Part shown: piece by piece, positions 1 to 64,000 of the stretch
Numbering within the stretch: position 1 is the stretch's first letter
Layout of the letters: each line of letters begins with the position of its first letter
NCBI GenBank assembly: GCA_021018995.1
Contig: CM037598.1
Span: forward strand, 47,197,185-47,261,184
Length of the DNA stretch: 64,000 nucleotides
Direction of reading: 5' to 3'
From: Chloranthus sessilifolius
Taxonomy: Eukaryota > Streptophyta > Magnoliopsida > Chloranthales > Chloranthaceae
The notes under the pieces: model-generated
The model's database searches: none
The model's input: only the letters and a program-made list of their open reading frames with translations
What the model was told of the DNA's origin: nothing
Program-made: the position numbers and the translations under genes

Positions 1-1777
1 TCATCACAAATTTTTTAGTATATATGACAATCTAAGTTTTCTTGATCCTGATGCAACGCCAATCGTTGCTAAGCGCCATTAGAGAGGGGTTAGGAAGAAA
101 TATAGCAATAGGCTACGGGGTTGAAAAATTGAACCAAGAATTGAAAGAAGACCAGGGACAGAGCTACAGAACATTGTTTACCCCCAGGCCAATACCAACG
201 CCCCCCGATACAACTCCAGGTTACACAACCACCCTCGACCCGTTTCGAGCAAGTACCAAGGCCAAGCAACGGACCAAGAGCCCCGTTTACCCCGGAACAG
301 ATGAAAGCACGTTTCGAACGAGTATTCACCCCGTTGGGGCAATCCTTGAGTGTCTTACTGCCGGTGTTACTACAGAAAGGCCTGGTCAATTTACTCCAAC
401 CTCGCCCGCCACCCCACCCAATACCAAGGAATTATGATCCGAATCTGCATTGCAATTTCCACCAGGGACCGGGTCACCCTACGGACCGGTGCTTCCCGTT
501 AAAGCATGCGGTCCAAGATCTGATAGAGGCGGGAAAGATCATACCCCCGCCACTTCCCCAAGGGCAGAACCAGAATATCCATCAAGCCCCTCTACCACCG
601 CACCCAGGAGGCCCCAGGCCTAACATACATTGGATAGAGGAAGAAGAAGAAGAGTTTGACCCTTCAGATTATATTAGCAATCAGGAGGAATATTCACTCC
701 CTAGGCCGAACGAAGATGAACTATTTGTTGGGGTGATTGAGCCTATTCTTGATTATTTTCTCACACCGGCCAAGAGAGCCCTTAGATTTAGGCGGTATTT
801 TTCCACCCGCTCCACCTATCAATTCAAAATGGGCACTGACCCGCCACAATCATCGCATATCCACCCCATGCCCAATTTACCCCATACACCCTCAGTCACA
901 CATAAATCATCACTGGCAATTCCGCCATCCCCATATTATCCTACCCCATACACACCCTCAAGTCCCTCCACCCAATACATTACTCCACATCCCCAAGTTA
1001 CCCCGTTCCATACACCTTCAAGTCCATACACCCAATTTACCCCATACACCTCCATCGCCTCCATGCACAACTCCATCATCCCCAATCTATCCCATTTCAT
1101 CTTGACCCCTCATCATCCCACCATGCCACAAACCCTTTATACCCCCATTCCACCCACTACCCCGCCATATCCAAACCATCCCGCTCAATGCACAACTCCA
1201 TCGTCCTCAATCTACCCCACTTCATCCACAAACCCATCCCCATCCCATCAGACCCCATATACAAACCCTTCATATCCCTATCACCCCGCGCCCACCACAC
1301 CTCAAACGTCTCCCCATCCCTCCATTGATCACACTCCCGCTATCCCTTCGCTATTTTGGCCCTAACCCAACTCCACCGCCACCCGGACAAGCAACCCCTC
1401 ACCCAATCCCCTCATCACCCAATCACCACTGGTCCTACCATGCCTAGGTAACACCAGTACAAGCCCCCTCCGTGCCCATAACTCCAATTCTGTCAATTCC
1501 CCCCACTACCATTCCACTCCCCATTGGGGTTAACCTGGTCGGACCCGAGAAACCAGTATATCCGGCCCAATCCTCCCCGGAATCCTCACGCACTCCATTT
1601 CTCATCCCAAAACTTGCTTATGACCCGCATCAAGTACCATTGAGCCATGAACAGACGGACATGAATGCCGGGTGCAACCAAGAAGAGGTTGTTGAATTCA
1701 TTACCCGATTGGGCCGAATTTCTGCCCAGCCAGAAGCATCAGGGGTAGTCAGAGGAGAGGAAAAGAAGAAAGAATAG
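1..1777 (+). pseudogene. Element B gag, C-terminal half
   Basis: This is the C-terminal part of a Gag nucleocapsid precursor; the capsid-like core is off-window. Near 445-490 a zinc-knuckle variant reads CNFHQGPGHPTDRC, that is C-x2-H-x4-H-x4-C, followed by a conserved stretch on nucleic-acid-binding and dimerisation-like residues (LKHAVQDLIEAGKI). The same segment occurs in element E at about 63470-63580. An acidic run follows (about 640-660) and then a long Pro/Ser/Thr-rich low-complexity linker (about 840-1360). A frameshift lies near 300 and a stop near 1363; the frame resumes at about 1472-1777 just before the protease. The low-complexity linker is poorly conserved and has no assignable function. 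Confidence 0.75.
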
Positions 1778-1801
1778 GCCATAGGAAATCCCTTTGAAAA
1801 A

Positions 1802-2683
1802 ATGGCCAGGGAACATATACTGGAGACACAACTCAAGAGAACACCCGCACATATTACTGTGTGGGATTTGTTAATCACGTCTCCACTCCACTTTCAAGCC
1901 CTAATGGGAGCGCTCAAGGATGCGCATGTCTCCACCCATGTAACTCCAGATGAAGTGGGGGAAACAATAGGGCAAGTGTTGGCCCCAAACGCCATCTCTT
2001 TCACCGATGCAGACCTACTGATTGAGGGGAATGACCATTCTAAACCCCTAAATATAACAGTGGAAGTAGGGAATTTGGTGGTACCGTTGGTCCTGATCGA
2101 CAACGGGTCGGCGCTGAACGTATGCCCTCTATGGATGGCAATCAAAATTGGGGTGAACCCCGACACCTTCCGGCCATCCATATCAAGTGCATGGGGATTC
2201 GACAACACTAGAAGGGAAATCATAGGAGAAGTAGACCTTGACCTGATCCTCGGACCGCAAACCTTCACCACCCCCTTTCAAGTAATGGACATCAAGTCTA
2301 CCTTCAATCTGCTGTTGGGCCGGCCGTGGATACATAAGCTCGGAGCAATACCATCTATCCTGCACCATAAGCTTCGATTCATCTTAGAAGGAAAAATTAT
2401 CACCATCATAGGTGAGAGCAGAGAAGACATGAGGAAGAGCGCTCTACACATTGAGAATCCGAAAGTGCTGAACATACCGCACACAGCTGAGGATGCCGTT
2501 CTCCATCGATTTGAGTATGACTTCTCAAATGTTACCCTCGAACCAATTGAAAACACCCCGGATAAAATTGGAGGAGCAATGGACGCAGCTGTGTTCATGC
2601 TCCACAGATGGGGCCATCAAAAAGGGAAAGGACTGGGCCCACGCCTTCAAGAAAGAAGGGACCCCGTCAAGGCCAAGTGGTAA
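1802..2683 (+). CDS. Element B aspartic protease with C-terminal G-patch-like segment
   Basis: This open frame of 293 codons encodes a retropepsin-like protease that would cleave the Gag-Pol polyprotein. The active-site motif is D-N-G-S at 2099-2110, inside a typical hydrophobic context (VLID before, ALNVCPL after). A second family motif, NLLLGRPWIH, lies about 70 residues later, as expected for the flap-to-C-terminal region of gypsy proteases. Residues about 267-292 (MLHRWGHQKGKGLG...) resemble a G-patch, a glycine-rich RNA-binding segment found after the protease in some retroviruses and in Tat-type plant elements. The frame is open, but the surrounding pol is broken, so no functional polyprotein is expected. 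The ATG start is only the first in-frame Met. Confidence 0.85.
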   Translation: MAREHILETQLKRTPAHITVWDLLITSPLHFQALMGALKDAHVSTHVTPDEVGETIGQVLAPNAISFTDADLLIEGNDHSKPLNITVEVGNLVVPLVLIDNGSALNVCPLWMAIKIGVNPDTFRPSISSAWGFDNTRREIIGEVDLDLILGPQTFTTPFQVMDIKSTFNLLLGRPWIHKLGAIPSILHHKLRFILEGKIITIIGESREDMRKSALHIENPKVLNIPHTAEDAVLHRFEYDFSNVTLEPIENTPDKIGGAMDAAVFMLHRWGHQKGKGLGPRLQERRDPVKAKW

Positions 2684-3333
2684 CAAACTAAATTCGGCTT
2701 AGACTACAGGCCCAGAGAAGAGGAAGTCAGAGAAGCTAAGGAAATGATGAGAGCCGCAGCAGTCGCCAAGGCCAGAGGAATCATCTTGGAAGAGGAACCT
2801 CACGCTCACCCCCACATCCGTGAAACCTTTGTGAGCGCCGGGGTAGTAAAAATTGATCTGAATGGGGAGACGAGGGTAACCCCACATAAGCCTACTTCAA
2901 TCCACCCCACCAATCCCTACATCATCCCCCCAGACTTCGAAATGGACTTAGCCGCCCTTTCCTTATTTGAGGAAAAAGTTCCCCTATCCACCCTTCACTC
3001 CAGCACCAACCACTCTGGGCCCAAGGTCCCGGAGGATCCCTCTGTAAATATGTTGAGGGAAGAAATGCAAGAGCCTACAGATGCCGCTATCGATCAATGA
3101 GGTAAAGGCCAAGCCTCACAGGTGAGTAACTGGGCAGCCTTGCCCTAACTCTTGAGAGCCGCCAAATGCCATGAAAACGGCACCGACTCTCCAAAAAAAA
3201 ACAACCTGTAAAAAGTGAGGTTAGCCTCTGGACCACTCTACCTTGTATATATAGAGATCCACCTCGCCAGGGGCTGACCTCCGAAAAAATACAAAAGATC
3301 ATAAAAATAGAAAAAATACCAATTCCAAAAATA
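2684..3333 (+). pseudogene. Element B protease-RT linker, decayed
   Basis: The polyprotein linker between protease and RT. An open stretch (2744-3100) encodes a charged segment (EAKEMMRAAAVAKARG, then HIRETFVSAGV) that matches the linker position seen in Tat-type pol. The stretch 3101-3333 is frameshifted and stop-containing. No catalytic motif is visible here. Confidence 0.6.
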
Positions 3334-4938
3334 TTGTCCTTTAAAATTCCCAATAAAATTAAAATCAATGTCGTGATACCTGTCCCATGTGAAGCCAACC
3401 CCTTCCTTGTAGAAATACAAGAAGAGGTAGGAGTCACGAGTCTGGATGAGGAAGGCCAAACCGACGAGCACCCCAATGAGCTCCTCAAACAATTTGCCGA
3501 TTTTGAGCATGGCCCTACCCCGATCGTCGAAGAGACAGAGGACGTCAATTTGGGCACCACAGAGGCCCCCAGAATCACCAAAATTGGAACGTCGTTGTCC
3601 CCTATGGAGAGGGAAGGTATGATAGACTTCCTTCGGTCATACCAAGACGTCTTCGCATGGTCGTATGAGGACATGCCTGGTTTGGATACCGATCTGGTTG
3701 AGCATGAGTTGCCATTCTACCCCGATGTTAAGCCGGTGAAATAGAAGCTGAGATGACTCCGACCCGAATGGATGTTGAGGGTGAAGGATGAGGTCATTAA
3801 ACAGTATGACGCGGGTTTCCTCATGGTATCCAAGTACCCGCAGTGGCTAGCCAATATCGTCCCTATACCAAAGAAGGATGGAAAGGTTTGAATGTGTATC
3901 GACTTCCGAAATCTCAACAAGGCAAGCCCTAAGGATGATTTCCCACTACCACACATCGATATCTTGGTCGATAACACTACAAAGCATGGAATGCTCTCAT
4001 TTATGGATGGATTCTCAGGATACAATCAGATAAAGATGGCAGAGGTTGATCATGAGAAGGCGGTGTTCATTACCCCCTGGGGAACCTTCTGCTACAAGGT
4101 AATGCCATTCGGGCTGAAGAATGTTGGGGAAACTTATCAAAGAGCAATGACGGCCCTATTCCACGACATGATGCACCGAGAGATCGAAGTATACGTCGAT
4201 GACATGATTGCCAAATCACCAGAAAGGGAGGACCACTTGATAAACCTGCAGAAGCTGTTTGAGAGGTTGAGAAAATACAGATTGCCGTTGAATCCCCAGA
4301 AGTGCGCCTTCGGCGCTATGTCCGAAAAGTTATTGGGCTTTATTGTCAGTAGGAGAGGGATCGAGGTCGATCCGACCAAGATCAAGGCTATCACTGAGAT
4401 GCCGCCACCATCTACAGAGAAGGAAGTCAGAGGCTTTTTAGGCAGGATCCAGTACATCAGCCGATTCATTACACAGTTAACTCCGATATGCACACCAATC
4501 TTCAAGCTGCTGAAAAAGGTCTCACCGGTTGAATGGAATGATGACTGCCAGGCTGCATTCGACAAGATTAAAGGTTATCTCCTGAAACCTCGGGTATTGG
4601 TACCGCCCGTACCTGATAGACCCCTGATAATGTACTTGTCCACGATTGAGTTTTCCATGGGCTGTGTGTTAGGACAGCATTATGAGACGGGAAGAAGAGA
4701 GCAGGCCATCTATTAACTAAGCAAGAAATTCACTGATTATGAGACGCGCTATTTTCATCTGGAGAAAGCATGCCTGGCGCTCGTTTGGGCTACTCAGAGA
4801 CTTCGACACTACCTGTTATCCCAGGCCGTTCTACTTCTAGCACGGATGGATCCGTTGAAGTACCTATTCGAGAAACCTGCTCTCACTGGCCGAACCGCAC
4901 GTTGGCAACTACTCCTATCCGAGTTTGACATTACTTAT
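3334..4938 (+). pseudogene. Element B reverse transcriptase and first RNase H (5' part)
   Basis: A Ty3/gypsy reverse transcriptase that would copy element RNA into DNA in cytoplasmic particles. Visible motifs in order are DFRNLNKASPKDDFPLP, FMDGFSGYNQI, PFGLKN and the catalytic YVDD at 4192-4203, then LGFIVSRRGIEVDP and the connection region. The first RNase H follows from about 4560 to 4938 and ends at the insertion of A. In-frame stops are TAG 3742-3744, TGA 3889-3891 and TAA 4714-4716. The first two fit single C-to-T changes of CAG and CGA, as expected from deamination of methylated cytosine. Otherwise the frame is continuous for about 1.6 kb and continues exactly at 18930 after A. Confidence 0.92.
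4934..4938. repeat. Target-site duplication of A, left copy (CTTAT)
   Basis: CTTAT lies immediately before the TG of A's 5' LTR and is repeated exactly after the CA of its 3' LTR at 18925-18929. A perfect 5-bp duplication is the normal product of gypsy integrase. Confidence 0.95.
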
Positions 4939-5239
4939 TGTTGACAAGTGAAAAATACCATTTTTCACCCCTAAACTTAAGTCTTGATAGACCTTTGAGA
5001 GAACTAAATAAGTGTTTTAAGTGCCTATGTTGCAGCTAATAATAAAGACAGGCTTAACCATAAAAGCAGCTCAAAAGTGCTAAAAAGATGACAATCCATG
5101 TCAGTCCAAAGGAAGGAAGTGAAGAAACAACCTCATCTAAGAAAAGTCTAAAGAGGAAGACAACAGAGAGAAGCAGGAACAATTCAACAGAGAATGCAAT
5201 ACAGAGTTCTTTTAAAGAACTCACGTTTACAGAAGAACA

Positions 5240-5425
5240 CGAACTCTGCGAAAAGGAATAAAACCTCCAGGCTTAGTTTTCGAAGAGCATCTGAACTCTT
5301 CGAAAAGAAGATTGAACTCTGCGAAAAGGAGAAAACACAATTCGAAGAGGGATTGAACTCTGCGAAAAGAGCTTCAGAAGCCACAGCACTTTGCGAAAAG
5401 GCCCTTAAGCTCGGCGAAAAGGTAT
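5240..5425. promoter_or_regulatory. Element A U3 motif cluster (TGCGAAAAG / TTCGAA)
   Basis: About six copies of a motif near CTCTGCGAAAAG, mixed with TTCGAA palindromes, lie in under 200 bp, about 340-520 bp upstream of the LTR TATA box. The same motif recurs in the 3' LTR (17398-17575), in solo LTR G, and in front of A's extra ORF (12340-12665). The idealised form CTTTTCGAAAAG is a perfect palindrome. A regulatory role is inferred from position and repetition. Confidence 0.55.
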
Positions 5426-5762
5426 TCTGGAGATTCGTAGCTTTAACAAGGGCAATTCAGTAATTTGTTGCACGCGTCCCAATGCATTTTAAAACCCAAG
5501 GACATTCCGAAAGATTCTGAGCACGAACCAAAGGCATATTCCACCCCATGTGAACACCCAAAGATGAAATTACTTGGCGGGAACTTCTAGAAGCTCAAAC
5601 AGATTTTTGAATTTCCTAATTGATGCCTTTTCTCGATTGGTGAACGAGATCAAGCGATTGGCCAGAACAGATTTGGATCCTGGTGCTCGACTCCTATTGG
5701 CAGATATGAATTTAACCAACTCTGATTGGTTGATACACATCTGAGCTGGACCTGGGGAAAGC

Positions 5763-5769
5763 TATAAAT
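5763..5769 (+). promoter_or_regulatory. Element A 5' LTR TATA box
   Basis: TATAAAT followed by a plausible transcription start region; the only clear TATA element in the central LTR. The 3' LTR has the same box at 17929-17935. Confidence 0.6.
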
Positions 5770-6754
5770 TGACGAAACATTTGCCCAATTTGGGTATCCA
5801 GATTTTGAGTTTCATTTCTAATCCCCCATTTCCTAGCCAGACAGTTTGTCTGAAATCCCTGTAATAGCTTCACTTTGATTTGCAATTGAGAGCTGTGAGA
5901 CGTTTCTATAATTCAAAAGAGAGTTGTATTCAAGACTACAAATCTGAGAGCTGTTTAAGTTGTGCTCTGTAATTGTAACGGTGGATTTGAAAAGGTTGCT
6001 GTAAACCATATTTTCTCAATTGGACTCATGTTAAGGGTTCCCTCTGATCTCCTTATTGCATTAGACTCCTTTAGATTTACTGTTTTTTATGCAATTTCCC
6101 TTGATTCATTAATCTTGTAAGAATTAGTGTTGGTAACCTAGTCTCTTACAGCATTTGTAGTGATGTTTCCTGTTCTAAATTGAGGATTTGGATTAAAAAC
6201 TATTGGATGGTTTGTGGCCATTAAAGTGGACAGACCATAGCCATAAGTGTAAACCTAATCCTTGAATTAGATTTATCTCTCTTACATCTGTGCTTGTAGC
6301 CAGATGAAGATTGGATCACCTCTATTTGATCGCAGATTTCTCATTAGATTTCAAAGACCAAACCAGAGTAAGATATTACTTCTCCATCTTTGTTTCAATC
6401 ACTCCCCCAACTCGGATCTGGATCATTTAGTTTAAATTTTCCTTTGTTTTTAGTTTGTTAAACGTGACAAATTCAAACCTCTCATCTTATCAGCTTTCTA
6501 GATTGGATAAGAAGCCAGATCTGGTAGCTCAGATCTGGAGGTTTATCTTACATTTTAAACAAATTCTCTGTGGATGATCTTTCACTCACTTACTTTTAAA
6601 ACTTGCTACAATTGGCCTGATCTTGCTAATTCTCTTCTAACTGTCTTGATATTTCTTTATTTGTTTATATAGTGTAGAACCCTTTGTAATTTAGCAAATT
6701 ATAAATCTATTTTCAAAACTCACATAAATCAAGCACACTAAGAAGATACCAACA

Positions 6755-6775
6755 AGTTTTTGGCGCTGTTGAATT
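6755..6775 (+). other. Element A primer binding site (degenerate)
   Basis: Directly after the LTR comes AGTTTTTGGCGCTGTT. The part TGGCGC matches the primer site of Athila elements (TGGCGCC..., tRNA-Asp type) and element F's intact version at 38081-38100, but the next bases have diverged. The stretch from here to 7031 is a noncoding leader with nothing else recognisable. Confidence 0.6.
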
Positions 6776-7031
6776 TGTTCTAAAATAGATAGACCTAAGT
6801 TTTCATTTTAATTTTTATATTACTAAACTATTCTATTGTTTATACTTGTGCGTTATTCATATTCCGGTTTTTAAAGAAGGGAAATTAAAAAGGAAATTCA
6901 AGGTTTCTTTGTGCATAATCATTTTTTGTTACGAGTTGTATGTTTGGTAGGAGGACTCAGAGATTCTCCCATTAAATTTAGAAGTTGAAAGACTACTACG
7001 AACCAAACAAACAACACAGAATTCTGCTACT

Positions 7032-7951
7032 ATGGGTGAAGAACCTCGATTGTTGAGGGATTACTTTGCACCTGGTGCTTATAATTCGCCCTTTTGCATT
7101 CAATTTCCTACTGTGGAAGGAAATTATGAGATCAAATCCTCAACTATCCAAATGCTCCCTTCTTTCCATGGGTTGAGTAAGGAAGACCCATACAAACATG
7201 TGGATGAATTTTTGGCTCTTTGCACCACATTCAACATAGCTGGACTGGGTCCAGAAGCAACCAAGCTTAGCCTCTTTCCTTTTTCATTAAAGGATAAAGC
7301 TAGAGCATGGTTATCCATGTTAGCACCAAATAGTATCACTTCATGGAATGATTTACAATGTCAATTTTTAGCCAAATATTTCCCAATGTCTAAAACTAGC
7401 CAATTGAGACAAAGTATCATTTCATTCTCCCAAAATTCAACTGAAACTTTCCATGAAGCATGGGAAAGATTTAAGGAACTTTTAAGGCAATGTCCTCATC
7501 ATCAAGTTCCTAGATGGCAGCTAGTTCAAAGCTTCTATCAAGGAATTGATCAAAAAGGCAAAAATATGGTGGATGCCTCCTGTGGAGGCACTTACAAAAA
7601 ACAGTTGAAGAGGTTTGGGACTTATTTGAAGTGATTGGTGAGAATTCAACTCAGCAGGAATCTCTGTCAAGAGAAATTGAAACTCCGGCTAGGGTGAACA
7701 ATCACCAACCCACAAAAGGGAAGATCTATGAGGTGAATGAGTTGGGAAGAAAAATGGATAATCTAACCACAAAATTTGATAGATTAATGGACTCACTTAA
7801 AACTCCAAATGTTTCAAGAGTAGAGGAGGCATGTCTGATATGCCAGTCCCCTACTCATTCAGTTGATCAATGTCCTGGCATCACGATTCCCAGATTTAAT
7901 GGTGGAACAAGCTCATGCTGCTCAATCATTTGGACAGATGCAGTCAAATGA
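7032..7951 (+). pseudogene. Element A gag (Athila-type)
   Basis: Gag would form the particle shell and package element RNA. The retrotransposon-gag core is clear from residue about 40: MLPSFHGLSKEDPYKHVDEF, then LFPFSLKDKARAWL, then EAWERFKELLRQCPHHQVP, matching the Athila type. The start at 7032 precedes a conserved N-terminus also present in C. A frameshift near 7597 moves the frame into 7631-7951, which has a coiled-coil-like segment (MDNLTTKFDRLMDSLK) and a zinc knuckle C-x2-C-x4-H-x4-C at 7832-7873. Another frameshift follows the knuckle. Element C has the homologous gag at 51470-52337 (minus). Confidence 0.9.
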
Positions 7952-8560
7952 ATATCCATGGAGAGCACACCCCAATTTGAGGTGGAACCAGGGGAATTAC
8001 CAATCCCAACAACAGCAACAACCAAGGAATCAAATGCCTTTCAAAATCAAGAGAATTTCTCTGCCAAACCAAGTTTTCAGCGGCCCATTCCACAACAGCC
8101 TGTGCAGCAATCTGCGGCAGTTCAAACCTCTACCAGGTCCCCTTCTTGTGAAGACCAACTCCTAAATTCACCACAGAATTTAGGATCTTTAACTCAAGCG
8201 TGAATTTTCACAGAGCATAAAGAAGATTGAAGAAACATTGGGACAACTTTCAAATACCTTGGCAAAAGAGAGGAAGGAAAGTTACCCAACCTTTGAACAA
8301 TCCCAAAGGATGTTCATGGTTGGAGAAGCTTCTAATTCACATGAAGAAGTAAAACTTTCACCACTTTGAGAAGTGGAAAAATGATAGATAACAAAGTGGG
8401 TATTGAAGAAGGAAGAAATGAGGAAGAGGATAAAGATATGCAACAGGAGCACTATAGTGATAGCAGTGGGGTTGCTGATGTACCTCAGAAAAATAAAAAA
8501 AATAAAAAATAGAAAAGTAAAAAAATTTCTGAAGATACTTCTAAAGCTGTAGATGAAAGA
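7952..8560 (+). pseudogene. Element A gag-protease linker
   Basis: Glutamine- and asparagine-rich remnants in two frames (7958-8203) are followed by a charged, lysine-rich linker with stops. It fits the variable Athila linker between nucleocapsid and protease. No domain is recognisable. Confidence 0.55.
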
Positions 8561-9240
8561 TTGGTTCCTCATTTACCATTTCCACATGCAATGAAATCTG
8601 TATCTCCTTTTGATAAAGGGAACACAAAAATAGATGATATGATGGAGACTTTCAAGCAAGTCAAGATAAATTTACCTTTGCTTGAGGCAATCAAACAAAT
8701 TCCAGCATATGCAAAATTTCTGAAAGATGTGTGCACTCACAAAAGACAATCTAGGATACAGTTGTCCAAGAAGGTCTTTGCTGTGGAAAGAATTAGTCAG
8801 GTGTTATCCATTGCTACACCTCCCAAACTTCAAGATCCTGGAATCCCCACAATCCCTTGCATTATTGGGGAACACACCATTGAAAAGGCTTTATTAGATT
8901 TGGGTGCTAGTGTCAACCTACTTCCATATTCTGTATATGAGAAGCTAGGTTTGGGAGAATTAAAACCCACTCATGTGGTGTTACAACTAGCAGACGTGAT
9001 CCGAAAGAAAGCTAGTAGGAATAATTGAAGATGTATTGGTGGAGTAGATAAATTTTCTATCCCGATTTTATAGTTTTAGATATGGAACCAACCAAAAGCA
9101 AAACTTCCATCCTGTCATTTTGGGAAGACCATTCCTCACATAAAGAATGCTTGCATTCAATGCGTGTCCTGGTATTATGGAAGTCTCATTTGGAAACATG
9201 AAGGTGAAATTAAATGTTTATAATGCTTCAATTCAGCTCT
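8561..9240 (+). pseudogene. Element A aspartic protease
   Basis: A retropepsin-like domain. The segment before it (METFKQVKINLPLLEAIKQ, then AYAKFLKDVC) is the typical Athila lead-in. The active site D-L-G-A-S lies at 8897-8911, followed by VNLLPYSVYEKLGLGELKPT. The frame breaks at 9026-9028. The C-terminal part (IEDVL, then ILGRPFLT-like text near 9120-9145) is recognisable only in shifted frames. Element C has the same domain at 50044-50697. Confidence 0.88.
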
Positions 9241-10560
9241 GAAGAATGTTTTTATGTTGATCTATTGGACGAACTTGTGGAAGGAACTTTACAACAATTT
9301 CTGCAGGGTGAAGACTTCACCACAGATATCAAAGATGCTTGGGGATATGCTGAAAAAGAAGCAAGTTGTATCTCAATTCGAGGAAATTAATGTTGTGCAA
9401 GGAACTCTTAAAACAATCAACCAAGTTTTTCTTCTTGAAACCGCTACTCTCCCCTTCCACAAACATCTAAGGTACCTTTGATACCTTCTTTCTCAACCCA
9501 CGATTTAGAACTAAAGAAGCTACCGAAAATTTGAAGTATGTGTTCTTGGGTAATCATAAATCATTGCCATTATTTCTTCCTCTCTCACAAAGGAGCAAGA
9601 GAAGAGAGCTGATAGTCTTGAAAGAACATAAAAGGCTATTAATTGGACTATTGCTGATTTAGGAGGAATCGATCCATTTGTTTTGCATGCACAAAATCCA
9701 CTTGGAAGAAGATGCAAAGCCTTCTAGAGAAATGCAAAGAAGGTTGAACCTCATATGCAAGAAGTGGTCATGAAAGAGGTTGTTAAGTTGTTGGATGCGG
9801 TCATTTACCCCATTTCGATTCGACTTGGGTGGCACCTACGGGTGGTACCTAAGAAATCTGGAATCACTTGTAACCTCGATTACGGTGAGCTTATGTCAAC
9901 CAAGCAAACAACTGGATGGAGAGTCCAGATGATTACGAAAATTAAATGCAATGACGAAAAGACCATTTCTCCTCCCATTCATTGATCAAATTTTAGATAA
10001 GCTAGCGGAAAAGCTTTTAGTGTTTTCTTGATGGATACTGTTACAACTTGATTCCGTGTACCCACAAGATCGTGAAAAGACCACATTCACATGCCCTTTT
10101 GGCACTTTTTCCTATAGGAGAATGCCTTTTGGTCTTTGTAATGCTCTGCTACCTTCCAAAGATGCATGTATGCAATTTTTACGATATGATTGACCAATTT
10201 ATGGAGATTTTTATGGATGATTTCTCAATCTATGACAGTTTTTCCGGTGTTTACACCATCTCAAATTGGTACTACAAAGATGAAGAAACCAACTGGTTTT
10301 GAGCTGGGAAAAAGGCCATTTCATGGTCACCAAGGGCATTTGCCTTGGCCATGATGTTTCCGACTAGGGCATAGGCGTGGACAAAGCAAAAATTGATTTA
10401 GTTACACATTTACCAACTCCCAAACGTTAAACAAATCGAAGTTTTTAGGACATCTGGATTTCTGAAGGTTCATCAAGGACTTCAAAAATAACTAAACCTC
10501 TTTGTCATTTGCTGTGCCAAGATGTCCCTTTTGTTTTCAATAATGAATGCATGAAGGCTT
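9241..10560 (+). pseudogene. Element A reverse transcriptase, heavily decayed
   Basis: Fragments in all three frames give the Athila RT in order: VVKLLDAVIYPIS (about 9780), a fingers-domain remnant, IDQILDKLA near 9980, the YCYNLIPVYPQD-like palm segment near 10040, MPFGLCNA near 10120, and the catalytic FMDD at 10210-10221 followed by FSIY. Numerous single-base indels and stops make it non-functional. The stretch 9241-9750 is an N-terminal pol linker without motifs. Confidence 0.8.
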
Positions 10561-10985
10561 TTGAATTCCTAAAAAACTATCTGATTTCAGCTCCAATATT
10601 GTAGTCTCCAGATTATTCATTACCTTTTGAACTGATGTGTGATGCATCAGATTATGCTTTGGAGCTGTCCTTGGGCGAGAAAAGATAAGCTGCCTCATGT
10701 TATAGCTTATTCCAAGAGATCAATGATTGATGCACAACTCAATTACACAACAACCGAGAGAAGGCTTGGCAATTGTTTTTGCTTTAGAAAAATTCAGGTC
10801 ATATGTTTTGGGTTCACAAATAGTGGTGTTCACTGACCACTCGGCTTTAAAATACCTTCTGTCTAAGAAGGACACCAAACCAAGACTCATTAGGTGGATT
10901 CTCTTGTTACAAGAATTTGATCTACAAATTAAAGATAAAAAAGGGGTGGAGAATGTGGTGGCAGATCACCTCTCCAGGATTTTAA
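10561..10985 (+). pseudogene. Element A RNase H
   Basis: RNase H would degrade the RNA strand during reverse transcription. The start ([12 protein letters not shown] near 10625) carries the catalytic Asp. The open frame from 10727 holds AIVFALEKFRSYVLGS, FTDHSALKYLL and [30 protein letters not shown], the usual Athila RNase H end. A frameshift separates the two halves near 10700-10770. Confidence 0.88.
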
Positions 10986-12282
10986 CTGCTGAGATTGATA
11001 GGTTGCCTATCAATGAATCTTTCCCTGATGAGCAACTTTTTGCCATTAGTATACACACTCCTTGGTTTGCAAACATAGTCAACTTTTTGGCTACTGGAAG
11101 AATTCCTCAACATTGGAATAGAATGGATAAAGATCTTTTCCTCTCAAAGTTAAACCACTTCATCCGGGAGGATCCTTATCTGTTTCAAGAGTTGTGCATA
11201 TCAAATAATAAGGAAATGTGTCACGACCAAGAATTTCATAGAATACTTTCTATGTGTCATGAACAGAACTGTGGAGGTCATTTTAGTGGGAACAAAACTC
11301 GCAAAAGTTTTGCGTAAAGGTGGATTTTATTGGCCTACACTTTTCAAGGATGCCTGCAATCATTGTAAGTCTACTGCTGACATCAAAAATTGGCGGCATT
11401 TCCAAGAGAAACTCAATGCCTTACACCTATTTTGGTAGTTGAGTTGTTTGATGTTTGGGGATAGACTTCATGGGTCCTTTCCTCCTTCCAATGGGTATAC
11501 TTTCATTTTAGTAGTGGATTATGTATCCAAATGGATTGAAGCCATACTACTAAAACAAATGATCACAAAGTGGTCTTGAAATTTCTTAAGGATCACATTT
11601 TTCCAGTTTGGTTTTCCCAGCCATTATCGGTGATGGGGAAGCATTTTGTAATGAACATTTTGAAACATTGTTGAAGAAATACTCGTGACTCATAGAGTAG
11701 CCACTCCATATCATCCACAAACCGGTGGACAAGTGGAGATTTCAATAGAGAAATCAAACATATTTTAGAAAAGATGTGAAGAAGGATAGAAAGGATTGGT
11801 CCTTGTTTGAATGATGCATTGTGGGCATATAGGACAACCTATAAAACCCCAATTGATATGTCCCCATTTAGGTTGGTCTATGGCAAAGCATGCCATTTGA
11901 GAGTTAGAATATAAAGCTTTTGGGCCATTAAAACATTGAACATGGATCTAACTCATGCTGGTAATCACAGAAATTGCAACTTCGAGTTAGAAGAGCTGAA
12001 TGGATGCATACACCAATTCAAGATTATATAAAGAAAAGTCAAAACTTTTCATGATAAAAATTTATTGAGAAAAGAGTTCATTGGTTCTAAGGTATGGTTA
12101 TTTAACTCAAAGCTCAAGTTTTTCCGGAAAACGTTCAAGCAGCCCCTTCGGGAGATGTTGACATCCTTGATCCAAGTAATGGAAGAATCATAAAGGTCAA
12201 TGGTCAGAGGCTCAAACCATGCATTGAAAAAACCCAGGAGCCTTTGCTGACCATCCATCATCACGAATCTTCAAAAATCTGA
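10986..12282 (+). pseudogene. Element A integrase
   Basis: Integrase would insert the cDNA copy. The zinc-binding N-terminus shows as HRILSMCHEQNCGGHFSGNKT (about 11230-11300). The core begins with [12 protein letters not shown] near 11450, carrying the first catalytic Asp. Later segments (KHFVMNILKH, then [26 protein letters not shown] near 11825-11890, then the C-terminal SKVWLFNSKLKFF) appear in alternating frames. Conserved residues around the second catalytic position are disrupted. At least six frame changes are needed, so it is dead. C carries a better kept homologue at 46982-48240. Confidence 0.85.
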
Positions 12283-12339
12283 TGGCCGAAAACTGTACAT
12301 TATGTTTGTATATCATAGTTTTCTATTTTTTTTTTTTCT

Positions 12340-12665
12340 TTTGCGAGTTTAAATATGCTCAAAATCAAGTCGCAAAGTAATATTTCTCTTTTCGTAAAGT
12401 TCAATTTGCTTTTCGAATAGATCTGAAGCTATAATGAACTACTCGAAAGAGAAGATGTGCTCTTCGAATAGTTGGTACTGAAGCCATTTCTCTTTTCGAA
12501 AAAGTAATTCCGAAGCTAACTCCTTTGCGAAATGATGTTTCTGAAGCTGTTAACTTGTCGAATGGTACTGATGCCATTCACAATTTTAAAAAGGACTCTT
12601 TTGGAACTTTTCGAAAACTTAAAAGCACTCTGCGATATTAACCTTTAGTATATTTAAACCCTTTC
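12340..12665. promoter_or_regulatory. Element A internal CG-motif cluster and TATA before the extra ORF
   Basis: About a dozen CTTTTCGAA / CTCTTCGAATAG / TTGCGAA-type motifs lie between integrase and the extra ORF. They match the cluster in A's own U3. A TATA-like TATATTTAAA follows at 12649-12658, about 310 bp before the extra ORF ATG. The arrangement repeats the order seen in the LTR (motif cluster, TATA, transcript), which suggests an internal promoter. This is inference; no transcript data are available. Confidence 0.5.
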
Positions 12666-12914
12666 GACGGTGGGGTTTTCATTTCAAACTCGCTCCGCAG
12701 AGCGACTCCTCTCACTAAAACCCTACTTCGTTCTTTCTTTGCACGATTTAACAAGTCTACTACCCTTTTTGTAACTAATTGGTTATATCATCTGCATTTT
12801 CAAAAGAGGATTGCCGCTTATAATCTGGAGGATTTCTGCAAAGCAAACAACTTGTTCAAAACAGAAACCCTAAATCTCGATATTTCTTTACCCATTCTCT
12901 CTGGTTATCATATA

Positions 12915-12968
12915 GTAAGTTGTTCTGTGTCGGCATCCATTTTTGGGCATTATTATACATCGATTTAG
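12915..12968 (+). other. Possible short leader intron before A's extra ORF
   Basis: A good donor context (GTAAGTTG) and an acceptor (CGATTTAG) bracket 54 bp that end one base before the ATG at 12970. 54 bp is short for a plant intron, so this is tentative. Confidence 0.25.
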
Positions 12969-12969
12969 G

Positions 12970-15320
12970 ATGGGAAAAGCAGAGAAATCATTGGCTGCAA
13001 TGTTTACCAAATCCTCTGCTAAAAAGGTGAGCAAATCGAAAAAGCAAAGGAAAAACCAAAACTTTGACTAGCGGAAACTTTCAATGGATAAAGCGAGTAG
13101 GGTGAAAAGGAAAGAAAATTAGACATGAGGAACCCATGCCGCTAGCCACGAGCCCGAAGCTTCCTCCTCTGCCCATTCATTTGGTTCTACCCAATCCCTT
13201 CATTGAAGCTCGAAGCTAATACCCGAGCTAATGGTGGATGAAACTTTTTCGACACCAAACCGTAATGCTTACCATCCTTAAGATACCTTAGAGAGCTTCA
13301 CTAAGAAATATCCTTACCCCCTTGCCAGAAAGAATTTACCCAAGAATGGTAAAGTTGTGGTACCAAACCCTAGCCAAGGTCACTGAAAAAGTTGCTTATG
13401 TCCCTACCCTTGTCATTTTTATTGATGATTGCGATCTAACTGTGACTTTTGAAGACATAGGGAATGCTCTAGGGATACCATTCCAATTTGATCCCTCTGG
13501 CCCTTTTGACTGCTCCCGAAATTGCCTCTTTTAGAGAGATGGCTGCCCATCTAACTCAAGGTATTGTGGGCGGGGCGATCCATCATGAGAAGAGACCTTG
13601 CTCCCCAATTTCTATTGATGGATTCCATTCTAAGGGGTAGTTTTATGTCATGGGCACAAGAGAGAAGATCACCAATTTTAGAGGCCCTCTTTCATTTTTC
13701 CAAGGGTAGTTTTTCAATGCCCTATGTTAATTTTGAAGCCATGTATGTACATTCAAAGTGCCAAGTAAAGAAGCGAGAAGATAGTTGGCCTACCATTTGG
13801 CAGATTGATCACAGCCCTCCTCGAGCCAAATTTGACATTGATAGAGGAGCCATTTGAAGTCATTACACCACACAATTTTGGAAAAAGGCTTGGGATGAGA
13901 GGGTGAACGAACCTGAGTGAGAACTCACCTTGAACGAAATTGACATCAACCTGCGGTTGTGAGTGAGCAGAACCCATCCTGAAGCTGAATTTGAGCATCC
14001 AAATGAGCTGCCATGTTGCTAGATCGGACCCAACGTTGTCTGAACCACTAACTGGTGGTGGCCAGCTCTTTAGCTGCACCCCTTATAGCTGGAACCCCCC
14101 TCCCTTTGGTGAGCAGCCCTGCAGCTGCACATACTCTGGCGGAAGTCATCCCTACACCCTACTCCCCACTCCAGCCCTTGACATTTCACCTATCCCAGTG
14201 TCCCCTCGCCATACTTCCCATCATTCCAATTTCGGACTCCCCCTCTACACCAACCACTCGAACCATTCTCACACCACCCATTTCACCCTCCAATGCCCAA
14301 GTTTTAGAAGAGTTAGCCGCAGGATATACTGCCCCATCTCCCTGCACTCCTCTGCTCCCCAGCCCCTCACATTCCCCTGCTCATCATTACACCGAGGCCT
14401 CCCCACACACGAACTCGAGCCCCTCACTCTACCTACTACCGCTTTAATGGGCTCTATTTTTGAAACAATGGAACGGACCTCCCTATACCTGCTCCTCCTC
14501 CATTCACCCACATTCCAACCCCTCCCTTTACATCCATTGCACCTCCTCCCTCCACCTCTCCCACACCTACATCCATTACCCAAATCCTTACCTACCTCCA
14601 ATCCATCCAAGCCCAACTTCAAATCAACATGCATAATCACCAGAGCCATGGAACTGCTCCATACCTTAGCTTCCACAACCCAAACCACCACCATCACCCT
14701 CATCCTAAATCCTCAACATGTGCCACTCAAAGATCCAAGTCATATTGGTTGATCCGCCATCCCTCCACCACTACCCGCCTCGAGCAAGCCACCTGCATGC
14801 ACCGCTATCCCCCTTCTAACCACTTCTTCCACCCCTCTCCCAGCTGGGCCCCCTTTAGTCCCCTACCATTCCATTCCCCTTCCCCGATATGCCACCCTCA
14901 TCAAAGCCATGGAAACTAACCCTTATATCCGCAAAAGATGTTCAAAAGGGGCTATGATTTGCAAGCTTACATCCGCACTCTATGAAAACCAAATCGGAAG
15001 TTAGAGATTTTATGAAATTTGAAAGAGATAAAATGCGGGACCTGCTGGGTCAAACATTTCAACTGGTGAGGACTGAGCAACACAAGGTGTCCATGTTGCA
15101 AGCCCAACTGGATCAAGAAAAATTGAAGACCACTAGCCTCACCAAACACCTTGGCCTCATCAGAAAGATCAAATCTGAGGAGTATACTGAGCTGAAAAAC
15201 ACTATTCCAGAGAAAGCTCAATCCAGTTCAGACTCCAACATTGACTCTAGCTCGATTACAGGTGACTCAGCCGAGCCACCTGAACCAACCTATGATACAG
15301 ATTTTGATCCCAGTTATTAG
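12970..15320 (+). pseudogene. Element A extra 3' ORF (Athila env-position gene)
   Basis: A third gene after pol, at the position of the env-like ORF of Athila elements; no envelope function is evident. Its N-terminus is Lys-rich (from ATG 12970). A globular domain at 13322-13857 includes YPRMVKLWYQ, LVIFIDDCDLTVTFEDIGNALGIP and LLMDSILRGSFM. It resembles the domain annotated in plants as 'putative plant transposon protein' and is homologous to C's extra ORF. A Pro/Ser/His-rich low-complexity region follows (about 14000-14900). The C-terminus (14982-15320) is an open coiled-coil-like segment (KFERDKMRDLLGQTFQLV, then MLQAQLDQEKLK) with an acidic tail ending at 15320. Stops and frameshifts occur near 13070, 13534 and 13857. 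No transmembrane segment or signal peptide is seen. Confidence 0.7.
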
Positions 15321-17080
15321 CTTTCATTGTACTTTTTGGGTTATACAGTTGCAATAGAAAATTCTATTTTGTATACTACTGTGCATTTTTTTCTATCTTC
15401 TTGCCATTATTATTTTAGTTGTTTTTCTTTCTTATATTTTTTCCTCTGTTTTGGACCAGTGTGGACCCTGCTTCCCTTTGGTTTGGGGGTATGGCAGGTA
15501 TGCCAATAAAATAAGTAAGTTAATGCTTCTTGACTTATGATCGAAAAACTTTTGAAAATGAAGTCATTTCACACCTGTTGTTTTGAAAAATGAGGAAGTT
15601 AAAACTTTTTAAAATGAATTTCTACTGTAATTCTAAAGACTTTCATGAAGTAAATGTCAGGAAATTTCCAAAAGAAAATTGATGTTTTAGTAAACCTACA
15701 ATGAAGGAAAACAGTGATGATATACCTCAAGAAGTTGATAGAAAACCACACCCAGTGAGATTCGGGCCTGCTGAAATGTATTCTTTGGAGGTATGAATTG
15801 GCAATTTTTTCTGCTCTAGGGACTGTTTGAACCTGCTAGTTATCACTAGAAGTTACACATATCCAAGTTAAAATTGCTTGACAGCAATCATGATATTAAA
15901 GACATGATGTAGGGCCTTCTTTTGGACAGTTTGAACTTCAAAAAGCCCCACCTTTTGAAACTGCCCTTGATACACACCAATTGAGCTTTATAAATCCAAG
16001 ATTTCTTTGAAACCTCATCAACCTCATTTAGCCTAACCCTCACTCTGAGAATTCAGAAGGTAAAGGAAAGAAAGCTGAAGAAAGGTGAGTTGGGTAACAG
16101 TTTGGTAAAAGAAAAGAAAAATAATTGAAGGCAATGATGTATCAGCAGAAGAAATGTGGCATTCCAGTCAATGATGATTTAAAAAAAAAAAAATAAATAA
16201 ATAAATAAAATAAAAAATCAAAGAAAAAGAGAAGGCATTTCATTGGAAGTTTGAAAAAGAAAGAGAAAAAGATGGCCACTTTGGCTCTGAAAATTCAAAG
16301 AAGAAGATGAAATTGTGCTAAATTGAAGAAGGTGTGTCTATCACCTCCTTACCTTGACTGACTTCTCAATTTTGAACTCCATTCCACCCCTTCATTCTTG
16401 ATAAATTTCACCCATAAGCCACATTACAACCCAAGTTAAAGTCCTTACTAATCAATGATGGATTGAGCTTTCATATGGAGATAAGGATTTGTGTAATCTA
16501 TGGTGAAAAAAGTAGTAAATTCAGAACTGAAAAGCAATGCCTATGCTCCTGCTTACATTCCTATTTGAGGGCTGTAATTGCTCTAGAGCTGTGTGAAATA
16601 GTGTAACCCTCATATTTGCATGGTGAGTGAAAACCCTGGTGAGAGTTGAGTTCGAAATCAAATTATTTGGGGTAACATCAAAACTGAATTTTCAAATAGA
16701 AGGCAAGCTTTTCATTAATTTTTCTTGTAAAAACTTTTTGACACCAACTGAGTGAATGATAACAGAGAATTTTAGTTTTGAATGATGTTTTCTTGAAAAT
16801 CTTCTTACAACTGTTGATCGAGTGTGAATAATCTGATTTGATGAAAGTTTGCTTTAGAATGCATTTGATCTTAAGCGATTTATTGGAGAAGTTTGTGGGT
16901 ACCTCCAGTGAAAACCCTCAGGAGACTTCACTCCTCCACTAGGGATCACCTAGGGGTTTAAAAGGCTTGTTGCATAGGCTAAATGCAACTGTGCTCCCTA
17001 CAAAAGTGGCTCTTTACTTTGTTTTTTGTTTATTATTCTTTTCTTTGCTCAGGGACTAGCAAAGCTTAGGTTTGGGGGTG
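15321..17080 (+). other. Element A 3' noncoding block bracketed by two polypurine tracts
   Basis: No credible ORF. It opens with a PPT-like GGTTTGGGGGTATGGCAGG at 15480 and closes with the real PPT at 17068-17080. The region is homologous to F 39371-41032 and to C 31997-33683 (minus). The most conserved part (about 16881-17010) is nearly unchanged in all three elements. Confidence 0.75.
17068..17080 (+). other. Element A polypurine tract
   Basis: AGGTTTGGGGGTG lies directly before the TG of the 3' LTR, the expected site of plus-strand priming. The same tract occurs in F (41020-41032) and C (31997-32009, minus). Confidence 0.85.
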
Positions 17081-18924
17081 TGTTGACAAGTGAAAAATAC
17101 CATTTTTCACCCCTAAACTTAAGTCTTGATAGAACTTTGAGAGAACTAAATAAGTGTTTTAAGTGCCTATGTTGCAGCTAACAATAAAGACAGGCTTAAC
17201 CATAAAAGCAGCTCAAAAGTGCCAAAAAGATGACAATCCATGTCGTCAAAGGAAGGAAGTGAAGAAACAACCTCACCGTGGAAAAGTCTAAAAGGAAGAG
17301 GCAAAGACCGTAAGAGAAGCAGGAACAATTGAGCAGAGAGAAATGCAATACAGAGTTCTTTTCGCAAAGAACCTGCACGTTTCCTAAAGAACCTGGAACT
17401 CTGCGAAAAGGAATAAAACCTCCAGGCTTAGTTTTTGAAGAGCATCTGAACTCTTCGAAAAGAAGATTGAACTCTGCGAAAAGGAGAAAACACAATTCGA
17501 AGAGGGATTGAACTCTGCGAAAAGAGCTTGAAGCCTGACACTGCGAAAAGGCCCTTAAGCTCTGCGAAAAGGTATTCTGGAGATTCGCAGCTTTAACAAG
17601 GGCAATTCAGTAATCTGTTGCACGCGTCCCAATGTGTTTTAAAACCCAAGGACATTCCGGAAGATTCTGAGCATGAACCAAAGGCATATTCCACCCCATG
17701 TGAACACCCAAAGATGAAATTACTTGGCGGGAACTTCTAGAAGCTCAAACAGATTTTTGAATTTCCTAACAGAATTGATGCCTCCGTTTCCTGATTGGCT
17801 GAACCAGATCAAGCAGTTCTGATTGGCCAGAACAGATCTGGATCCTGGTGCTCGACTCCTATTGGCAGATATGAATTTAACCAACTCTGATTGGTTGATA
17901 CACATCTGAGCTGGACCTGGGGAAAGCTATAAATTGACGAAACATTTGCCCAATTTGGGTATCCAGATTTTGAGTTTCATTTCTAATCCCCCATTTCCCA
18001 GCCAGACAGTTTGTCTGAAATCCCTGTAATAGCTTCACTTTGATTTGCAATTGAGAGCTGTGAGACGTTTCTATAATTCAAAAGAGAGTTGTATTCAAGA
18101 CTACAAATCTGAGAGCTGTTTAAGCTGTGCTCTGTAATTGTAACGGTGGATTTGAAAAGGTTGTTGTAAACCATATTTTCTCAATTGGACTCATGTTAAG
18201 GGTTCCCTCTGATCTCCTTATTGCATTAGACTCCTTTAGATTTACTGTTTTTTATGCAATTTCCCTTGATTCATTAATCTTGGAAGAATTAGTGTTGGTA
18301 ACCTAGTCTCTTACAGCATTTGTAGTGATGTTTCCTGTTCTAAATTGAGGATTTGGATTAAAAACTATTGGATGGTTTGTGGCCATTAAAGTGGAGAGAC
18401 CATAGCCATAAGTGTAAGCCTAATCCTTGAATTAGATTTATCTCTCTTACATCTGTGCTTGTAGCCAGATGAAGATTGGATCACCTCTGCTGAACTGCGG
18501 TATTTCTCATTAGATTTCAAAGACCAAATCAGAGTTAGATATTACTTCTCCATCTTTGTTTCAATCACTCCCCCAACTCGGATCTAGATCATTTAGTTTA
18601 AATTTTCCTTTGTTTTTAGTTTGTTAAACGTGACAAATTCAAACCTCTCATCTTATCAGCTTTCTAGATAGGATAAGAAGCCAGATCTGGTAGCTCAGAT
18701 TTGGAGGTTTATCTTACATTTTAAACAAATTCTTTGTGGATGATCTTTCACTCACTTAGTTTTAAAACTTGCTACAATTGGCCCTGATCTTGCAGGCTAA
18801 TTCTCTTCTAACTGTGCTGATATTTCCTTATTTGTTTATATAGTCTAGAGCCACTGTAATTTAGCAACTATAAATCTATTTTTCAAAACTCACATAAATC
18901 AAGCACACTAAGAAGATACCAACA
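17081..18924 (+). repeat. Element A 3' LTR
   Basis: Begins TGTTGACAAG and ends ACCAACA. It is collinear with the 5' LTR, with a CG-motif cluster at 17398-17575 and a TATA box at 17929-17935. It is 28 bp longer because of short indels (for example near 17770-17815). Confidence 0.95.
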
Positions 18925-18929
18925 CTTAT
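18925..18929. repeat. Target-site duplication of A, right copy (CTTAT)
   Basis: Exact copy of 4934-4938. Removing A plus one copy restores a continuous pol frame of B, which confirms a simple nested insertion. Confidence 0.95.
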
Positions 18930-19717
18930 GTCACCCAGAAGTTGATTAAGGGGCAAGCACTCGCCGATCATCTTGCTGAGAACCCTCTGCCGAACTATGA
19001 GCCTCTAAGGACCGAATTCCTCGATGAAGACATTTTGTTCATGACCGACGAAGATACAGAGGAAACGGAGGAGCCCTGGGTAATGCACTTCGATGAGGCA
19101 TCGCATGTTGAGGGCCAAGGAGTTGGCGCCATTCTTATCTCACCGAAAGGATCCCATATACCCATCTCATCAAATTGAACTTCCCCTGCACCAACAATAT
19201 GGCCGAGTATGAGGCCTGTACAGCTGGTTTACAGGCGGCTCTTGATCTAAATATAACTCACCTTAGGGTCTTTGGAGATTCACAGTTAATTATATGCCAA
19301 ACCAACGGGGATTGGAAGACCAAGGATGAGAAACTGATCCCATACCATGAACATCTAGAGGATCTGATAACTCGCTTTGAGGAAGTCACCTTCTCTTATG
19401 TGCCACGAGCAAGAAATCGGTTTGCTGACGCCCTGGCTACCCTAGCCTCTATGGTTGAGATTCCATATGGAGTGGTGGTGAAGCCGATCATGATAGAGCA
19501 GAGGAGCGAACCGGCTTTCTGTCACCTGATCGAAGGACCTACGGAGATAGAGGATGAACCACCCTGGTTCTCAGACATCAAGAATTTCCTCGTGACCCGA
19601 ACTGTCCCGGAAGGAACATCAAAGGTAGACAAACGCACCATCCAGCGATTGGCAATAAACTACGTCATCTGCGGCGATCTCCTGTATAGACGGTCTCATG
19701 ATAATATTCTGCTCTGA
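18930..19717 (+). pseudogene. Element B second RNase H (archaeal-type position)
   Basis: The frame carries on from 4938 (VTQKLIKGQALADHLAEN) and runs into a second RNase H: WVMHFDEASHVEGQGVGAIL, then NNMAEYEACTAGLQAALDL, then LRVFGDSQLI, then a C-terminal FADALATLAS. These give the usual D-E-D catalytic pattern. A second RNase H after the first is diagnostic of the Tat lineage. The usual Gly after the first Asp is replaced by Glu (FDEAS instead of FDGAS). A one-base frameshift lies near 19170 and a stop (TGA) at 19715-19717, which fits a C-to-T change of CGA. Confidence 0.85.
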
Positions 19718-20799
19718 TGCCTAACCTAGAAAGAAGCGATTGAGATCATGAAGGGGTCTATGGAGCCCACGTCAGCGGTCACATGCTTGCTAAGAAAATT
19801 CTAAGGCAAGGATACTTTTGGACTACTTTGGAGACTGATTGCTGCAAGCACGTACAGAAGTGCTACAAATGCCAAGAGCACTCCAGCCTAATACACGCTC
19901 CGGCCAATGACTTACACAGCATGGCCACCCCTTGGCCATTCGCCACCTGGGGTCTCGACGTCATCGGCAAGATCAATCCTAAGGCTTCCAATGGACATCA
20001 ATTCATCCTCGTCGCTATGGAATACTTTACAAAATGGGTAAAGGCGGCCTCCTATACGAGCATTAAGGCTAGCCATGTTGAGAAGTTCATCAACAACATC
20101 ATTTGCAGATTCAGCGTACCCAAAGATATCATCACTGATAATGGCACTAATTTGGCTAATAGGCACATCCGGGCCTTGTGTGAGCGGTTCAAGATCAAGC
20201 ATCATCGTTCATCCTCGTACAGGCCTCAGACGAATGGAGCAGTAGAGGCAGCCAACAAAACTCTGATCCGCATCCTGGAGAAGATGGTAGTTACTTACAG
20301 AGATTGGAGTGAGCAGTTACCCTTCGCACTTTGGGCCTATAGAACGTCTATCTGCACCGCAACAGGGGCAACACCATTCTCCCTTGTGTATGGGACCGAG
20401 GCCGTGCTACCCGTTGAGGTCGAGGTACCGTCACTCCGTATCCTTTTAGAATCCCATCTACCTGAAGCTGAGAGGGAAAGAGCCCATTTTGAACAGCTAG
20501 ACTTGATTGACGAGAAAAGACTCCTGGCCTTATGCCACACTCAGGTCTATCAGAGGAGAATTGCACGTGCTTACAATAAGCGCGTCCGTGGCCGAGATCT
20601 GAAGGTAGGAGATACTGTACTGAAGAAAATTTTTCCGTCTCTCCACGCCGATCCGAGAGGGAAGTTTAGGCCAAATTGGGAAGGACCCTACGTCGTCCGA
20701 GAGGTTCTGCCAGGATACGCCGTTCGCCTCGCCACCATGGACGGAGACCACTTTCCTGAGCCCATCAACGCTAGATACCTCCATAAGTTCTACTCATAG
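19718..20799 (+). pseudogene. Element B integrase
   Basis: The zinc-binding N-terminus is damaged at 19718-19780 (stop and frameshift), but from 19783 a 338-codon open frame holds the rest. CCKHVQKCYKCQEH carries the zinc cysteines. The catalytic triad is visible as WGLDVIGKI, ITDNGTN and NGAVEAANK (D, D and E all present). The C-terminus (RGRDLKVGDTVLKK, then KFRPNWEGPYVVREVLPGYAV, then NARYLHKFYS) is complete and ends at a normal pol terminus. This is the best preserved enzyme domain in the window. It is still part of a dead polyprotein because of upstream stops. Confidence 0.92.
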
Positions 20800-21864
20800 G
20801 TCTTGGGACAAGGTAAGTTTTGATAAAAGTAAATGCGTGACCGCTTAAGGGCTCCATAAAAGAGGCCATCATTTCAAAGTCAAGTGGCCCAAAAGAATAT
20901 TCCCTGAAAACCTTCACCCCTTTTTGCTACACACTTCAGGCCAACAACCATTTCTTTCATATACACCACCCAAAATTCCAAAAAAAAGAAGAAAGGAGGG
21001 AGGAAAAATCCAAACCAAAAGAAGAAGAAGGCGCCCCAAAAAAAAAAAATCCAAAAAAATGAATGATGACTGGGGCATAAAAAGCCTTTGGGGAAGAAAA
21101 AGGAGTCCCCAAATCTAGAAATCACCCCAAACTTAGATCCAAATCCCCAGAAAAACCCAACCTGTTTGAACCCTAACCACATTACAACCCGGAAGAAAGC
21201 CCCCTTTAAGGTCCACAAGCGGTTATAACATCTACTGCATCAGAACAAGCCGAGTTAACAAACCACACAGAACTTCATTCAGCCGGCTATGACGGAATCA
21301 ACGCCCATGTCGTGGCTTTCTGGTTCTTGAAAAAAAAGAAAAAAAAAAAGAAAAAAAAATTAATTTGAGTTCAAAGCAAGATGGACGTGGTGAAAACACG
21401 AAGGCGCCCACAGTAAAAGCAATGAACTCACGCGGACGTGAAAACGAAGGGCACCTGGGGTAAGAGAGCGAACCCATGGATGTGGTGAAAACCCGAAAGG
21501 GCGCTACAGGTAAAAACAGGGATGACAGGCATGGCGAAAACCCGTCTTCGGCGCTATGAGCAAAAAATGTCAAGAAAAGAGAGATTAGGAGAAGACCTGT
21601 TCTGGCCCGCCTATTTCAGTTTGGACCCCTTAAGCCTCTTCTCCCCTTTGATGGGCCACTCATGTTGGAAATTGGATCGGATCTCAATCAAGTATGTTGT
21701 CTCTACCGCAGCGTCTGACGCATGACCAAAGGGAAAGGCAGAGGACTGAACCAATCCCAGGGTAGCTGACCTTCCCATGTTTAAAGGAAAAAACATGTGC
21801 CTCACCAATAGGGTTCGACCATGCTCAGAAAGGGACCCGCTGGTTTGGCCTTGTGGTTACCGGC
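20800..21864 (+). other. Element B post-integrase spacer
   Basis: No coding signal. 20950-21060 is purine-rich. Four imperfect copies of a roughly 48-bp unit lie at 21383-21555, each with a GTGAAAACCCGAAAGGGCGC-like core. The rest shows nothing recognisable. Confidence 0.6.
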
Positions 21865-22430
21865 ATCACAAAAGAAAAGAAAATTCCCAAAAAAGATAAT
21901 AGATTTCCCTTTCCCATAAAAAAACCTCACACTGTGGGGGAAGAAAATTCTAAAAAAAGATAATAGATTTCCCTTTCCCATAAAAAAGCCTCACACTGTG
22001 GAGGAGAAAATTCCAAAAAAAGATAATAGATTTCCCTTTCCCATAAAAAGCCTCACACTGTGGAGAAGAAAATTCCAAAAAAGATAATAGATTTCCCTTT
22101 CCCATAAAAAGCCTCACACTGTGGAGGAGAAAATTCCAAAAAAGAAAATAGATTCCCCTTTTCCATAAAAAGCCTCACACTGTGGAGGAGAAAATTCCAA
22201 AAAAGATAATAGACTTCCCTTTCCCATAAAAAGCCTCACACTGTGGAGGAAAAAATTCCAAAAAAGAAAATAGATTTCCCTTTTCCATAAAAAGCCTCAC
22301 ACTGTGAAGGAGAAAATTCTAAAAACAAAAAAAAGAAGAAAATAGATTTCCCTTTTCCATAAAAAAAAAAGGACCCCACTAGGTGAAAGAGAAAATCCCC
22401 ATAAAAAGTCTTACATTGCAGAATTACAAA
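21865..22430 (+). repeat. Tandem repeat, about 60-bp unit, in B 3' region
   Basis: About eight copies of a unit containing GATAATAGATTTCCC, CCATAAAAAGCC and TCACACTGTGGAGGAG follow one another, with decayed copies at the right end (22320-22430). It lies between integrase and the DUF7745-like gene's 3' end. ORFs read through it are artefacts. Confidence 0.9.
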
Positions 22431-22765
22431 AAGAAAAACAAGAGCGCATGTATAGATTTCATTCCCTTTCTTTATAAGTTTTGTCTGCTGAGTGTCACGT
22501 CCCAAAAAGATAACGACATGACACGCTTTCTATTTTGCTGCTTCCTTTACAACAAAAAACAAAACCCAAAATGCATATAGCTGTGTACATATGAAAAAAA
22601 AGAACAGAAAAAGATAACCCAAAAAGAGATCTCTGTTAGGGGGCTTTCCCCCCGTATATATGATCTATGATATGTGCAGGAACAAGTCAAGGGCGGGGAG
22701 CACGCTTCAAAGAGCTAATCTCTGCAAGCAGGGAGTCCTCGCGGGCATTTCAATCAGACATCCAC

Positions 22766-24174
22766 CTACCATGGAAGCAATTCACTGGCCAAGGGACTCT
22801 GGCCAAAAAGACCCCAATCAAGAACCTCGCTCTTGGCTGTAGCGGCTCTCACCTCCGCAATATCAGCTCTGACCCTTTCTTTCTCCAAAGCCTCGATCAA
22901 AGCCAGCCTCTCTACGGAAAGGGACTCGATCCGGGTCCGAAGCATCGCTTCCTTACATGGCCAGGGCCTTGTCTCCACCACATCTATCGAAGCTGGGCTA
23001 GGAGTAGGTAATTCCTCAGATACCAGCCAACCCTCGTAACCCGGAGAGACGACTCCCCCCTAAACCAAGCTACACATATGTGCCGATTGGCGGGTTTCCC
23101 AGAGGGCAGCTATGCGATCAAGATCACTAAGAGAACCGCGAGAGAATATCAGAGAGCACAAGGGTGGCCTCGCGGTACACGGCACATGCTGAGTATACCC
23201 GAATTGACGGAGCACCCGAGATGGGAAGTAGTATGTGCTGCCAGTCAACCCCAAAAGTGTGATGCCCTCATAATCCCGAGAGCGGACAATCGGAAAGGTG
23301 CCGTCCATCCAGGGAAGTTGCCAGGTCAGCTCTGCATCAGATAGCCACAGGCTTAGTTCCTCGACGCTCCCACCAGGCAGTCTCGAACTCCAGATCAGAA
23401 AACCTCGAGCCACATCCCCTCTAATCAAGAAAAATCTTAGCACAGGCCCCATGATAGCCAAATGCTCTCCTAACCAGATCTGAACAAGGAGCGGGCTCCC
23501 GCTGAGAATCCCAACCTGGCCCGTGGCCACAGCATCCAGGCCTCGATACATCTCCGCCAGGACTAGGTGTACCAATGAGCGACCTCCCTCCAATTCGGTC
23601 AAAACATCACATAGCCCAAGGGAAAAGCTCTCACCCCCAATGAAGAAGAGAACTTCCGACAGCAAATAAAGGGCAAAGGCCTTCACATTGAAGGGATCTC
23701 GATTAGGCAACTTTCGAAGGCTCGGGTCACCGAAAAGTTCTCTCAGGAATTTCACCGAACACCTGGTGGGCCCTCCGGGGAAACATTTCTCGTATCCACC
23801 CTTTTTTAAGCCAAGGACCGCATGGACCGCCTTTGCATACCCCGGTTTGGGCACTACTTTGGCAAGGCCTTGATGCATCTTCAAGCCAGTGATGGAGGCT
23901 AGCTCTTCCAAAGTTGGGTCAGCTCCCTAGACCCAAATTTAAAGGCATGGGCCCTATGGTCCCATGATGCCAAAGCCGCCTGTAGTAGGTTGGGCAACAG
24001 AGGAATAGCGAGGAGAGAGGAAAGGCGGGACAACCCGAGGCCATTCAGAATAGCAAGCTCGCTCTCAGCCAAACTATCATGCCATTTTTGCAAAAAGCTG
24101 GGTCCCGAGTCCAAATAGGGAAGTATACCGGCCCCTGTATAAAAGCTTGGGCCCCCTTTTGAAGGCAGGTCCAT
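22766..24174 (-). pseudogene. Element B antisense gene 1: DUF7745-like protein
   Basis: An intronless gene of about 469 codons on the strand opposite to gag-pol. The N-terminus (from ATG 24174) includes FLQKWHDSLAESELAIL, then SWDHRAHAFKFGSRELTPTLEEL, which fits plant DUF7745 proteins (a PMD-related family found in plant transposons). The middle (VKAFALYLLSEVLFF, VLAEMYRGLDAV, LLVQIWLGEHL, and YYFPSRVLRQFGY) keeps the helical PMD-like pattern. The C-terminus (about 22780-22970) is a predicted coiled coil (RLALIEALEKERVRADIAEV). Lesions are one single-base frameshift near 23920 and one TAG at 23060-23062, probably from CAG. Four-site palindrome array and TATA lie just upstream. DNA binding or a role in silencing escape is inference. 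Confidence 0.72.
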
Positions 24175-24318
24175 CGGCGTACAAGGATGTTCTTTGTGAA
24201 ATCGGTCAATATATGACGATGGGCCCGCTAGAAAAAGAGGGGAAAGAAAGAAAATAAAAGGAGGGGAAAAACAACCAAACCAAAGTAGAAGAGGAGATAA
24301 GGGGGGACCAGGCGCGGG

Positions 24319-24323
24319 TTATA
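24319..24323 (-). promoter_or_regulatory. TATA-like box of antisense gene 1
   Basis: Reads CCTTATAACC on the minus strand, about 145 bp upstream of the ATG at 24174 and immediately downstream (in gene sense) of the palindrome array. Position suggests a promoter. Confidence 0.4.
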
Positions 24324-24351
24324 AGGAGCCCGCTGAGCTCAATCTATAGCA

Positions 24352-24515
24352 GGCGTATATATTATATACGCCAAGGCAAATTTTGAACCATTTTTGCCCG
24401 GCGTATATAATATATACGCCCAACCATTTTTACTGAGGATTGGTCAGGCGTATATAATATATACGCCCGGCTATTGATTGCTGAATGTTAGCCTGGCATA
24501 TATAATATATACGCC
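24352..24515. promoter_or_regulatory. Palindrome array 1 of element B (4 sites, 47-48 bp period)
   Basis: Four 21-bp palindromes start at 24352, 24400, 24447 and 24495. Each has arm GGCGTATATA, one central A or T, and the reverse complement of the arm. The first three are perfect; the fourth has one C-G to C-A change. The spacer contains CCATTTTT after the palindrome, as in the LTR copies. The array sits 178-341 bp upstream of the DUF7745-like gene start and 3' of the PMD gene. Confidence 0.92.
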
Positions 24516-24923
24516 TAGTTTAAGCTAGGGCTGGTAAGGCCCCCCCCTCACACGGGTCTATTTTCTTTTCCCAAGGAGGAACGTAGTTTATTTTGGCCCA
24601 CCTTTTCGTCGCGAGAGCGCACATGGGCGGCCATGCCACACACCCATGAGAAACACCCGGGTGGCACGCCGCCCATAGGTCGCATACGAAAAGTCACCTG
24701 CATGACCAATCTCATCACTAGAGAGGTGCCAGTTCATTCCAAGCGAGAAAAAGAGAGAGGAAACCACCAAAGCAAAGAGATAACCAAATAAAACAGTCGC
24801 ATGAACCATGAAAATTATAAAACCATAAAAAAAAGAGACTGTTGTTGTCTAAAGTTATTACATATCTCATATAAATCAAAAGTCTAAATTGTCTCATTGT
24901 GTCCACTTTTTAAGGAAAAAAAA

Positions 24924-27348
24924 CTAGTCCTGGGCAGCCCCCTTCGACTTCTTCCTGCGCCGGCTCGCACTTTGAAAGGTACCGGTCTCCCCCACTCGAG
25001 TCCACGCCTGAGAGATACGGCTAAGCAAGGAGCGCGACTCCTTCTCACGAGCACGCTGCAAAGGCACACCAAAAGTGATCAAATAGAGAAACAGGCAGAA
25101 AGTAAACAAGGAAAATGACTAGGCTGGGCCAGCATTCACTCACCACTTCGGTCTCCCTAAGCCCAACAAGGTTACGGTAGTATTCGGCCTGACTCACTGT
25201 CGACTCATAATCCTAGCCAGTAAGAAAAAGGAGGTGTTAGTCACACAGGCCATCAACATAATTCAAAGGGAAAGAGAACAGAGCAACAAGATAGAGATTA
25301 CCCCAGGAATCAGCTCAGGAGGTGGGACCTGGATAGCTTCAATAGAAATTCGTGCTTTCTCAGCCACGTCGGCACACACGCGTGACAAAAAGGCATCATC
25401 CAGGCGTTTGAAGGTCCCCTGGACCTTGACGGGCGAGCTACCAGAAGCACCGGCACCAGAAGGGTCAGAGGGTCCAACACCTGAAGCACCAGCCCCGGAA
25501 GGATCGGAGGGTCCAGCACCTGTTGCATCATAGGGAACGACCTCCTCTTCCCCCTCATCTGAGCCGCCGCCCTGCTCAAACTGTAGAGAGAAACATTTTA
25601 TCATTAAGGGCGACAGGTCAATCAAAGTAACCACATGAAAGCTACTGAATGAAAGGAGAGAAGGGGCATTACCTGAGATCGCGGCCCACCAAAAGCTAAA
25701 AAGTTAGCACCGGGCACGAAGCGAGGCAGCAAGAAATGATAGGGCAGGGAGTCGTACCAAGACTGATACCCCCCGGGCAGGAGAAGGTCATCGATAGGAA
25801 CCCCATGGTGAAGAAAGTGAGCAGTGAGCTCATCAATGGAGCCCTCTGGGGCCAACACATCGGCAGGAGGAGCTTGGGGCACGGCAAAGAGAGGGCGATA
25901 CTGATGAACCGCTCTCTCCCCTAAATAGTAGGCCCTAGTCCAGGACCCGTAGAGAAAGATAATACGACGGTCCAACAAAAGACGAGAGGGACCCACTGAG
26001 GCCAAATTCCAGAAGGGAGATCCTATGTAAGGGTCGAGGATGACCTGCAAAAGAAGAGAAAATTGAAAGGGGGTGCACACATTTGGTCAGAACCCCTAGC
26101 ACACAGGAGCTGAGCTGTCAAATTTACAAATAGAGAATTGTTTTACCTGCTCTGGGATCAACAGGTCAAACTTAGAGTGCAGTCCTAACTCCAAATGCTT
26201 CATACCTACGTCCCGATGGCAGCCCACGTGCCAGTTACTCATGAGGGGGAACGTAGCAATGTCAGACTGAAGCAGAGGGCGACCCGGTTGAAAGTGAAGG
26301 TACCCCCAGACCTGAGAAAGCAAGCAGCTGAAAACAGGTATGCTATAAAGGAAAATTGGATAAACTAAAAACAAAAGATAAAATACCTCGATGGCAGGCC
26401 AGAAACCCACAATGGAGCTAGACTCCCCAAGAACGGCCGGCTTTAGGCTGGACATGAGTACGGCATAGCCAGCACCACCCCAATCGACTCGATGCACGAT
26501 CTCCCAGTTCACCATCAGGCTGAGCAGGGACAAGGAGACTCGCCCTCCGCTGGTGTTGGAGAGGAGAGTCTTGCCCCGAAGGAATAGTGAGGAGATGAGG
26601 GCCAGCATAAGTGTGCGCGCATGCTCAATGAAAATGTCCATGTCAGGCTACCCCTGATCCACCAACTCATTAGGCCCAAACTGATCAACCAAGCAGGATT
26701 GCTTGACCTCCGAGCCCCGAACATTCCCTGAGGACGGGTAGGCCCCTAGCAGTTGAATCACCTCCTCCCTACCCGGTGTGCGGGTAGGTACCACTGGCAC
26801 CCCTCCGTCGGACCCGGTGATCATAGGATCAGATCAGCCGGTGTGAAGGCCATCTCTGCCACGGCCATGTGGAATGTCATCGTCTCGGGGCAAAAATGCT
26901 CTATCAGTGCCTTTAAATAGCCCGTATCAGCCCTTACAGCAGGGCACAAAATGAAGTCCCCAAAACCGGCATTAGTGAGTAGGTCCTTCACCACTGGGGG
27001 AAGGTAAAGCACAAGACGCCGGAGGTCAAACCAACAGCCTCGAAACATAATGTGCGGTAGGGGTTGCAAGCAGAAGGCATCAATCAGATAGGGGCAGGGA
27101 GGTATAATGAGGGCATAAAAGGAAAACAAAAGCGGAAAGGAGGAGGGGGCCCGTTTGTTTACCTGACCAACGATCCCGAAGTTGGACATATGGGTGTGCT
27201 GGCAGTAGAGGAGGCCGGTGTGGGCGGCCTCGCCTTGCATCTCATACCAAGGCTGGGAGGAGCGCTGAGACACAATGAACTGTTCCCCACGGGGGCCATA
27301 GGCCATCTCCGGCCCTTCTTGCCGATCATGCCCTTCGTCACCAGACAT
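24924..27348 (-). pseudogene. Element B antisense gene 2: spliced plant-mobile-domain (PMD) gene
   Basis: A multi-exon gene on the minus strand. Exons by coordinate are 27163-27349 (ATG 27348), 26387-27063, 26147-26311, 25673-26044, 25302-25580, 25144-25212 and 24924-25055 (stop TAG 24924-24926). The intervening introns are 75-102 bp, all phase 0, with GT-AG ends. The exception is the first coding intron, whose acceptor reads AA at 27064-27065. The protein (about 625 residues) has the PMD signature (ALIEHFCPETMTFHMAVAEM, then HARTLMLALISSLFL, then FWPAIE|VWGYLHF), a Gly/Ser/Pro-rich repeat segment in exon 5, and a basic C-terminus (SRRRKKSKG). Exon 2 alone is broken: a frameshift near 26825 and TAG at 26648-26650. 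PMD proteins (MAIN/MAIL family) are plant nuclear proteins linked to silencing; transposon copies are known. Confidence 0.8.
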
Positions 27349-27349
27349 C

Positions 27350-28094
27350 CTGAAAATATGAGATGCATCGGCATATGAGAAGGTTGCCAACAAAAAGGGA
27401 AGAAAGAAAAAATATATATATACACTAATCCCAAAAAAATAACAAAAAAAACAACCATGTGTATATACTGATCCGAACCAAAAAAGGTGTGTGTGTGTAC
27501 CAAAAAAACAAAAAAACCCATGTATATATACTGATCCGAACCAAAAAAGGTGTGTGTGTGTACTAAAAACAAAAAAAAAACCATGTGTATATACTGATCC
27601 AAACCAAAAAAGGTGTGTGTGTGTACCAAAAACCAAAAGAAAAAAAAACCATGTGTATATACTGATCCAAACAAAAAAAAATAGGTGTGTGTGTGTACTA
27701 AAAACCAAAACAAAAAAACCCCATGTGTATATATCAATCCAAAAAAGAGATGCATGTGTAGACTAAAAACAAACAAAAAACAAACCATGTGTGTGTAGGC
27801 ACCAATCCATCAAATAAGATGCACTAATCCATCGAAAACAAAAAAGAAAAAGAAAATAGGATGAGATGAATAAATGATAGATAAAAAAAAAAAAAAATAG
27901 GCCTAAGGAAAACAACAAAAACAAAACCAAGAGAAAAGGAACATAGGCATCACATATGTTTAAATGAAAATGGAAAAAAAAAAAAAGGAAAAAGAAAACA
28001 TTTCACCATAAAAGAAAAAAAGAGAGAAAAAGAAAAGCATCAAACAATAATATTATCAAAATGCAAAGGAAAAGTAAGGGAAGGTAATGGTTAC
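27350..28094 (-). other. Probable 5' leader intron of the PMD gene
   Basis: Donor TTGAAG|GTAACC at 28094 and acceptor ATATTTTCAG at 27350, one base before the ATG. The 745-bp intron holds the minisatellite at 27430-27800 and otherwise A-rich low-complexity sequence. Confidence 0.55.
27430..27800. repeat. Minisatellite, about 58-bp unit, with embedded GT runs
   Basis: About six copies of a unit with CCATGTGTATATACTGATCC, an A-rich run, and GGTGTGTGTGTG. It lies in the predicted leader intron of the PMD gene. ORFs here encode only repeats of the type HTHLF..GSVYTHG and are artefacts. Confidence 0.9.
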
Positions 28095-28315
28095 CTTCAA
28101 TGGGGGAGAAAAAAACGAATAGCGGCGGAGGATAAGCGCCTTACGATCCACACCCGCGACCGCCGGTAATAGAACTCAAGCCAAATCAAATGAGAAAAAA
28201 ACCTAAGGGGTTGTCCCGGACTCAAGAAGAAAGGAGGGAGGAAGAGAGAATTTGAAAAGGGGGGCCCCTTTTGTGCTCGGGCTCGGGCAGTTTCGTAACT
28301 GCCAGATTTTAGACG

Positions 28316-28384
28316 GGCGTATATAATATATACGCCCGACCATTTTTTGCCAGATTTTGGTCAGGCGTATATATTATATACGCC
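28316..28384. promoter_or_regulatory. Palindrome array 2 of element B (2 sites, 48 bp apart)
   Basis: Perfect 21-bp palindromes start at 28316 and 28364 (arm GGCGTATATA). The first extends to 25 bp (CGGGCG...CGCCCG). They lie 220-290 bp upstream of the PMD leader exon end, where that gene's promoter is expected. Confidence 0.9.
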
Positions 28385-30342
28385 CGACCAAAAATGGCAG
28401 TTTTTAAACTGCCCGACCTCCCTTTTTCGATTTTAAGGCCCAACGGCCCCCTTGTATGCTATGGACCTCGATCCGGACCCCCCTTCGAGGCCCACATGTC
28501 GTCGGCCATGATGCACGCATCCCCAAATGACCCTTCGAGTTTCCTTCGATTGGCCCAAAGGGACCGTGCTACAATAAACGGATCTAGATCCGTAGGCGCC
28601 CACCTAATGCGCCCACAAAATCAAAAAAAGAGAATAAAAAAAAATAATGAAAAGAAAAAAATATAATATATACAACGCTGGTTCTCAAAAGAGCGTCGCA
28701 ACGATTGTTTGCCCCATTCCGAGAGCCGTGTTAAATCAATTCAGAATGATCGGGTTCACCCAAAAGCTCTCGAACCCCATTTCGAGGGACATTTGTACAC
28801 CTTACGTGAATAATTTGCCCATCTCCGATCCTTTGCTCCTCTGAGTCCCCGAAGAGTCAAGGCCTGATCCGACAGGCAAAACCAAGAACCCATCACCGGA
28901 ATGCACACGTCCCTAAGGTATAACAATATGGCAAGTTGATTCGCTTAAGGATACGTGTAAAAATAATGGCAGTTTGAGCATGCCCAGGGTCTCCATCTGA
29001 CTTGAAAAAAGAAAGAGAAAAGAGAAGAAGAAAAAAAAAGAAGAAAGAAAAGGAGAAGAAATAACAACTTATTACTGCTTAGTGAAAACCCTGAGTGGGT
29101 TGACCCCACCTTCCGGCATTCACTCTGGTCATCCACCTTCGGATTGATATTGACCAAGAGTGCCCCCGACTTCAGACCATCCAAAAAGTCTATTGTCAGT
29201 CGAAACTGACCCGTCAAAAATGAAATTACAACCAACCAAACTATGTGCGAACATACAGACCAAAGGGCTCTTTTCCCTTTTTATTTCCTTTTACACAGGC
29301 TTAAAACCTGTATAGGCACAGTGTCCCTGTTGAATGTACGCACTTGCGTCTAGGTATCCGCAGGATGGTCGTTGTCCTTGTAAATTGTACCTTAGGGTCG
29401 AGGCTTCTGTTCGCGCCTATTTGCTGCTTATCGCCCCTGCTGGGTGTTTGTCTGTGCATAGTTAGTAGGATGTGATTTCATTAGGGACGAAGGCTAGAAA
29501 TTAACCATCTCTTTCGAGGGATGTTTGGTTCTAGCCTGATCTTTTTAGCTTTGTCCCGAGTTAAGGGATTCCGGTTCATGTGAATCAGGGGCACCTCACC
29601 ACTGGAACGAGCACATCCCCCAGGTGCACCTATCCCTGACAGAGCGCACGCATTCTTAAAGCGTATCAATTGACATTTGCTCCACTTAAAGAGTTGTACA
29701 AAAATAAAGTAGTCAGAGATCATCGAGCTCTGCTTAGAGGCCTCGAAACAAAAGAAAATCCAGAAAATGACACAAAAAATTACTCAGAAAATGGGTATGC
29801 ATTCCCAAGAGGTGTTGCGACATCAATATTCGCTCCACTCGGATCAATCATGCTAAAGCAACCTCGAGGTTGATGGGTTCACCCAGAAACTTTGAGCCTT
29901 ACCTAGGTAAGGGCACCCGTGCCCAATCCAATGGAGCTGTCAATATTCCATTGGGTTCGACACAGTTTGAAGGCCTTCGCTTTGTATGCTTCGCATCAAT
30001 TCCGAAGCATAGATCGATCATCCTGTTTCGTGGAGCTGTCTGGTTCAGATTAATACTCAAACATCACAAATCTATAATTTCCCTCAGGAACTGGACGATA
30101 TCCCGGCTAGCGGGCTTACACTTCTTGTAATCATCGCAGTTATGCCCAGTAATGTCGCAATGCGCTTAGGGACTGTTAGCTTTGAGGTACGGACGATATC
30201 CCAAAATGAGAGGGCTTACGAACACTCACCATCACCATGGATGTTTGAGAATTGAGTTGAACCGGGCGGACCCATCAAATGTGCCTTGGACCTCTTCGGA
30301 TGTCTCTTGTCTTTGGCATCCGATCATTAGTGATCGAATACC
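28385..30342 (+). other. Element B terminal noncoding spacer
   Basis: No ORF above background, no tRNA-like fold noticed. 28980-29060 is a purine-rich tract. Text related to GATCGGGTTCACCCAAAA (28749) reappears near 29872 (GATGGGTTCACCCAGAAA), a weak internal repeat. Otherwise nothing recognisable. Confidence 0.5.
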
Positions 30343-30356
30343 AAAAGAGGGGCATC
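30343..30356 (+). other. Element B polypurine tract
   Basis: AAAAGAGGGGCATC immediately before the LTR TG; the purine run AAAAGAGGGG is the expected plus-strand primer site. Confidence 0.75.
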
Positions 30357-30745
30357 TGTAAACACCCAAATTTGGCCCAAGGCCCGATCAATCTGTACTT
30401 CGGGAGAGATGTCCCCCTGTGCCTCAGATGGCACCCCCCTGAACCCTTAGGAACCTACCTAGACCAGTAGGAATCACCCTAAGACCTTTAGAGCCATTCC
30501 CCCAATCCTTAGAAGTCACCCCTGCACCCTAGAATCCCTTCCCAGACCTAACTTAAACCCTGCTGGTGGTTGATGGGAGGAGAGCTACAAAATTTCACAT
30601 AGACTAGTACCATGGATGATCCATATACCATTGGAAAGAGGACTTCTTCAGCTTTCCAACGAGCCAAAAATCACCCAATTTGGAGCTACGGTTCAAAAGT
30701 TATGGCCGTTTTAAGTTTCACATAAAATCATAGGACTTTTACTCA

Positions 30746-30966
30746 AGCGTAGATATTACATACGCCCAACCATTTTTACCCCATATTAGTCAGGCGTATA
30801 TATTATATATGCCTGCCTATTTTGAGGAAAATTTAGCCGGGTGTATATAATATATACGCCCAGTATAGGTGGGACCCACCACGGGCTTCATCTTCTCAAA
30901 ACTCCCCTGATTTTGGTGAAAATTACTGTTCCTAAACTGGGCGTATATAATATATATATACACGAC
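30746..30966. promoter_or_regulatory. Palindrome array 3 of element B (U3, 4 sites)
   Basis: Sites start at 30746, 30793, 30840 and 30940: steps of 47, 47 and 100 bp. Several carry single C-to-T or G-to-A changes at the CG ends (decay in methylated DNA); the last is disrupted on its right arm. The first site is 497 bp upstream of the TATA box, against 499 bp in element E. Confidence 0.9.
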
Positions 30967-31242
30967 TTAGCTCTGATAACTATCATCAGTAGCTCAAATT
31001 TCCTCCATCTAGTTTGACCCTTTGACCATCCCCTTGGTTGAGGTGGGTGTCTTGAGATTGGTTGCACCCCGTTTGAGCTTATTGGCAACCCTTAAGTCAC
31101 CCATGGTCTCACCCCATCATCCGCCATTGAAACCAGTTTCCCAAAACCCTAGGACCTTGAAAACCCAAAAAACCTTAGATGGGGGATTACCTAATTGCTA
31201 AACCAATTAGCTCTTAAGTAAGCCCCTAACCCATCCCTTCTC

Positions 31243-31250
31243 TATAAATA
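31243..31250 (+). promoter_or_regulatory. Element B LTR TATA box
   Basis: TATAAATA followed by GGGAGGCC and a pyrimidine-rich start region; the equivalent box in element E is at 56487-56494. Confidence 0.7.
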
Positions 31251-31953
31251 GGGAGGCCTCCCTCTTCCTTAAGGGTTAGAAAAAATTGGAGGTTAAGGAT
31301 TTGGAGCTCAAGAGAGAACCCTAGTGAGAGAAAATGCACTCATTTTTCAGAATTCCAGCAAGCTTGGTTCATCTTTTCCAATTCATTTCAACCATTAGAT
31401 TACTCCCTTTAGCTAAAACCTAGCCTCTAGCTTCACTCTACACCCCCTATTTTATTGAATCCTAGCATTAGAACCCATTTTCACACCATTTAGGCCATCG
31501 GAAACACGCCAAAGCGAAGATCTTCCACGGTGCAACAAGGGCCCGTGAGCTCCGGCTCACCTCTCTCTTCCTCTACATTCTTGGTGTCTCCTCCGTCCAA
31601 GGATTCAAGCTGTTGTGCCGCCGAAATTTTGGTTTGGCTCAAAGCTTGATAGGACCGTATTGCCTTCGGGCAAGGGGAAACTCCGCCCTTTTTATTTTTA
31701 TTTTGGCCATAGATAGAGACCGCTACGTGCGGGTTGATCGGGTGCCTAAACCCTTCCCGATCGATAACCGAAGCCCCTACCCTAGAGCCTTTAGCAAAGA
31801 CCGGTAAATCAGAGTCATATTTAGCACTTCGGTGCTCAAAATATCGATTTGAAGGTTTCCCAGGTCAACAAAAGCTCCGGGTGGCGACTCTACATTTTCA
31901 TTAAAAGGCGTGCGCATCGCCGCGATGGATTCGAGAGGATCCACGGTCGCACA

Positions 31954-31996
31954 ATTAGGTTAGGAGGTGAAAAATGACATTTTTCAGTGATTAACA
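31954..31996 (-). repeat. Element C 3' LTR remnant split by B
   Basis: The minus strand starts TGTTAATCACTGAAAAATG and aligns with the start of C's 5' LTR (54809 downward). It ends abruptly at the last base of B's LTR. Confidence 0.85.
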
Positions 31997-32009
31997 CACC
32001 CCCAAACCT
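31997..32009 (-). other. Element C polypurine tract
   Basis: Minus strand reads AGGTTTGGGGGTG directly before the LTR, identical to A and F. Confidence 0.85.
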
Positions 32010-32907
32010 AATCTTTCCTAGTCCTCGGGCAAAGGAAAAAATAAATAATTACTCAAAAAAGTTAAATGCCACTTTTTTAAGGAGCACGAATGCATTTAGC
32101 TTATGCACTACGCCTTTTAAACCCCTAGGTGATCCCTAGTGGAGGGGTGAAGTCTCCTGAGGGTTTTCCGTGAAGATACGCACAAACTTCTCAATAGAAA
32201 TAGTTAAATCAAGTGCACACAATGACTAATCAGGTTACAAATAGTAAAGTTTCATTCCACCCATGCTCTTTAAAATTGGAGGAGTTTTAAACATTGAAGG
32301 CAAACAGCTTAACACCTAAATCATGCATGCACGCTCATCACATTCAATCAGTTAGCATCAAGAGTGTAGGGTGTGCAAACAATACCAAACTCATCATTAA
32401 TTCAAAAATTATGTTTAAATAGTGCTCCAATGAATTTCATCTTAGACCCAATGGTTACCAGGGCTGTCTCTCACAAATGAATTTAAAGGTGTTCAACTCA
32501 AGCCCAAGAGCAGTTGCAAACCTCAAATAGACCTGCAAGCATGAGCATAGTCAAGGTTTCTAATTTCTGACATCATTAAGCACTTCTTACCATTGATTCG
32601 ACATCTCCTTATCTCCACATGATAACTCAGTTCACTTTGGATCAACAAGGTCTTTTTGATGGGTTGTAATGTTGCTTATGGTTGAGGTTTACAAAGAATA
32701 AGAGGGTAAAGAGGGATTCAAGACTGAGAAATCAATAAGGGTAGGAGGTGATTCATGACTTCAAAACCTTCCATTTTAGCACAACTTCATCTTCCTTGAC
32801 ATTTTTCAGGTTCAAAGTGGCCAGCTTCTCCTCTTCTTTTCAATTTTCAGCTGAAGTATTTCACTTGACTTCTCTTTTCTTCCTCTCTTTTTTTTCTTTT
32901 TTATTTT

Positions 32908-32944
<37 letters not shown>

Positions 32945-33990
32945 ATTGTGATTATGGCTACAACAACCATACAACTGCTACACTATTGTTTATAAATTTT
33001 CTCCTATCTTCTTCTCCTTTCACCAAATGTTAAACCTTACTCACCTATCTTCAGCATCTTCTCCTTTACCTTCTGAATTCTCAGAGTGAGGGTAGGGTTG
33101 AATAAGGTTAAGAGGTTCAGGTTCAATTACTTTGGTGTTTGTTGAAGAAAAACTAGATTTTAAAGCTCAAAGAGTGTATGCAAAAAGGGTAGTTTTACTG
33201 GGTTGGAACTTTAGACTCAAACTATCCAAATGAAGGCCTTAGATCATCTCCTTAGTGTCATGAGTGTTGTCAAATAGTTTCAACTTGGGGTGGCTAACTT
33301 CTAGTGAAAAGGTCTTGACTCAGTCAGTCCTTAAAGCAAAAAAAGTTGCCATAAACACTCTTCAAGAAGAAAAACATTATTATAGACTCAAAGCTCACTA
33401 GGTATGGTCTTCAATTAAACTCATAGGCATGTCCTCACCTTCTTCTCTCCTTACTAGTTTACTGATTGTTAAAGATTTCTCTGGATGCTCACCTCATGGA
33501 AGTATTTTATTTTTAAATGATTTTAGTGTAAAAAAAAAAATCTCCATAATTTTTAAATTTTCTCATTTTCAACATTGCTTAGGTGGATTCCACTCTATTC
33601 ATTTCTAACTTACTTAATATTGCTGCACTTAGGTTAACTATCCCATTGATCTACCCTGGAATACCCTGCCATACCCCCAAACCTAAATTAAATAGTGTCC
33701 TCGCTGTTTCAGACAAGGGGCAGCAGGGTTAAAACCAAAAAACAACTACACTTTAGCAGAAAAAAACTAGAATGAAGAGCAGGAAAAGAAAATCAGATAA
33801 GGAAGCACTATGCAACAGGCTATTTTCATTAACAAAATCAATATTACACAAAACTATTTATAGATTGAACAAATGATTGAAAATATAAAACTAGTTCTAA
33901 AACAGAATAGGCAAATACAACCTAATACAAACAGGCTACACTACAACCTAATTAGAATCTGAGTCTAAACATAATTCAAAGGAAGGGTCC
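32010..33990 (-). other. Element C 3' noncoding block
   Basis: Homologous to A 15480-17080 and F 39371-41032, ending at the internal PPT-like copy near 33661-33683. The conserved block lies at about 32075-32190. A (TA)n microsatellite lies at 32913-32941. No credible ORF. Confidence 0.75.
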
Positions 33991-33998
33991 ATTCATAT

Positions 33999-35010
33999 TT
34001 TCACTTCTCTTTCTTCACAGATGTGGCTTGTGCAGCACCTACCTTAGATCTTATTGTAGCTGGCTTCTTGGGCATAGTTCTTCTCTTCTCCATGGCAGGC
34101 GCTTTGAGAGACATACCCTTGAACATTGAAGGGTTCATTACTAAAAAATTGGATGTTAGTGTGTCTACTAGTCTCTCCAACTGGATTGATTTGGTTTTGT
34201 ACACTTTGTACAAATCTAGGGAATTCAACACCATCTGCCACAATGTCATCTTCTCCTTCTCCTCATCCATCTTGATTTGGAAAATCTGACCTTCATATGG
34301 CAGCTTCACCATTGCTGTGACTGACTATATCACTGAATGTACATCTCTTCTGACATAAGGATCATCAGCCATGGCCTTGGTGAGGGTGTAAAATGGGGGA
34401 ATGGGTATGGATGAAGCAAGGACAATGGCCTTCTCATAAGGGTCATCAATCCTAGGTCTTAAATAGAAGGGGTGGTCAAATCAATGTAGGTGGATGGAGA
34501 TGATGGGGATGGAAAGGTAGGTGCCAACTCCTCCTCATAGGTGAATGGTAACCGGGGCAGCTCCTCCTCAGGGGGCTCAGTTTGGCTGAATGTGGAGGAA
34601 AGGGCAAGGGTATCATGGAAAGGTAGGTCCTTTTCCTCAAAATCAGTCTAGGTGGAGGAAGAAGTAAAGGTAGGTGGGCTAAGAACCAGCTCTTTAGACT
34701 CAAGATCTTTCGGAGTGGCAGCAATAGCTGTAGCCACTAAAGAGGAAAGCTAAGGAGAATGAGGTGGTGTGGGTATGGGTAAGGATATAGGTGTTGGTTG
34801 TTGGGCTGATGGTTTTAAGGTGTGGAGAGTGGTTTGGATTGCATGAAGGCATGTTTGCATGGTGGTCTGGTTTTGGGTATTTGCAAGGAGTTGGGTTTGG
34901 AGTGAGGTAAGGAGGGAAAATATTCGGGGTAAGTGGTCTGGTATGACTGTGGTAGATGGTTGGGTCATTGGGATAGGTTTGAAAGGTGAAGTAGGGGCAA
35001 GGTTGAAGTG
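33999..35010 (-). pseudogene. Element C extra ORF, 3' half
   Basis: Continuation of C's extra ORF after the F insertion. On the minus strand, 35010-34470 encodes a Pro/Thr-rich stretch with a helical segment (IFSLLTSLQTQLLANTQNQTT). The segment 34312-34001 encodes a helical, charged C-terminus (MDEEKEKMTLWQMVLNSLDLY, then VKKEK) like the coiled-coil tail of A's extra ORF. Stops and frameshifts lie between. The 5' half is at 43908-45763. Confidence 0.65.
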
Positions 35011-35015
35011 GTATG
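35011..35015. repeat. Target-site duplication of F, left copy (GTATG)
   Basis: GTATG before F's first LTR; the right copy is ATATG (43903-43907), one mismatch. Confidence 0.75.
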
Positions 35016-35854
35016 TGTTAATCACTGATTTATACCATTTTATACCAATTAAACCTGGCTTTTGCCAGAGCTTAGAGTGTATAATAATAGCTTTATAATG
35101 TTGTTTTGTAGTTTAGGAATAAATATACAACTATCCATGAATACATGCTAAGAAGAGAAGATTAGAGAAACCAAGTGCTTCAATCTACACCAGTAGCTAT
35201 ATACAATTATATGGTTCAGTACATTCAGCAAACAACTGTCAAAAGGATTCAAAGGGATGCAAAGTTGCACATTTTAGGTTGTGGAGCAGATCTAGATAGG
35301 TCAAAGGCTTCTGCTATGGGCACACTTGGGCAGAACAGTGCAACAGATTACAATTGAGGTGACCTCAAGTCTCTCAGTTGTGCAAAGCTTTGAAAACATC
35401 AAGATCTTAAAATGACAGTTATGTGCACAGTTCGGCATCTTAGTGTAAGCTTTAGCCTTATACATTAGTGCAGACATGTGGTTCAGCCCAACAAACAGCA
35501 GCATGTTCTTGGACCTGATAAGCTATAGCAGCCATCACATTGAGAACTTGAGCAACTCAACAAAAGATGAAAGGGTGCATACTAGCTACACATTGAGCCA
35601 CAACAGCAAGCATTTTTCAGTAACTGCTTAAGCAGTTCATGCACCTGCACTTCAACTTCCTAAAAGGTTAAACGTTACATTCAACAGTTGCACTAGCTAG
35701 CTGCTCTTTATCTACACAAAGGTTGCACACTTTCAGCAGCCCCAACATCCCTAGTTGCAGCAGTAATGTAGTCAAGCACTTAAGAAGTGCAACAAAGAAA
35801 AAGTAAACCTGTTGATGTGCTCCAGCCATCTGCTCAAACAGCACTCTTTTGTAG

Positions 35855-36670
35855 CCTCTATCTTATCGAGCCAATGAAGGTGCACCAGCACCTATCAACC
35901 TGGAGCAGCAGCACCTCTTGAGTAGATTGCTGAACTTCGAATGGACTAATAGGTCCTTCAGCAAACCTGTCGAGTGCCTCAGCAACAACCTCTAGCATCC
36001 TCTCAAGTGGTGTATAAAACACAACAGTTGAACCTCTCAAACTGCAAACTAAGCAGCCTGTCGAGTGGTGGTTTGCAAAGAACTCTCAACCTATCGAATG
36101 GAAGGCCCTTAACCAGTAACCTGTTGACTTGTATAGCAGATGAAGCCACAACCTGTCGAGTGGATAAGCTACAGATTAAACCTGCTGACTTGTGCACTTA
36201 GACCCCCAGCAATCCATTCGAGCAGTACTGAAGCTACCAGCAACCTATCGAGATGTACATCTCCTCTTGACGACAGAAGCTCCCAAGCCTTCAACCTGTT
36301 GAATGGAAGGTGTAAACCTTTAGTACCTATCGAGCTGCAACCATATCCTCCCATAACCTGTCGACATCTTCCTCTACACCATCAACCATCCTATTGAGCA
36401 CATCACCCCCTTCAGCTAACATCTCAAATTCCTACTCAGATCTTCAGCACCTGTCGATAGCATCAGGAAACCTCACAAGTGGATAGTGCAAACTTCAGCA
36501 GTTGCTTCATCCTCTCGAAAACAACTTCCATCCTCTCACAAGCTCTCGAATGGATGAGCTTTACCTTTACCCATCCTATCGAGTAGATAGTGCACACTTC
36601 AGCCATTACCCTCAGCCTCCCTCACGAAGTCTTCATCCTCTCGAGATCATCTTCTCCACCTCACATGAGG
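35855..36670. promoter_or_regulatory. Element F U3 motif cluster (CCTRTCGARTGG)
   Basis: More than twenty copies of a motif close to CCTGTCGAGTGG or CCTATCGAATGG, many decayed to TTGA or TCAA. They fill about 800 bp of U3 upstream of the TATA box. The 3' LTR has the same cluster (about 41910-42480), shortened by a 230-bp deletion between motif copies. Role unknown; regulatory by position. Confidence 0.6.
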
Positions 36671-37053
36671 ACTGCTGAAGCTGCAGATTTTAAACTTCAG
36701 CAGCCTATACTTCTTCAAGCTGATCCAACTCGGGCTCCATCAAGTCTAAAATGTGAGGACTATATTTTGGAATAACTGCAGCTAGAGTGTTTTTGGGTTT
36801 CCCAAGCAAATATCAAATGGACAGCAGTGGCATTTTTGAGAATTCCAAAGCACAAAAGATCTCAGCACATGGGCAAAAACTATTTTGGAGAAATTCTTAA
36901 TGGGAAGCAAGCCATTTCATCTATGTATAGCTGAATGGACCTCTCTCTTCTCTCTGATTGGCTGGAATGCTAAGCACATGGATTAGTATAAACTGAAATC
37001 AATTCCTCTCCTTTGATTGGCTGCAACTCAAAGTACATGGATCACTGTATATG

Positions 37054-37061
37054 TATAAATA
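37054..37061 (+). promoter_or_regulatory. Element F LTR TATA box
   Basis: TATAAATA in the 5' LTR; same box at 42885-42892 in the 3' LTR. Confidence 0.6.
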
Positions 37062-38074
37062 AGCATCTTTGCTACTATAATTTTTCAGCAAGGAAACCAA
37101 GGAATGACTTTAGTTCTCCTTGACTCATTTTGGTTTAGTTTTAGCTTTTATTTTCCTTTTTCTCTTCCCCCTTCTCTCCCTAATCCAACCTGTTGGATTA
37201 GATCTAGGTAGTAGCTCAGATCTGTTTTGTAATTATAATTTCGGCATGAAGATGTGTGGATTGATGCACAGACTACAGATCTGAGAATAAGGTTCTTGTA
37301 AGTTGTTTGATTCAATAAATTATTGATTTTAGAGTTCAATTAAATCTAACGATCTTGTGGCTCCATTAGATGTCTATAGGATTCATGTATTTGGGAATAG
37401 CCCATTCAGTTTACCAGTAGATCAATTGATTGCCATCTGATTTCCCTTAGTTTAATATCCTTGTGGGTGCTTGAGCTTGTAGCCTTGCATCCACAACATT
37501 TGCAGTAATTTTAATGTTTCAATTTAAACCTTTAGATTGGATAAAGTCTATAGGATGATCTGTGACCATTCAAGTGGACAGATCATACCCTTAAGATCAG
37601 TTCAAGCTTATGGTTTGGTTTGAATTCTTCTACCTTGCACTTGAGCTTGTTGCCAAGTGAATGACAGCTGCAAATTTACATGCCTTGATTTGTTTTGTAA
37701 TAAGAACCAGTCCCTAGCTGTCTATTTCTCCCCATTTTATATTCTATTTTACCATTCATCTCCCTCAATCTTTTAGATCTAGTTTTATATTTCTATTTTA
37801 TAAATTAGATCTAGTGACACCCGAAAAACTCTCTTTCTTCTTAGACTAGGCTAGAATTGCCAGATCTGTAGCAGATCTGGTGGTCTACTATACTGCCTTT
37901 TAGGTTTTAGATCACTACTCCCTGTAGGAGAAACTGTGACTTTTAAAACTTGCTACAAAAGGACCCTGTATCTTGTTGGTCTGCATATTTTAGAGTTGCT
38001 GCTTTCATCTTCTATTTTATTTTGATTTTAATTCCACCACACATAAATAATCAGCACCTGAAATATCACCAACA

Positions 38075-38100
38075 AGTTTTTGGCGCCACTGCCGGGGAGT
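38075..38100 (+). other. Element F primer binding site
   Basis: TGGCGCCACTGCCGGGGAGT at 38081-38100, the intact form of the Athila-type site (tRNA-Asp-like). Confidence 0.8.
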
Positions 38101-41019
38101 TTTGATCTAGTTAGTAGATCTGAGTTTTTCATTTTTGTAGATCTAATTTTTTTTCATTTTTATTACTGTTCTTTTTTAGATATGTATAGTGCATTCAAAC
38201 TGTTTGAATAAATATCTGCTGAAGTTTTTGTATAGAATATATGTTTTATTACTGCAATATTCGTTCTTTTTCTGAAGTTTTTCTTCATTACCTTGTAGCT
38301 ATTTGAATAAAATACTGCTGCTGTTTTTGAATTTTTACAGATCTGGAGCAGTAGCCAAAGGAGGAGCAAATGGATTGCAGCTGGAGCAGACCAGCCTGAG
38401 TTTGCATTTCCTTTTCTTTTGTGTTAATTTTTAATTTTTAATTTATTTAAAAAACCAACAGTTTTACTATGTTTAGTGTTTTTCTTTGTTTTAATTTTTA
38501 CTGTCATTTAGGTATGCTGATTTTTTGTAAAATAATAAAAAATAAAAAATTATAAAAACATAAAAATTTCCGACTTATTTTCCAGCAGTAGTAAATAAGG
38601 GCTCTTATTGAGCCCCGACTGATCAAAAACACATAAAAATTAAAAAAAGATAAAAACAAAAATAATTTTTCCAGATGGGCTGTTTTCTTTTGTTGCCATT
38701 CATATTCTCCCATCTAGAACTGCTGAGATCATGATTTTTAAATTTTGGAAGAATCATGAAGGTTAATGAGCAGAGGATCATATTTTTCCTTTGAAAATTC
38801 AATGGAGCTTCTTATGTCATTCACTTTCAAGATCTTTTCACTATTAATGGGTCTCAGCTGTATATGAATCTTATTTTTCACTGTGTGCATTCATGCTGAC
38901 ATTCCTTTAAAATTCATATTGATTCATACACATCCACAATACAGAGGAATTAACCACAACATAGATGAACTTACCAAAGCACAGACCTTACATTATCACA
39001 ACTAACTGTAGGATTTTGTCTTAGGATTTTCTGTTTTAGGAATTTTATTTTTATTTTAAATTCTATTTTTAGTTGCTGATTTTTTTCTTTCCTAGGTTAA
39101 TACGTGTAATAGTTTTACTGTTTTTCTTCATTTTTGTAGTTTTGAATTCAGTCTTTGACTTTGTTTTACTAATTTTGTATCTAAATTTCTATTTTGGTAG
39201 TAATTTTCTTTCATTTGTATATCATTTTTTCTATTTTTCTGTCCATATATTCAGTTTTGAGTTTTTCTTCTTTGCTGCATATAGTTTTTTCCTGCTTATT
39301 TTTCTTTCTTGTTTTGCCCTGCTACCCCTAGTTACTCACTGTGTAAACATTGAGGACAATGTTCATCTTAGGTTTGGGGGTATGACAAGGTGTGCCAATG
39401 GAATAGCTAATGACAGTGCAGCAGTGTTGGATAAAATTTTTTAAAATAAAGTAATTTCCCACCTAGTTTTTGAAAAAGAGGAAATTCAAACCTTTTTTTA
39501 AAACTGAAAATTGTTGTAGCACTAACACTTTCATGAAGAAAATGTCAAGAATTTTCAAAAATTGGTGCTTAGTGAACCTGAAAAGAGAGAAAATTGTGAA
39601 GATATACCCCAGGAATTTGATGGAAGACCATACCCAGTGAGATTTGGGCCTAAAAATTTTTCTTTGAAGAGTGTTTTGGCAATTTTTTCTGCTCTAAGGA
39701 CTGAGTGAACCTATTCTTGCTCACTAGAAGTTATGCAAATCCAAGTTGAAATAGCTTGATAATATTCATAATATTGAGGACATGATGTAAGGCCATCCAT
39801 TGGACAGTTTGAGCTTAGAAATCCTTACCCTTTGAACTGCCCTTGAAACACACCATTTGAGCCTTAAAAATTTAAGTTTTTCTTTGACAAAAATCAGAGA
39901 ATTTGATCCCAAACCTTAGTGACCTGATGCAACCTGACCCTCACTATGAGATTTTAGAAGGTAAAGGTGAAAGAGTTGAAGAAGTAGAGCTGGTTTGACA
40001 TTTGGTGGAAGGAGAAGAAAGTACACTTGAAGGCAACTGTGTATCAAATGTATAGCTGTGGCATATCAACCCATAAAAAGAAAAAAAAAATTAAGAAAAA
40101 TACAAAAGAAAAGTATACAGAAAGAGAGAAAAATAGAAAAGTAAAACAAAAAAATGAGAAAAACAAGTCATTTCATTCAAAAATTGAAAAGAAAATTAGA
40201 AACTGATCACTCCAAATATGAAAATTCAAGAAGTAGATGGAATTGTGCTGAAATGAAGGTTGTGAAGTTGCAAATCACCTCCTTACCTTATTGATTTCTC
40301 AATTTTGAATCCTTCCTTACCCCTTTATTCTTTATAAACCTCACTCATAAGCCACATTACAACCCAATAAAAATACCCTACTGATCTGAAATGCATTGAG
40401 CTGTCATGTGGAGATGAGGATTTGTGTAATCTATGGTGAAAAGAGTTAGCAGATTTTAGAACTTAGAGCAATTCCTATGCTCATGCTTGCAGTCCTATTT
40501 CAGGGCTGTAACTGCTCTTGAGCTTTGTGAAATGATACACCCTTTTATTTTTATTTTGAGTGACAGCCTTGGTGAGACTTGGGTCTGAAATCAAATTTGT
40601 TGGGGGCATTATCAAAACAGAATTCTCAAATTAATGGTGAGCTTTGCATTAATTTTCATGCACAATGCCTTGAGATAAATTGATTGATGGTGAAGGAATT
40701 ACAGCAGAATTTTTGTATTAAACTGGTGTTTACTGCTGAGAATCCTTTAAAAGTTGAATAAGAAAGGTGTGGAATGAATTCTATTTTATTTGAACTCTGT
40801 TTTAACAAGTTACTCTAAAATTAACTGATTTATTGGAGAAGTTTGTGGATACCTTCATTGAAAATCCTCAGGAGACTCCACTCCTCCACTAGGGATCACC
40901 TAGGGGTTTAAAAGGCTTGGTGCATTTGCTAAATGCATCCGTGTTCCCTACGAAAGTGGCATTTAGTGTTGTAGGTTAATTGTTTCAAATTTCACTTTGC
41001 TCGAGGACTAGCAAAGATT
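38101..41019 (+). other. Element F internal noncoding region
   Basis: 38101-39360 is T/A-rich sequence with no coding motif. From 39371 a PPT-like GGTTTGGGGGTATGACAAGG opens a block homologous to the 3' noncoding regions of A and C, ending at the PPT. The most conserved part is at about 40831-40970. The hydrophobic ORF at 39073-39444 is a T-rich artefact. Confidence 0.8.
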
Positions 41020-41032
41020 AGGTTTGGGGGTG
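41020..41032 (+). other. Element F polypurine tract
   Basis: AGGTTTGGGGGTG directly before the 3' LTR. Confidence 0.85.
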
Positions 41033-43902
41033 TGTTAATCACTGATTTATACCATTTTATACCCCTTAAACCTAACTTTTGCTAGAGCTTAGAGTGTATA
41101 ATAATTGTTTTTTAATGTTGTTTTCCAGTTTAGGAATAAATATACAACTATCCATGAATATGTGCTAAGAAGAGAAGATTAGAGCAACCAAGTGCTTCAA
41201 TCCACATCAACAGCTGCATACAATTATGTGGTTCAGTACATTCGAGCAAACAGCTGTCACAAGCACCCAAAGGGATGCAAAGTTGCACATTTTAGGCTGT
41301 GGAGCAGATCTAGACAGGTCAAAGGCTTCTGCTATGGGCAAACTTGGGCAGAATAGCGCAACAGATTACAATTGAGATGAGCTCAAGTCTCTCAGCTGTG
41401 CAAAGCTTTGAAAACATCAAGATATTAAAATGACAGTTATGTGCACAGTTGGGCATCTCAGTATAAGCTTTAGCATTATACATTAATGCATCCATGTGGT
41501 TCAGCCTTATACATTAGTGCAACCATGTTGTTCAGCCCAACAAAAAGCAAAATGTTCTTGGACCTGATGAGCTATAACAGCCATCACATTGAGAAATTGA
41601 GCAGCTCAGCAAAAGATGAAAGGGTGCACACTAGCTACACATTGAGCCACAGCAGCAAGCATTTTTCAGCAACTGCTTAAGCAGTTCATGCACCTGCACT
41701 TCAACTTCCTAAAAGGTTCAACATTGCATTCAACAGTTGCACTACTAGCTGCTCTTTATCTACACAAAGGTTGCACACTTTCAGCAGCTCCAACAGCCCT
41801 AGTTGCAGCAGTAATGAAGTCAAGCACTTAAGAGCTACAATAAAGAAGAAGTAAACCTGTTGAAGTGCTCCAGCCATCTGCTCAAGCAACACTCTTTTAC
41901 AGCCTCTATCTTATCGAGCAAATGAAGGTGCACCAGCACCTGTCAACCTGGAGCAGCAGCACCTCTTGAGTATATTGTTGAACCCACTTTGCACCTATCG
42001 AATGAACTAATTGGTCCTTCAGCCTACCTGTCAAGTGCACCAGCAGCATCCTATAGCATCCTCTCAAGTGGAGTATAAAACACAGCAGCTGAACCTCTCA
42101 AAGTGAACACTAAGCAACCTGTCGAGTGGTGGTTTTCAAAGAACTCTCAACCTATCGAATGGAAGGACCCTTGACCAGCACCCTGTCTACTTGTGTAGTA
42201 GATGAAGCCACAACTTGTTGAGTGGATAAGCTATAAATTGAACCTGTCGACTTCTGCACTTAGACCCCCAGTAAACCATTCGAGCAGTACTGAAGCTTCC
42301 AGCAACCTATTGAGATGTACATCTCATCTTGTCGACAGTAGCTCCTAAGCCTTCAACCTGTCAAATGGAAGGTATAAACCTTTAGTACCTATCGAGCTGC
42401 AGTCATCCTATCGAGTAGATAGTGCATACTTTAGCCACTACCCTCAGCCTCCCTCTCGAAGTCCTCATACTCTCGAGATCATCTTCTCCACCTCACATGA
42501 GGACTGCTGAAGTTGCAGATTTTAAACTTCAGCAGCCTATACTTCTTCAAGCTGATCCAACTCAGCCTCCATCAAGTCTAAAATGTGAGGACTACATTTG
42601 GGAATAGATGCAGCTAAAGTATTTTGGGTTTCATAAGCAAATATCAAATGAACAAGAGGGGCATTTTTGAGAATTCCAAAGCACAAAAGATCTCTTCACA
42701 TGGGCAAAAACTGTTTTAGAGAAATTCTTGGGGGGAAGGATGCCATTTCAGCTGTGTATAACTAAATGGATCTCTCTCTTCTCTCTGATTGGCTGGAATG
42801 CTACGCACATGGATTAGCATAAACTAAAATCAATTCCTCTCCTCTGATTGGCTGCAACTCAAAGCACATGGATCATTGCATACGTATAAATAAGCATCCT
42901 TACTACTGTAATTTTTTAGCAAGGAAACCAAGGAATAGCTTTAGTTCTCCTTAACTCATTTAGGTTTAGTTTTAGCTTTTATTTTTCCTTTTTCTCTTCC
43001 CCCTTCTCTCCCAAATCTAGCCTGTTGGATTTGATCTAGGTGCTCAGATATGTTTTGTAATTATAATTTCGACATGAAGATGTGTAGATTGATGCACAGA
43101 CTACAGATCTAAGAACAAGGTTATTGTAAGTTGTTTGATTCAATAAATTATTGATTTTAGAGTTCAATTAAATCTAAAGATCTTGTGGCTCCATTAGATG
43201 TCTATAGGATTCATGTATTTGGGAATAGCCCATTCAGTTTACCAGTAGATCAATTGATTGCCATCAGATTTCCCTTGGTTTAATATCCTTGTGTGTGCCT
43301 GAGATTGTAGCCTTGCATCCACAACATTTGTAGTAATTTTAATGTTTCAATTTAAACCTTTAGATTGGATAAAGTCTATAGGATGATCTGTGACCATTCA
43401 AGTGGACAGATCATACCCTGAAGATCAGTTCAAGCTTTTGGTTTGGCTTGAATTCTTCTACCTTGCACTTGAGCTTGTTGCCAAGTGAAGGACAACTGCA
43501 AATTCACATGCCTTGATCTGTTTCACAATATGAACTAGTCCCTAGCTGTCTATTTCTTTCCAATTTATATTCTATTTTACCATTCATCTCCCTCAATCTT
43601 TTAGATCTAGTTTTATATTTCTGTTTTGTAAATTAGACCTAGTGACACTTGAAAAACTCTCTTTCTTCTTAGACTAGGCTAGAATCGCCAGATCTGTAGC
43701 AGATCTGGAGGACTACTATATTGCCTTTTAGGTTTTAGATCACTACTCCCTATGGGACAAACTCTTACTTTTAAAATTTGTTATAAAAGGACCCTGTATC
43801 TTGCAGGTCTGCATATTATAGAGTTGCGGCTTTCATCTTCTATTTTATTTGGATTTTAATTCCACCACACATAAATAATCAGCACCTGAAATATCACCAA
43901 CA
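41033..43902 (+). repeat. Element F 3' LTR
   Basis: Collinear with 35016-38074 but lacks about 230 bp between two TCGA motifs (junction near 42402), probably by recombination between the repeats. Confidence 0.92.
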
Positions 43903-43907
43903 ATATG
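43903..43907. repeat. Target-site duplication of F, right copy (ATATG)
   Basis: Matches the left copy GTATG at four of five bases. Confidence 0.7.
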
Positions 43908-45763
43908 GTTGTGGGGAATCTGGAAGGGGTGTTTACTCATGGCTGATGTCCTCCACAATGGAGTCCATCATGGTTGAGTACTCCTCAGATGTGAATGGGT
44001 CTATGTCATGGGAAGGTGTAGGTGTAAGGGAATGGGTAGGGGAGGCAATAGGATCAATTTGAATGAGTTCAATGGGGGGTATAAGGTCAGTGATGGTGGT
44101 CTGTTTGAGTTCAGTGGCCATTGGCTCACTGTCATCATAAATAAATGGGGAAGGTGTGTTTGGAATGGGTCTGGTATGAGAGTAGGCTCTGAGCTAGGAG
44201 TGGGAGTAGGTAAGGGAATGGATAGGCTAGGTACAGTGGGTGTAGGTAAGGGAATGGATAGGCTAGGTACAGTGGGTGTAGGTGGATCTGGTATTGGGGT
44301 TATAGGTTGGGTGGGTGGGATTAGCTCTATGGTTGGTTTATTGGCTCTCTTTTTATATTTTCTTTGTATAGGTGGGGTGGGCAGGTTAAATGGGAAAGAG
44401 GGTTGAGTTGGAGCTGGCATTGAGATGGAAGTGGGGATTGTGGGAGGTGAGGAAAATTGTATAGTGGGCATGGGAGTAGGGATGGAACGTGTACTGATGG
44501 GAACTGGTGGTGGAATAGTGTGTGGGGCAGGTGTGAATGAGGTGGCAGTAGGTATCTCTATAGGTAAAGCTTCTGAGATGGCAGCAGATGTAGTGGATGG
44601 AGCTGCTTTTGTGATGGCTGGTGGTGTTATCTCAGGTCCCTTGTTCTTCTTTTTTTCCCCATCAGGGACATACTGATGGTCCATAACCTCTTTCCAAACT
44701 CAACTGGGGGAAGTGTCTCATTTGGTTCCCCAATCTTCCACTAGTATCCTCCTCATTTTAGCAGGGTTGTGATCAGCCTGCTGTATGGAAGTCCAGTGGG
44801 CTTTTATTTCTTCTAGACCTTGGTATGAATGTCCTGCATCCCCTCAAAAATCAACAGGGCTGCATTGAAGCAATGCCCCAGAGGAAAGGAATAGATGGCA
44901 TCAGCAATGAGTTGCCTTCTCTCTTGTTGGTGCCCAACCACATAAATGTTCTTCCTAAGAATATTATCTATAAAAAGGAGGCTGGGTTCAAAGTCTCCCC
45001 TCTTGATTGAGTCCCCAGAAGCTTTCTTTCCCTTGGTCAGCTTTTCAACAATTACTAAGATGGAGGCAGTCAGTGGTGCTCCCAAGTTGCATTCTGAGTT
45101 GTAGGTAGCTGGAATGCCTAGAGCTTGGGCTATCTCAGATGTGCCCACAAGCATTTCAATTTCATCAAGGAGGACTAATAGTCGAGTTTGTCCACCAGCA
45201 GACTTCTTCACCCTGATGTTTTGGTACCACAGTTGTACCAGTCTGGGGTACACCAGCTCCCTCACAGGTGTCAACAAAGGCTCTAAGGAGACCTTGGTTA
45301 GAAATTCAATGGCGGTAGCAGCCAAGGGCTCCTTTTCAAAAAATGCCTTATCAAAGGCAGTCTTAGGCTCTAATTTTATGGCAGCCATGAACTCACTGGG
45401 AGTTGTTAGGGGGTCAATCTCTGGGGTATCCTCCTCACCCTTTTTCTTTTTCTTGAATTTTTTTGGGCTCTTGGTGACAGACCTTGCCCTTTTATTAGGT
45501 GCAACCCTTCTTCCTAGGTTTCTCAGCTTGAGGTGCTGGGGCATCAGGTGCATCCCTATTGGAGGATGTAGCAATCCTCACTGATTTTCTGCTGGGAGTG
45601 GGTTTGCCAATTTGTTGAGGGTTCAATAGTGTTTGTAGGTTATCAAAAAATGGGGAGTTATTGGCCACTTAACTAAAACCTAACCTCTTCAATCTCAAAT
45701 TGAAGTTGCCTACAGCTCTCTAAGGCCTCGTACCAAGTCTCCTTTCAATACAGACTCTTTCCC
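43908..45763 (-). pseudogene. Element C extra ORF, 5' half
   Basis: Homologue of A's extra ORF. On the minus strand an open frame (45574-44813) begins with a Lys/Arg-rich stretch, then a globular domain: FLTKVSLEPLLTPVRELVYP, LVQLWYQNI, LVGTSEIAQALGIP, LLFIDNILRKNIYVVGHQQ. It resembles the 'putative plant transposon protein' domain. A second frame (44684-43933) is Pro/Thr-rich with a basic patch (RKYKKRANK) that could act as a nuclear localisation signal, and a 12-residue tandem repeat (44210-44282). F interrupts it at 43903. No transmembrane segment is visible, so an envelope role is not supported. Confidence 0.7.
44210..44282 (-). repeat. Two tandem 36-bp units in the Pro-rich part of C's extra ORF
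   Basis: Two identical adjacent 36-bp units encode PTPTVPSLSIPL twice; recent slippage or unequal exchange. Confidence 0.9.
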
Positions 45764-45795
45764 CTAAAATAAAAGTTAAAGAAACACACAGCTAA

Positions 45796-46298
45796 GAGAG
45801 TTAGAACTTACCCCAAAATAGCTAGGGTTTGGAATGGCGGATGCACAGTTGACCAAATCCAACCTTGCCAGGTGATAACTGATTGTAAAATGAAGCTTAT
45901 CAAAGTTGTGAAATGTGAAAGATGGGGCAACCCCAATGGGAATGGAGCAGGGGGTGGTGGAGAATTCGGCTAGGAGTTAGGTTTGAGAGCTTGGGCAAAG
46001 AATGTAAGTGAAAGAGAAGCAGTCGTGAGGCTTTAATATGTTCAAACCGGAGATGAGAGAGTTAGAACTTACCCTAAAATAGCTAGGGTCTGGAATGGCA
46101 GATGCACAGTTGACCAAATCCAACCTTGCCATGTGATAACTGATCGGAAAATGAAGCTTAGCAAAGTTGTGAAATGTGAAAGATGGGGCAACCCCAATGG
46201 GTGGTGGAGAATCCAGCTGGGAGTTAGGTTTGAAATCTTGTGCAAAGAATGCAAGTGAAAGAGAAGCAGTCGCGAGGCTTTAATACGTTCAAACCCGA
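45796..46298 (-). repeat. Tandem duplication (about 250 bp) of C's extra-ORF promoter/leader
   Basis: Two imperfect adjacent copies, each from GAGAGTTAGAACTTACCC to the CTTTAATA..GTTCAAAC segment. Each holds a TATTAAAG box (minus strand) and a GTAAGTTC donor-like site (45811 and 46072 on the minus strand). The left copy has a short extra insert near 45942-45960. Confidence 0.85.
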
Positions 46299-46445
46299 GC
46301 CTCGCGAGGAATTCGTGAAGATAGATCAACTGGAAATGATCCTCGCGAGCTGAAACAGGCCTGGAATGAACCTCACATAGTTCAATATGATCTGGGCGAC
46401 AGGCTATTTTGGTGAAATTAGGGCCTCGCGAGGATCTCGCTAGGC
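46265..46445. promoter_or_regulatory. Element C internal CG-motif cluster (CTCGCGAG)
   Basis: At least four CTCGCGAGG-type palindromes plus decayed forms lie between integrase and the extra ORF, upstream (minus sense) of the TATTAAAG boxes. The same motif fills C's U3 (53930-54480). The arrangement parallels A 12340-12665. Confidence 0.55.
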
Positions 46446-46981
46446 TCTGATTTCAGGCAATTATGTTCTCCAGGTTCTTGAGTAGTTTGTATTTTACATA
46501 GCAGTTGGTTTTCACTTTCTTGTCACAATCCTTCTACACTATAGCAGACTAAACACATGCTCACATCATGATCCATGCACACAAATGATCCAAAACATAC
46601 CACATCAACAAATCATTAATTATAAAATCAGATTATAAAAAATACAGCCGACTTATATAACACAAGTAGATGCAGAATGATGCATGAAAACTAATTTGCA
46701 CAATTTACTCAACACCCAAATCACACATGCAGATTACACAAATCACAGTAGATGAAGACTCATATACCTAGATCTAGATTCCCTGCACACTACAAAACAT
46801 TCACACAGAATTGAACAACACATAAAACATATAAAAATAGTAAATGACATAATTTCAACATCAAACAAAAACAGTAATGTTACACAGTATATAAGGCTGG
46901 GGATTACTCATCATTGGGAGATTCTTGAAGGTACATGGTTGCAAAGGTCTCAATAGATATTTTCACACACAACTTGAGTCT
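46446..46981 (-). other. Element C post-integrase spacer
   Basis: A/C-rich noncoding sequence after the integrase stop; nothing recognisable. Confidence 0.5.
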
Positions 46982-48240
46982 CTAACCATTTACCTTCATA
47001 ATCCTCCCAGAAGTTGGGTCCATAATCTCCATAGCCCTAGATGGGGATGCATGAATTACGGTGAAAGGGCCATCCCATCTGGTTCTTAACTTTCCAAGGA
47101 AGAACTTCAATTTAGAGTTAAAAGGCCATACCATGGCTCCATCAGAAAATTTCTTCCTTTGGATGCTCTTGTCAAAGAATGCCTTAGTTTTCTCCTTATA
47201 AATCCTTGAATTTGAGTAAGCATCCAACCTTAGCTCCTCCAGCTCAGACAACTGCAATTTCCTATTTGCACCAACAAAAGTTAGATCCAAGTTCAAGCTT
47301 TTAATAGCTTAAAAGGCCTTGTGTTCCAACTCTACTGGTAGATGACATACTTTTCCATAGACTAATCTAAATGGGAACATTCCAATTGGGGTCTTATAGG
47401 CTATCCTATAGGTCCAGAATGCATCATTTAACTTCACTGCCCAATCCTTTCTATTAGTCCCAACTGTCTTCTCCAAGATATACTTAATTTTCCTATTGGA
47501 AATCTCCTCTTGCCCACTGGTCTGTAGGTGATATGGGGTGGAAATCTTATGGGTAACAGCATACTTCTTGAGCAAGTTCTCGAAGTGTCTATTACAAAAA
47601 TGGATGCGCCCACCACTGATGATGGATCTAGGTGTGCCAAATCTAGAGAAAATATTTTCTTTGATAAATTTTAGGACAACTTTATGATCATTTTTCCTTG
47701 TGGCAGCTGCTTTCCCCCATTTAGAAACATAATCCACAGCTATAAGGATGAAGTTATAATCCATTGAAGGAGGAAAGGGGCCCATAAAATCTATCCCCCA
47801 AATATCAAACAGCTCCAGAACAAGGATGGGTTACAGTGGCATTGAATTTATCTTCGAAATGCCACCAATCCTTTGATATCTTAAACAAGCTTGACAGTGT
47901 GCATGGGCATCCTTAAATAAGGAAGGCTAGTAAAACCCACACTGTAGCACCTTTACTGCTATCCTTTTCCCACTAAAGTGACCCCCACAGGCATATTCAT
48001 GGCACATGCGAAGAATACTGTGGATGTTATTATCAGGGACACACTTCATAATGACCTGGTTTGCAAAGTACTTATATAGCTATGGATCCTCCCAAAAGAA
48101 ATATTTGACTTGTGAGAAGAACAATTTCTTGTCCATCTTGGACTAGTAGGAAGGAATCCTACCTATAGCAACGTAGTTGACTATGTTGTCAAACCATGGT
48201 AAAATTGACTAGATGGCAAATAATTACTCATCAGGGAATG
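46982..48240 (-). pseudogene. Element C integrase
   Basis: Minus strand. The zinc-binding part (HSILRMCHEYACGGHF, then HAHCQACLRYQRIGG) is present near 48030-47860. The core starts with [12 protein letters not shown] (first catalytic Asp) near 47800. The frame 47785-47309 is open for 158 codons. The expected second-Asp motif SDGGTHF has become SGGRIHF, so the catalytic Asp is lost. The Glu region ([11 protein letters not shown]) is kept. The C-terminal domain (VWPFNSKLKFFLGKLRTRWDG, then IMDPTSGRIMKVNG) is open in 47296-46982. A TAA separates the last two frames. Confidence 0.9.
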
Positions 48241-48742
48241 AATCTCTAACAGGTGTTGCAGCACACTCCTCAACTAAAATTCAAGACAAATGATCAACCA
48301 CCACATTCTCCACACCTTTCTTGTCTTTGATTTCAAGATCAAACTCCGGTAGCAGGAGGATCCATCTTATCAACCTTGGTTTTGCATCTTTCTTTACCAA
48401 CAGGTACTTTAAGGCATAGTGGCCAGTGAATATGACAATTTTAGACCCAAGTTGATAGGATCCAAATTTGTCCATAGCAAACACCACTACCATACGCTCT
48501 TTCTCAGTTGTTGCATAATTCAGCTGAGCTTCTGTCAGTAATTTGCTGGCATAATAAAAGACACATGGCAGTTTCTCTTTCCTCTGGCCCAACACAGCTC
48601 CCACCACAAAGTCTGATGCATCACACATTAATTCAAAGGGTAGGGTATAGTCAGGTGCTCTAATCACAGAGGCAATGGTTAGACAATTCTTCAGCACCTT
48701 AAAAGCATCAAGACATTCAACAATCAAAATTAAATGACACAT
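48241..48742 (-). pseudogene. Element C RNase H
   Basis: Open for 153 codons on the minus strand (48742-48281): [21 protein letters not shown], then [16 protein letters not shown], then [11 protein letters not shown], then [21 protein letters not shown]. The third acidic position reads FTGH instead of the usual FTDH, so one catalytic Asp appears lost. Confidence 0.88.
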
Positions 48743-50043
48743 CCTGACACAGCAGGTGGCATAGAGGTTTGAAAATTTTATTGAAGTCTTTGATGAACCT
48801 TCTGTAATATCCTACATGTCCTAAAAAGGACCTAATTTGCTTGACTATTTATGGTGGGTGCAACTGTGCAATCAAGTCAATTTTAGCTTTATCAACCTCA
48901 ATGCCCTTCTAGGGGAACACATGGCCAAGGATAATGCCTTAGGTGACCATGAAATGGCTTTTCTCCTAGCTCAAGACCAGGTTGGTTTCTTCACATCTTT
49001 AATGTACCAGGCTGAGGTGATGTAAGCATTGACTGAAATTGTCCCTAAACACAGAGAAATCATCCATAAAAATCTCTAAAAATTTATCAAGCATATAGAA
49101 AAGATTACATACATGCATCTTTGGAAGGTGGCTAGAGCATTACTTAGTCCAAATGACATTCTCCTATAAGCAAAAGTGCCAAAGGGACAAGTAAAGGCAG
49201 TCTTTTCCTGATCATGTTGATACACTGGTATCTAATTGTAACCAAAGTATCCATCCAGGAAGTAATAAAATACTCTTCCAACCAGCCTATCCAAAATTTG
49301 ATCAATGAAGGGTTGTGGGAAGTGATCTTTTCTTGTCTTGGAGTTCAATTTTTAATAGTCAATGCAAACCCTCCAACTAGTGGTCTCCCTGGTTAGCACT
49401 AACTCCCCAGACTCAGTAGTGATAACTGTGACACTAGACTTTTTGGGGACTACCTGGATAGATGAGACCCACTCAGAGTCTGAAATGGGGTATATGACCC
49501 CTGCATCCAACAATTTTACAATCTCTTTTAGGAAAACTTACTACATAGGAGGGTTAAATTTCCTCTGCATTTCCCTTGAGGGCTTAGAGTCATCTTCCAA
49601 ATAGATGTTGTGCATACACACTGAAGGATCTATCCCCCCCAAATCTGTAATAGTCCAGCCAATTGCTCTTCTATTTTTCCTAAGGACACACAACAATTCC
49701 TCTTTCTGTTATATAGTAAGAGAGGAAGAGATAATTATAGGAAGTTTTTTATCCTACCTTAGGAAAGCATATTTCAATGTTTTTGGTAGCTGCTTGAGCT
49801 CCATATCAGGTGGACTAACTACCGAAAGCAACAATGGTGCCTTGGAGGGCTGAGGCAGGGGCAGCAACTTGGGTCTCCACGTAGAGGGCGACATTAGGAC
49901 CACTGAAGACTCTGATGTGCTTTTTTGTTCAACAATGCAAATTGGGGCCTCCTTCTCATGAAGCTCAGTCCACACATTTTCAAATTCCTCATAGATTTTA
50001 TCTCAATCCAGTAGATTGGATAAACTTTCTTCGACTATTTCCT
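48743..50043 (-). pseudogene. Element C reverse transcriptase
   Basis: Minus strand. The N-terminal pol linker is readable from 50040. RT motifs follow: EIVKLLDAGVIYPISDSEWV near 49390-49440 area, FIDQILDRLVGRV, YFLDGYFGYNQIPVYQHD and TFAYRRMSFGLSNALATFQRC (about 49300-49110). The active-site FMDDFS is present only in a shifted frame near 49065. The thumb/connection part (to 48743) is broken by several stops. It is homologous to A's RT but less decayed. Confidence 0.82.
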
Positions 50044-50697
50044 CTAATAATCCATTACAAAACAATCCTTATTGTCCAGCTGAGGCTGCTTTGTAGCATT
50101 ATACACATTTAACTTAACTTTGATATTTCCAAATATGACCTCCATCACCCTAGACTTGCATTGAATGCAGGCATTGGCAGTGACCAGAAAAGGCATGCCC
50201 AAGATCACAGGAATTGGGGTCATACTCTTGGAACGTTCCATGTCCAATACTAAAAAATCAGCAGGGTAGAAGAATTTATCCACCCCCACCAACACATCTT
50301 CAACCATTCCTATAGGCTTTCTCTTAGACCTATCAGCCAGTTGGAGCACAACAGGTGTTAGTTTCAGCTCCCCCAAACACAGTTGTTCATACACTGAATA
50401 TGACAGCAGGTTAACACTAGCTGCCAAGTCTAAGAGAGCTTTGCCTATGGTGTGATCTCCAATAATGTAGGGGATAGTGGGCACCCCTGGGTTTTGAAGT
50501 TTGGCTGGTGTGGTAATAGAAAAAACTGACTTAACATTTTCAGCTGCAAAGACCTTCTTGGACAGATGGATCTTTGCTTTTCTTTTCAGAGTACATAGGT
50601 CCTCGAGGAACTTGGCATAGGCTGGGACCTGTTTAATTACATCAAGCAGAGATAAATTGATCTTAACTTGCTTGAAGGTCTCCAACATTTTCTCCAT
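50044..50697 (-). pseudogene. Element C aspartic protease
   Basis: Open for 217 codons on the minus strand. Athila lead-in (METFKQVKINL-like) then the active-site region at residues 90-94, which reads D-L-A-A-S; the normal Gly is replaced by Ala, which should harm a retropepsin active site. The C-terminal ILGMPFLVTANACIQ and IFGNIKVKLNVYNA segments are complete, which shows what is missing from A's copy. Confidence 0.88.
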
Positions 50698-51469
50698 TCT
50701 AGCATTCCCCTTGTCAAAAGGAGAGGGACCTTTTAGAGCATGAGGAAATGATAGCTGGGGTACTGCTGGTACCTCAGCTGCATGCCTAGCTATCTCATTA
50801 GAATTTTTTTTCTTTTTACTTTTCTCATTTTTTCTTTTTCTAGGGGCTCAACAGCAGCCCCATTATTATGTTCCTACTGCTCATCTATAGGAGATGAGTT
50901 GCTTTTCTCCTTTGCACCCTCTTCTTTCTCCATATTCTCTATGCCCACCTGGTTGTCCACCACCCTACCACTCCATAGGGTTGTGATTGCTTTAGCTTCC
51001 TCATGGGTTGAGGAACCTTCACCAATCATATATTAACCCTTTGGGTTGTTCATGTTCGGCTTGGAAGCCTGCCCTCCTCTATTTTGGTCAAAGCATTGGA
51101 GATTTGCCCAAGTTGATCTTACATTTTCTTTATGATTTGACTATGAGAGTTCACAGTTTGTGATAAAGACCCCAGGTTTTGCAGTGATGACAAAACATGT
51201 TCCTCAAAAGAGGGGCCTCTAGGTTGTGGTGGTGGTAAAGCCAACTGGTTTGGCTATGGGGTAGACTACTGGAAGGGTTGTCTAGGTACATAACCCTAAT
51301 TATACTATTGTTATGGTCTATAAGGTAATGCATGCTACTACTGGGGTGACTGATAATTGTCCTGTCTCCACCTCAAATTGGGGTGGTTTCTCCATTGATA
51401 GCCAGCAGGCTGCTGCCCATATGATTGGGCAGCATTTGCATGTTCCATGACCAGTTCAGGAAATTAACT
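50698..51469 (-). pseudogene. Element C gag-protease linker
   Basis: Pro/Gln-rich and then Lys/Glu-rich remnants on the minus strand with stops and frameshifts; variable linker as in A. No domain recognised. Confidence 0.5.
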
Positions 51470-52337
51470 AGCTGATGGAAAGTCCTCAAGTGAGTGTGTT
51501 GGTGACTGGCATATCAGACATGTCTCTTCCACTTGTGCAGCCATTATAGGCTGCATCACACTCATTAACTTGTCAAATTTTAGGCTCAGACTGTCCACCT
51601 TTCATTCCAGGTCATTGTGCACATTGACTTCATACATACTTCTTCTAGAGGTGAATTCTTTTACCGTTTTAGCTGGAGTCTCAATGTAATTTCGGGACAG
51701 AGACTCATGCTGCGTGAAATTCTCACTGATGACATCAAAAAGATCCCAAACCTCTTCAGTTGTCTTGTGGAAGTAAGTACTCCCACATGAGGCATTAACC
51801 ATATCCTTGCTCTTGCGATCAATTCCTTGGTAGAAGCTCTGGACAAGCTGCCACTGAGGAATTTGATGGTATGGAAATTGCCTCAATAGTTCTTTAAACC
51901 TTTTCCATGCCTCATGGAAATCTTCAGTTGAGAATTAAGCAAAGGAAATTATGCTCTTCCTCAATTGGCTGGTTTTCGACATACGAAAAAATTTACCCAA
52001 AAACTGGCATCGGAGGTCATTCCAAGATTGTATACTATTTGCTGGGGAGCATGGAGAACCAAGTTCTAGCTTTATCCTTTAATGAAAAAGGAAAAAGCCT
52101 CAGTTTGATGGGTTCCTCTCCCAAACCAGCATTATTGAATGTGGTGCATAAGGCAAGGAACTCATCTATGTGCTTGTATGGGTCATCTATACTTAGCCCA
52201 TGGAATGATGGCAACATTGGGATGGTTGAGGATTTAATTTCATAATTTCCTTCTGCTGCAGGAAATTGAATACAGAAGGGGGATGAATATATCCTTGGTG
52301 CATAGTATTCCTATAATGTTCTTTGTCGCTCACCCAT
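51470..52337 (-). pseudogene. Element C gag
   Basis: Minus strand, probable ATG at 52337-52335 (MGERQRT, matching A's MGEEPRL). Core: MLPSFHGLSIDDPYKHIDEF, LFPFSLKDKARTWFSML, then a frame change, QFPYHQIPQWQLVQSFYQGID. The zinc knuckle near 51530-51485 reads CLICQSPTHSLEDF: the last Cys is replaced by Phe. Several stops. Confidence 0.85.
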
Positions 52338-52763
52338 CACAACTGGCTCAATATCAACAGCAGGGTTTGTGTGGTCTGTCTAAGTCTAAGAGCTCTCTCT
52401 ATCTCAGGATTTGGAGGTTCTAAGTCAGGGTTAACAGACCTCCTACCCAGCATACACACATACAAACAACAAGTAAAGACAGGCACTTACGGCACACTTA
52501 AAAAATGATAAACTAAATTACTGCTAAAGCTACTGCTGAATTTTAAGACATAACAGAAAGGAAACAAAAAGCAAGGGAGAGGGGATGCAAACTAAGGCAA
52601 AAAAGCTTCCAGTTGCAGCTTCCAACTCCTCTTTTTACTGCTGTTCCAGATCTGTAAAGAGTAAAATAAATTTAGTAGTAATTTTTATTTAAACACAGGA
52701 ACTACAACAAATGAAGTTATAAACACAGAAAATAAAAACTCTGGTCTACTAATTAGATCAAAG

Positions 52764-52788
52764 TTTCCCGGCTGCGACGCCGAAAACT
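52764..52788 (-). other. Element C primer binding site
   Basis: Minus strand AGTTTTCGGCGTCGCAGCC then GGGAAAC, adjacent to the LTR end; a variant of the Athila-type site. Confidence 0.7.
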
Positions 52789-53799
52789 TGTTATTTATTT
52801 TAGATTGGTTGTGCTTTTATTATCAAGAAAGTTTTAAAAATATGGTATAAAAATTAGATTACACAAAGGGGTAGGAAATGGAATGATCAACACAAAAGAC
52901 AGCAATCTAAAACATAGTCCTGCAAGATCTAGGGCATGTTTAGCAAGTTTTGATAAGAAAGGGTTGTGGCACAGGGAAATCTGATTTAGAACCACAAGGG
53001 TTGTATAGTACGACTCTAGATTTGGATACAGATTTGGCAATCCTAACCAACACTAGAAAACAGGGATAAAGAAAGGGAGTTTTAGGGTGTCACAGAACTA
53101 AAACTAAACCTACAAGAAAATAACAGTTCTATACTACAAGAAAGAGGTTTAGATAGAGTTGGAAATGGGTTTGGAAAATAAAATAGACAAGGGGTGAGAA
53201 GTAATAAAATAGGGACTGATATTTTAGGTTGAAACAGGAGCTGGTATAACAAGGAAAAGGCCAGAAGCATATCAGTCCTTCATTTTGGCAAAAAACTCAA
53301 ATGCAAGGAAGAATAATCCAATTCTTCCTAGAGATATGGACCAGTCTAAGGCTATGATCTATCTACTAAATGGTCAAAGATCATCCACAAAGAGATACTC
53401 CATTCAAGGGGTAGAAATTCGAACTGCAACTGCTATGGTTGCCTGGCTACAAGTTCATGCATCTATAGGGGCATACAATCCATAAAAGTCTTAAATGAAA
53501 TAAGAGCTTTACAAATTGAATGATTCAATAAAAATATTTGTGCATTGCTTACAAAACACTTACAATGTTAGCCCTCTAGGCTGCAGTCAATGCAGAGATA
53601 TATGTCCCTCACAAGCTTACAAAAGTCTTGATTACAACATAAACACAATCCTATCTCTTACAAAAGACTTAGCCAACAAATACTGAGCTAAGGAGAGAAG
53701 AAAAAGATGAAAAAGATGGCCTAACCCTAACCCTTGAATGACCTAAACTAGAGCCAAATTGGGTTAAAATGTTAAATGCTTTTTTGGTAAAAATTATAG

Positions 53800-53807
53800 C
53801 TTATATA
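53800..53807 (-). promoter_or_regulatory. Element C LTR TATA box
   Basis: TATATAAG on the minus strand, downstream of the CG-motif cluster in transcript sense. Confidence 0.5.
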
Positions 53808-53929
53808 CAATCCTTTCCCAAAATATCTTGCTCTGGCCAATCAGAAAATAGAAGAGAAAAATACCATATTGTGCAATGCTGTCGTGGCCCATTTGTGGCC
53901 AACTGTTGCCTCAAGAAGTGTGAAACAGC

Positions 53930-54480
53930 TCAGCACCTCGAGGTGTGTGCCCTAAATGTTATGGAATCCTAAAAATGTCCCTGTGTGTTGACTGAGAAGT
54001 TGGGAACCCGTGCCTCGCAAGGCTAAGTGTTGCCTATTTTACATCTTGCGTGGTTGTCGCGTGGCTGGATTACAGCTGAAGAAGGCTTGCTAGGTTCAAA
54101 TGAGTCCATTTATATAGCTTGTGAGGATGAGGCTTCAGGTGATTCAACTTGCGTGGACTTCACCAGGATGAATTTGAACTACTCGTGAGGACCTTGACAT
54201 GATAAAATGTAGCTCCTCGCAGGGTTGAATCCGTTTTTGAAGTGCGTGAGAACTACGCGAGATCTATGCGAAGTGAGTTTTTGAAGTTGTATCTGCGCGA
54301 GCAAAGAATATTAGGAATATATGAATCACGCGAGATCCACGCGAGATTATTTTCTGAAGCTCTTTCGACATGGAACTGCCTGAGATCTGCACGAGGTATT
54401 TATGTGTTGCAGGCTTGGACTTTGCGCAATCTGTGCGAGATGACTTTTCAGGCATTTTTTAACTCCGTGAGGGTCACACC
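53930..54480. promoter_or_regulatory. Element C U3 motif cluster (CTCGCGAG and decayed forms)
   Basis: About fifteen motifs such as CACGCGAGATC, TGCGCGAG, CCTCGCAAGG and CTCGTGAGG, mostly one C-to-T or G-to-A step from CTCGCGAG. They lie upstream of the LTR TATA box and match the internal cluster 46265-46445. Confidence 0.55.
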
Positions 54481-54809
54481 AGCTTCTCTGTGTTGTGCCT
54501 AGCCTACTGTAGTAGTCTCCTCTGCTTGGGTCCATCCTTCTTTCTTCTATTGGACTCCTAGGGCCCCTTTAAGCAAACCAAATGGTCCCAATGGTGGGGG
54601 CCACCATGGTGTACTCTATGTTCTTCAGTTAGCTGCACACCTTGGCTTCAAAACACTCTCTTCTTGGCCTCCAAAGTGTGGACTATTGTACAAAGCTACA
54701 GCTTTATTCCTTACTACAAAACATGCTCAAGAGACAATTATTAAATGGCTCACAGGTGTAGGAAAGGCTAGGCTAGGAGGTGAAAAATGGCATTTTTCAG
54801 TGAATAACA

Positions 54810-55610
54810 GTATGCCATGTAATCTCACTATCTCCTTCAGATATAATTCATTTAGCTTGCTAGCTGTGTAGCATGTACTGTAAGGGAGAAAATGTGCAGA
54901 CTTGGTTAATCGATCGACAATTACCCAAATAGCATCATGCCTTTTCTGAATTCTTGGCAAACTAAGGATAAAATCCATAGAAATGTTCTCCCATTTCCAC
55001 TCGAGAGTTGGAAGTGGCAGCAATAGTCTAGAAGGGTGTCTATGATTGACTTTATCCCGTTTGCAATCTAAGCACTTGACTACATGCTCTGCAACATATC
55101 TTTTCAATCCTTTCCACCAAATTTTTTTCTTAAGGTCGTGGAACATCTTGGTGCTGCCCGGATGTATAGCGTATATGAATCTTTCGGCTTCTTCTAATAT
55201 CTCATGTCTCAAATCAACATCGATTGGCACACATAATCGGCCTCTGAACAATAAGGACCCATCATCCTTAGTAGAAAACTCAGGCTGCTTTCCACTGACT
55301 ACTTCTTGTCTTATAGCTATAAGCTCTACATCTGTCATTTGGTGTTCTCTGATCCTATCAAAGAGTGTCGATCTTATCTTGATATTGGCTAACAGAGTTC
55401 CTGAATCTTTCACTTCGAATGCAGTGCCACATGAAGTTATGTCCTCAATTAGTCTCCATCTGTGTATCCTGGCCACGAGATGTAATAGCTGAGCTAATGA
55501 TTTTCGATTTAGGGCATCAACTACCAGATTTTCCTTCCCTGGATGGTGCAGTCATAGTCTTTAAGGAACTGCATCCATCTCCTATGCCTCAGATTCAGGT
55601 TTTTCTGTGT
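54810..55610 (-). pseudogene. Element D: chromovirus RNase H-integrase fragment
   Basis: Minus strand. The right end (55610-55490) is an RNase H C-terminus (QKNLNLRHRRWMQFLKDYDC) with a frameshift. Then 55476 down to 54810 encodes the integrase: SLLFRGRLCVPIDVDLRHEI, IHPGSTKMFHDLKKKIWWKGL with the zinc H/C residues (VKCLDCKRDKVNH), then ISMDFILSLPRIQKRHDAIWV and LTKSAHFLPYS. This is typical of Tekay/Del-type chromoviruses, unlike the other elements here. The frame is cut inside HGI(P) by C. The right side is cut by E at 55611. Confidence 0.88.
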
Positions 55611-55987
55611 TGTAGACACCCAAATTTAGCCCAAGGCCCGATCGAAACAAATTTCGAGTGAGGTGCATTTTTGAGCTTTTGATGGCATGTATAAAACTAT
55701 TAGGAACCTTCCTAAACTCTTAGGAACCTTCCCGAACCCTTAGGAATCAACCCTAACCTTCCCAAACCTATTAGAACCCATTCCTGGACTAGTTTCAAAC
55801 CCTCCCGAGTAGTGGTTAGAAAGAGGGGTTCCAAAATTTACACAGACCTCTTTAGGAGCTGAGTTATATACCATTCGAAAGATGACTTCTCCAGCTTTCT
55901 AACAAGCCAAAAATCACCTCAATCGGAATTATATATCAAACGTTATGACCATTTGAAAATTGGGTTATTTTGGAGGGATTTTTGCCT

Positions 55988-56203
55988 GGCACAACTAATA
56001 GTTGCACCAAGCCATTTTCCCTCAGAATTTGCCTGGCGCAACTAATAGTTGCACCAAGCCTTTTTCCCCCTAAAATGGCCTGGTACAATGAATAGTTACG
56101 CCAGGTATACATAGGTCCCCCCACCCCTCGCGGAGCCAACTTCCAGGCTACTGTACAGAACTATTTTACTGTGCATTTGCCTGGCCCAACTAATAGTTGT
56201 GCC
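55988..56203. promoter_or_regulatory. Palindrome array 4 (element E U3, 4 sites)
   Basis: Sites start at 55988, 56035, 56082 and 56183 (steps 47, 47, 101). Consensus arm GGCGCAACTA, central A, then its reverse complement. Individual sites carry one to three changes. Spacers keep a CCATTTT segment after the first site, as in B. The layout relative to LTR start and TATA box matches B within about 12 bp. Confidence 0.9.
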
Positions 56204-56486
56204 AGGCATATGAACAGTAACTGAGCGTTTTTACCTCAAATTTTGAAGCTAGGGTTTGAATTGTTGACCACCTCAGCCCTTGGGGTTTGTTTTGATAGCT
56301 TTGCTGCACCTTTTTAACACCTATTTGCAACCCACAAGTGATCTAAACCACTAACCCATCATCCACCATTAAAGACCATCTTCATACTTCTCTAAACCCT
56401 TGAAACCCTAGGAAACCTTCGATGCTAGATTACCTAATTTATAACCTTGATTAGTATCTAAATACTCTCCTAATGCACCCTTTTCC

Positions 56487-56494
56487 TATAAATA
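56487..56494 (+). promoter_or_regulatory. Element E LTR TATA box
   Basis: TATAAATA, followed by a C-rich tract and TTTAAGGGTTGAG, which aligns with B's CTTAAGGGTTAGA after its TATA. Confidence 0.7.
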
Positions 56495-57041
56495 GCACCC
56501 CCCTCCCCTTTGTTTAAGGGTTGAGAATTTATACTTAAGAGAGAAAGAGCTTAAAGTGAGAAGATCCTTCTCCCTTTGGAGCACACTTCCCATACAAAAA
56601 TCAAAATTCTAAACCTCTTCCCCACCCTTGTTTTTCATGAAAAACCTCTAGGTTAGGTGTGTTCTATCCTAGCACCCTCCCTCTACCTCTTAACTATCTC
56701 TCTTAAAGAGTTAGAACCCATTCTCAAGCTTTACAAGCCATCAAGAACTCATCAAAAGTGAGCCACTCAAGGCTCTCCTATGGTGCTACAAGGGCCCAAG
56801 GGCTCCGGCTCTCCCCTTTCTTCTCCTATCTCTTTTTTGCTCTTCTCATCCTCTCATTTGTGCTGTAATGCCATCGAATTTTCGGCAGGAACGGAGGGGC
56901 ACAAATAGAATTCTAAGCCCTTTTGGACAAGAAGAATCCATTTTCTTTTCTTTTACTTTATTTTTGTTTTGGCCATTAGTAGAGACCGTGTTAAGCTGGT
57001 TGATCGGGTGCATAACACCTTCCCGATCAATAACCGAAGCC

Positions 57042-57046
57042 CCTAC
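57042..57046. repeat. Target-site duplication of G, left copy (CCTAC)
   Basis: Same 5 bp occur at 58855-58859. Three extra bases (GGT) lie between this copy and the presumed LTR end. Confidence 0.6.
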
Positions 57047-57049
57047 GGT

Positions 57050-58854
57050 TGTTGCTTCTTAGTGTGCTTGATTTATGTGTGTTTTGAAAACAGATTTATA
57101 GCTGCTAAATTACAGTGGCTCTAGACTAAATAAAATAAAGAAATATCAGCACACTTAGAAGAGAATTAGCCTGCAAGATCAGGGCCAATTGTAGCAAGTT
57201 TTAAAAGTAAGTGAGTGAAAGATCGTCCACAGAGAATTTGTCTAAAATGTAAGATAAACCTCCAGATCTGGCTTCTAATCCTATCTAGAAAACTGATAAG
57301 ATGAGAGGTTTGAATTTGTCACGTTTAACTAACTAAAAACAAAGAAAAATTTAAACTAAATGATCCAGATCCGAGTTAGGGGAATGATTGAAACAAAGAT
57401 GGAGAAGTAATATCTAAATCTGATTTGGTCTTTGAAATCTAATGAGAATAACTGCAGCTCAACAGAAGTGATCCAATCTTCATCTGGCTACAAGCATAGA
57501 TGTAAGAGAGATAAATCTAATTCAAGGATTAGGCTTACACTTATGGCTATGGTCTGTCCACTTTAATGGCCACAAACCATCCAATAGTCTTTAATCCAAA
57601 TCCTCAATTCAGAACAAGAAACATCACTACAAATGCTGTAAGAAACTAGGTTACCAATACTAATTCTCACAGGATTAATGAATCAAGGGAAATTGCATGC
57701 AAAAAAATGAATCTAAAGGAGTCTAATGTACTGAGGAGATCAGAGGGAACCCTTGACATGAGTCCAATGGAGAATGCATAGTTTACAGCAACCTTTTAAA
57801 ATTCATCCTTACAACTTACAGAGCACGGCTTAATGACTCTCGGTTTGCGTCTTGGATGCAAACTCTCCTTTGAGTTACAGCAGATCTCACGACTCTCAAA
57901 TGCAAGTACAAAGTAGGCTATTATGTGATTGCATAAGTTGCCGGGAAATGGGGGATTAGAAATGAAACTCAAAATCTGGATGCCCTAATTGGGCAAATGC
58001 TTCGTCTATTTATAGCTTTCCCCAGGTCCAGCTCAGATGTGTATCAACCAATCAGAGGTTCTCAGATCTGTATTGACCAATGGTAGTCGAGCATGGGGAT
58101 CCAGATCTGTTCTGGCTAATCAGAATTCCTTGATCTGGTTCAGCCAATCAGGTGAGCAAGGCATCAATTCTGTTATGCATTTTGAAAGTTTGTTAGAGTT
58201 TCTAGAAGTTCCCGCCAAGTTATTCCCTCTCTAGGTGCTCACGTGGGGTGGAATATTCCTTCGCTTCATGCTTAGAACCCTCTGGAATGTCCCTAGGTTT
58301 TAAAATGGGTGCCTTGTTAAAGCTGCGAATCTCCAGAATGCCTCTTCGCACAGCTTAGGGGCCTTTTCGCAAAGTGTTGTGACTCCTGAAGCTCTTTTCG
58401 TAATGTTTTGGTTCTGTTCGAATTGTGTTTTCTTCTTTTCGCAAAGTTCAATCCTCTCTTCGAACAGTTCAGATGCTCTTCGAATGCTACGCCTGGAGTT
58501 TTATTCCTTTTCGCAGAGTTTCAGGTTCTTTGCGAACAATTCAGGTTCTTTGCGAAAAGTACTCTGTAGTGCATTTTTCTGTTCGAATTGCTCCATACTT
58601 CTTTTCTGGGTTGAGACCACGTCTTTGCCTCTTCAATTCAGACCTTTCAACAGCTAGTGAGGTTGTTTCTTCTTCTTCTTCCTTTGGATTGACATGGAAT
58701 GTCATCTTTTTGTCACTTTTGAGCTACTTTCAAGGTTATGCCTGACTTTATTATTAGCTGTAAAACAAACACTTAAAACACTTATTTAGTTCTCTCAAGG
58801 GTCTATCAAGGCCCAGATTAAGGGGTAAAATATGGTATTTTCCAGTGCTCAACA
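57050..58854 (-). repeat. Solo LTR G (element A family)
   Basis: 1805 bp on the minus strand, homologous over its whole length to A's LTRs, including TATA (58006-58015) and the CG-motif cluster (58320-58600). No internal sequence remains, so it formed by LTR-LTR recombination. It sits in E's LTR and so is younger than E. It is more diverged from A's LTRs than these are from each other. Confidence 0.9.
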
Positions 58855-59030
58855 CCTACCCAAGAGCCTTTGGTGTGGACTGGATTCAGAGTCATATTTT
58901 TAGCACTTCGGTACTCATAAAAATTATATAGGTATCGTGGGACACCAAAAGCTCCGGGTGGCGACTTTATATTTTTTTGCAAGCGAGCGCATTGCCGTGA
59001 CGGGATCGTCAAAAATTCCACGGTTGCACA

Positions 59031-59050
59031 GATGGCGACTCTGCTGGGGA
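59031..59050 (+). other. Element E primer binding site
   Basis: GATGGCGACTCTGCTGGGGA directly after the LTR; TGGCGACTCTGCTGGGGA is the Tat/Ogre-type site, reported for Ogre as complementary to tRNA-Arg. Confidence 0.8.
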
Positions 59051-59849
59051 TGGCTTGTGGAGCTTCTCCTTGAAATTTGGCCCTTTATTTTTATTTTTAC
59101 TAACCATTTTTGCTATTTTTTTACTATTTTTTTTATTTTTCTCACCCTTACTTTTCCGTCATTTACGAGCCTGAGCCGATTGGCGGGCCTACATGTGCAT
59201 CGTCTTTTAAATTTCATTACTTTTCCGTCATTTTAGTGCCTTAGCCGATTGACGGGCCTACTTGCGCTTTGTCTTTTAATTTCATTTAAATTTTCGTCAT
59301 TTAAAGTGCCTTAGTAGATTGGCGGGCCTACGTGTGCACTAATATTCCAACAGTAGACGCTGGCCCGTAGTGGCAGCACGGGATCATCACCCCCGGTCTT
59401 TGAACTAAAGAAAAATTTCAAAAAAAAAGAGAAGCTTTCAAAAAAAAATTAATTAAAATTGAACCAAGTTAGGGAGCTTAATCAATTTATTTTTATAGGG
59501 TAGATTTTAAAAGGGTAGGGATTAGGCAAACACACAAACACTCGGGTCTTAGTATGGCAGTAGCCCCTAGTGGTGACGATCCAGAATAGTCCCAACACAC
59601 CTAGTATATGAGAAGGCGCTTGCGCCGGAGGTATATCGGATGGGTTCCCATTCCGAAGATTAAAACCCTTGGGGAGCGCACTAGCGAGTTATACCAGACT
59701 CAAACCCTTTAGGTGCGGTGAGGAGAGAATCGATCACCAAAAAACAGCTCAGTTCCTGGAAGCCTAGCTTTCATAAAAACCAAAAAAAAGAGACTCATTT
59801 CGGGTGTTAATGGCTGCTGTCATTAGTTCTGGAGCATCAGTTTTTGCCT
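59051..59849 (+). other. Element E leader, first part
   Basis: Noncoding. Three imperfect repeats of GCCTTAGCCGATTGRCGGGCCTAC lie at about 59170-59335. Otherwise nothing recognisable. Confidence 0.6.
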
Positions 59850-60012
59850 AGCGCAAGTATTAGTTGTGCCAGTGTAAAAAATTGGAATTTATAATTGGCG
59901 CAACTAATAGTTGTGCTAGCTTTAAAATCCAAGTTTTTACCTTGGCGCAACTAATAGTTGCGGCAGTGTAAAAATGTGCCCCTAGAACCTGGGCGCATGT
60001 ATTAGTTGCACC
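59850..60012. promoter_or_regulatory. Palindrome array 5 (element E leader, 4 sites)
   Basis: Sites start at 59850, 59897, 59944 and 59992 (steps 47, 47, 48). Arms are close to GGCGCAACTA; each site has one to three changes. Located about 0.8 kb after the primer site and 0.5 kb before gag. Confidence 0.9.
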
Positions 60013-60521
60013 AGGTCTGTTTAACAGCACACCAGCCCGAATCTGTGGCCTTTTTCACCTCCCGAGTCTCCCAATCAGTGTGCTTAGTGCCTTGTTTAGG
60101 CCCCACCATCTCCGGCACCCAATACGCCCCCGCCGGTCAAAAGAGGGCAACTTCATTTTGGCTCATTCCGGGGGATCGGGTTGTTTGACTAGATTTCTAT
60201 ACCTTTAATAGATCAAAGGTTCTCCTTCGATTCTTCTGAAGTGCATCAGAATCATTGCCGCAGGTCTTGAATTCGGGTACGAGAGCCACCCGAGAAAGGA
60301 ATTGTAAGGCCTCGGAACCTTTTTTTTTCAAAATTTTCTCAAAAAAAATTTAGAAAAAAAAAGTAAAAATCAAATCAAAATTTAAAAAATATATAGTTTG
60401 TGGTGCCGGCATAACGACATCATCTTGCCCTCCATCCTCCCGTAGGGGAAGAAGGAGGATAATTTTTGGGCCTTATCCAAGGCACCCATACCCAACCCGT
60501 TCTCGTAGAATGTCATAGGTA
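60013..60521 (+). other. Element E leader, second part
   Basis: Noncoding; an A-rich stretch at 60320-60400. Nothing else recognisable. Confidence 0.5.
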
Positions 60522-63500
60522 GTGAACCCGGCTTATACCGATCCCGACTCATCCCCGCCACATTCTCCAACCCACTCCCATTCGGAAGAAGCCTTCACAT
60601 CCATCCCCATCACCCTATCCCCTTTTACCGTTACCAGCCAATTTGCTGCCCCCATTTTCCCAACCACCACTTCCCAAAATATCCAAAATCACCCCCCCCC
60701 CATTCCCCATCTCTTTCCCAAGCTACCTTTCCTCCCATGTCCATGCCAAGCCAACCACCCATTCCATCCACATCCCCTCAAAACCCAACACATTTCTCAA
60801 CCCCATCCATGATAAACCCAACCCAAGTTTCCACATTCACACCCATGCCCCATTTTCCATCTTCCCCATATAGACCCAATCCACCATCCTTCACCTATGT
60901 CACCTCCACCCTATCCAACCCCCCACAAGCCCCCCCATCTACCCGAGTCATACCCATTTTTACCGGGGCCATACCCAGTTTTTCCCAAACACCCACACTT
61001 TACCCTTCCTCATCACCCTTTGCTAATGCCCCACCACATTCCTTCAACCCACCCCATATCCCACCACCTACCATGACCATGGCCGATCATACCGAGGCCA
61101 TGCCCAATTTTTCCTCCACATCCACCCCATTTATAACCAATCATCCATTAAACCCACCACCCACACCCGATCCTCCTTCCATCACCATGATGGAGGAAAT
61201 GTTCCAAGCCTACTGCTTATGGAAGGCTTCCTAAAACACCCCCCATCATCCACACCCCACATCCATGGACCCATCCCATACCCTAGCCAATCTCCATGCT
61301 TCACTCCCCCATGACCCCCATCCCCGCCACCCATGATCTCTAAGGCCAATTGGCCCAAAACCCCACCACCCATGATCTCCAAGGCCCAATGGCCCAGCAC
61401 CCCATCACCCATTATCTCCAAGGCCCAATGGCTCAACACCCCCATACCCAAGGGCCCATGGCCCAAACCCACCAATGGCCCATGGCCCATACCCCTCATA
61501 ACCTAGTGGGCCAGGCCCACATACCCCAAGGGCCCATTCCCCAAACCCTTACCCAAGGGCCCATGGCCCAAACCCATCTAGGGCCCATGGCCCAAGCCCA
61601 AACCCTCCAAGGGCCCATGGCCCATACCCATCAATGGCCCACGACCCATACCCCTCAAAACCCAATGGGCCAGGCCCACATACCCCAAGGGCCCATTTCC
61701 CACCCTTTCCCAAGGGCCCATGGCCCAAACCCATCTAGGGCGCATGACCCAAACCCATTTGGCCCAAGCCCAAACCCTCCAAGGGCCCATGGCCCATACC
61801 CACCAATGGCCCATGGCCCATACCCCTCAAAACCTAGTGGGCCAGGCCCACATACCCCAAGGACCCACAGCCCAGACCAATCTAACCTAGGCCCATACCC
61901 ACCAATGGCACATGGCACAAGCCCTCCAAAGCCCAGTAGGCCATACCCATCAAGGTCTAATAGGCCAAGATCCCCCAAATCCCATGGCCTATACCGAAAC
62001 CCAACCTGATCATGGCCTTGTGGCCCAAACCTACCCCGGGCCCATGGCCCAAGCCCCATACTCATACCCTCCACAATACCCCCAAAATTTCACTCACCCC
62101 CAACCTTTACAATCGGGTCAAACCCATGCCATTCCTCAAGCCCAATTTTCCCATGGCCCCACACTCCAAGGCCATCTCCAAACCTTCCCCCATATCCAAT
62201 GGCCCCATCAGGCCCCACCCCAAAACCAAACTTTCATTTATCCCATCGCCCAACAAACCTTTTCTCACCCCTAATGGGCTCACCAAACTCCCACTCATGC
62301 CATTCCCATCCAACCCATGCAACACCCACAAGAGAATCCCGCCCTCGCTGCACATTATGTCAACCAACAGTATGAGGAAGACGAGATTAGGAATAGCGGG
62401 GCATATCCCAAGGCGTTGACCAGCCTTAACCATCCTCTCATAATTGCCCACCCCTGGTGGCCCAGAGTGAAGTTCAACCAACGGCCGAGAAAGCAGCCCC
62501 TGTATCGAAAGAGTTAGAGCAGTTAAAAAATAGTTGGACAAAATACAAAAGCAGTTGATGAAAATGGGTGGTGCTGAAATCCATGCCACGGACTTCAAAG
62601 ATTTATGCTAGTTCGCCGAGGTCCCCCTACCTCCAAAATTCAAAATGTCGGCCTTCGACAAATATAACGGCACAAGCAATCCTATTGCACACCTCAAGTC
62701 CTATTGCAGGGACATGTGCCAATACGGGGGGAATGAGAGACTGCTAATAAAAGTCTTCTAGAAGAGTCTGACAAGTCTAGCCCTGAGGTGGTTCACATCC
62801 TTATAACCCTCCATGATGAAGACGTGGAAAGATCTAACCCACTTGTTCCAAGAACAATATGTCTATAATATAGACATTGAACCGCGTAAGTCAGACTTGG
62901 CTCGCTTAATGCATAACCCGAATGAGACCTTCAGCGACTATTTGGGAATTGGAGCACCGACAACTCAAGAGGATACGATGATGGCTGATTGAAATTGATC
63001 TTTAAAAATACTACGCGGTGATCTCGGACTTCTTGGTGTGCAATGATCCATCTTCTTGATTTGTTAAGAAATGTAAATAGATGCGAGGACGCGATCAGGG
63101 AAGGTCGCTAGAATAAAAATGTACCAAGCGAAACTAGTGGGGTGAGGAGGTTTTCTTAGTAGAGGAACGATAAGAGAATCGGGGCCGACATCCAGAACGT
63201 CGCCAATACCAGGCCTAATAATAACATAACCCCGTTCCAATTTCAAGCAGCACAACCAGCTCCCGTTAGGACAGGGCCAGTACAAAGAGCTGGGAATGGG
63301 CAGGGAATGCAAATGACCCTGGAAGGAGAGCTTGTTATGATCGTATTTTTACGCCCTAGGGGAAATCTTTAAGTGTACTTTTACCATTATTAATTGAAAA
63401 GGGATTAGTAACAGCGCTTCAACCATGACCTCCTCCTAATCTGATCCCATATAACTTTTACCCGAATACTCATTATAATTTCCACCAGGGCTCGGGTCAC

Positions 63501-64000
63501 CCAACTGATCGCTGCTTCCCATTGAAGTACGTGATCCAAGATTTAATCGATGCTGGGAAGATCATTCCCCCTGCACCCACCCAAGCAAACTAGCATGCAA
63601 ATATTCACCAGGTGTCTTTGCCACCGCACCCTATCAGAATAGCAGGTCCCATACCCACCATAGGGATGGTAAAGGAAATCGAGAAAGAGTTTGAATTTGA
63701 CCCCTCTGATTATATCAGTAACAAAGAAAATTTTGTGGTCCCCTGGCAGCGAGACCAAGAAAAGAGAACCATTGGGGTGAATGAGCCCCTGAATCTGGCA
63801 GATTATTTTCCTACCCCTACACCAGTAGTTGAACCCTTAGATCTTGGGGCCTATTTCCTATCACCCACCCCCATCAACTACATACAAATAAATGTGTATC
63901 AACAATATTCCACCACCCCCTTTAATTACCCCATAAGCCATTTGGCCCCCATTTCTCCACCCGCACCCATCAATTACCAATGGCTACACCCACCCCATTA
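60522..64000 (+). pseudogene. Element E gag
   Basis: N-terminal Pro/Ser/Thr-rich low-complexity part (60522-61240, in shifting frames), then a tandem-repeat segment (61330-61990), then the Gag core in one frame from about 62530: PPKFKMSAFDKYNGTSNP, AHLKSYCRDM, LALRWFTSL, TWKDLTHLFQEQYVYNID. This is the retrotransposon-gag capsid-like domain. Stops interrupt it at 62609-62611 (TAG), 62759-62761 (TAG) and near 62804 (TAA). A zinc-knuckle remnant near 63480 reads YNFHQGSGHPTDRC: the first Cys is Tyr here but Cys in B. The rest continues off-window. Confidence 0.8.
61330..61990 (+). repeat. Nested tandem repeat inside E gag (GGGCCCATGG core)
   Basis: Short units around GGGCCCATGGCC repeat many times and form a higher-order repeat of about 172 bp (matching segments near 61460, 61630 and 61802). 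In frame it encodes Pro-Met-Ala-Gln/His-rich text such as GPMAQTHQWPMAHTP. Both strands are open by composition only. Confidence 0.9.

Follow-up and report, generated by a model that had tools for sequence, protein, structure and literature searches.

The arrays of 21-bp palindromes carried by the LTR retrotransposon designated element B are real and non-random, and they are probably functional. The reading that fits best, with a probability of about 0.5, is that they lie close to promoters and act as operators for a sequence-specific dimer, a protein probably encoded by the element itself, with a code that would be specific to each family. Operators for a dimeric protein had been suggested in the initial annotation of this DNA, and this remains the best-fitting reading; it is backed by a second element in the same 64-kb window (the whole stretch of DNA analysed), element D, which was absent from that annotation and holds homologous arrays of another palindrome. 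Since D shares with B the lattice of sites and their distance from the TATA box but has another core, it favours operator DNA, a dimeric reader and a specificity that was switched between the families. The reading is built on the sites, their spacing, symmetry and positions, the replacement of the core and the presence of PMD genes, all of which are read directly from the DNA. Coordinates are collected in Table 1.

Table 1. Positions of the elements, arrays and genes in the 64-kb window.
Feature	Position	Strand	Details
B reverse transcriptase (RT) and beginning of first RNase H	3892..4716	+	RT and RT_RNaseH_2 (9.3e-9)
Nested family-A element splitting B	about 4939-18924		LTRs about 4939-6754 and 17081-18924, 94% identical
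B pol, 3′ part	19112..20799	+	RVT_3 (second RNase H, 5.3e-21), integrase core (1.3e-10)
Antisense gene 1 (PMD/DUF7745-like)	22766..24174	-	ATG 24174
Array B1	24352..24515	no strand	Four 21-bp palindromes at 24352, 24400, 24447, 24495; steps 48/47/48; 5′ of antisense gene 1
Antisense gene 2 (PMD)	24924..27348	-	ATG 27348; several pieces
Array B2	28316..28384	no strand	Two palindromes, step 48; 5′ of antisense gene 2
Polypurine stretch AAAAGAGGGG	30343-30352		Just 5′ of B 3′ LTR
B 3′ LTR	30357..31953	+	TG...CA; ends by eye; TATAAATA at 31243
Array B3	30746..30960	no strand	U3 of B 3′ LTR; 30746, 30793, 30840, 30940; steps 47/47/100
D 5′ LTR	55611..59030	+	Ends by eye; TATAAATA at 56487
Array D1 (D U3)	55988..56203	no strand	55988, 56035, 56082 (weak), 56183; steps 47/47/101
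Antisense family-A LTR inside D 5′ LTR	about 57055-58854	-	
D PBS-like TGGCGACTCTGCTGGGGA	from 59033		After 5′ LTR
Array D2 (D 5′ leader)	59850..60012	no strand	59850, 59897, 59944, 59992; steps 47/47/48

Judged from its sequence, element B belongs to the Tat-type LTR retrotransposons of the Ty3/gypsy superfamily. Its domains follow the order RT, RNase H, RVT_3 and integrase; in Ty1/copia elements the integrase precedes the RT. The Tat trait of antisense extra ORFs between pol and the 3′ LTR is present in the form of PMD genes on the minus strand, as is the dual RNase H, also a Tat trait (PMC9289625), with RVT_3 located between the first RNase H and the integrase. No further LTR of B occurs in the 64-kb window, so its 5′ LTR should sit to the left of it.

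A search of the 64-kb window with GGCGTATATANTATATACGCC, allowing up to three mismatches, produced nine matches, every one at a position given in the initial annotation, and none in 100 shuffles. Five of these are exact copies (24352, 24400, 24447, 28316 and 28364), three have one mismatch (24495, 30793 and 30840) and one has three (30746). The tenth of the ten copies originally claimed (30940) retains one arm, the left, which is whole, and pairs at just 6 of 10 positions. The palindromes of B have the 21-bp form GGCG-TATATA-n-TATATA-CGCC, and the 8-base half-site GGCGTATA and its complement TATACGCC are absent outside the B arrays across the 64 kb. The steps first reported for the three arrays (48, 47, 48; 48; and 47, 47, 100) agree with the sequence; equating 47.25 bp with 4.5 turns of B-DNA is correct as arithmetic (47.25/10.5) but carries no evidential weight. 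The arrays had also been placed at three putative promoters. Two do lie 5′ of antisense genes and one in U3 before the TATA box, and from these positions we infer that B1, B2 and B3 may mark promoters. B1 starts 178 bp 5′ of the ATG of gene 1, and CTTATAAC is found on the gene 1 strand 27 bp downstream of the closest B1 site, while B2 is embedded in a bigger imperfect inverted repeat (about 28283-28420).

A scan of the window for triplets of 21-bp palindromes at steps of 46-49 bp, a filter that needs three sites where B2 has only two, recovered B1, B3, D2 and one triplet at 54731. The last was not accepted as a real array and is taken as chance, one triplet being observed in 6 of 20 block shuffles as well; D1 was missed because its third site is weak. 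Exact palindromes of the B form were absent from viral_contigs, and those of the D form from both viral_contigs and genome_contigs, collections of viral and prokaryotic contigs that say little about plants. Rfam at its gathering thresholds gave one match in the whole window, neither in nor close to the arrays.

Element D came to light through a tandem repeat with a 47-bp unit in another part of the window and is linked to B through LTR similarity alone. Its palindromes have the form GGCG-CAACTA-n-TAGTTG-CGCC. Seven of the eight D sites match GGCGCAACTANTAGTTGCGCC with one to three mismatches (0 of 100 shuffles), and the eighth, at 56082, is weaker, with 5 of 10 pairs. D2 lies in the leader, away from any recognizable promoter, between the PBS-like sequence and a part resembling the B coding region (B 439-605 versus D 63462-63631). 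By eye, the sequence 3′ of D2 could be gag; no Pfam gag was named in the two D ORFs scanned. Antisense genes of D, if any, are beyond the window edge.

Alignment of the B LTR with the part of the D LTR to the left of the family-A insert, a comparison of two families with one copy each, gives 821 identical positions out of 1410 aligned (58%) and sets the four U3 palindromes of B opposite the four of D. The U3 steps are 47/47/100 in B and 47/47/101 in D, and the TATA box follows the start of the last U3 site at 303 bp in B and 304 bp in D. Identity at the four aligned site pairs is 22/32 in the outer, 9/32 in the middle and 15/16 in the inner positions. The three diagnostic middle positions of each half-site are T (20/20), T (19/20) and A (19/20) in B, and C (15/16), A (15/16) and C (13/16) in D. 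With the middle positions poorly matched and the lattice kept, the palindrome middle thus differs on both arms between B and D while the spacing is retained; the outer GGCG...CGCC and the inner TA-W-TA are common to both.

These common outer and inner parts could also arise from operators of a host transcription factor, in which case a plant dimer (e.g. a stress-responsive one) would drive the LTR and the accessory genes, as has been proposed for the RM boxes of Sireviruses, whose layout is similar and for which mainly stress-related plant motifs were recovered (PMC2829016). However, the site middle is near invariant within each family yet differs between B and D in one genome. Family-specific middles would go unpredicted by a single conserved host factor, which is therefore disfavoured, and this explanation is considered unlikely.

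The arrays could alternatively act through secondary structure, either as long hairpins in the genomic RNA (serving packaging, dimerization, export or siRNA) or by extrusion from DNA. All five arrays, as single strands, fold far beyond shuffles (z-scores of -8.0, -13.2, -5.2, -6.9 and -9.5, B2 being the -13.2), and full-length genomic RNA would contain every array, including those in U3 and the leader. The flanks and spacers are partly symmetric as well, with a flank dyad symmetry of 0.456 compared with a shuffled-flank mean of 0.267 and a maximum of 0.365 in 2000 shuffles; each site is thus a longer imperfect dyad, a feature that hairpins also predict. Any row of palindromes is, however, bound to fold. 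On the sense strand, the mismatched pairs comprise 9 G.T, 11 A.C and 8 others, small numbers that reveal no preference for G.U, and such a spectrum without wobble bias would be expected of DNA rather than RNA sites. None of the 29 substitutions in the sites is compensated, the single pair changed on both sides (56183) included. Hairpins, moreover, would need neither the fixed 47/48 step nor a placement 5′ of both antisense genes, and a structural role of this kind is considered quite unlikely.

Conservation separates the palindromes from their surroundings. Between the arrays of B the 21-mers are 88-99% identical (B1-B3, 280/320; B1-B2, 158/160; B2-B3, 142/160) and the 14-nt flanks 41-47% (184/448, 106/224 and 97/224, respectively); D1 and D2 agree at 254/320 palindrome and 160/448 flank positions. 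Within arrays the values are 117/120 (B1), 95/120 (B3), 96/120 (D1) and 97/120 (D2) for the palindromes and 69/168, 54/168, 87/168 and 66/168 for the flanks in the same order, the lower palindrome agreement in B3, D1 and D2 indicating that the U3 and D arrays have decayed. That tandem duplication and quasi-palindrome correction during reverse transcription built and homogenized functionless arrays is very unlikely. The arrays do show a partial duplication relationship (the spacers of B1 and B3 are alike), but the 21-mers of B have persisted while their flanks fell to these levels, no copy holds a private compensated change, and the spacing and TATA distance are preserved although the aligned LTR parts have diverged to 58% identity. 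An insertion-hotspot reading was rejected, as the available text of the relevant paper (PMC6911290) deals with short target-site palindromes and no insertion is seen in these arrays.

The candidate readers of the sites are the two antisense genes of B. These had been described as a DUF7745-like gene and a separate PMD gene, a distinction that does not hold, both being of PMD type: the minus-strand ORF 23060-23926 of gene 1 scores 48.2 bits with PMD (cut-off 34.9) and 25.2 bits with DUF7745, below the cut-off of 26, and DUF7745 was dropped as its main label in favour of PMD. Two pieces of gene 2, at 26096-26647 and 26821-27762, score 22.4 and 21.6 bits with PMD, both under the Pfam cut-off of 34.9 (8.1e-5 and 1.4e-4). 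A BLASTP comparison of gene 1 with two pieces of gene 2 gave no significant match. In the copy of B seen here, frame changes and stops disrupt both genes; gene 1 shifts frame inside 23899-23926, and its codon at 23060-23062 is a stop. A 5′ UTR intron ahead of the gene 2 ATG is plausible from the sequence, with B2 further upstream. Gene 2 has a basic run, RRRKKSKG, close to its C-terminus, and a charged, heptad-like stretch occurs in the gene 1 frame 3′ of its stop; read by eye, the former might act as an import signal and the latter might form a coiled coil. The gene 1 ORF found no relatives with E <= 0.001 among 4956 candidates in the protein database. Its one weak PDB sequence match, an antibody (E 0.067), was discarded as unrelated, and an AlphaFold model from the single sequence (mean pLDDT 34.2) is unusable.

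For the arrays as operator DNA, the following mechanism is proposed. Each site would be a dyad in which the outer GGCG...CGCC and the inner TA-W-TA are constant and the middle is family-specific (TATA in B and CAAC in D). The outer part often has A/T-rich sequence and a GNC-like step in front of it, and the sites would be spaced by roughly half-integral helical steps (47-48 and 100-101 bp). The binding protein most likely comes from the element itself, the element-encoded antisense PMD proteins being the leading candidates. By binding in U3 and at its own gene promoters, it would set the expression of the element through auto-activation, auto-repression or shielding from silencing. At the split between B and D the site middle would have been altered in concert, so that each family gained a code of its own. 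In this scheme we infer the promoters, the protein binding, the dimer, the identity of the protein and the sign of the regulation. A broader version, in which Tat-type elements encode a dimeric PMD regulator that reads a phased palindrome lattice at all of their promoters and families avoid cross-talk by swapping the site middle together with the protein, is doubtful.

The closest published case found is that of the Sirevirus RM boxes, to which the present arrays are a strictly phased, core-swapping counterpart in Ty3/gypsy elements. A later study reportedly tied the LTR palindromes of maize Sireviruses to siRNA. The RM boxes of these Ty1/copia elements are palindromic, family-specific and clustered in the LTR 5′ of the TATA box, with a CGG-CCG signature in 12 of 13 elements, and 77 of the 79 copies in the linker lie upstream of ENV (PMC2829016). 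The arrays described here resemble them as LTR palindromes upstream of the TATA box that occur in family versions with a shared signature, diverged flanks and CpG, and in having additional copies 5′ of an extra gene (ENV there, antisense PMD here). They differ in their strict 47-48 bp step, a fixed period being undescribed for Sireviruses in the accessible part of that source (PMC2829016). They also differ in their cores, which are GGCG...CGCC in B and D and lack CGG-CCG, and in their host, B being a Ty3/gypsy element with RVT_3 and Sireviruses being Ty1/copia.

The initial annotation had drawn its parallel with the VANC proteins of VANDALs, which are DNA transposons. As a functional model it is the best of those compared, but the parallel is functional only, and the Sirevirus RM palindromes are closer. 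VANC is an element-encoded protein that binds noncoding repeats and demethylates, and its motif varies among sister families and changes with it; that of VANC21, YAGTATTAY, is short, and a palindromic nature is undescribed in the accessible parts of these papers (PMC5735166, PMC10398659). As with the VANC targets, the motifs here are short, lie in noncoding repeat DNA of the element and differ between related families. Unlike them, they belong to LTR retrotransposons and not to VANDAL (MULE) elements, and their binding by a protein is predicted from sequence.

Ty3/gypsy elements of the Retand/Grande type carry antisense ORFs between pol and the 3′ LTR that are suspected regulators (PMC11963269, PMC7264820). 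Among the antisense accessory genes of related elements, one is published as having a separate promoter and encoding a nuclear protein (PMC7264820), and Grande gene23 is driven by a promoter of its own. TRP28 is carried by 97% of Retand clusters (PMC11963269, PMC7264820). In contrast, the antisense genes of B are PMD genes, and TRP28 found no match among the ORFs scanned between POL and the 3′ LTR, a set that leaves out the minus-strand ORF 27159-27809. Arrays of palindromic operators are undescribed for Retand/Grande in the accessible text of the two papers (PMC11963269, PMC7264820). PMD itself is already known in Gypsy elements (PMC9289625; PMC5418596), and a search of open-licence papers turned up no account of Tat elements with phased arrays of palindromes.

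The function of antisense accessory genes in big plant Ty3/gypsy elements is open (PMC7264820), and that of the PMD domain has been termed unknown (PMC9289625). A phased, family-specific site at likely promoters is a concrete candidate ligand for PMD genes, and B and D with their swapped cores offer an inbuilt specificity control. A palindrome-box design like that of the Sireviruses would extend to another superfamily. If PMD proteins are indeed the regulators, this would be the first biochemical role for PMD and would hint at how the host PMD silencing proteins (MAIN/MAIL1) once located their targets.

The 18 sites together differ from their family consensus by 29 substitutions. CpG transitions, confined to 4 of 20 positions, account for 14 of these, and for 10 of 17 when the three weakest sites are left out; the pattern resembles that left when methylated cytosines deaminate in copies that have been silenced. 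CpG is nonetheless dense in B1 and B2 and sparse in D1. Whereas Sirevirus RM boxes form CpG islands, the observed/expected CpG ratio here is 1.29 in B1, 1.75 in B2, 0.95 in B3, 0.31 in D1 and 0.67 in D2, with 0.40 for the window, but with a G+C content of 0.38-0.48.

Upon single-strand folding, the region of array B2, two 21-bp palindromes upstream of gene 2 (an antisense PMD-type gene of element B, a Tat-type LTR retrotransposon), gave the strongest fold among the five palindrome arrays. This array is enclosed by a larger imperfect inverted repeat, within which GGCAGTT...AACTGCC hairpins flank it on either side. Element B also carries two tandem arrays, one of 61-bp units (∼7 copies) between the integrase and gene 1, the other PMD-type gene, and a second of 63-bp units within what appears from the sequence to be a 5' UTR intron of gene 2.

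Positions of the additional features in the window
Feature	Position	Orientation
snoR71 (RF00097) match	7402–7507	minus strand
61-bp tandem repeat	21878–22325	
63-bp tandem repeat	27441–27792	
Inverted repeat around B2	28283–28420	
Family A LTR	57055–58854	antisense
Low-complexity repeats	61339–62056	

The 5' LTR of element D, the sister family of B, contains an LTR of retrotransposon family A with 82–83% identity to the family A LTRs at 4939 and 17081 in the window; this is apparently a solo LTR. Long low-complexity repeats of CCAAGGGCCCATGGCCC-like units lie downstream of the leader array of element D.

An Rfam scan of the window produced a snoR71 match (57.1 bits) within the gag region of retrotransposon A. 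Either this element contains a snoRNA-like stretch or the Rfam family was built on transposon copies.
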